In this document: positions 1 to 33,020 of the stretch, piece after piece | Numbering within the stretch: position 1 is the stretch's first letter | Layout: each line of letters begins with the position of its first letter | Source: Alkalihalobacillus bogoriensis ATCC BAA-922 | GTDB lineage: Bacteria > Bacillota > Bacilli > Bacillales > Bacillaceae_F | Assembly (NCBI RefSeq): GCF_000621445.1 | Contig: NZ_JHYI01000042.1 | Span: 1 to 33,020 of the forward strand | Direction: 5' to 3' | Length of the DNA stretch: 33,020 nucleotides | Program-made: the position numbers and the translations under genes | The notes under the pieces: model-generated | What the model was told of the DNA's origin: nothing | What the model saw: only the letters and a program-made list of their open reading frames with translations | Databases searched by the model: none

Positions 1-118
1 ATTGCCCTGATTTTTTACGAAAACTTCCCTCTTCCTTTTTAACGAAAATCGGAAATGTTTATTATTTTTCGGAAGAGAGAATTAGTGGGTCACATAGTAG
101 AGATAAGGAGTTAGGTCA

Positions 119-1780
119 TTATTTATTTTTTATTAAGAATAATCTCTTACAGTTCAATACAATTATTAAAATAAAGAAAAGTAACCATAAAACTACCTTT
201 ATATAAAAAGCAGAATTGTCATCGAGAGAAAGAAGATTGAGTAATACTTCTTCTACAATTATATCAAACCCACGATAACTTAATATTACAGCTAATATTG
301 AAGATACAATAAGTACATATGTTTCAGTTGCCTGGATTCGTAAAGTTCTCTTTTTCTCAACATCTTCCCTGACCTTTGCAATAAGAACCTCAATCGATTT
401 TTGAAGTTCATTTACCCCTGTCAATTCAAGAGATTGTTCATATAAATCTTTTGGACTACCTTCATCCATAAAAATAATAGTAGAATGATAATTTATTTGG
501 AGTTCATTAAATTCAGAAATTATAGAATTATATCCTTCTAACGTAGATACATCCTGATTTTTTAAACTTTGCAAGAGTGACCTATAATAAAAATATTTTA
601 TATAACTAAGTTCATAAAATCTAAACATTTGAACCAATGTTTGAAATGAAAAATACTTATACAAATCATTCTTTGCTACTTTAATATCTTCATCTGAATC
701 AATTTCATTTTTATTTTCTTCTATTATTTCATCCACAGCTTCTTTAAAATCCATATATCCGACACTTAATAAACTTCCTGTCTTAGAAAACATAAAGTGA
801 GTATTTTTCCTCATTTGACCTGCTTGATTTAACAAATCATCTTTAAAGTTCTTGCTTAAACTCTTAACATAACTTCCATCCCCATTTAAAATGTGTGCAA
901 CATAAAAGTCTTTGTTTTTTTCAATGAAATTGGAATGATTTGGATTTTTGTTCTCGTTTAAATCACACAACATCCATGTACTTCTTGAAAAATTTTTATT
1001 TTCAATTTCTATCTGTGTACATACTTGCTGTAAATGTTTAATATAACGTTCTGCTATATTATATATAGTTTGGGTACTATAGAAATCTTTTTCATAATAA
1101 TCTTTTGTTTTAAATTCTTTATGCAATTTATAATAATGAACATCCTCAAAGACAATGTCAGTAGGATGAGAGTCTAAAGAAGCTGGTATAGATTCATATT
1201 CAAAAGGAATAATTATTTGAAGGTTCAATATACCTACTTCATATACATTAGCTATAATTATTGGTTCAAGGTATTTATCATTATATTTAGATAAAAATGG
1301 GGGTAGGGTAAACCTTTTATGTTTATCTAAAATAAATTCTTTAGATAAATATCTTCTATTTGTATTTTCAAACTCTGAATCAAGATTAAGTGCCCTTTCA
1401 GCTAATAGCGACTCTATTGTTCTAATTTGAGGGGAAATCGATATTCCCGTAGAACTTACATCTATATTCAATGTTAAGTCATAATCATCAGCAATCCCAA
1501 CTCTATCCTTAAAGTCCTTTACTGAATATTCTTGTTCAGTATTAAATGGAATAAAAGCATTATTCTTTATAGTGTCATCTACATCAGGAACGTAAACATT
1601 ATATGTGGATTCTTTTATTTCTAAATACTTTAAGTAACGCTTGTTTGGATATCCCGAATTTTTTCTTGTATCTATATAACTAAGATAAGCTCTTGATTTT
1701 ATTATTTGCTCAATAATCTTAGAATAATCCTTTTTATTAAAAGTTAATGTTTGATAAAAATTCAATACTTTAAAAAACAA
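119..1780 (-). CDS. Membrane-anchored protein of unknown function, partner of the kinase gene
   Basis: I do not recognise this 553-residue protein. The first ~480 residues look soluble and mixed alpha/beta, with a charged stretch at about 345-365 (VDEIIEENKNEIDSDEDIK). The C-terminus has two hydrophobic segments, about 487-508 and 525-545, separated by a short loop, then a basic tail. This suggests a large cytoplasmic domain anchored in the membrane by a C-terminal hairpin. The start is a TTG with a GAGGTGA ribosome site about 7 bases upstream. It lies 93 bases downstream of the Ser/Thr kinase gene on the same strand, so the two are probably one transcript and this may be a substrate or membrane partner of the kinase (inference). 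No enzymatic motif was seen. Confidence 0.75.
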   Translation of the reverse strand: MFFKVLNFYQTLTFNKKDYSKIIEQIIKSRAYLSYIDTRKNSGYPNKRYLKYLEIKESTYNVYVPDVDDTIKNNAFIPFNTEQEYSVKDFKDRVGIADDYDLTLNIDVSSTGISISPQIRTIESLLAERALNLDSEFENTNRRYLSKEFILDKHKRFTLPPFLSKYNDKYLEPIIIANVYEVGILNLQIIIPFEYESIPASLDSHPTDIVFEDVHYYKLHKEFKTKDYYEKDFYSTQTIYNIAERYIKHLQQVCTQIEIENKNFSRSTWMLCDLNENKNPNHSNFIEKNKDFYVAHILNGDGSYVKSLSKNFKDDLLNQAGQMRKNTHFMFSKTGSLLSVGYMDFKEAVDEIIEENKNEIDSDEDIKVAKNDLYKYFSFQTLVQMFRFYELSYIKYFYYRSLLQSLKNQDVSTLEGYNSIISEFNELQINYHSTIIFMDEGSPKDLYEQSLELTGVNELQKSIEVLIAKVREDVEKKRTLRIQATETYVLIVSSILAVILSYRGFDIIVEEVLLNLLSLDDNSAFYIKVVLWLLFFILIIVLNCKRLFLIKNK

Positions 1781-1818
1781 ACCAGCTCACCTCATTTACA
1801 ACAACGTTTTAATGTACA

Positions 1819-1856
1819 GTATATAGGGTGTGGTTAAAATCCCTCCCCCTATATAC
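1819..1856 (-). repeat. Inverted repeat between kinase and membrane-protein genes
   Basis: GTATATAGGG at 1819-1828 is an exact inverted copy of CCCTATATAC at 1847-1856, with an 18-base loop. It lies between the kinase stop and the downstream start. There is no U-run after it on the minus strand, so it could be an RNA-processing or stabilising hairpin, or a weak attenuator, rather than a standard terminator. Confidence 0.5.
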
Positions 1857-1873
1857 TTAACTCTATCATTCTA

Positions 1874-3898
1874 TTATGATGGAGAAACTGATGGCAAAGC
1901 AGAAACCCTTTCTCTCTCGACTTGGTTTAATGATTCGATCCAATATTTAAAGTGATCATAAGTAATATGTTTACTACGAGTAGCTTTTTTAAGTTGTTTT
2001 GCTAAGTTATTTGCTTCTTCAACATTCTGTAAAAACCAACGTAACCTTTCTGGCTTATCCATTTCATCCAGAACTGCAACTTGTTTTTGTTTATGGAAAA
2101 GATAATGCCCCTTTGATACTTGAGGTTTAGATAAGTAAGCTGAATCTGTACTTCCTTGACAATATGGACAATTACAAGCGAGCTGTTTCCCTATTGCTGG
2201 TTCAAATATGTCTTTTAAAGCTTTCTCACTATATGATGTTAGTAGTTGTGGTATATAGTATCTTGGCTTTAAGTGAAAGCCCCCGCCTTCTTCAATCAAT
2301 ATAGACTCTTTAAAATCTTCAATAAAACCTATTCCAGACGAGATAGCAGTAGCTCCCATTGACATAAGACCTAATCCAAAATCATTAACCCTTGATAAAA
2401 CAATTGGTTTATATACTTCACCCAACATGCTAACGATTTTTCCGAAAGCATAATAATGAGCCTTATTAAAAGCATCTAATTTTACATCAAACATTAAGAG
2501 GTACCCATCGGCTTGTATTCGAGTGTAATGGTTTACAATTCTAATTGGACTAATATCATCAGAAATACTTTCTATTTGAATAGAAATTCCAGCATACAAA
2601 GGTCTTGTTTCTCCTATTTCTGCAAGATATTTTCTGCATTCATTGAAAACCTTCAAGTCAATCTCTAACCATGGATCATTGATATTTGCAAGAAAGTGAA
2701 AAGGTGCAACCAATACACTTGGATTTTGCTTTAATTGCCAATCCATTACTTCCTTTGCTCTTAATTGTACCGATTCAAGATCCTTAAAATCCTCTGGTTT
2801 TTCTTTTGTAAATGATGACAAAGCATATGGTAAGTTCACCAATGACTGTACATTACTGAACTTTGAGTATGCGAGCCTATATACTACAGGATCTACCATT
2901 GTAAACCCACCATTATCACGAACATGATTGTATACCTTAGCATACTTTGGAAAAAAGTTTGCTGGAAAGATTATGCCATCTAATTGATGTTCTTCTGAAT
3001 ATTCCTCTATTAAAGTACGTTCATTATGTAATAACCTTGGGAGAAAACGAAGTGAGAGGTCTAAAGAAGGAACGGGAATTTTTTTATCATCAAGACTTCG
3101 TAATTCAGCAAATAATATATCCATGGAGTAATTTCTTCGATGAGGTTGTTTTTCAAGGAGAGTTGCTATAATGTTATCAAGCTTATTAGGTGTAGCAGGG
3201 TTAATACTACTTGCAAATGGTGGCACTTCACTTAAAATTTTATACGGTGCTTCAACTAAACTATGGATCTCTAATGGCAATCTTCCTGTTATCATGTGAA
3301 ATAAGATAGCTCCAAAGCTATATAAATCTGCCCTGAAATCTATATTTTTGCTATCTTTTAATTGTTCAGGTGCCATATAAGCATATGTTCCCATAGGAAC
3401 TCCTGTAGCTGTTAATGTACTTGCATCCAGAAATTTCACAAGTCCAAAATCAAGAATTCTCACATCCCCTAAGCGAGTAATAAAAATATTATCAGGCTTT
3501 AAATCTCTATGAAATAGCCCTCTCTCATGAATTGCATTTAGACCTTCAAGCAACTGCAATCCTATTCTTTGAGTTTGAGATACCGTTAGTTTACCATTAC
3601 GTTCAATAAAAGTACGAAGAGGTTCACCGTCAGCATACTCCATAACGAGGTAACGGTATGTATCAAATCCTTCAGAATGAACTCCATCATCTACGTATTT
3701 TACTATATTCGGATGTTCAACAATTTTTAGAGAATCAATTTCACGTTTTATCCTTTTAACATCTTGACTTGAACGGATCATTTCATTTTTAAATAACTTC
3801 AAAGCAAATTTTTTACCATCTTTCTCTACAAGCCAAGTCTGTCCAAATGTACCTTGTCCTAAAGCTTGAATAATTATATATCCACCAATATTCTTCAT
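1874..3898 (-). CDS. Ser/Thr protein kinase fused to a C-terminal TGT-like (?) domain
   Basis: 674 residues. Residues 1-270 form a bacterial Hanks-type Ser/Thr kinase with a glycine loop (GQGTFG, 14-19), the ATP lysine K34, HRDLKPDN (130-137) and DFG (150-152), followed by an APEQ segment. All catalytic residues are present, so it should be active. There is no membrane segment. Residues ~280-674 are not a usual kinase tail. They contain DNGGF (328-332), a stretch near 500-528 (IVLSRVNDFGLG ... GATAISSGIG), and C575-x-C577-x2-C580 with H602. This resembles the zinc site of tRNA-guanine transglycosylases and their DpdA-like DNA-modifying relatives (inference from motifs). The start is ATG with GGGGAGTGA upstream. 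The kinase call is firm; the C-terminal call is weak. Confidence 0.9.
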   Translation of the reverse strand: MKNIGGYIIIQALGQGTFGQTWLVEKDGKKFALKLFKNEMIRSSQDVKRIKREIDSLKIVEHPNIVKYVDDGVHSEGFDTYRYLVMEYADGEPLRTFIERNGKLTVSQTQRIGLQLLEGLNAIHERGLFHRDLKPDNIFITRLGDVRILDFGLVKFLDASTLTATGVPMGTYAYMAPEQLKDSKNIDFRADLYSFGAILFHMITGRLPLEIHSLVEAPYKILSEVPPFASSINPATPNKLDNIIATLLEKQPHRRNYSMDILFAELRSLDDKKIPVPSLDLSLRFLPRLLHNERTLIEEYSEEHQLDGIIFPANFFPKYAKVYNHVRDNGGFTMVDPVVYRLAYSKFSNVQSLVNLPYALSSFTKEKPEDFKDLESVQLRAKEVMDWQLKQNPSVLVAPFHFLANINDPWLEIDLKVFNECRKYLAEIGETRPLYAGISIQIESISDDISPIRIVNHYTRIQADGYLLMFDVKLDAFNKAHYYAFGKIVSMLGEVYKPIVLSRVNDFGLGLMSMGATAISSGIGFIEDFKESILIEEGGGFHLKPRYYIPQLLTSYSEKALKDIFEPAIGKQLACNCPYCQGSTDSAYLSKPQVSKGHYLFHKQKQVAVLDEMDKPERLRWFLQNVEEANNLAKQLKKATRSKHITYDHFKYWIESLNQVERERVSALPSVSPS

Positions 3899-4205
3899 TC
3901 TTCACTCCCCTTTTCTATTTTCTTACAATTATCTTATACTATAAATGAAGAAATTTCCAAGAAAACTTAGAATTTTTAAACTTCCGAGGTATTATATTCT
4001 AAATATTTGTAATATACATTCCACACTATGGATTACTCAGATTTAATAATCAAATCTCCTCTTCCTAAGTCCAATAGAATTAGTGTTTGGGCTAAAAAAT
4101 TCTCCTTTCCTAAACTTGATAAAATAGACTACTATCGTTCTACCTGTTCAAAAATATCCATATACATTTAATAATTAAGTAATTAGATGAGAGGAATGAA
4201 CATTT
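3899..4205. other. 307-base gap with a possible 47-codon ORF
   Basis: This divergent intergenic region holds the kinase promoter on its left. It also contains an open frame on the plus strand, 4028-4171 (47 residues, beginning MDYSDLIIKS and ending SKISIYI). The frame has no ribosome site ahead of its ATG and an in-frame stop shortly upstream, so it is more likely chance or a gene remnant than a functional gene. Promoter elements for the downstream plus-strand gene are not obvious. Confidence 0.25.
3933..3960 (-). promoter_or_regulatory. Candidate promoter for the kinase gene
   Basis: On the minus strand, TTGGAA (3960-3955) and TATAAG (3938-3933) are separated by 16 bases. They lie about 35 bases upstream of the kinase ribosome site. 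Both boxes are imperfect, so this is moderate evidence. Confidence 0.35.
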
Positions 4206-5264
4206 ATGAGGATAGCAAATGAAACAATAGATGAATTAGTATATATAATAAATGAAACTAAAAGCAGAACAGCTAATGAAATAATCAATTTTTTTAATCA
4301 ATTAGGTTTTAACCATGACTATTCTCATTATCAGAATGCTGGTAGCAAAGCAAAATATACAAGAAGTGTCCTCGAAAGTGTAAATGGTAGTGCACGACTT
4401 AATACAATAGTTGAACAAGCTATACATCCAAGACAGTATATTAACTCAAACGTAAATATAAAAGAGATTGTTAACAAACTCAACGAATTCCTTACCTTTG
4501 ACGGATATGAAATAATTCCAAATGGCAATGATTATTCCATTAAACACAATAAACTAAATCCATCTGGAGAAATCAAGAACTTGATTTTCGCATCTGATGG
4601 ACCAAAACCAGAGATCATATTAAAAAATACGTTAACATATGAAATTGAAGTAGTTGCAAATAAGCAACATATTTTAATCTACGATCACCCAATAACTCCT
4701 GATGGACTAACATGGAGTGAATTATCCGATTGGTATTCAAAAAAATTTAACATAAATCAACATATAGATAGTTCTTTGCACCATAGATTATGGAGGTCAT
4801 TAGGTTCCGATGCGGAGAGGTTTTTTTACCAGAAATACTATGATACTTACGACTTTACTCTTTACAAAAACTTACCTGTGTTAATACCGCAAGTCTATCT
4901 ACATTATGATCCTTATACCATCAAACAACTAAATGGAAATAGTAGAATTCCAAGACAAAGAATGGACTTCTTGATGTTGCTCCCAGAAAATGAAAAAGTT
5001 GTTATTGAAATTGACGGGAAACACCACTACACCAAAGATAACAGCAAAGAATCCTGTACAATTAAATATGCAGAAATGGTTTCAGAGGATAGAAAGCTAA
5101 GATTAGATGGATATGAGATTTATAGAATTGGTGGCTATGAACTAATGTATAGTAATCAACATGAAGAAGAAATGGCAAAAAACGTAGTAACTAATTTTTT
5201 TGAACAATTATTTAAAAAGCACAAAATAAATTTAGTACCTAACAAAACACAAACCACTCCGTAA
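4206..5264 (+). CDS. PD-(D/E)XK-type nuclease with N-terminal helical/sensor-like region
   Basis: 352 residues. The C-terminal third has a restriction-endonuclease-like core: RQRMDFLML followed by VVIEIDGKHHY (about 268-278), which fits the D...E-x-D-x-K pattern of PD-(D/E)XK nucleases of the DUF559/very-short-patch-repair kind, then a basic helix and a YEIYRIGGYEL strand. The first ~120 residues look helical and contain an RLNTIVEQAIHPRQYI stretch like the N-terminal domains of some AbiJ-like abortive-infection proteins (recalled similarity, not tested). No methylase partner lies nearby, so a stand-alone defence nuclease is more likely than classic restriction-modification. The start is ATG with AGAGG upstream. 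Confidence 0.75.
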   Translation: MRIANETIDELVYIINETKSRTANEIINFFNQLGFNHDYSHYQNAGSKAKYTRSVLESVNGSARLNTIVEQAIHPRQYINSNVNIKEIVNKLNEFLTFDGYEIIPNGNDYSIKHNKLNPSGEIKNLIFASDGPKPEIILKNTLTYEIEVVANKQHILIYDHPITPDGLTWSELSDWYSKKFNINQHIDSSLHHRLWRSLGSDAERFFYQKYYDTYDFTLYKNLPVLIPQVYLHYDPYTIKQLNGNSRIPRQRMDFLMLLPENEKVVIEIDGKHHYTKDNSKESCTIKYAEMVSEDRKLRLDGYEIYRIGGYELMYSNQHEEEMAKNVVTNFFEQLFKKHKINLVPNKTQTTP

Positions 5265-5268
5265 ATAA

Positions 5269-5307
5269 GAACAAGGTAAACGAACCGATCATTCGTTTAC
5301 CTTGTTT
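5269..5307. terminator. Bidirectional terminator between convergent genes
   Basis: AACAAGGTAAACGAA (5270-5284) pairs with TTCGTTTACCTTGTT (5292-5306) around a 7-base loop, giving 15 perfect pairs. It lies just after the stop of the plus-strand nuclease gene and faces the end of the minus-strand small gene. Confidence 0.8.
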
Positions 5308-5386
5308 ACTACTATAATCAAAGGTATTTTTTCATAGCTTTACATCTTATCAGATTTTAATTACTGTTAAATTACGCTTTTATAGC

Positions 5387-5662
5387 TTACTCTATTTCAA
5401 CAATTTCCTTTTTTAATAAATCTAAAGCTTCTCTTGAAAAGACACCTTTTTTGTAGGCTTCAATAATCGCTTTCGTAATACTTATCTCATCAAAAGCAGG
5501 CTGTCTTGGAACTCTCATCCCATTCTTTTTATATCTCATTACAACCTGTTCCCCATCTTCTTTCCCATCTACTAACCTGATACATTTATCAATGCAAATT
5601 GAATACGTCCCAGAAACTTTAAACTCCGCTTCAATAATTGGTTTATACGTAATTTCCGCCAA
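5387..5662 (-). CDS. Small hypothetical protein downstream of the GmrSD-like gene
   Basis: 91 residues, not recognised. The N-terminal half looks beta-rich (EAEFKVSGTYSICIDKC), the middle is basic (RYKKNGMRVPRQP), and the C-terminal half is helical (ITKAIIEAYKKGVF ... LDLLKKEIVEIE). The start is TTG with AGGGGGAAT 8 bases upstream. It lies 91 bases after the DUF262/DUF1524 gene on the same strand, so it could be co-transcribed as an accessory gene. That link rests on position only. Confidence 0.6.
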   Translation of the reverse strand: MAEITYKPIIEAEFKVSGTYSICIDKCIRLVDGKEDGEQVVMRYKKNGMRVPRQPAFDEISITKAIIEAYKKGVFSREALDLLKKEIVEIE

Positions 5663-5753
5663 TTGATATTCCCCCTAAATTTTTATCACTCATTTAAACG
5701 TATACGATTAGAATTTTGAGCCACAGTTTTAATGATTCAGCAAAATTTACAAT

Positions 5754-7841
5754 TTACTCTTCTTCCCTATGCTTTTCAAATGACTGCTTAATTAAAATCA
5801 TCGCATACTCAATGTCATCTTCACTTTCAATACCGAACTCAACATCACCATTACCCCATCTTCCTAAGTTAGTTACATCCTTACATATACCATTAGGATC
5901 AAGGATCTCATTAAACGACATATTTAAACTTAAACGAAGCCTACTCTTCTGTGGGACAATATCTACAAAATTAGTTGTTGTTTTATATGCAATATATAGC
6001 TTTTTAAACTCTTCTCTTACAGAACTATCAAGATTGCATATACGTTTTCTAATTACTTCGAATAAGGATAACATTGCTCCAGATAGTTCTGGGAAGTCCT
6101 TGATTGAATATTCTGTGCCCTCATTACCCTTTGGCTTTTTCTTATACTTTTTCAAGTCATCTTCACTGATATCAGGATAGCCCCATACCAATACTGCTTG
6201 ATCAGCCAGCTTTTTAGCTCTATTTATTATTTCTTGCTCATTCCATTCGTTTAGTTTACCTAATCCCCTATTTAACCGTAACGGACTATCAGCAAAACCA
6301 CCATCCATATCACGCTTTTCTCTAAATGGCTTATCACTTAATTCAGAGTTATATCTTGTTAATGTTAAGTTTCCTAAAGTATGTAAATATGTATTCTGAA
6401 TGTCCTTCCAACTTTCTCCAAGATCATTTTGCCATTCAACTGATAAGTTTTCATTTTGAGGCATAATATGCTCAATTGTATAACTTTCAATATTTACAAT
6501 TTCTTTTCGTTGATAGTTCTCTAATTTCCTTAAAAGGTAATTACGATTTCTAAAATTATATACGTCTTTCACTTTAAGTTCTCTGATGAATTCCTCATTA
6601 CTTGGAAACCGTCTATACGAATCTTTTACTGCAAAAACAGCTTTAACACTTTCTAAATAATTCTCTTTATTTATTTCTTTCCCCAACGTTGCAAATGTCT
6701 TATTAAGAGAGTTAGTTGGTACACCACAAATCGCTCTACGGAAAACATATGATTCAACTAATTTTAAAATAGAGATAAATTCAACCTTTTCAATTTTATT
6801 TTTTGTATAATCATCATACATTTCGAGTAAGAAAGGATAAGAAACATCTACTTTTAATGAATTTATATCTTTCAATACCTCGTTAATTTCTTCATCTTTC
6901 TCATTTTGAAAAGCAAGATGAACAAAGTATTTGGAGTATTGATAAATTTCTTTTAGTATAGATTCAATAGAAATTTCGCTTTTTTGATTAACATAATCTT
7001 TAAAATCAGCATATACATTTCTGATATTTGGGATTTTTCCTGTTTTTAAGGTCAAATAATCACGCATAAACCTATCAAAAATCGCTGTTTCATTAAGATT
7101 TGAAAACCCTTTCTCCATTGGATGCCAATAATTCTTATACAATACTTCTTGTTCCTTTGGTTCTAACTTCATTAAAACGTAATTACGTATTAAATCTGCC
7201 TGTGATAAGTCAAGCCCTGTTGAATTTAAACTCTCAAAAATCAGTTGTGGATTATCATGGTCACGATCAAGAGATATGTCTACTACAATTAGCTTTGATA
7301 GCCCCCTATAAAGCGAGTTTAAATTTATTCCACTCTTCTTAATTTGATTTAAGAAAAATTGAAAGTTATTATGTACTCTTGGTGAATATTCATTAGGTAG
7401 CTCTTCATCATTTATTAGACTAATTAGTGTTTCTTTATCAGTTTGAGTCAAAAGCAATTTATGATAGAGTTCGTTCTCCTCATCATTATTCACCAAATAA
7501 TAATTCTTAATTTTTTTATTGGTTATATCAACATCTTGATCAGTAACTTTAATTTCACGACCTAATGCTAAGAGCAACAATGTTAAAGTAGTCATCCTCT
7601 GCTGACCATCTATTACAAGTAATTGAGGAACTGCCGATATTTGATATAAACCTTTTTCAATATATACAATTGAACCTACAAAATGTCCTTTTACTTCATC
7701 ATCTAAAGAAGCTCGTACAACATCATTCCAAAGTTGTTTACACTGATCAATAGTCCAGCTATATTTCCGTTGATAAATTGGTATAATAAATTGTTTTGTA
7801 CCTTGAAGAAACTTTAAAAAATTTGTTTCTGAAGCTTTCAC
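5754..7841 (-). CDS. DUF262/DUF1524 (GmrSD-like) protein, probable type IV restriction/defence nuclease
   Basis: 695 residues with the full GmrSD-type layout. The N-terminal DUF262 domain has IPIYQRKYSW (20-29) and DGQQR (78-82), the ParB/sulfiredoxin-like nucleotide-binding motif, plus the conserved FESLNSTGLDLSQADLIRNY segment (202-221). The DUF1524 HNH domain has IEHIMPQ (456-462) and TLGNLTLT (488-495). The last ~120 residues resemble the DUF5655 tail seen on some of these proteins. Family members cut modified (for example glucosylated hydroxymethylcytosine) phage DNA, using nucleotide triphosphate in the DUF262 half. The modification recognised here cannot be read from sequence. The start is GTG behind a GGGGGG ribosome site. 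No frameshift or loss of catalytic motifs was seen. Confidence 0.9.
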   Translation of the reverse strand: MKASETNFLKFLQGTKQFIIPIYQRKYSWTIDQCKQLWNDVVRASLDDEVKGHFVGSIVYIEKGLYQISAVPQLLVIDGQQRMTTLTLLLLALGREIKVTDQDVDITNKKIKNYYLVNNDEENELYHKLLLTQTDKETLISLINDEELPNEYSPRVHNNFQFFLNQIKKSGINLNSLYRGLSKLIVVDISLDRDHDNPQLIFESLNSTGLDLSQADLIRNYVLMKLEPKEQEVLYKNYWHPMEKGFSNLNETAIFDRFMRDYLTLKTGKIPNIRNVYADFKDYVNQKSEISIESILKEIYQYSKYFVHLAFQNEKDEEINEVLKDINSLKVDVSYPFLLEMYDDYTKNKIEKVEFISILKLVESYVFRRAICGVPTNSLNKTFATLGKEINKENYLESVKAVFAVKDSYRRFPSNEEFIRELKVKDVYNFRNRNYLLRKLENYQRKEIVNIESYTIEHIMPQNENLSVEWQNDLGESWKDIQNTYLHTLGNLTLTRYNSELSDKPFREKRDMDGGFADSPLRLNRGLGKLNEWNEQEIINRAKKLADQAVLVWGYPDISEDDLKKYKKKPKGNEGTEYSIKDFPELSGAMLSLFEVIRKRICNLDSSVREEFKKLYIAYKTTTNFVDIVPQKSRLRLSLNMSFNEILDPNGICKDVTNLGRWGNGDVEFGIESEDDIEYAMILIKQSFEKHREEE

Positions 7842-7908
7842 TGAATTCCCCCCTCAAACTTATATCACTCAACTAATCATATTGTAACAAAAAAATGGTT
7901 TATATTGG

Positions 7909-7948
7909 TACATAACTTAATTCCGCCCTATTTTACAACTGTTATGTA
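7909..7948. repeat. 8-bp inverted repeat in a divergent promoter region
   Basis: TACATAAC (7909-7916) and GTTATGTA (7941-7948) are exact inverted copies 24 bases apart, in the 208-base gap between the divergent GmrSD-like and TIR genes. They could be an operator for one or both promoters. The TACATAAC core also occurs in the repeat at 17554-17570, which may be chance. Confidence 0.35.
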
Positions 7949-8049
7949 ATTTTAGTATTTAACCCCTTCTACAAATGGAAATTTATTGTTATATTATCTG
8001 TATTAAGTAGAGCAAGAAAATTAGCTACGTACAATGGAGGATCTATATA

Positions 8050-8892
8050 ATGTATTACCATGCTTTAGTGGAAATTGAAGAGATAAAAGGTAAAAAAGAA
8101 AGTACAAAGGAAATTTTCGAATTAGACAAAAATAATAGAGAAATTATCTTGAATGAAGTTATAATTCCATATTTAAAAAATGAGGAATTTCAATTTAATG
8201 GATACTTTCTTAATCCAGAAGATATTAGAAGAATAGTAGTTAAAACAACTCAGCAAGCTACAAGAGATTTATCTAAATATGAAAATGATAATATGGCTCC
8301 TGGTTTAATAATGTATATTTCTCCTGAAGATATTTTGTCTTACGATAATTATACTACAGACATTACTAAAGATATTTTCTCAGAAGGAAGAAGTCTATTA
8401 AAGAACGATGTATCACTTAATTCAAATACAAAGCATAATCAAATAATTGATAGAACAAAAGTATTTATTGTTCATGGTCATGATGATTTAGCAAAGATTA
8501 GTGTAGCCAGATTTATTGAAAAACTTGGCTTAGAACCTATAATTCTTCATGAACAAGCAAGCTCAGGGAAGACAATAATTGAAAAAATAGAATCTTATTC
8601 TAATGTCGGTTTTGGAATTATAATTTATACTCCTTGTGATATTGGTGGAAAAAAAGATACTGATAAATTTAAACCGAGAGCCCGACAAAATGTTGTTTTT
8701 GAACATGGATTCTTAATGGGGAAAATAGGAAGAAATAATGTCTGTGCCTTAGTTAAAGATGAATTGGAAACTCCAAATGACATTTCAGGTGTAGTTTACA
8801 TATCATTAGATCCACATAACGCTTGGCAGATCGCTGTAGCAAAAGAATTAAGAAACTCAGGATACAATGTTGACATGAACCATGTTCTTTAA
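8050..8892 (+). CDS. TIR-like (PF10137 type) predicted NAD-cleaving effector
   Basis: 280 residues. The C-terminal half is the TIR-like domain found in CBASS/Pycsar-type effectors and other defence proteins: KVFIVHGHDD (137-146), EQASSGKTIIEKIE (168-181), and ARQNVVFEHGFLMGK (211-225), whose Glu218 is the expected NAD-hydrolysis residue. The first ~130 residues are a separate domain with NPEDIRRIVVKTT (55-67), presumably the sensing or oligomerisation part. No nucleotide cyclase lies nearby, so this is not an obvious CBASS or Pycsar operon. A ParB-like gene follows 66 bases downstream on the same strand and is the best candidate partner. The start is ATG with GGAGG upstream. Activated TIR proteins of this type deplete NAD and stop growth of infected cells (family knowledge). 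Confidence 0.88.
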   Translation: MYYHALVEIEEIKGKKESTKEIFELDKNNREIILNEVIIPYLKNEEFQFNGYFLNPEDIRRIVVKTTQQATRDLSKYENDNMAPGLIMYISPEDILSYDNYTTDITKDIFSEGRSLLKNDVSLNSNTKHNQIIDRTKVFIVHGHDDLAKISVARFIEKLGLEPIILHEQASSGKTIIEKIESYSNVGFGIIIYTPCDIGGKKDTDKFKPRARQNVVFEHGFLMGKIGRNNVCALVKDELETPNDISGVVYISLDPHNAWQIAVAKELRNSGYNVDMNHVL

Positions 8893-8958
8893 ACACCTAC
8901 TCTTTTATAACAGATAACGAAATTATTAAGATTCTAATGCTTATAATAGGAGGTATGG

Positions 8959-9846
8959 ATGAGAGAACATCGCTATCCAAAACTAAGTGAAGAGCATATA
9001 TTAAATCTATTAACTCAAAAAGGGGTAAAGTCCGACTATATACGCAATTTAAAAAAAAGGAAAATATTAGATGTGAATGACGGATTATATGATCGAAATA
9101 AGGAACCTTTATCGAATGTGCCTATACCTGTAAATAAAATTGTTAAAACGCATAGACTACACTGCTCAGTCAATGGAAATTGGTGGGATACAATTTTTAA
9201 TAATAGCTTACATAATGTTAGTACAAATAAGTGGTTTAAAATACAACGTAAGTTCGAAGAATTATCTTTAAATGCTTTTTATGAATGGTACGATAATGAA
9301 CTTCCACCTATAGAAAATGCAAGTTATTTTGAAGACATCGACTTATTTGTAGTTGAAGAGGGACATCATAGAACATGTTGGGCTATCCTTAGTAATGTAA
9401 AGTCTATAAAAGTTAAAGAATTGTATATATATTCACTAAATAAAACAAAAGTTCAGGAAAGAAAAGAAAGTTTAAAAAGGAAAAATAAATTGATAAAGGA
9501 TATAACAAAATTAGAGCATAAATTTTTTAATATGCTCCTTCAACTTAATTTCACATACGAAAACGATCAAAATATAACTTATAATAGTAACCCCGTCTTT
9601 TATTTAAAAAAGCCTGATAGCCTAAGTCTTGATACTAATGAACACTACTTATCTTCCTATATAACTAACTTAAAAGTTATCATTTCAAAAATAGAAAAAG
9701 TTATAGAGGCCGATAACAAATGGCGTAAAATACCAAATGCTCACATTAGGTATTTCATTTTAAAACTCTATAACACATTTAAAAGTTCCTATTCAGAACA
9801 GATATTAGAAAAACTATACAAGTTTGGTTGGGAGAAAAAAAGTTAG
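8959..9846 (+). CDS. ParB/sulfiredoxin-like domain protein next to the TIR gene
   Basis: 295 residues. About residues 50-160 resemble a ParB/Srx fold: a strand with PIPVNKIVKTHRLH, a tryptophan-rich NGNWWDTIF, and EEGHHRTCWAI, which matches the ParB-box style (E/D)GxHR signature that binds nucleotide in this superfamily. The C-terminal half is helical and very lysine-rich (KTKVQERKESLKRKNK), so nucleic-acid binding is possible. There is no helix-turn-helix of plasmid ParB, and a ParM-type system does that job elsewhere in this window, so a partition role is unlikely. Tandem position after the TIR gene suggests a two-gene defence unit (inference). AGGAGG lies 5 bases before the ATG. Confidence 0.6.
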   Translation: MREHRYPKLSEEHILNLLTQKGVKSDYIRNLKKRKILDVNDGLYDRNKEPLSNVPIPVNKIVKTHRLHCSVNGNWWDTIFNNSLHNVSTNKWFKIQRKFEELSLNAFYEWYDNELPPIENASYFEDIDLFVVEEGHHRTCWAILSNVKSIKVKELYIYSLNKTKVQERKESLKRKNKLIKDITKLEHKFFNMLLQLNFTYENDQNITYNSNPVFYLKKPDSLSLDTNEHYLSSYITNLKVIISKIEKVIEADNKWRKIPNAHIRYFILKLYNTFKSSYSEQILEKLYKFGWEKKS

Positions 9847-9909
9847 TGCAGACACTAATTTGAAAAGGAGCATCAATAATTAAAAGATCACTAATTGAAT
9901 GCTCCTTTA
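9842..9909. terminator. Bidirectional terminator between ParB-like gene and tnsD
   Basis: AAAGGAGCAT (9864-9873) pairs with ATGCTCCTTT (9899-9908), extended by CAAT/ATTG pairs inside. A small extra hairpin, TTAGTG-CAGA-CACTAA, precedes it. On the minus strand the stem is followed by TTTT. It separates the convergent defence and tns transcripts. Confidence 0.7.
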
Positions 9910-9913
9910 GAAA

Positions 9914-11440
9914 TTAAAGAAGCCCCAAATAATTTTCTTTCAATAAATAATAAATTTTTTCTTTTATCGGTTTATTCCCCCCGCCAAACCCTGCCTTCAA
10001 TCCAATTTTATAAACTGTAATCCTCTCACCTTTTCTATTCATCTCCTCAATCGCCCACCTTATTTTCCTTTCTCTATAACTATCAATATCTTCTGTAACC
10101 TCTTCTATAAACTTTCGAGTTCTAACAAGTTTTTCATTATCAAACCACCGTTTTGCACCAACTGTTTTTCTAATGGTAGATGGCATAATACGAATTGGCT
10201 TACCATTTGCATTCAATAGTTCGTTTACAGCTTTCTTTGCAAGTGCTAAGCATTCTTTATCTCTCTTTTCCCAATCAACAGTGCTTGATCTCTTTTTACG
10301 TTTGTTTATTTTAGGTGTTACTTCTTCATACCACTCTTGATCATTTGCATAGATCCACGTATGAAGTCCTTTACCTATTCTTTTTAATTCACTTCGGTTT
10401 AAACCAGGATTTTCATTTATAATTTTAAGCCACTCTTTTCGCCTTTCCTCTATATTAAACTTTGGAACCCTTGCAACATCAACTGTTCTTTTACCTACTA
10501 CTACCCCCGTATTGAACAACTCTGATACATGAATATCTAAAAATTGCAGGAACAACAAATGTCTTAACGGACTTCTGTTTTTCCTATTATTTCGTACAAA
10601 TAATCTTAACCAATTAGTTTGTTGCTCAGGAACAATCTCACTTTGCATGATTTTTAAATACTCTGCTGGATAGTATTCTAAAAAAGCCTTCAACAGCTCA
10701 TCGATATAGATACTTCCATTTGCGGAAGCTAATTTTCTTTCTCTTAACCTATCAATGTAAAAATCAATAATAAAGGAATGACTCTTTCTCTGGAGATTAT
10801 TCGTTAATAGGTACGACACATTTTCTATATATTTCAAGTTAAGATTTTTTAACTGCTTAGGGTACGTATCTACGTCTAAATCATCATTACAGGTATCTTC
10901 ATCAGCACACAAATAATCACTTCGAGCATCAGTGATGATCACATTGCTATATTTATAAAGCACAAGATGCTTTGGACAGTATAATGCACCAGGAGTTTGA
11001 GGCAACCTCCTCCAATAACTCTCTCCTAACTCTTGTAAATCTTCTCGGAAGCACAATGGACAATATTTTAGATAATCGTTTGACTTTACTTTGCTCCCTG
11101 CCATGCCAACAGCATTTTCAATAGATTTACCGTAGCCATCTGCCATGCCATAAAACACTTCCTTAGTTCTTTCAACAGATAAAAATGCTGTAAAAAAAGG
11201 GTACATTGTATGATTTAATATTATCTCTTCTACAGTTAACTTTGACATTGGGGGTAGATTGGAAATTAAGGTGTTTAAGTATTGTGGAAATAATACCGAT
11301 TTCCTCCCCATCCTCTTATAGATTCTAAATAGATCCATCTCTAACGCACGTTTACTGACCATGCCACACATTTGCTTATACCTTGCAATCACACTCACTA
11401 ACAACTCATCCTCATAAAGTAACGGCAAGAAGTTAATCAA
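9914..11440 (-). CDS. tnsD: TnsD/TniQ-family target-site selection protein
   Basis: 508 residues from the chosen start. It begins INFLPLLYEDELLVSVIARY, the typical TniQ opening, and has a zinc-ribbon with C127-x2-C130 and C155-x2-H158 (YCPLC, LYCPKH). A long C-terminal half with basic, winged-helix-like segments follows, as expected for DNA recognition. In Tn7 this protein binds a fixed attachment site and recruits TnsC. The start is a TTG at 11440 behind AAGGTGAT, giving a TTGATTAA overlap with the tnsC stop, so the pair is translationally coupled. Its length matches Tn7 TnsD. No TnsE-like gene and no Cas genes are present, so targeting should rest on this protein alone. The attachment site is not visible in the window. 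Confidence 0.88.
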   Translation of the reverse strand: MINFLPLLYEDELLVSVIARYKQMCGMVSKRALEMDLFRIYKRMGRKSVLFPQYLNTLISNLPPMSKLTVEEIILNHTMYPFFTAFLSVERTKEVFYGMADGYGKSIENAVGMAGSKVKSNDYLKYCPLCFREDLQELGESYWRRLPQTPGALYCPKHLVLYKYSNVIITDARSDYLCADEDTCNDDLDVDTYPKQLKNLNLKYIENVSYLLTNNLQRKSHSFIIDFYIDRLRERKLASANGSIYIDELLKAFLEYYPAEYLKIMQSEIVPEQQTNWLRLFVRNNRKNRSPLRHLLFLQFLDIHVSELFNTGVVVGKRTVDVARVPKFNIEERRKEWLKIINENPGLNRSELKRIGKGLHTWIYANDQEWYEEVTPKINKRKKRSSTVDWEKRDKECLALAKKAVNELLNANGKPIRIMPSTIRKTVGAKRWFDNEKLVRTRKFIEEVTEDIDSYRERKIRWAIEEMNRKGERITVYKIGLKAGFGGGNKPIKEKIYYLLKENYLGLL

Positions 11441-12932
11441 AACGATCACCTTCTTGCCATATGGACATATCATCAATAAATTCACTCTTTAACAATAGCT
11501 CGTAAGCTGAAATATTTTCCTTCTTCGCTTTTTTTAGCAACGCCCTTAAATCATTTAAAGAATAATCATTTTTCTTTTTAGTTTTTCTCGCATTCCTATC
11601 AATCGAACTTTGCTTCTTTTCTATATCAACTGCCAACTGCTTAATTTCTTTGGGAAACACTATGTTCTGCTTTTCTGCTGGTATAGCAGTATAACCTAAT
11701 GACACTTCTAACTTTCTCAAATCCTCATATTGATTCATTTTAAATGGATTTTGTGATTTGATTGCATCAATCATTGGAGCCATCAACTTGAACTTTTTCT
11801 TTGCCACTTTTTTGACCATATTAACTGTAAACTTCTCTTGCCCATTAGTAATACTCTCTTCTTGAATATTCGCAAACAATTTAACTATTAAATCTGAGAT
11901 TCCTTGTGTTTCTTCATAAAAAGCATTTTTCATTTCTTCCGTTAGTGGTGTAAACTTCTTAGTCCACTGATATTCCCAAATGGATTCTAAGAAAAATTGA
12001 AATTCCTCATTGTTCTGTAAATTCTTCCATATGATCTCACCATTACCTGACACTCTTCTTGCAATTCGAAATTCATTTTGAAATACGGCATATGAAGCTG
12101 GTGTACCAATAAATAAGATTGGCACACCAAATGAATTCATTAGAGTAACAAAATAGTTCATCATTTGCTGAATACCTCTATTTTGCAAGTGTTGAATTTC
12201 ATCGATAACAACCATGCCAAGTCCTATGTTATGAGCTACTTGTCCCATCAACGGCAACATAGCATCAACTGATAAATTTCGAGATACGTGTTTCTGAAAC
12301 GTATTTGTTCCAAGTAGCTCATCCACCTTCATAAAAAACTGTAAGGTTAATGATTTTAGGCTTGAGTTGTGTGGTGTTTGTAATGTAAGATGCGTCAATT
12401 GAATTTGATTAAAATGTTGACCATTATACTCATTATGAACAATCACTTGTGGTACATTACTAAGAATTCGATTTACAGTTGTTGTCTTACCCATTCCCGA
12501 AAAACCTATTAGAGTCGCACAGCTTGCAGTTGTTCTAAAGTTTGTTCTTGCGTTTATATCAAATGTGCGGTTAATAATTTGTTTACCTGTACTATTTACA
12601 TACATTCTATATGTCTTATCAAAAGGATTTCTTGCCATATATCCTTGGTACAGCAGAGAGATGATCGTGTTCCAGATTTCCAAATGAATAGGAATAGGCT
12701 GGAAATAATTAAATAACCTCCGAACCATATGAATACGATATACACTCTCCATCTCTCGTTCTTCATCTTTGTACGTTATAGGAAACATTAGCTTTTTAAT
12801 CATAGTTTCTTTGTCTGCTAAAGGGGGAAGTGCTTGAATAAATGGATTCATATTATATTCTTCTAAGGGAAATTCACTATAATTAGCCTCGACAGCTTCC
12901 ATTCCATTTGGCAAATAAAGAATATTATTCAT
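11433..12932 (-). CDS. tnsC: TnsC AAA+ ATPase, transposition regulator
   Basis: 499 residues from ATG 12932. The AAA+ core has Walker A GFSGMGKTT (143-151), Walker B VVIDEIQ (241-247), and a sensor-type segment PILFIGTP further on. Family role: TnsC assembles on DNA in an ATP-dependent way, links the target selector to the TnsA/TnsB transposase and gives target immunity. The C-terminus is charged and probably binds TnsA/TnsB. The start used here follows AGGA at a good distance and overlaps the tnsB stop as ATGAATAA. A TTG three codons upstream lies too close to the same ribosome site. All ATPase motifs are intact. Confidence 0.92.
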   Translation of the reverse strand: MNNILYLPNGMEAVEANYSEFPLEEYNMNPFIQALPPLADKETMIKKLMFPITYKDEEREMESVYRIHMVRRLFNYFQPIPIHLEIWNTIISLLYQGYMARNPFDKTYRMYVNSTGKQIINRTFDINARTNFRTTASCATLIGFSGMGKTTTVNRILSNVPQVIVHNEYNGQHFNQIQLTHLTLQTPHNSSLKSLTLQFFMKVDELLGTNTFQKHVSRNLSVDAMLPLMGQVAHNIGLGMVVIDEIQHLQNRGIQQMMNYFVTLMNSFGVPILFIGTPASYAVFQNEFRIARRVSGNGEIIWKNLQNNEEFQFFLESIWEYQWTKKFTPLTEEMKNAFYEETQGISDLIVKLFANIQEESITNGQEKFTVNMVKKVAKKKFKLMAPMIDAIKSQNPFKMNQYEDLRKLEVSLGYTAIPAEKQNIVFPKEIKQLAVDIEKKQSSIDRNARKTKKKNDYSLNDLRALLKKAKKENISAYELLLKSEFIDDMSIWQEGDRFD

Positions 12933-15057
12933 TTTTATCAATCCTATTTTGATATAATCTTTTAAAGATTTCTAAATCGTCATCTTGCATATCATTTTCA
13001 ATTTCAGAGTTATCAACTACTTCTTTTTCATCATTCATTTCAATTCTTTGTATCGCTCTTTCAATTCTTTGATTTTCTTTAATACCCGATAACTTTTTTG
13101 TTTTGCTTATCGTTGAATCAAACACTTTTTCCTTCTCCATTTTTGCATTAGTTACAATCTGTTCTATATCGTCAAACAACTTCATCTTTTCTTTTAACTC
13201 TTTTTCTCTTACTTTACGATCCGTCAACTCTTCATAATCCATGATTAACTCAGCTTCATCTATTGTTTTGTCCTTAAATTTACTGAGATGATCTACAAGA
13301 GTAAGTTGTTGGAATGTATTTTCTACATCATTCAAAAAATATATATTGGTTAAGTTCATGGGATCAAACCAGATTTTAATTTTATAACTTCCGTTTAACC
13401 TTGCCTTTTCGAACCATTTATGTTTTAAACTGTATTCAGAAGCATAGTACATTTTCTTATATTTCACACCTTTCGATGTTACTGTGGCAGAATCGGTAGG
13501 AAGTAAATGCATTCTAATTGTTTGCTCTGGCAAAACCCTTAACTGACCTTTTTGATGTTTCAATCCATATTCCCAAATCTTACGGGGAACTTTTTCAACC
13601 TTCTTTTCAATCATATGTTCGGTTAACGGATACTCCTCAATGACATGAAAATTATTGTAGAAAATAATTATTTTAATTAAAATAGCTGTAACCTCAGCTA
13701 TGGTTAAATTCGCTTTAAGCCTAAAATCTATTTCACCTCGTTCACGTATACGCTTGCTTGATATAACTGCACCATCCACTTTGGGTTTTGTAATCATGTT
13801 TATTTGATTAAATAAAGATTCAACAATCCCCTTTAGTTCTGGACGATAAGGGGGACTATTTTGTACGGAAATTCCTAACCCCTCAATAGCTCCTTCAATC
13901 TGCTTCCCATCAAGCTCACCTCTATCGGTAAAGATTTTTTGAGGAATACAAGCTACATTCCACTCATCTTCAATCATTACTCCGTACTGTTTACAGAATT
14001 CTTTTTTGCAAGTCATACTATTTAACAATGCAAGCATAGCACCAGAGTACGCATTCAATGACTCGAAACTTAAACTAAAGCCAACAATTTGACGGGAATA
14101 AACATCAACAACAAGATGAAGCAGTGGCTTACCCACAATAACATTCCGATCAACACTTGAAACACAATGAATGTCCAATGGTGTACTATCGATCTGCCAT
14201 AACGTAGCTGGTCCTATACCTGCATCTTGAGTTGAATTCCCAATGATATTTCTAAACTTTTGGTAATATACTCTCGTTCCATTTCTGTTTGATACTTCTT
14301 TTTTTGTATCATTGAATTTATTAAACCAATATAAAAATTGAGCGTATGTCGGAAGTTGTGAGATATCTTTTAAAATTGAGATAGTCTTCCCACTCTCATC
14401 AATTTTTTTTACTGTAAAAAAATCTCTTAGTGTTAATTCATATGCGGTTCTCAATGAGTTCTGTTTTTCAGTATAATAATAGCGATTTAAGCCGATTTTG
14501 AAATATTTCTTTACTTTCGCATCAATGTTTATCCCTTGGTAACCCCTGTTTTTTCTTGGTCTTCCTCGCTTCTTACTATAATCATTTTTTTCTTTTCCTT
14601 TTGAGCCACAACTGTAAAAACGTGGTATTAGTGCATTTTTGATCATTCCACCTTGCCAATACTTTAATAAATAATTTTTTACTGTACTATAATTAACTTG
14701 GTACAACCCAAGAGCTTTCTTTATCGCCTTTTCTCTATATTTACTGTTAAAAATTTGGTCTTCCTCTTCTAACTCTTCTAAAATAAAAGAAACAATTTGC
14801 CATGCACGATCTCTTCTACTTTTTATCGCTTCACTTAAAATTTCCTCATTGATTTGGATGAGAAATTCATCTTCCTTCAAAATAGTTATTTCTTCCTTAT
14901 CAATTATATCTTGAATTTTTTGCTTTTCAATTACATATGGCCACCTTTTGTTGTTCAAATCAATTACATATATAATAGAAGAAATTCGATTATTATAAAT
15001 CACTCTTATTGTTTTTCCATCTGTATATTGAAGAACAGTATTTTCAAACAACTCCAT
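12925..15057 (-). CDS. tnsB: TnsB DDE transposase (3'-end cleavage and strand transfer)
   Basis: 710 residues. The retroviral-integrase-type catalytic core has D290 (LWQIDSTPLD), D378 (KIFTDRG) and E413 (GIVESLF), a complete DDE triad. An N-terminal part with helix-turn-helix-like segments and a basic KKRGRPRKNRG stretch (162-172) should bind the transposon ends. A beta-barrel Mu-C-like region follows, and the acidic/helical C-terminus is where TnsC contact is expected. TnsB nicks the 3' ends of the element and joins them to the target. It lies 14 bases after tnsA with a GGTGGGAG ribosome site. With TnsA apparently inactive, this would be the only strand-cutting enzyme of the set. Confidence 0.93.
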   Translation of the reverse strand: MELFENTVLQYTDGKTIRVIYNNRISSIIYVIDLNNKRWPYVIEKQKIQDIIDKEEITILKEDEFLIQINEEILSEAIKSRRDRAWQIVSFILEELEEEDQIFNSKYREKAIKKALGLYQVNYSTVKNYLLKYWQGGMIKNALIPRFYSCGSKGKEKNDYSKKRGRPRKNRGYQGINIDAKVKKYFKIGLNRYYYTEKQNSLRTAYELTLRDFFTVKKIDESGKTISILKDISQLPTYAQFLYWFNKFNDTKKEVSNRNGTRVYYQKFRNIIGNSTQDAGIGPATLWQIDSTPLDIHCVSSVDRNVIVGKPLLHLVVDVYSRQIVGFSLSFESLNAYSGAMLALLNSMTCKKEFCKQYGVMIEDEWNVACIPQKIFTDRGELDGKQIEGAIEGLGISVQNSPPYRPELKGIVESLFNQINMITKPKVDGAVISSKRIRERGEIDFRLKANLTIAEVTAILIKIIIFYNNFHVIEEYPLTEHMIEKKVEKVPRKIWEYGLKHQKGQLRVLPEQTIRMHLLPTDSATVTSKGVKYKKMYYASEYSLKHKWFEKARLNGSYKIKIWFDPMNLTNIYFLNDVENTFQQLTLVDHLSKFKDKTIDEAELIMDYEELTDRKVREKELKEKMKLFDDIEQIVTNAKMEKEKVFDSTISKTKKLSGIKENQRIERAIQRIEMNDEKEVVDNSEIENDMQDDDLEIFKRLYQNRIDKNE

Positions 15058-15071
15058 GCTCCCACCACCAA

Positions 15072-15881
15072 CTAAACCATTAAATCCTTGATGCTTTTAG
15101 AGAAATCAATAGACTGAGTCAAATCTATAACTACTTCCTTCTTTGCCAATAAATAACGAAACAAAAATAACCCTAATCCTCTTTGTAAGCTCTCTTGCTT
15201 CTCAAACTTCTTGGTAACTTCTTTTAACGGAATATGATCATTTTCCATGAGATAGCGAAAAAATAGAACTGATAATTGATCTTTATCAGAGTGTTTTTCA
15301 TTGTCACTTAACATTGTTTCTCTTATCCATTCAATATTTTTAGCAAGCTGTCTGGACAATTGCTTTTCAGTAACAATCTTCCAATCAACTTTTTTATTTA
15401 GCCAATACCTTCTCTCAATTTCAAGCTTCTCCCATGTAATATTCCGCTTTAGTTCGGATGAGTTTTTTATTGTTCTCGCAACGTATTCTTCATTACCTTC
15501 ACTCTTTTTAACAGTTAATAGAAAATTTGTAGTGATTACATACGGTTCTTTCGTTTCTTTATCGCAAAATTTATCAAACCGAAGATCATCTTTATCATCT
15601 ATAACTTCCATAACATCCAGCAGTGGGTAAGATTCACGAATATCCACCACTTTAGTACAATGCTCAAATATTAAAAAAGCTCGATATTGATTGTCTGATT
15701 GCAAATGATGAGTTCTTCCTGTCTTCAAACCAAAAGTTCTTGTTGCTCTACCCTTCGAAGAAAACTCTTGTGAATATGTTTTTGTCCAGGGGATGTATTC
15801 TTTACCAATCCCCTGACCTCTTCCTTCTTTTAAATATTTTTTTACTTTTGAATTAGATTCATAATAAGGTGAAATATTCAT
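15072..15881 (-). CDS. tnsA: TnsA-family protein with two substituted catalytic residues
   Basis: 269 residues, close to Tn7 TnsA (273) and alignable from KEGRGQG (18-24) through DIRESYPLLD (80-89) to EKLEIERRYW. In Tn7 the 5'-strand nuclease centre is Glu63, Asp114 and Lys132 (recalled from the literature). Here the corresponding residues are Gln65 (SDNQYRAF, codon CAA at 15689-15687), Asn119 (VITTNFLL, codon AAT at 15527-15525) and Lys139 (ARTIKNSS). Both acids are lost and the lysine kept, while the rest of the fold and the TnsC-binding C-terminal region look conserved and the frame is open. It may thus be structural rather than catalytic. The start is ATG with GAAGGGA upstream, 30 bases after the recombinase stop. 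Confidence 0.9.
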   Translation of the reverse strand: MNISPYYESNSKVKKYLKEGRGQGIGKEYIPWTKTYSQEFSSKGRATRTFGLKTGRTHHLQSDNQYRAFLIFEHCTKVVDIRESYPLLDVMEVIDDKDDLRFDKFCDKETKEPYVITTNFLLTVKKSEGNEEYVARTIKNSSELKRNITWEKLEIERRYWLNKKVDWKIVTEKQLSRQLAKNIEWIRETMLSDNEKHSDKDQLSVLFFRYLMENDHIPLKEVTKKFEKQESLQRGLGLFLFRYLLAKKEVVIDLTQSIDFSKSIKDLMV

Positions 15882-15910
15882 TAAATATCTTCCCTTCTAT
15901 ACCACAATAG

Positions 15911-16798
15911 CTACACATGTAAATTTTCAACCGCTCGTTGTTTATCTTCAGCACTTGAATTTACGTAAAATCTGTAAAGTGTATCAACTGAGCTGTGGCC
16001 GCTTAATATCGCAACAGTTTTCACATCGACATTGCCTTCTTTAATCAGATTTGAGCAAAATGTATGTCTCGCCATATGTGGAGTTACTATATAATCAAGT
16101 TGTGCCATTCTACTATATTTCTCTAAAATTTTATTGATCGCTAATCTTGTTAACGCTCCCCGTTGTCCTTGCAATAATTTTTGCGATTGAATAATTGGTC
16201 GAATTTCCAAATAGTTTTTAACTGCGTTCACAACTTGAGCATTCAGATTAACTTTTCTAAGCTTGTTTCCTTTCCCACTTCTTATCAAAACGTAACTGTA
16301 ATTATACTTGCCGTTCCGATCTGTAATGTGAATATCATCCACTTCTATTGAGACTAATTCGCTACAACGAACACCTGTTGCAAATAATAGGTAATAGATT
16401 AGGATATCTCTTTTATTTCCCTCTGCTTCTATTGTTCGCTTTAATCTATATAAGTCTTGCTTTTCTACCACTTTGACTTCGTAATCCAGCTCAATGTTAT
16501 TTTTCTGTAAGACTTTCTTCAAATCTACTTCCTCTTTACAAACACCTTGACTAAGAAGAAAACGTTGATATTGAACTATGCTTTTTAATTTTCTGTTTAT
16601 GCTGGTCACCTTCAACTTTTTAATCAAGTTTAAATATTGACGGTACTCTCGTAGATCCGTTTCAGTTATAACGTCTGTTTTATATCCGATTGTTTGTTCC
16701 CACCAATCCATGAATTGTTTTACATCCTGGCAGTATGCTTTAATAGTCAATTGACTTTTACCTTGTGCTACCAATTCTTTTTTAAAGAACATAATCAT
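15911..16798 (-). CDS. Tyrosine recombinase, candidate cointegrate resolvase of the Tn7-like element
   Basis: 295 residues with an N-terminal SAM-like core-binding domain (1-100) and a C-terminal catalytic domain. The catalytic set is complete: R144 (TGVRCSEL), K176 (RSGKGNK), H241-x2-R244 (HMARHTF), H268 (LSGHSS) and Y278 (YRFYVN). The size fits XerC/D, TnpI and short integrases, and there is no arm-binding domain like those of phage-type integrases. It lies in the tns operon directly upstream of tnsA, and a repeat cluster that could be its site lies upstream of the operon promoter. Roles to consider are resolution of replicative transposition products, plasmid dimer resolution, or integration of another element. 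ATG with GAGGGAGAG upstream. Confidence 0.9.
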   Translation of the reverse strand: MIMFFKKELVAQGKSQLTIKAYCQDVKQFMDWWEQTIGYKTDVITETDLREYRQYLNLIKKLKVTSINRKLKSIVQYQRFLLSQGVCKEEVDLKKVLQKNNIELDYEVKVVEKQDLYRLKRTIEAEGNKRDILIYYLLFATGVRCSELVSIEVDDIHITDRNGKYNYSYVLIRSGKGNKLRKVNLNAQVVNAVKNYLEIRPIIQSQKLLQGQRGALTRLAINKILEKYSRMAQLDYIVTPHMARHTFCSNLIKEGNVDVKTVAILSGHSSVDTLYRFYVNSSAEDKQRAVENLHV

Positions 16799-16814
16799 TA
16801 AAAACTCTCCCTCA

Positions 16815-17270
16815 TTACTTTTTTAATAAAGCAGAATTATAATATATAGTGCCATTTTCACCATCTGCAACAGTTGCTGTTGTAAACAATAAACCATATA
16901 ACACATCCTCATTATGCAAATCGAATAAACTATAGAAACCATATTGTTTAAGATTTTCTAAATCAATTTTCCCTTCAAGTTTCACATCCCTTGATGACAG
17001 AGTAAAATCTGTATCAGAAGTAATACTAACTTCATAGGTTCTAAAGTTAAATAAATCACAGAGATAATTTCTATTTAAACCAACTATACTTTCCAATTCC
17101 TTGATTGGTTTTAGTGGCAATGTTATAAATGGTTCAAATAAGCTTTTGTATAGCAAATGTAAACCTTTTTCTTCTATCTTAAAATTAAATATAATCGCTA
17201 CAGAATCCTTAAACCCCTCTCCTGATTCATCACTATATTTTACCAACCTACAACTATAACTAACTCCCAA
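16815..17270 (-). CDS. Unknown first gene of the tns operon
   Basis: 151 residues from a TTG start (17270) chosen because GAAAGGGTGG lies about 6 bases before it. A GTG three codons earlier (17279) would sit on the ribosome site. I do not recognise it. It looks like a soluble beta-rich protein with alternating strands (SVAIIFNFKIEEKGL, YEVSITSDTDFTLSS, YGLLFTTATVADG) and has no membrane segment or catalytic motif. It is the first gene after the promoter and leader hairpin, 16 bases before the recombinase gene. An accessory factor for the recombinase, or an operon regulator, is possible but not shown. Confidence 0.65.
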   Translation of the reverse strand: MGVSYSCRLVKYSDESGEGFKDSVAIIFNFKIEEKGLHLLYKSLFEPFITLPLKPIKELESIVGLNRNYLCDLFNFRTYEVSITSDTDFTLSSRDVKLEGKIDLENLKQYGFYSLFDLHNEDVLYGLLFTTATVADGENGTIYYNSALLKK

Positions 17271-17290
17271 TTTTCCCACCCTTTCTTTTT

Positions 17291-17371
17291 GTCAAAAAAA
17301 AAGTGCCATCCTTTATAGTCAACGCAGAAGATTTTTTTAAAATCCTCGCTAACTAAAAAGATGACACTTTG
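17291..17371 (-). terminator. Leader hairpin with U-run: terminator or attenuator of the tns operon
   Basis: On the minus strand, AAAGTGTCATC (17370-17360) pairs with GATGGCACTTT (17310-17300) and the last arm runs into nine Ts (17302-17294). The interior also folds, with GUUAGCG against CGUUGAC and AGGAUUUU against AAAAUCUU, so nearly the whole 71 bases are one long stem. One outer position is a G-U pair in minus-strand RNA but a C-A mismatch in plus-strand RNA, which points to function in the minus-strand transcript. It lies about 30 bases downstream of the predicted transcription start and just before the first tns-operon gene. Confidence 0.75.
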
Positions 17372-17408
17372 ATTTGCTATTTAATTTATCGATAATAACG
17401 ATAACAAT

Positions 17409-17437
17409 ATTATAGAAAGATCTCTCTTAAATTTCAA
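17409..17437 (-). promoter_or_regulatory. Sigma-A-type promoter of the tns operon
   Basis: On the minus strand, TTGAAA (17437-17432) and TATAAT (17414-17409) are separated by exactly 17 bases. This is near consensus and is the best promoter in the window. Transcription would begin near 17402, pass through the leader hairpin, and cover the unknown gene, recombinase and tnsABCD. Confidence 0.75.
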
Positions 17438-17458
17438 GTATTAACTGTAAAAATAATC

Positions 17459-17570
17459 CTTCTACATAATTGTTAGTTATGCATAGAGTTCAAACTTATT
17501 AAGAGATTAAAGTACAGTATATTCCCTTTGATTTTAATAATTAAGAACGGTAAAACTCTATACATAACTA
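17459..17570. repeat. Inverted-repeat cluster, candidate recombination (res) site
   Basis: TAGTTATGCATAGAGTT (17474-17490) and AACTCTATACATAACTA (17554-17570) are inverted copies with 16 of 17 matches, 63 bases apart. A weaker copy, CTTCTACATAA (17459-17469), faces the first of these across a 7-base spacer (17470-17476), with 7 of 11 arm positions matching. Two ~11-base arms around a 6-8-base spacer is the layout of a tyrosine-recombinase core, and the outer copy would be an accessory binding site. The cluster ends 22 bases upstream of the -35 box of the tns promoter. Alternative readings are TnsB-binding sites of a transposon end (the minus strand reads TGTAAAATAG from 17577) or an operator. 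Confidence 0.5.
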
Positions 17571-17611
17571 TTTTACATCTAAGATTAAGAGTTTTCATTG
17601 CGTGGTATTAT

Positions 17612-18013
17612 TTATGAGGGGTTTTTCTGAAGGCTAAGATTCTTGAGGATTTTAAGGAGTATACGAATAATTTCATCTGCTTTTTCTTCTAATTCATTGA
17701 AAGTATCACTATCAATATAATTCTGTTGAAGAGCGATATCTAACCAACACTTAAATTCATTGGCACTACCAATAGCATTATTTAGAAATGAGAACCGCTT
17801 TTTAACATAAAGTTGTTCCGATTCCGCAATATTTGCAGATATACTCGTTACAGCCCTGACAATTTGACTTTCCAAGCGATAACGTTCTTCAGAAGGAAAA
17901 CATTTAATCATTTCATATACCCTATTTACAAGAGTTAAAGACCTTTGGTAAACTATTAGCTTTCTGAAATCTTTTACAAACATGTTCTCTTGTTCTGATT
18001 TCTTATTTGCCAT
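17612..18013 (-). CDS. Four-helix-bundle protein (S23/IVP family)
   Basis: 133 residues of the four-helix-bundle family first named for proteins in 23S rRNA intervening sequences. It has the typical FRKLIVYQRSLTLVNRVYE start, the central SQIVRAVTSISANIAES segment (conserved S-x-x-x-N-I-A-E) and a helical C-terminus. Family members form pentameric bundles and bind nucleic acid; Avd of diversity-generating retroelements is a relative. No reverse transcriptase is present here, so the role is unknown. The ATG at 18013 follows AAGGGAG by 9 bases and overlaps the preceding stop (ATGGCAAATAA), so the two genes are coupled. Confidence 0.8.
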   Translation of the reverse strand: MANKKSEQENMFVKDFRKLIVYQRSLTLVNRVYEMIKCFPSEERYRLESQIVRAVTSISANIAESEQLYVKKRFSFLNNAIGSANEFKCWLDIALQQNYIDSDTFNELEEKADEIIRILLKILKNLSLQKNPS

Positions 18014-18287
18014 TGGCAATACTCCCTTCACGTACAATTAAATTAGCTAAAAGCATTTCCTCTTCCTTCGTCTCTGGAAATTGGCGTTCAAGGTACTTAC
18101 GAAACATGTGCCTAATCAAAAAGCGTTCCCCATGCTGTAGGTCATCCATATCCACTAACCTCCAAATGTTTCCCATTATCGCCTGGTCTTCTAAAAAGAA
18201 ATATAAGCTGTTAACATCGGTTCCACTAAAATCTCTATACCTACGATATTTATTTCTTGTCCATTCTAAAAAATTACTTTCTTTCAA
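18003..18287 (-). CDS. Hypothetical protein, middle gene of a three-gene unit
   Basis: 94 residues, not recognised. It is charged and helical (KESNFLEWTRNKYRRYRDF; MFRKYLERQF; EEEMLLANLIVREG), with no membrane segment and no cysteines. It begins 35 bases after the degenerate DnaB-like gene and its stop overlaps the start of the four-helix-bundle gene, so the three are likely one operon. The small size and basic N-terminus would fit a DNA- or protein-binding accessory factor. Confidence 0.65.
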   Translation of the reverse strand: MKESNFLEWTRNKYRRYRDFSGTDVNSLYFFLEDQAIMGNIWRLVDMDDLQHGERFLIRHMFRKYLERQFPETKEEEMLLANLIVREGSIANGK

Positions 18288-18322
18288 AATTTCTTCACTC
18301 CTTTATTCTTTGTTTTTTTAAT

Positions 18323-19165
18323 TTAAGCGTCTTGGAAGTAATAATAGTCATTGTGATAAGTTAGTTGGGTTTGTTTCGTTTTGTAGGGGAGTAATTCACT
18401 AAAAATTTCTAAGTTATAAATGGTTGTGGATTTTTGAAAGGTCTCTTCTTTTATTTGGGGACTTAGTTCATCTAAAAACATGAAGTAATCACTTCTACGA
18501 AATAAATCATAAGGGGGAAATCCAGCTCGAAGTTGCTCACAATCATTCGTACTTAGGTGATGTGAAATAAAAACAGGAATAGATAATTCGTTCGCAAAAG
18601 AATTTAAAAATATCCAACCGATATCACCTCCATAAAAGTAACTATCCACAAAGACTGCTAACTTGTTATATTTTTTCTTTTGTTTAATTAGTCTTCGTTC
18701 TAACTCCTCAGGTTCCATTTTGCGTTCAATGACGGATATACGGTTTGTAATAGTTTCTAATGATTTCAGAAGATTTTTTCGTTCGAGTGAGTTTGTGTTG
18801 ATTTCGTGAATGATAGAAGATAACGATGGGGCTTGATCTCTCATTTGTTTGTAATAATGCCTAACGATTAGCTGTTGAATAAATTGCTTCCTTTTTTCAT
18901 TTTCGGTTATATAGATAACCGCCATCTTTTGTGAAGCAAGATCTTCAATCAAGTGTGTCGATAGTCCAAATAAAGCTTCATGAAACTTTCCTACTACTGA
19001 ATATACTCCTGCATTTAGTCCCCCAGACAACAATTCATTTACGTTATTCAGATTTGTTCGAATAAGATTTTTTGGGCATATTTCATCCAAAAATGCTCCT
19101 TTCAAATAAGGGGTTAATTCTGTAAAAACCTTCTCATTTTTTTCTTCAGCTACTAATGCATTCAT
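18323..19165 (-). CDS. DnaB/RecA-fold protein lacking a functional Walker A motif
   Basis: 281 residues. The N-terminal half follows DnaB/RadA-type ATPases: a strand-turn NLNNVNELLSGGLNAGVYSVVG, then a helix, then KMAVIYITENEKRKQFIQQLIVR, as in replicative helicases. Where GxxxxGK(T/S) is expected the sequence reads GKFHEALFGLS, so the P-loop lysine and hydroxyl residue are missing. A Walker-B-like strand remains (KLAVFVDSYF), as does a later IPVFISHHLS strand. An intact DnaB-like helicase is fused to primase in the gene at 19920-21905, so this may be a non-catalytic paralogue that regulates or loads the helicase (inference). The ATG at 19165 follows AAAGGAGAG. Confidence 0.6.
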   Translation of the reverse strand: MNALVAEEKNEKVFTELTPYLKGAFLDEICPKNLIRTNLNNVNELLSGGLNAGVYSVVGKFHEALFGLSTHLIEDLASQKMAVIYITENEKRKQFIQQLIVRHYYKQMRDQAPSLSSIIHEINTNSLERKNLLKSLETITNRISVIERKMEPEELERRLIKQKKKYNKLAVFVDSYFYGGDIGWIFLNSFANELSIPVFISHHLSTNDCEQLRAGFPPYDLFRRSDYFMFLDELSPQIKEETFQKSTTIYNLEIFSELLPYKTKQTQLTYHNDYYYFQDA

Positions 19166-19188
19166 TGACAACACTCTCCTTTCAGTTG

Positions 19189-19217
19189 CTTACAAGACTA
19201 TTAAATAACAAAGTCAA
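19189..19217 (-). promoter_or_regulatory. Candidate promoter of the DnaB-like/four-helix operon
   Basis: On the minus strand, TTGACT (19217-19212) and TGTAAG (19194-19189) are separated by 17 bases, about 24 bases before the start codon at 19165. Good -35, weaker -10. Confidence 0.45.
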
Positions 19218-19257
19218 CGTTCTGCAAATGCAAAATCGGTTCTACCTTGTTTTAGCC

Positions 19258-19286
19258 TTGAAAATTATTAGGAAACTACTTACACT
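19258..19286 (+). promoter_or_regulatory. Candidate promoter of the XRE-type regulator
   Basis: TTGAAA (19258-19263) and TACACT (19281-19286) are separated by 17 bases, about 73 bases before the ATG at 19359. It diverges from the promoter at 19189-19217, and the regulator encoded here could control both. Confidence 0.45.
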
Positions 19287-19358
19287 ATCATTGTACACAG
19301 GCAATAAAATACATTGGTTGCCTATCGACAACATTTAGTAGGAGGATTGAACTATTTT

Positions 19359-19895
19359 ATGAAAGAAGAAAAAATAGTTGAATTGCTAATCGAACTTCGA
19401 GATTTTGTCTTTAATGGAGGATACGAAAAGTTAATAGAAGAATTAAATGATGAAACAGTTCCTAAGACACAGACCCCTGTATTTGGACATAGTTATAGCT
19501 CCATGTTAGCTGAACTGAAGATGACAACGACATTTATCGAGAAAAAGATGAGCATCTCAGAATACCTTGATAAAATAATGAAGGAAAAAAATATTAGGAG
19601 ACCTTCCTACATATATAATAGAGCTAATATACGTAAAGACACATGGAGCAAATTAGCCAGAGGTGAAACGAAAGAGCCTGACTTTTTAACTTTAGTAAAG
19701 CTTGCTATCGCATTCGAATTAACAATTAAAGAAGCTACTGATTTGTTAAGAAATTTTAATCGTTCATTTAATGAAGAAAGCTCAATACGAGATCGAATTT
19801 TAGCTTACGCTATAAAAAATAATATCTATGACACTACAACTATCGATATGCTTTTATCAGATTTTGACGAGGAACCCCTCTTTTCTCAAATGTAA
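19359..19895 (+). CDS. XRE-type helix-turn-helix protein
   Basis: 178 residues from the ATG at 19359. AGGAGG ends 13 bases upstream, a long spacing, but an in-frame TTG at 19347 is too close to the same site. Residues ~60-130 look like an XRE/Cro helix-turn-helix: SEYLDKIMKEKNI, a scaffold helix RPSYIYNRANI, the recognition segment KDTWSKLARGETKEPDF, then LVKLAIAFELTIKEATDLL. The N-terminal ~50 residues are acidic and helical. It faces away from the DnaB-like operon, so it may repress itself and that operon and help set replication or copy number (inference). Confidence 0.7.
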   Translation: MKEEKIVELLIELRDFVFNGGYEKLIEELNDETVPKTQTPVFGHSYSSMLAELKMTTTFIEKKMSISEYLDKIMKEKNIRRPSYIYNRANIRKDTWSKLARGETKEPDFLTLVKLAIAFELTIKEATDLLRNFNRSFNEESSIRDRILAYAIKNNIYDTTTIDMLLSDFDEEPLFSQM

Positions 19896-19922
19896 AATGG
19901 CTTGCAGCCGCAAGCCATTTTA
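19893..19922. terminator. Bidirectional terminator
   Basis: AAAATGGCTTGC (19894-19905) and GCAAGCCATTTT (19910-19921) form a perfect 12-pair stem with an AGCC loop. It has A-rich and T-rich flanks, so it serves the convergent XRE and primase-helicase genes. It overlaps the stop of the latter. Confidence 0.85.
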
Positions 19923-21905
19923 TTTCTCTCTAAAAAACTGATACTTTGTAAAGTAATCATATCTAATTTGTCCTGATGCCTCTCCAAAACGGTTTTTCAG
20001 AATTTGCAACTCCAGCTCCCGAGGGAACTTTTTCTTCAACTGATCTAACATCTCCCTCTTCTTTTGCTCATCTTTTTGCATTGCAATCTGATTAACGTTA
20101 CTAAATTGCAATCCCATTACAACATCTGCAGAGTATTCAATCGTTCCCGACTCTTTGAAGCTTTCAAACCCAACGGACACATTATAATTTGTGCGATTAA
20201 GCGAAGAGATTACTAACAAAGGTACATTATAATCACGACTAATTTGCTTTAACCTTGTAACTACTGCATCAATATTACTTCTCTCACCGATACTTGAACT
20301 TTTAGATAGTTTAATAATCTGCAAATAATCTACAACAACCACAAACCGATTATGATAGCGTTTAAATCGTTTCAGCTTTGCTTCTAACTGCTCTAAACTT
20401 TCGCCTAAGTTTCCTTGGTGAATAATTATATTTTCTGCCACTTTTTTATAACCCTGTTTCAACTCTTCCAAAAACAAAGGATTAGCTTTACCCGTCTTAA
20501 TTTCTATATCTGTTAACGCATTACTTTTGCTCTTTATAAAGCTCAATCGGGATAAGCTTCTTGCCATTAAATCTTTTCTACTCATTTCGTATGAAAAATA
20601 AAGCGTTGGGATACCGTTTTCTGCAATTTGATCAGCTATTTGATGAACAAAAGCTGTCTTTCCAAGCGAAGTGGGACCACCCAATACATACAGTCCTGGA
20701 TAAAGTCCTCCATTTAAAATAGAGTCTAATCCTGGAAAACCGCTACAAATCGGTTGATTTTCACTATTACGAATTTCTTCAAAGAAATTATCGAAGTAAT
20801 TTACAAGAAACTCGCCTTGCCTATCGGTGTGAACCTCTTGAACAGCAACTTTAAGAAAGCTACCTAAATCTTCTCGATCTGCTTTGAGAAAATCATTCGT
20901 ATCTTTATAGTCAGCAGGAATTCTTTTTATCAAATAATCTATATCCAATTGCGAAAACTCTTCATTTACTTTATTTAATAATTTCTCGCCTTCTTCATCA
21001 TTGTCGGGAATAATGACAAAAGTCTTTGAAAGTGCATGATCGTAATTATCTTTTACAAGCTGAATTAGCTTATTAACATTGCTAACACTGTTAAGTCCAA
21101 TAGCTGGATAATCGAACTCTTCAATAGATAATGCATCAAAATAACCTTCTACAATGAAGAGAACATCATATTGGTTCGGAGCTTTAAGATACCTTTCATT
21201 TAATAATTGTACGCTAAATCCCTTTAAGTTCTTTGTTTTTTGAGTTTTAAACTTTTCTGCATTTGGAGAATTGTCATCTCTTCTTGGGATGAAGTAACTA
21301 CATTTACCTACCTCATCGAAAATAGGGAGAAAATACTTATACATTTTTGTAATATCATTTGGCTTTTCTTCTATATCTGGGTGATTGTTAATTGCAAAAT
21401 CTAAACCTTCTTTTGCATAGCCTAACTTGTATTTGTTAATTGTCTTAGCAGTAAGTCCTCTTTCATTAGTAAAATAATCCGTTTCATCAATATTATTGTG
21501 TGCCATTTCTATCAATTGAGTAAAATCTACTTCATTTGTTTTTAATTCATTTTCTTTATTCGTTTCCTTGAAAGTTATTGGGCTCATTGGTTTTACCTCC
21601 ACATCAGATGATATATTTGCTAATTCCAATAGCTTTTGAATAGCCTCTTTCTTTGATAAGTGTTCATAGTCTTCCATAAAAGTGATGATATCCCCACCAT
21701 GAGTACATTCATTAAAAGATTTGTAGAGTTGCTTGTGCTCATCTACTTTAAAGTGATTACTCTTCTTACCGCAAAAAGGACATGGGATTAGAAAAGTATT
21801 ACTACCTATTTTTTTAGATTTGCTCATGGTTGTCATTTCAATATACTGCAGTAGTGGAACTCTTTGTTTTGCTTTATCAAGTCGTAGTTGGCTATCAACA
21901 GTCAT
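19920..21905 (-). CDS. Primase-helicase (CHC2 zinc finger, Toprim, DnaB-type helicase)
   Basis: 661 residues from the ATG at 21905, chosen because GGAGGTGGT precedes it; an upstream in-frame start has no such site. Domains: CHC2-like zinc finger (CPFC at 42-45, then ECTHGGD near 66-72), Toprim (FIVEGYFDAL and VIIPDNDEEG), and a RecF/DnaB-type helicase with Walker A GPTSLGKT, SYEMSRKDLMARSLSR, Walker B VVVVDYLQI and a late SGTIEYSADVV stretch. This is the T7 gp4-like bifunctional design used by phages and plasmids to prime and unwind DNA at their own fork. Three iterons and the initiator gene lie immediately upstream, giving a self-contained replication module. Confidence 0.9.
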   Translation of the reverse strand: MTVDSQLRLDKAKQRVPLLQYIEMTTMSKSKKIGSNTFLIPCPFCGKKSNHFKVDEHKQLYKSFNECTHGGDIITFMEDYEHLSKKEAIQKLLELANISSDVEVKPMSPITFKETNKENELKTNEVDFTQLIEMAHNNIDETDYFTNERGLTAKTINKYKLGYAKEGLDFAINNHPDIEEKPNDITKMYKYFLPIFDEVGKCSYFIPRRDDNSPNAEKFKTQKTKNLKGFSVQLLNERYLKAPNQYDVLFIVEGYFDALSIEEFDYPAIGLNSVSNVNKLIQLVKDNYDHALSKTFVIIPDNDEEGEKLLNKVNEEFSQLDIDYLIKRIPADYKDTNDFLKADREDLGSFLKVAVQEVHTDRQGEFLVNYFDNFFEEIRNSENQPICSGFPGLDSILNGGLYPGLYVLGGPTSLGKTAFVHQIADQIAENGIPTLYFSYEMSRKDLMARSLSRLSFIKSKSNALTDIEIKTGKANPLFLEELKQGYKKVAENIIIHQGNLGESLEQLEAKLKRFKRYHNRFVVVVDYLQIIKLSKSSSIGERSNIDAVVTRLKQISRDYNVPLLVISSLNRTNYNVSVGFESFKESGTIEYSADVVMGLQFSNVNQIAMQKDEQKKREMLDQLKKKFPRELELQILKNRFGEASGQIRYDYFTKYQFFREK

Positions 21906-21952
21906 CTTGAACCACCTCCAAAATGATTTTTCTTTCTTCATTGTCTTTGAAA

Positions 21953-21980
21953 GGGAAGAGCTATTTAACAGCTCTTACCC
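21953..21980. repeat. Inverted repeat upstream of the primase-helicase gene
   Basis: GGGAAGAGCT pairs with AGCTCTTACCC across a short ATTTAAC loop. It lies about 50 bases before the primase-helicase start and could be an operator or a leader hairpin. A TATAAT lies further upstream at about 22000 on the minus strand, but no convincing -35 box was found. Confidence 0.35.
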
Positions 21981-22060
21981 TTTACTTAATATAATTATAA
22001 TAATTAGGCTCTCCAGAAAACGCAAAGCCCTTGCTATATCAACGTTTTTGGAGTTATAAC

Positions 22061-22157
22061 CCCTAAATAAAGAACATTAGTTCCTGTGATGAGTATATTT
22101 CTTCCTATGCAAAGAACATTAACTACATAAAATTACTCCCTACACAAGGAACATAAT
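22061..22157. other. Three iterons, candidate plasmid replication origin
   Basis: Three direct repeats of about 20 bases share the core AARGAACATWA: CCCTAAATAAAGAACATTAG (22061-22080), TCCTATGCAAAGAACATTAA (22103-22122) and CCCTACACAAGGAACATAAT (22138-22157). Starts are 42 and 35 bases apart. They lie between the replication-initiator and primase-helicase genes in AT-rich DNA, the expected place for an iteron-type origin bound by the initiator. Confidence 0.65.
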
Positions 22158-22194
22158 CACCTGTTGGGAGAGCAACTTAAATATAGGATAAGTC

Positions 22195-23130
22195 TTACAT
22201 TGCTTTTCCTTTTGGCTTCTTTCTATAATTTTCTATCAGTAGAGGTTGGGTATATTCCAACTTCGCATTCATTAGTTCCGTATAAGTTACGTTTGTTAAA
22301 TTAAAGTGAAGTCGGTATTGCTCATCTTGCTGTAACTGATTAAACGCTTCGCTGAGAATTTTAGAATAGTATTGGATACCTTGTTTGCTTATTTTTCTAT
22401 GATCTATATCCAGCAGATTAAAGATTGTGGAGAATTTCAATGCACTTGTAGAATAGTTTTTGGGGAATTGTAGTTTCGCTAACTGTGCAAGTTTCAGGGA
22501 TAGTAGAATGGAGATCCAATCTCTTGAAGGATGATATTGAAGGAGTTTTTTGTGAACGAGGGTGTACGATTTATTGGATAAGTGGCTAATCCATGTGCCA
22601 AATGAAACTTCGTAATAGCCTCTCTTTACTTTCTTAAAGTCAAGTAGTCTTGAGTAGCAGAAATCTTTACGTTTTCCCTTTTTAACTTCTACCTCGATTG
22701 TAATAGAAGATAATAGTAGAAGATCCCTCTCTAATCGATCTTTACTTGCTTTTGTCAGCTTTATTGCCCGATGTTTAAAGTAATCTTTTGCTTCCAGCAA
22801 CAAATCAGTTTGAGCATTTCCTTGATGAAAAAGGTGCAACAAGTAAATGAGCAGTTGCACTTGTGACAAACTCACCGCCTGCTTAACTTGGCTAATAGAT
22901 TTAAAATGCTCCTCATTCAGTTCAATTGATATCTTTTCAGAGGTAGAGATTGAATGGCTCAAGTTATAATCATACTCATCAATCTCAGCATTTTTCAGTT
23001 TATAAAGCCCTTCAACCACTTTCGAAACGATGTCGTTAATCGGCACTTTCAAATAGTTCACTTCAATGATTTCCTGTAACTCTTCCCTACGTGTAAAAGT
23101 GTAATCAGAAAACTGTTTTATTACTGTCAT
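22195..23130 (-). CDS. Plasmid replication initiator-like protein
   Basis: 311 residues from the ATG at 23130 behind GAGGTGAT. The composition and layout suit a Rep_3-like initiator of two winged-helix domains: a helical first half (SQVKQAVSLSQVQLLIYLLHLF), a beta hairpin segment with VKKGKRKDFCYSRLLDFKKV, YYEVSFGTWISHL, and a second helical domain with LSLKLAQLAKLQFP and a conserved-looking YYSKILSEAFNQL. The C-terminus is basic (RKKPKGKAM). No nickase or relaxase motif was seen, which argues against rolling-circle replication. The iterons directly downstream support an initiator role. Family assignment is by overall pattern, not a single diagnostic motif. Confidence 0.7.
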   Translation of the reverse strand: MTVIKQFSDYTFTRREELQEIIEVNYLKVPINDIVSKVVEGLYKLKNAEIDEYDYNLSHSISTSEKISIELNEEHFKSISQVKQAVSLSQVQLLIYLLHLFHQGNAQTDLLLEAKDYFKHRAIKLTKASKDRLERDLLLLSSITIEVEVKKGKRKDFCYSRLLDFKKVKRGYYEVSFGTWISHLSNKSYTLVHKKLLQYHPSRDWISILLSLKLAQLAKLQFPKNYSTSALKFSTIFNLLDIDHRKISKQGIQYYSKILSEAFNQLQQDEQYRLHFNLTNVTYTELMNAKLEYTQPLLIENYRKKPKGKAM

Positions 23131-23510
23131 TTCTATCACCTCACCTTTTTTTGTTATTGTAATTTACTCTTAGTATTAGTTGGTTGACCACAGGCAACAT
23201 TTTTTATGACTATTGTCTTATTTGCTTGTCAATATATATCTTACTTCCTTCATCTACAGTTGTATATATTAAAACAGTTCGAGTACGTTCGAGCTAAATA
23301 TGTGAATGAGAGTGCAGCCGAAGGCTACACTCTCATTCCTGCTTGTTATTTAATAGAACATTATCGACCATGAATTCGTATTCATGGTTCCATTGTTATG
23401 ACAAAATCATATTCTCAAACTGTCATTCGACAATTTTTCTATTAAATTCAGTTATAAATAGGACTTTGTCGCATATAAGAAAGAAAAATCAAATTCAAGG
23501 AGGGATTACA
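23131..23510. other. 380-base control region between initiator and partition genes
   Basis: Besides the initiator promoter, this gap holds a tandem GTTCGAG repeat with 10-base period (about 23277-23292). It also holds a strong hairpin, GAATGAGAGTG (23304-23314) against CACTCTCATTC (23328-23338) with an inner GCC/GGC pair set. An 8-base inverted repeat CCATGAAT (23368-23375)/ATTCATGG (23380-23387) follows, then an ATGACA ... TGTCAT pair near 23395-23426. ParM/ParR systems keep their centromere (parC) repeats and their own promoter in this position, so this is the best candidate for parC. No iteron copies were found here. Confidence 0.45.
23204..23232 (-). promoter_or_regulatory. Candidate promoter of the initiator gene
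   Basis: On the minus strand, TTGACA (23232-23227, consensus) and TCATAA (23209-23204) are separated by 17 bases, about 75 bases before the start codon. A second, weaker pair, TTGCCT and TACTAA, lies downstream. Confidence 0.5.
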
Positions 23511-24512
23511 ATGTTAAACCAGCACTATTTTATTGCTATTGACAGCGGTAAAAGTTATACCAAATATGCTTTTAGGAATGAAGAAAATATGATTGAAAAA
23601 GGGAGATTTCCCACCAAAGTAGCTGAGGTTAATAGTAGCTTTTCCGACCTAACAGGAAAAAATGAAATGATACTTTATAACGGTAAGCATTACCTTGTTG
23701 GTGAAATGTTATCAGATGAAAATTCAAACTATGACCTCACAAAGCAGACCATCGACCATCTTTTATGTATTTATCTCGCTATTGTTAAAGTCCTCGATAA
23801 GTCAGATTCAATACCTGCTTTAGCAAATATTCACCTTGCTGTTAATACCCCATTATTGCTTTATAAAAATGAAAAATTAAAAAAAGAATTCGAGAACTTT
23901 ATTAAACAAGATGGAAATGTTATTGGAATAGAAATCAACAACAAGCCTTTCTCTTTTAAAATCTCCACAGTTTCTATTCTTCCAGAATGCATCGGGCCAC
24001 TCTACTACAATACAAGTAGTTTTAGAGATAAACGTTTGTTAATCATGGATTTTGGCTCATTAAATGTTAGTTTCCTTGAAATGAATAACCTTATTCCACA
24101 GTATGATCGCATGGTTACTGCAACAGCAGGTGTTAATATTCTTAGAGCAAAACTGACAGAAATGCTAACATCCAAACATGGAATAGCCTTATTTGACGAT
24201 GATGTTGAACAAATTCTTAAAACTAAAACGGTGAATTTATTTGGAGAAAAGCAAGAAGAAAGTACAAAGTTGGTTAAAACGTTAATACAAGAGCATATTA
24301 GACAAATTATGAACTATGCTAAGAGCCGAAAAATATCTATTAACTCTATTGATAACATCATTCTCGTAGGCGGGGGCAGTATATTGTTAAAAAGTGAATT
24401 ATTAGAACAACTACCCTCAGCTCTTGTCTATCCAGATGCTCACTTTTCAAACGTACTTTCCTTTCTTCGTATTCTGGAGGCGAAGCAACATGAAAGAAGA
24501 ACAAAGACTTAG
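23511..24512 (+). CDS. ParM-like actin-type plasmid segregation ATPase
   Basis: 333 residues from the ATG at 23511, which follows AAGGAGGG; the open frame further upstream is not coding. It has the actin-fold nucleotide signatures: phosphate-1 YFIAIDSGKSYTKYAF, phosphate-2 LLIMDFGSLNVSF, and the adenosine motif IILVGGGSILL near the C-terminus. ParM-type proteins polymerise into filaments that push sister plasmids apart. It is followed by a small ribbon-helix-helix gene whose start overlaps its end, the normal parM-parR order. Divergence from classic ParM is high, so it may belong to another Alp family. Confidence 0.85.
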   Translation: MLNQHYFIAIDSGKSYTKYAFRNEENMIEKGRFPTKVAEVNSSFSDLTGKNEMILYNGKHYLVGEMLSDENSNYDLTKQTIDHLLCIYLAIVKVLDKSDSIPALANIHLAVNTPLLLYKNEKLKKEFENFIKQDGNVIGIEINNKPFSFKISTVSILPECIGPLYYNTSSFRDKRLLIMDFGSLNVSFLEMNNLIPQYDRMVTATAGVNILRAKLTEMLTSKHGIALFDDDVEQILKTKTVNLFGEKQEESTKLVKTLIQEHIRQIMNYAKSRKISINSIDNIILVGGGSILLKSELLEQLPSALVYPDAHFSNVLSFLRILEAKQHERRTKT

Positions 24513-24774
24513 AATATCGGTTTCCTTTCGCAATGAATATCGCCACTTATACGATCACGTAATTAAACAAGCAAATTCAAGTGATTATATCTGTCGTGTT
24601 CTGCAAAAAGAACTCGAACGTGAGCAGAATGCTAAAAGATTGGAGGACAAGCTCGAAGATTTGTTATCTGCAATAAATACCAAAGGCATATTATTTAACA
24701 GCAACAATGGAACTGCCGAATTAGAGCAAAGTTTAAACGATGAGGACATTAACTTAATCAATCAGTTATTTTAG
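24490..24774 (+). CDS. ParR-like ribbon-helix-helix partition adaptor
   Basis: 94 residues from the ATG at 24490, with GGAGG about 9 bases upstream inside the end of the parM-like gene (23 bases overlap). It starts with a ribbon-helix-helix pattern, RLRISVSFRNEYRHLYDHVI, then SSDYICRVLQKELER. The acidic C-terminus ends in a hydrophobic NLINQLF, like the ParR tail that contacts the filament end. ParR-type proteins bind parC repeats, link them to ParM and repress the operon. The call rests on fold pattern and position. Confidence 0.75.
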   Translation: MKEEQRLRISVSFRNEYRHLYDHVIKQANSSDYICRVLQKELEREQNAKRLEDKLEDLLSAINTKGILFNSNNGTAELEQSLNDEDINLINQLF

Positions 24775-24783
24775 TAAATAGAA

Positions 24784-24824
24784 TAAAGGAAGGATCGGTG
24801 ACTTAATAACCAATCCTTCCTTTT
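24784..24824. terminator. Bidirectional terminator between parR-like gene and res
   Basis: AAAGGAAGGAT (24785-24795) pairs with ATCCTTCCTTT (24813-24823), with GGT/ACC pairs inside and TTTT after the stem on the plus strand. It separates two convergent genes. Confidence 0.85.
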
Positions 24825-24829
24825 ATCAT

Positions 24830-27800
24830 TTACTGATTTTCTTTCAAAATCAATTGCTCTGGCTCACGTAGCTCCATCCAATCGTGACTTGTGTCAGTTA
24901 CCACTCGATAGTTAACACCAATCTTCTCAAAATATTTTATTGCACAGAGAATTTTACGTTTTTCGTGCGGGAACCGTAAATCATCCAGCTTTACCCCACC
25001 TTTTGTTTCTCTTATCAGTTCAAGTTTATGCTTACCATCATTATATTTACGTACAATAGCCCAATCGGGATTGTAGTTTCCTATTATTTTAGGCAGTAAT
25101 ATTTTGAATTTTGGTGGGAACTTAAAGTAGAGCAACGTATCATCACGTTCAACATCTGGCTTAATTAAATCCTCTATAAAGTTTCTTTCAACATCTGAAT
25201 CTACTTGAACTTTATCGTATAAGCCAGCTATTCCAGCTTCCACTAATTCTCTCTGAGGTTGTTTCAATTCTATCGGGAATAGCTCGTCTACTTCATAAAC
25301 ATCCGTATTCTCATCTATTTCAAATTCGATATTATCAACAATATGATCGCTTAATGTAATTCGAATTTGGCTCAAGAACTCGCTAATCCAACCTTCTGGG
25401 TTATAAAATATCTTTTCTTTTTGTTCGTTTTTCATACGCTTGAATATTTCGAATATAGTCTTCTTCGTGAGTTTTGTTTCATTTGCAGTACGAGTAATAA
25501 AATCAGGTATTGGGTACGTTGCCTTTTCAGCTTGCTCCACTTGTTTCTTCGGCTTTTCAGCTTTTTCTGCATGGAATTTATATGGCTCAAATTTCTTTAC
25601 AGTGATTTCATTTGTAAATTTTACATATGGTTCACCGTACTTTTCATCAATTTGAAGCACTTTAAATCCTCGTAAACGTTCATCTCTCGTAATTCTTTTC
25701 AAATCATCGTTTACTGATACATATAATTCATTTTCTAAATTATTCCCTTTAGAATCTTCCATTTTAATCTTGATCTTTGCACGTTCTCCATCAAGTTCAA
25801 CAAGTGATATTTTATATTCACACATGATAAAGCGACCTTTTGTTACTTCAATTAAAGCAGAAGGGAATTTTGTAATATTGAGCCTATCAACACATTCTTT
25901 AATTAGCTTTTCAGTATCAATAGCTACTTTGTAACTCATCTTCTTATTTAACTTGCTCCAAAACTTAGTAAACTCTTCTGAATTGTATAGTTCATCTTTA
26001 CGTTTAACAATACTTTGCTCTGGCTTTTTAGGTGGTGGCGGTGCGTCTGTTCCGTCTTCAATATATTCTTGCTGTAATCGGGAGACGAATGATTCATATT
26101 GCTCATTTGCCACGACAGTTAATACGTTTACATCATGATTTTCTGTTCGTTTTCCTTCTTGATTTACTGCTAATCGTAAACCACGACCAATCTCTTGACG
26201 TTTTTTCATCGTAGAACTTGTCTGATTTAAGGTACAAATCTGGAACACGTTTGGATTGTCCCAACCTTCTTTTAAAGCCGAATGAGCAAAGATAAATGAC
26301 ACAGGCTCTTCAAAGCTTAACAAGCGTTCTTTATTCTTCATGATTAACTCAAATGCTTGTTTTTCCATTTCTTTTTGTTTTTGATTTTTACCTTCAGTGT
26401 CTACTGCATCTTCCTCAGGAGAATCAGCTTTTGGCTTTGCAAAATACCCTTGCCTTACATCACTTGCTGATTTATCTTTAAAATCATCGTAATGTCTTTT
26501 CAAGCGTTCGAAACTTTCATCAAATAATCGTTTGATCATACCGTCTTGTGCAGTATAATTTTTCACTCTATCAATAAAGAACAGGGATAAAACCTTTATA
26601 CCCTCTGCCCTTAAAGCTTGTTGGCGTTGTAAATGAACACTGATCGTTCTTTCAATTTGTGCTCTAAAAATACTTTCCTTTGACAACATGGAATCACTTA
26701 CTGACAACCTTATGTCATTTTCAAATGAAAGGACTTGTTCATCTTCATTTCTACCATATCTAATTTCAGCTACTTTGAAGTGCTCATAATCGAGATTTCT
26801 CGTTTTAGTAAATAGATCGTCACCCTGTTTTAGAGAAATATCTCGTTCAACCTTCTCACCTTGATCCATTACTAATGCTCTTACTGTAGCGGTTAGTGGA
26901 TTTCGTTTTACTTCTAACAATCGCAAAACCGTTTCATTCAAATTCCCTAATTCAGAAACCCCAATTACTTCTATCTGCTTTACCAAATTATTTCGGAATG
27001 CATCAATAGGAGTTAGTCGATATAACAAGTTTGGTGTTTCTCTATGTGTTGCTGAATATCGTAAGACAAATAAAGGTTTTAGCGTACGAATTGCTTCTTT
27101 TGCCTTAGCAGTCTCATAGTTTTGTGCTTCATCTAAAATCATGATTGGTCTTGTCGCTTGGATATATTGATACGGCTTCCATTCTCCTTGAAGTTTTTCC
27201 GTATGTTTAAAGATGTTATTACTTGCTTTGTTGAAAGCGTCTATGGTCATGACCATAACTGTTAAGTCAGTATTGCTCGCAAATGTATTCAACTCACCTA
27301 ATTTAGCACTATCATAGGCTACCGCAGTTACATCTTGATTGTCATATAACTGACGAAAGTGATTTCTCATTGTTGATATCGACTTCATTACCCCCTGATA
27401 AATTGCAACAGACGGTACAACAATAATGAATTTAGTAAATCCGTATCTCTTCTTTAATTCATACATTGTTCTTAGATACACATACGTTTTTCCTGTACCT
27501 GTCTCCATCTCCACTGTGAAATGCGGAACTCGAAAAGAGTCATTTCCCGCAACTTCCAAAACCATTCCATCGTCTACATACAAATCATCCGCTACTTCCA
27601 ATTCACTACCACGTTTTTCATCGTTATTTCTTTCTTGAACGACTTGTAGGTTTTCAAGAAGAAGGATTTCGTCTAATATCTCATCGGCTGGAAAGTTTGG
27701 AGCAACGTCATTCGTTGTACCCGTAAACATATCCTTTTGTTCTTGATAAGGAACACCCTCGAACAAGTCCACTACGCTGGAGATGGCATCTAATTGGAAC

Positions 27801-27841
27801 TGCTGATTTTCATCATAATGTAATGTAAGTTTCTTAGCCAT
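24830..27841 (-). CDS. res: Type III restriction enzyme, Res (helicase/nuclease) subunit
   Basis: 1003 residues from the ATG at 27841, which follows GGAGGTGG. SF2 helicase motifs: Walker A ETGTGKT (113-119), DEAQ (237-240), RYSATHRE, then the second RecA lobe with FIFAHSALKEGWDNPNVFQIC and RQEIGRGLRLAV. The C-terminus has a PD-(D/E)XK nuclease core, NPDWAIV ... LELIRETKGG. Family role: after Mod methylates one strand of the host site, Res with Mod translocates or slides between head-to-head unmethylated sites and cuts DNA. It begins 14 bases after mod. All motifs are intact and there is no frameshift. Confidence 0.95.
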   Translation of the reverse strand: MAKKLTLHYDENQQFQLDAISSVVDLFEGVPYQEQKDMFTGTTNDVAPNFPADEILDEILLLENLQVVQERNNDEKRGSELEVADDLYVDDGMVLEVAGNDSFRVPHFTVEMETGTGKTYVYLRTMYELKKRYGFTKFIIVVPSVAIYQGVMKSISTMRNHFRQLYDNQDVTAVAYDSAKLGELNTFASNTDLTVMVMTIDAFNKASNNIFKHTEKLQGEWKPYQYIQATRPIMILDEAQNYETAKAKEAIRTLKPLFVLRYSATHRETPNLLYRLTPIDAFRNNLVKQIEVIGVSELGNLNETVLRLLEVKRNPLTATVRALVMDQGEKVERDISLKQGDDLFTKTRNLDYEHFKVAEIRYGRNEDEQVLSFENDIRLSVSDSMLSKESIFRAQIERTISVHLQRQQALRAEGIKVLSLFFIDRVKNYTAQDGMIKRLFDESFERLKRHYDDFKDKSASDVRQGYFAKPKADSPEEDAVDTEGKNQKQKEMEKQAFELIMKNKERLLSFEEPVSFIFAHSALKEGWDNPNVFQICTLNQTSSTMKKRQEIGRGLRLAVNQEGKRTENHDVNVLTVVANEQYESFVSRLQQEYIEDGTDAPPPPKKPEQSIVKRKDELYNSEEFTKFWSKLNKKMSYKVAIDTEKLIKECVDRLNITKFPSALIEVTKGRFIMCEYKISLVELDGERAKIKIKMEDSKGNNLENELYVSVNDDLKRITRDERLRGFKVLQIDEKYGEPYVKFTNEITVKKFEPYKFHAEKAEKPKKQVEQAEKATYPIPDFITRTANETKLTKKTIFEIFKRMKNEQKEKIFYNPEGWISEFLSQIRITLSDHIVDNIEFEIDENTDVYEVDELFPIELKQPQRELVEAGIAGLYDKVQVDSDVERNFIEDLIKPDVERDDTLLYFKFPPKFKILLPKIIGNYNPDWAIVRKYNDGKHKLELIRETKGGVKLDDLRFPHEKRKILCAIKYFEKIGVNYRVVTDTSHDWMELREPEQLILKENQ

Positions 27842-27855
27842 TTCAACCACCTCCG

Positions 27856-29754
27856 TTAAATAGTTTTCACGTTCATAGTTTCACTAAGAAGGACTTTTTG
27901 TTCGTTAGATAGTGCGTTATCGAGGCAGATGATTGTTGCCTTACTAAAATTGCTTCTTAACATACTTTGTGTTTCATAAATTATTTTTTCATCAATACAA
28001 ACAATTAGGGGCTCAGGAATTTGTTCGTGCTTAACTATTGTTAAGTGATTAGAGCCAACCTGTTGGTTTGATATTTTACTATCAAGAGGAAAACTTTGAC
28101 TAAGCATTAACTCAATGATTAAATCTTCCTTTTTTGTGCCTTCAACAATAGAATTAGCTATAAATAAATCCACTTCCCGATCAAACATATCAAGATTATT
28201 AAATTTGTTTGTTCTCCATTTGCGTATATTAGATGCATCCAAACAATAATTTGCAAATCCCCTATCTAATGTGTTTATATTTTCATCTTCTTCGTTAAGT
28301 TGCTGAATTGCTTTTCTTAATCGTTCTTTAGTAACCTCAGCAATTGTAGAGAAACTATCATTACGTGTTGGTTCAGGTATTTGTACTAATATAAACTTCC
28401 TGTTTCCATTATCTTCTTTATTAACTGCTAATACCGCATGACCTGTAGTTCCACTTCCAGCAAAAAAGTCTAATATAATGTCATCCTTATTCGTAACCAT
28501 AGATACTATTTGCTTGATCATTTCTAAAGGTTTCGGGTTTTCAAAGTCCAATGTTCCAAATATACTTTTTATAAACCTTGTATCCGTAGAATTATCAAAA
28601 TACCAAAAGTTATCTGGTACCGATAAATCCCCAATTGTCAGATAATCTTTTAGTCCAGGTGGTGTATTAGGATTCCCATACCAAATCAATCCTTCCTTTT
28701 GAAGTCTTAGTAATTCTTCATAGGATTTCCCCCAACCTCTATTTGGTATTACACAGGGCTCTCCTGTTTCTGGATTATCAATAGTATAATTTTTCGGTCC
28801 TCCTTCCCTCGATAAATCTGCATCTTTAAAAACACCATTTTCATCGACTTTATTCCACCTACTCAAATGAGAGTATTTAGGTCTCTTGTACATTTCTTTT
28901 ATTTCTGATTCTATCTCCTCTAATTGCAATCCCTGTTCCTTCAATGTTAGAAATGTCCTATGTATATCTCCTGCTCCTTTTTTTTCTACTCTCCATTCAA
29001 CATCTTTAAATTGAGAAAGATCTTTTGCATAACACAAAATATATTCAGTTGATATACCCATCAATTTTGCTTGGTTTTTATTAGAGTTATTTTTATGAAT
29101 AATTCTTGCAATAAAATTTTCTGCTCCAAAAATCTCATCACAAATTAACTTTAAATTGTCTAATTCATTATCATCAATGCTAATAAATATTACACCATCA
29201 TTCCTTAATAAGTACCTTGCTAACTTCAATCGAGGGTACATCATTGAAAGCCAATTAGCGTGAAATCTTCCACCTGTTTTTGGGTTACTTGTAAGTAATC
29301 CGTCTTCATCTGCTTGTCCTGTTTTTTGTAAATATTTTTCAATAGGATCTTTATAATCATCCTTATATACAAAATCTTTACCCGTATTGTATGGTGGATC
29401 AATGTATATACATTTTATTTTATTTGTATAACTTTTTTGCAAAACCTTTAGAACTTCTAAGTTATCACCTTCTATTAAGGCATTGTTTGTATCTTTTTCA
29501 TTTACACCTTGCCCTTCTAAAAATTTCAGTGTGCCCTGTGGTGGATACGATGCAAGTTTCCTTGCTTCTTTTTTACCAATCCATTGTAGCCCAAAGAACT
29601 CTTCAGTGTTCTCTTCTACTAAATCCCCTACCTCATCCTTTAGCACTTCAATATTTAACTTTCCATCACCAAATGCCTCTGGAAACAGCTCTTTCAACTT
29701 TTCAATTCGATCTTCATCAATCCGCTCAGGTCTTTTTAATTCTTCAATTGACAT
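27856..29754 (-). CDS. mod: Type III DNA methyltransferase, Mod subunit
   Basis: 632 residues. Motif IV DPPYNTG (119-125) precedes motif I DFFAGSGTTGH (429-439), the beta-class order of type III N6-adenine methylases. The region between them (about 200-420) holds the target-recognition domain and sets specificity, which cannot be read here. The N-terminal LKELFPEAFGDGKLN region is typical of Mod proteins. The start is ATG behind GAGGTG, 3 bases after the stop of the upstream nuclease gene, so it is co-transcribed with the helicase and nuclease genes. No simple-sequence repeat tract of phase-variable mod genes was seen. Confidence 0.95.
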   Translation of the reverse strand: MSIEELKRPERIDEDRIEKLKELFPEAFGDGKLNIEVLKDEVGDLVEENTEEFFGLQWIGKKEARKLASYPPQGTLKFLEGQGVNEKDTNNALIEGDNLEVLKVLQKSYTNKIKCIYIDPPYNTGKDFVYKDDYKDPIEKYLQKTGQADEDGLLTSNPKTGGRFHANWLSMMYPRLKLARYLLRNDGVIFISIDDNELDNLKLICDEIFGAENFIARIIHKNNSNKNQAKLMGISTEYILCYAKDLSQFKDVEWRVEKKGAGDIHRTFLTLKEQGLQLEEIESEIKEMYKRPKYSHLSRWNKVDENGVFKDADLSREGGPKNYTIDNPETGEPCVIPNRGWGKSYEELLRLQKEGLIWYGNPNTPPGLKDYLTIGDLSVPDNFWYFDNSTDTRFIKSIFGTLDFENPKPLEMIKQIVSMVTNKDDIILDFFAGSGTTGHAVLAVNKEDNGNRKFILVQIPEPTRNDSFSTIAEVTKERLRKAIQQLNEEDENINTLDRGFANYCLDASNIRKWRTNKFNNLDMFDREVDLFIANSIVEGTKKEDLIIELMLSQSFPLDSKISNQQVGSNHLTIVKHEQIPEPLIVCIDEKIIYETQSMLRSNFSKATIICLDNALSNEQKVLLSETMNVKTI

Positions 29755-29757
29755 TTT

Positions 29758-30579
29758 CTACACCTCTTCTTCATCTAAACTTGCTTCAATAATTTCAACA
29801 CGTTCATGCTCTGTACCGTAATCAGCATAAAAGTCTAAAAAGTTCTTTCTTGCACTTGGAGACGTAAAAACGTACTCTTTAAAAGATTCACATGAAAAAC
29901 GAACATCACAGTTTCGGCAAACATGAACAGCAAATGTTTTGTTATCTTGTACTTTTGATTTTAATTTTTCAACAGGTGGAGGAGCAAACTGATAATCTTC
30001 AATCATATCAACCACTTCACCAAATGCAGTTATATATGCCTCTACCTCTTCAGAAACTAATTCAATGGGAACTTCTGGATTCCATTCTTCCATTGCTTCT
30101 TCTAAAATTTCTGGTTTATTTGCTTGATCTGCTCTGCGTTTAGCTTTTCTTAACGATTCCGTTTCTCCTGTTGCAAGGATTGCAGTGGCATCTAACTGCT
30201 GTCCTCTTATAGATTCCCAAATATGAGCATAGATGTTCAATTGTCCTTCATAGTCCTTTTTATTACACCTTACAAAGTCCACATCATGCGTTTTTATATC
30301 ATAAAGGACAACTTTATCATCTTCTTTTACAATATCCACTACACCTTGAATAGTGTATGATTTTCCTTTTGGTGTTTTTTGTTGTGGAAGTGTAAGTCTT
30401 ACCTCTGTATCTGTTACGTTTTCGGCAAGATCATGAAGCTTTTTCCAATAATTCTTCACTTGCTCCAACGCCAACTTTTTTACATGTGGTGATAGTGAAT
30501 GACCACCTTCCAAACGTAGCAACTCATAATTTTCATCAAATGCCTCTTCTATGAATTGTAACATTTCATTCTTACTCAC
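29758..30579 (-). CDS. PD-(D/E)XK nuclease part of a split helicase-nuclease
   Basis: 273 residues from a GTG at 30579 with GAGAGGTGAT upstream. The core is a RecB-family nuclease: GVVDIV then VVLYDIKTHD, and QLNIYAHIW (the Q-x3-Y motif of this family). Near the C-terminus VCRNCDVRFSC supplies three cysteines spaced like the last three Fe-S ligands of AddB/Cas4 nucleases. The usual front part of such a domain (SxLxxYxxCPxxY and GxxxH) is absent from this protein but present at the end of the upstream helicase gene, whose stop overlaps this start by 8 bases (GTGAGTAA). So this is the second half of a domain split across two genes. Confidence 0.8.
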   Translation of the reverse strand: MSKNEMLQFIEEAFDENYELLRLEGGHSLSPHVKKLALEQVKNYWKKLHDLAENVTDTEVRLTLPQQKTPKGKSYTIQGVVDIVKEDDKVVLYDIKTHDVDFVRCNKKDYEGQLNIYAHIWESIRGQQLDATAILATGETESLRKAKRRADQANKPEILEEAMEEWNPEVPIELVSEEVEAYITAFGEVVDMIEDYQFAPPPVEKLKSKVQDNKTFAVHVCRNCDVRFSCESFKEYVFTSPSARKNFLDFYADYGTEHERVEIIEASLDEEEV

Positions 30580-33020
30580 TGCTATCACCTCTCATTGCAA
30601 TTAGTCGGTTATGAATATCTTCAATTGTTTGGTGTACTAAATTACCAAATAACATCGTTTGTGAACGTGATGGAACAAACCCATATTTCTTAAACGACAT
30701 ATAGTTCCTTGGACATTTTATATAAAGCAAGTAATCACTTGTATACGAGTAAACTTTAGGGATATCATCTTCTTTTACTTCAACATTAGGCATATCTGAC
30801 ACCCTTACATTTGGTATCATTGGGTAATTCATTTCGTCAAACAGCACTTTAAAGGCAGGATCAACCGCTTGCCCACGACCTCTTAAATTTGAAATTATTA
30901 ACATCTTTTCAGCCCTTGAGAGTGCTACATAGAACATTCTCATTGTGTCAAACTCAGGCACACGTTCCAATGGCTCGTTATCCCCTGACACCAATGGTCG
31001 TACAATCTCCTCGACCCTTGGAACCCCTCTATTCTTCTTTCCTGGATTACCTAATACAACATAAGGAAACTCTAATCCTTTTGATTGGTGAATTGTTAAA
31101 AATGGCACACGCCCCCTCGGAAAAGGAGTTTCCTCATTTTCAACTTCTGACTCACCAATGCGGAACAAGCCATACACATATCGACCAAAGAAATCATTCG
31201 TAAAATGGTTTTCTATTAACCTTGCTCCTGTGATAACGGACTTTGACTGTTCCATATAACGGGAAAGATACTCAGAAATCATAGATAAGTTGCAAATCGG
31301 GCCCTCATCTGTACCTCTTTCAGCTAATTTAAACATTTGTGAAAAGTAGGGAAAGCCACAAAGTCTATAAAATAAGTCTAATACATTCCAATCGACCGAT
31401 GTTGCACGATTAAGAATATATTGAATGCTAAAGGGCTTACCAACCTTTGTTCTCTCTTCAATGATTTTGTCCAAACGTTCAGAGCCTAACCCTCGAATCG
31501 TTTGTTGAGAAATCAACGGAGTTTTGGTAAGAATTCGTTTATGATTCTTAGGATTATATGTATCAGGAAGAGACCAACCATTATCAGTTACTGTCTTTAA
31601 TAACCGTACATAGTCCTCCTTACAACGATTTAGCTCCTCTACTTTTAAGTTCACAAATTGTTCTAAGCGTTCATCACCTTTAAGGAGTTCCTTTGCAATC
31701 TCCTGTATGGAATCTAACCAATCGTGATAATCTTTATAAGCACCTGAATATTCTTGTCGAACAGGCTTACCAAACACTTTTGTAAGGATACCAAACATTG
31801 CTTTTGCTTCATCTACTTCTAAAAACCGACCAGCCCTCGGTGCATACACACTAATTCCTTCTTTTTCTAAAGCCCTTTTTACTCTTTTTACATGTTGATT
31901 ATTTTTCAAAGCGGGGAATAGTACAGCAATTTGATTTGGATCTTCCACTTTACCTTCATCTATTAAATTTTTAATAAATTGAGCAGTTTCTTCAGCAACA
32001 TCCTCGGATTTCGCTGGTGAAGTTGTGATTACTGAAATATCGTTATCCTGGTTGTGGGCTTCAATATTTTTATCGTGTAGCCTATAGTAACCTTCTCCGT
32101 CTTCTCTTACCCAACTTACTTTATCTATAAAGTTCGTATAGGTTGTGACAATTTGCTTTTTGGAACGATAGTTAGTATTTAAGCGAATCTCTTTAGGTGT
32201 CGTGTGTATATATGTTTGACAACGCTGAGGAAACTGAACAAAATTTTCTACAGTTGCACCCCTAAAACGGTAAAGAGCTTGATCATCATCACCAACAACA
32301 CAAATATTTTTATTTCCAGAAGCTAATCGAAAGAAAAGTTGTTCTTGAATTCTATTTGTATCTTGCATTTCATCAATAATAATATGGTCAAATTCAAAAC
32401 AAACGTGATCGCTTTGCAACAATTGGTGTAATGCCCTTTGTTGAAGCAAAGAGAAATCAACCATATTCGATGTGTTTAACTTTTGCTTATACCAATCATA
32501 TAGCTTTGCTATCTGCAAAAGCATTTCATCTTGTTTTGATGTAGCTTGGTCAATAATATGTTCAATTGGTAGATTTTCTTCTGAAAAACGATTGAAAATG
32601 GATATTAGTGATAGTGTTGATTCATGACGTGATTCAGAACGTTTTCCAAAGTATTCTTTTAATTCAGCTCTCCATTCATTTTCTTTAACATGAAGTAACT
32701 CTTCTACCATTTTCCAAAATGAGCTTGAATTTATATAAAAGTATTGATCTAATTCATCTAATAAAATTGGAGGCTTTACTCTTGTTCTTCTCTCTGTAAA
32801 TCTTCTATCACCTATTAGTCGCTGACACAACGAATGAACTGTTCCTACATACATACGTGAAATATCATAAGGAGTACCTGTAATATTGGTCACTGCCCCC
32901 AATATACTCTGTAGACCGTCTTTTAATTGTTTAGCGGCCTTCTCTGTAAATGTCGATAAAAAAATTCTCTCTGGCAAAACATTTTGGAACACAATAGCAT
33001 TTACCGTTCGCCATAAAAGC
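30572..33020 (-). CDS. UvrD/RecB-type helicase, 5' end outside the window
   Basis: Partial. The frame stays open to the window edge (LLWRTVNAIVF precedes the first in-window start-like codon), so the Walker A region lies beyond it. SF1 motifs seen: STFTEKAAKQL (Ia), IIIDEMQDT (II), GDDDQALYRFRGA (III), LNTNYRS (IV), FLTIHQSKGLEFPYVVL (V) and MFYVALSRAEK (VI). The last ~60 residues carry YTSDYLLYIKCPRNY and FGNLVHQTIEDIH, the front of a RecB/AddB-like nuclease domain including one putative Fe-S cysteine. The rest of that domain is in the next gene. A helicase-nuclease pair in front of type III mod and res suggests an added DNA-degrading or repair-type defence activity (inference). Confidence 0.9.
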   Translation of the reverse strand, partial: LLWRTVNAIVFQNVLPERIFLSTFTEKAAKQLKDGLQSILGAVTNITGTPYDISRMYVGTVHSLCQRLIGDRRFTERRTRVKPPILLDELDQYFYINSSSFWKMVEELLHVKENEWRAELKEYFGKRSESRHESTLSLISIFNRFSEENLPIEHIIDQATSKQDEMLLQIAKLYDWYKQKLNTSNMVDFSLLQQRALHQLLQSDHVCFEFDHIIIDEMQDTNRIQEQLFFRLASGNKNICVVGDDDQALYRFRGATVENFVQFPQRCQTYIHTTPKEIRLNTNYRSKKQIVTTYTNFIDKVSWVREDGEGYYRLHDKNIEAHNQDNDISVITTSPAKSEDVAEETAQFIKNLIDEGKVEDPNQIAVLFPALKNNQHVKRVKRALEKEGISVYAPRAGRFLEVDEAKAMFGILTKVFGKPVRQEYSGAYKDYHDWLDSIQEIAKELLKGDERLEQFVNLKVEELNRCKEDYVRLLKTVTDNGWSLPDTYNPKNHKRILTKTPLISQQTIRGLGSERLDKIIEERTKVGKPFSIQYILNRATSVDWNVLDLFYRLCGFPYFSQMFKLAERGTDEGPICNLSMISEYLSRYMEQSKSVITGARLIENHFTNDFFGRYVYGLFRIGESEVENEETPFPRGRVPFLTIHQSKGLEFPYVVLGNPGKKNRGVPRVEEIVRPLVSGDNEPLERVPEFDTMRMFYVALSRAEKMLIISNLRGRGQAVDPAFKVLFDEMNYPMIPNVRVSDMPNVEVKEDDIPKVYSYTSDYLLYIKCPRNYMSFKKYGFVPSRSQTMLFGNLVHQTIEDIHNRLIAMRGDSSE

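Follow-up and report, generated by a model that had tools for sequence, protein, structure and literature searches.

Tn7-like elements with a TnsA that has lost its catalytic acids, and their probable integration as whole plasmids in Bacillota

We describe a clade of TnsA proteins from the Bacillota in which the acid at the position of Tn7 Asp114 is absent from all 66 non-redundant members (Thr in 25, Asn in 23, Ser in 18), while it is missing from none of 53 other TnsAs. The tns genes are not enclosed by the transposon ends but belong to a plasmid-like backbone, an arrangement that goes beyond what an earlier note on this DNA had claimed. We consider it highly likely that the plasmid-like element integrates whole, as a cointegrate made by replicative transposition, and that TnsA serves as a subunit that does not cut.

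The analysis is centred on the window, i.e. the whole stretch of 33,020 nucleotides from Alkalihalobacillus bogoriensis ATCC BAA-922 that was analysed (contig NZ_JHYI01000042.1, C33 below). In Tn7 chemistry, TnsB joins the 3′ ends to the target and TnsA cuts the 5′ ends. The original Tn7 work is said to have found that a cointegrate results when TnsA does not cut. For a CRISPR-associated transposon (CAST) with a TnsA active-site mutant, the sections consulted of one study report more than 95% cointegrates, with the donor backbone between duplicated mini-transposons (PMC8188705).

MATERIALS AND METHODS

The 80 named loci come from one scan of GTDB genomes with a three-protein alignment; they are the best 80 of 302 candidates and are biased towards kin. 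Less biased additions were drawn from 299 genomes of the order (66 with a PF08722 match) and 299 of the phylum (17 with a match), and stretches of up to 20 kb were taken for most PF08722 matches other than long fusions. Of the 158 loci, 147 yielded a TnsA open reading frame (151 frames) and the 11 others were dropped, as were weak matches and proteins of fewer than 225 aa. Four plasmid-borne controls were added, and the resulting 135 proteins were reduced to 120 at 97% identity. The 67th protein without Asp (L195), a divergent 250-aa row on a long branch, was excluded from later counts.

We call TnsAs with Asp in the Asp114 column Asp-type, and the 66 described above the clade. Gene families near the loci were counted in comparable stretches of about 10 kb on each side, at 66 clade and 49 Asp-type loci; the 49 are the 53 minus the four plasmid-borne controls, which were left out of the scan with recombinase profiles. 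Fourteen loci with a dead TnsA were examined for flanking copies.

RESULTS

Gene content of the window

The features of the window are collected in Table 1. TnsB and TnsC occur together with both TnsA and a TniQ/TnsD-type protein, and the window is therefore Tn7-like by the definition in the consulted part of a 2024 review (TnsB and TnsC plus TnsA and/or TniQ; PMC11406308). The same stretch holds plasmid genes for replication (the primase-helicase) and segregation (the ParM/ALP-type actin), both assigned by Pfam. Small plasmids provide the best matches of the primase-helicase, which cover most of the protein at about 31% identity. The cargo resembles defence genes: a Ser/Thr kinase, an AbiJ-like protein, CAP12/TIR and type III restriction-modification, as well as UvrD with a PD-(D/E)XK protein. 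An Rfam search returned 0 matches.

Table 1. Features of the window, in window coordinates
Feature	Position	Strand	Remarks
Last 94 bp of a 314-bp transposon copy	1..94	+	Compact TnsB-type sites; terminus ..GGGTCACA
Backbone start (TAGTAG) after the partial 314-bp copy	95		
Defence-like cargo	1874-9846 and 24830-32992		
TniQ/TnsD-type target selector, 523 aa	9914..11485	-	PF15978 and PF06527
tnsC-type AAA+ ATPase, 502 aa	11433..12941	-	AAA_22 and TniB matches
tnsB, DDE transposase, 710 aa	12925..15057	-	Pfam; D290, D378, E413 (alignment ORF numbering)
tnsA, 269 aa, intact	15072..15881	-	Q65 = Tn7 E63, N119 = D114; K139 = K132 and E156 = E149 kept
Tyrosine recombinase, 295 aa, directly upstream of tnsA	15911..16798	-	PF00589; XerC/D-like below equivalog cut-offs
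Inverted pair AGTTATGYATASAGW, about 80 bp apart	17475..17570		Candidate backbone site for resolution or partition; comparable sites in L009, L011, L005, L007
Four-helix-bundle (S23/Avd-like) protein, 141 aa	17612..18037	-	
Backbone gene, 283 aa	18323..19174	-	Weak KaiC-like match below cut-off
DnaG/DnaB-type primase-helicase, plasmid-type replication gene	19920..21941	-	Pfam
Backbone protein, 314 aa	22195..23139	-	No Pfam or NCBIfam match
ParM/ALP-type actin, plasmid segregation type	23343..24512	+	Pfam

The inverted pair may be a dimer-resolution, partition or origin site. Pairs like AGTTATGYATASAGW are also seen in L009 and L011, with sites in L005, L007 and, more weakly, L008; single ones lie upstream of tnsA in L029 and L049.

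A TnsA clade without catalytic acids

The earlier note had placed Gln65 at Tn7 Glu63, Asn119 at Asp114 and Lys139 at Lys132 in an intact tnsA, and alignment confirms each of these. Out of Glu63, Asp114 and Lys132, the residues expected of a cut-and-paste TnsA, the window's protein keeps the lysine only. Among the 120 proteins, the Asp114 column holds Asp in 53, Thr in 25, Asn in 23 and Ser in 19. A quick tree built without the two active-site columns separates 66 of the 67 non-Asp proteins from all others by a branch with an SH-aLRT of 98. The Glu63 state changes at least six times within the clade on the TnsA tree, and Gln at this column occurs only in proteins that have lost Asp114. In PLSDB all 501 TnsA matches are below 60% identity.

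In 16 of 16 clade pairs the dN/dS of tnsA is 0.08-0.19, which is comparable to tnsB of the clade (0.05-0.13 in the 14 pairs measured) and to tnsA of Asp-type pairs (0.10-0.43, n=4, the highest at a dS of 0.06). Judged by these ratios, clade tnsA is under purifying selection. Decay or sequencing error is rejected, given the clade-wide loss together with this selection. The same two results support the earlier proposal of a natural Tn7-like element whose TnsA is probably non-catalytic, and no close homologue with a normal Glu/Asp pair was found. In TnsB, D, D and E are retained in 60/60 clade and 46/46 Asp-type proteins.

Could TnsA still cut, by way of a rebuilt metal site? Acids gained at window columns 75 or 89, for example, might act with E156 and K139. 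Acids are gained in the clade at three columns (75, 89 and 202): at column 75 in 64% of clade against 2% of Asp-type proteins (Cys in the window's TnsA), and at column 89 in 80% against 28% (Asp in the window's TnsA). Furthermore, Lys132 is kept in 66/66 clade proteins and Glu149 in 45/66. Against this, Asp114 is lost in 66/66, Glu63 in 47/66 (retained in 19) and Glu149 in 21/66, yet all of these, like Lys132, are invariant in the 53 Asp-type proteins, and cointegrate-type insertions occur within the same clade. In the sequence alignment no other acids take the two sites themselves, the gains at 75 and 89 being in two other columns. We regard a rebuilt site as very improbable. The clade has also mostly lost other columns conserved in Asp-type proteins, namely window column 84 (Gln in 53/53, 5/66 in the clade), column 97 (Ala in 50/53, 0/66) and column 172 (an acid in 51/53 versus 24/66). 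A search with PF11426, a TnsA-interaction domain, gave no match in the four TnsCs searched (two Asp-type and two of the dead clade).

A 314-bp transposon and the insertion in the window's genome

The window begins within a 314-bp unit that runs TGTGCATTTAAAATAAAC...GGGTCACA and has the TGT..ACA ends typical of Tn7. It holds three exact, spaced putative TnsB-type sites that share an orientation, and two or more compact ones, with 3 mismatches each, in the opposite orientation. The unit has no plausible gene; its longest open reading frame, with a TTG start, has 64 codons and runs out of the unit. Complete units are found at the ends of contigs C9 (preceded by TTTTC), C28 (followed by TTTTC) and C23, and the TTTTC of C28 lies at the 3′ terminus of a gene for an RNA uracil-5-methyltransferase (PF05958). 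The plasmid-like element thus appears to sit in the chromosome between two 314-bp copies, with a 5-bp duplication, TTTTC. These junctions, like those of C32 below, are read from contig ends of a draft assembly, and the window's ends are known from contig overlaps only. When end arrays were searched for de novo within the window and L007, none was convincing.

An empty site is seen in a genome of the same genus (G002), which lacks the insertion and matches the joined flanks at 94% over 165 columns across the junction, with the outermost 91 bp on one side unmatched. In the window's own genome, the matches of the two flanks share exactly 5 bp. Among the six relatives searched, five matched, mostly on the gene side only, and one clearly spans the junction. 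G002 also has partial matches to the methyltransferase 3′ end about 18 kb apart (C1:723759-723824 and 741274-741321), perhaps other islands that use the same site.

A second insertion in this genome involves contig C32, which ends in a 478-bp unit that is also found 117 bp past glmS (C38). ACTTT stands on both outer sides (C38 and C20). The stretch from glmS to the insertion is present twice, once per side (L297 on C20, 218-309; L296 on C38, 478-569), with 97.8% identity over 92 bp, and represents a duplicated attachment region.

The path C23-unit-C33 may be a circle or a tandem. No free circle was seen, and the C23-transposon-C33 junction is only a hint of one.

The same geometry at other loci

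Of the 14 loci with a dead TnsA, six have the full geometry with matching outer 5-bp duplications: the window (TTTTC), C32 (ACTTT), G354 (CCCAT), G596 (AAAAT), G598 (ATTAT) and G599 (CTATT). A further four are partial and four show no flanking copies. At the six loci the tns genes lie outside each R-L unit, between two complete R-L copies, rather than between one L and one R end. TGT..ACA ends, arrays of putative TnsB-type sites and a 5-bp duplication accompany them in the window and the five others. These insertions agree with the earlier suggestion that loss of TnsA catalysis would lead to replicative transposition and cointegrates, the product being seen here as genomic geometry only (6/14 loci).

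Direct copies flank the tns genes in Filobacillus milosensis (G598), Bacillus sp. B1-b2 (G599) and Cytobacillus massiliigabonensis (G596), in the order glmS, [R-cargo-L], tnsABCD ... recombinase ..., [R-cargo-L], chromosome. In G598 the two copies agree at every position for 2,805 bp, and in G599 for 3,181 bp, with no N. In G596 both copies are interrupted by an N run that has an 812-bp repeat on its two sides, and 1.0 kb to either side of the run is identical between them. The inner 5-mers of these three do not match each other, and TAGTT is found on the L side. In G354, two direct units of 1,179 bp with CCCAT outside flank the tns genes on a single contig of 3.09 Mb.

These details bear on two ways in which such copies might arise without replicative transposition. 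Misjoined repeats could produce duplicated ends as an assembly artefact, and the window's genome, G594 and G595 are indeed drafts, with N runs in G596. However, the G354 copies share one 3.09-Mb contig, those of G598 and G599 contain no N, and the outer duplications match; we judge an artefact to be extremely unlikely. Alternatively, if a resident copy underwent RecA crossing-over with a circle that has a single copy, the same order of parts would result, and two separate insertions might also leave flanking copies. This requires an earlier solo insertion at the same base, it leaves the dead TnsA unexplained, and the combination of matching outer and non-matching inner 5-mers recurs at six loci, in several genera and at two kinds of target, so that we think it quite improbable.

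The partial cases are G383 (direct copies of 1.44 kb, no duplication found), G594 (end motifs at both contig ends), and G595 and C26 (contig ends with arrays that by eye resemble transposon ends). No flanking copies were found in G260, G572, G600 and G609 in the 40-120 kb searched; a 2.8-kb repeat in G260 was considered as a flanking copy and rejected, as the repeat is coding. Self-comparison of 29 further clade loci gave no flanking copies, in stretches of up to 20 kb that are too short for this purpose. Three out of three Asp-type controls (60 kb each) have no flanking direct repeat over 72 bp, the only repeats being 70-72 bp at 86-88%.

Two side observations concern these loci. Just after copy 2 in G354 (L261/L260, 239980), a third R-type end lies beyond the right-hand duplication, which suggests a tandem of elements at one site. 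On C27 of G594 (start of L243 and end of L244) the backbone beside the copies is self-complementary, TTTTTGTAACTA / TAGTTACAAAAA, and these inner flanks may be a functional site and not the remnant of an earlier target duplication.

Backbone families and site-specific recombinases

Plasmid-like families recur in the neighbourhood of the clade. The four-helix-bundle family is found at 23/66 dead-TnsA loci, the ParM/ALP actin family at 11/66 and a D5/DUF5906 helicase at 5/66, each against 0/49 Asp-type loci; further families of unassigned function show the same absence (0/49). That said, ParM, D5 or a 484-aa protein that looks primase-like (Pfam gives a weak HTH match only) is present at only 15/66 clade loci, again against 0/49.

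A co-directional Tyr or Ser recombinase lies within 1 kb upstream of tnsA at 35/66 clade but 0/49 Asp-type loci, with at least 600 bp of upstream sequence available for 62 of the 66 and 45 of the 49. Recombinases of 150-360 aa occur anywhere in the stretch examined at 48/66 against 0/49. The recombinase profiles were seeded from three genes of the dead clade, which may inflate both contrasts. Larger recombinases lie near 3/49 Asp-type loci, and the plasmid-borne control L217 carries a gene annotated as a site-specific integrase, about 5.5 kb upstream of tnsA. Within the subclade that includes the window, 19/20 loci have the upstream gene. A Ser recombinase gene overlaps the start of tnsA. The idea that a recombinase always stands beside tnsA was refuted, since in the glmS- and rpsI-adjacent groups a Tyr recombinase is encoded 25-35 kb downstream, on one contig and strand with tnsA, in 7 of the 12 clade genomes inspected. 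The class of recombinase switches at least seven times on the TnsA tree, or 14 times when size is counted.

These recombinases raise the possibility of a replicative transposon like Tn5053, with a dead TnsA, which moves as R-tns-L and whose recombinase resolves cointegrates to simple insertions. The gene directly upstream of tnsA at 35/66 loci, with its changes of class, would fit, as would the lack of flanking copies in G260, G600, G572 and G609, and the logic is known for tnsA-less elements (consulted parts of PMC8649781 and PMC11406308). However, six loci have their tns genes external to the R-L unit, between two copies that have stayed unresolved, and the window's unit is just 314 bp without a plausible gene. 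We thus hold this explanation to be unlikely. A recombinase site was looked for inside the 314-bp unit and none was found. Under whole-circle integration, the recombinase may serve in plasmid dimer resolution or circle release.

DISCUSSION

We propose the following course of events for integration of the whole circle. The circle would carry a short transposon whose TnsB-type sites are spaced at one end (three of them) and compact at the other. The remainder of the circle would hold tnsABCD, genes for replication and segregation, the gene of a site-specific recombinase, and cargo resembling defence genes. As a safe target, TnsD and TnsC would pick the 3′ terminus of a conserved gene, where TnsB would cut the 3′ ends and join them to the target. 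With a TnsA unable to cut the 5′ ends, the circle would stay attached. Replication would then pass through the short transposon and double it, leaving the whole circle between two direct copies with the 5-bp duplication outside. TnsA would be kept as a structural or regulatory subunit; its conservation suggests that it might recruit TnsB and TnsC and hold the ends.

This architecture supplies an evolutionary reason for the loss of cutting. A TnsA that cut would move the 314-bp unit only, stranding the machinery and breaking the circle, so loss of cutting is to be expected. Selection on a TnsA without its cutting acids also implies a role beyond cutting. On a broader view, and with somewhat more confidence for than against, we suggest that integrative plasmids of this kind are widespread in the Bacillota, the Tn7 transposase having been made into a plasmid integrase through the loss of TnsA activity. 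A transposon of a few hundred bases would then be the attachment site, and the whole plasmid would lie between direct repeats at a chosen gene end, releasable by recombination of the repeats, in parallel to an LTR-bounded element.

The likeness to Tn7 is considerable: the gene order of TnsA/B/C and TniQ-TnsD, TGT..ACA ends, spaced and compact TnsB-type sites, a 5-bp duplication, and glmS as one target (the R end of L026, read by hand, is about 25 bp past the stop). The differences are that TnsA here lacks Glu63 and Asp114, that the tns genes are outside the R-L unit, and that the donor backbone is retained between two copies. In effect, nature would have repeated a classic laboratory experiment, in which killing TnsA turns Tn7 from cut-and-paste to cointegrates.

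D114A is reportedly a laboratory active-site mutant of Tn7 TnsA, and D90 of the CAST TnsA is presumably the equivalent of Tn7 D114. As far as the consulted sections go, the D90A CAST (PMC8188705) resembles our loci in the changed active-site Asp and in product geometry, whereas the loss described here arose in nature, is fixed throughout a clade and is maintained by selection.

The circle of TnGBS is said to integrate with a DDE enzyme. Integrative plasmids and ICEs of the TnGBS type therefore share DDE-driven integration of a circle, but here it would proceed via a short-transposon cointegrate. Replicative transposition is also common to the Tn5053 family and type V-K CASTs; tnsA is absent from these, while here it is intact and selected. 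Many tnsA-less branches, V-K excepted, carry a Ser or Tyr recombinase, according to portions of PMC8649781 and PMC11406308, and the latter, a 2024 review, links tnsA-less elements with resolvases. In the portion consulted, Benler 2021 (PMC8649781) predicts that elements with a resolvase but no tnsA transpose replicatively, and judges serine resolvases that co-occur with tnsA unlikely to act in this process. A dead TnsA removes this objection for the present clade.

According to part of PMC8725734, plasmids of B. cytotoxicus carry tnsABCD and an integrase gene. The consulted portions of that paper, of Faure 2023 (PMC10293859) and of PMC3401170 do not describe the integration mode of a dead TnsA. 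Likewise, among the open-licence PMC matches listed, no title or start of an abstract points to a natural clade of catalytically dead TnsAs or to such integration. The system may also become a tool for inserting entire plasmids at a selected position in the chromosome.

Finally, on one complete chromosome of Alicyclobacillus mengziensis, two dead-TnsA loci with Ser recombinases (L017 and L020) lie about 84 kb apart.
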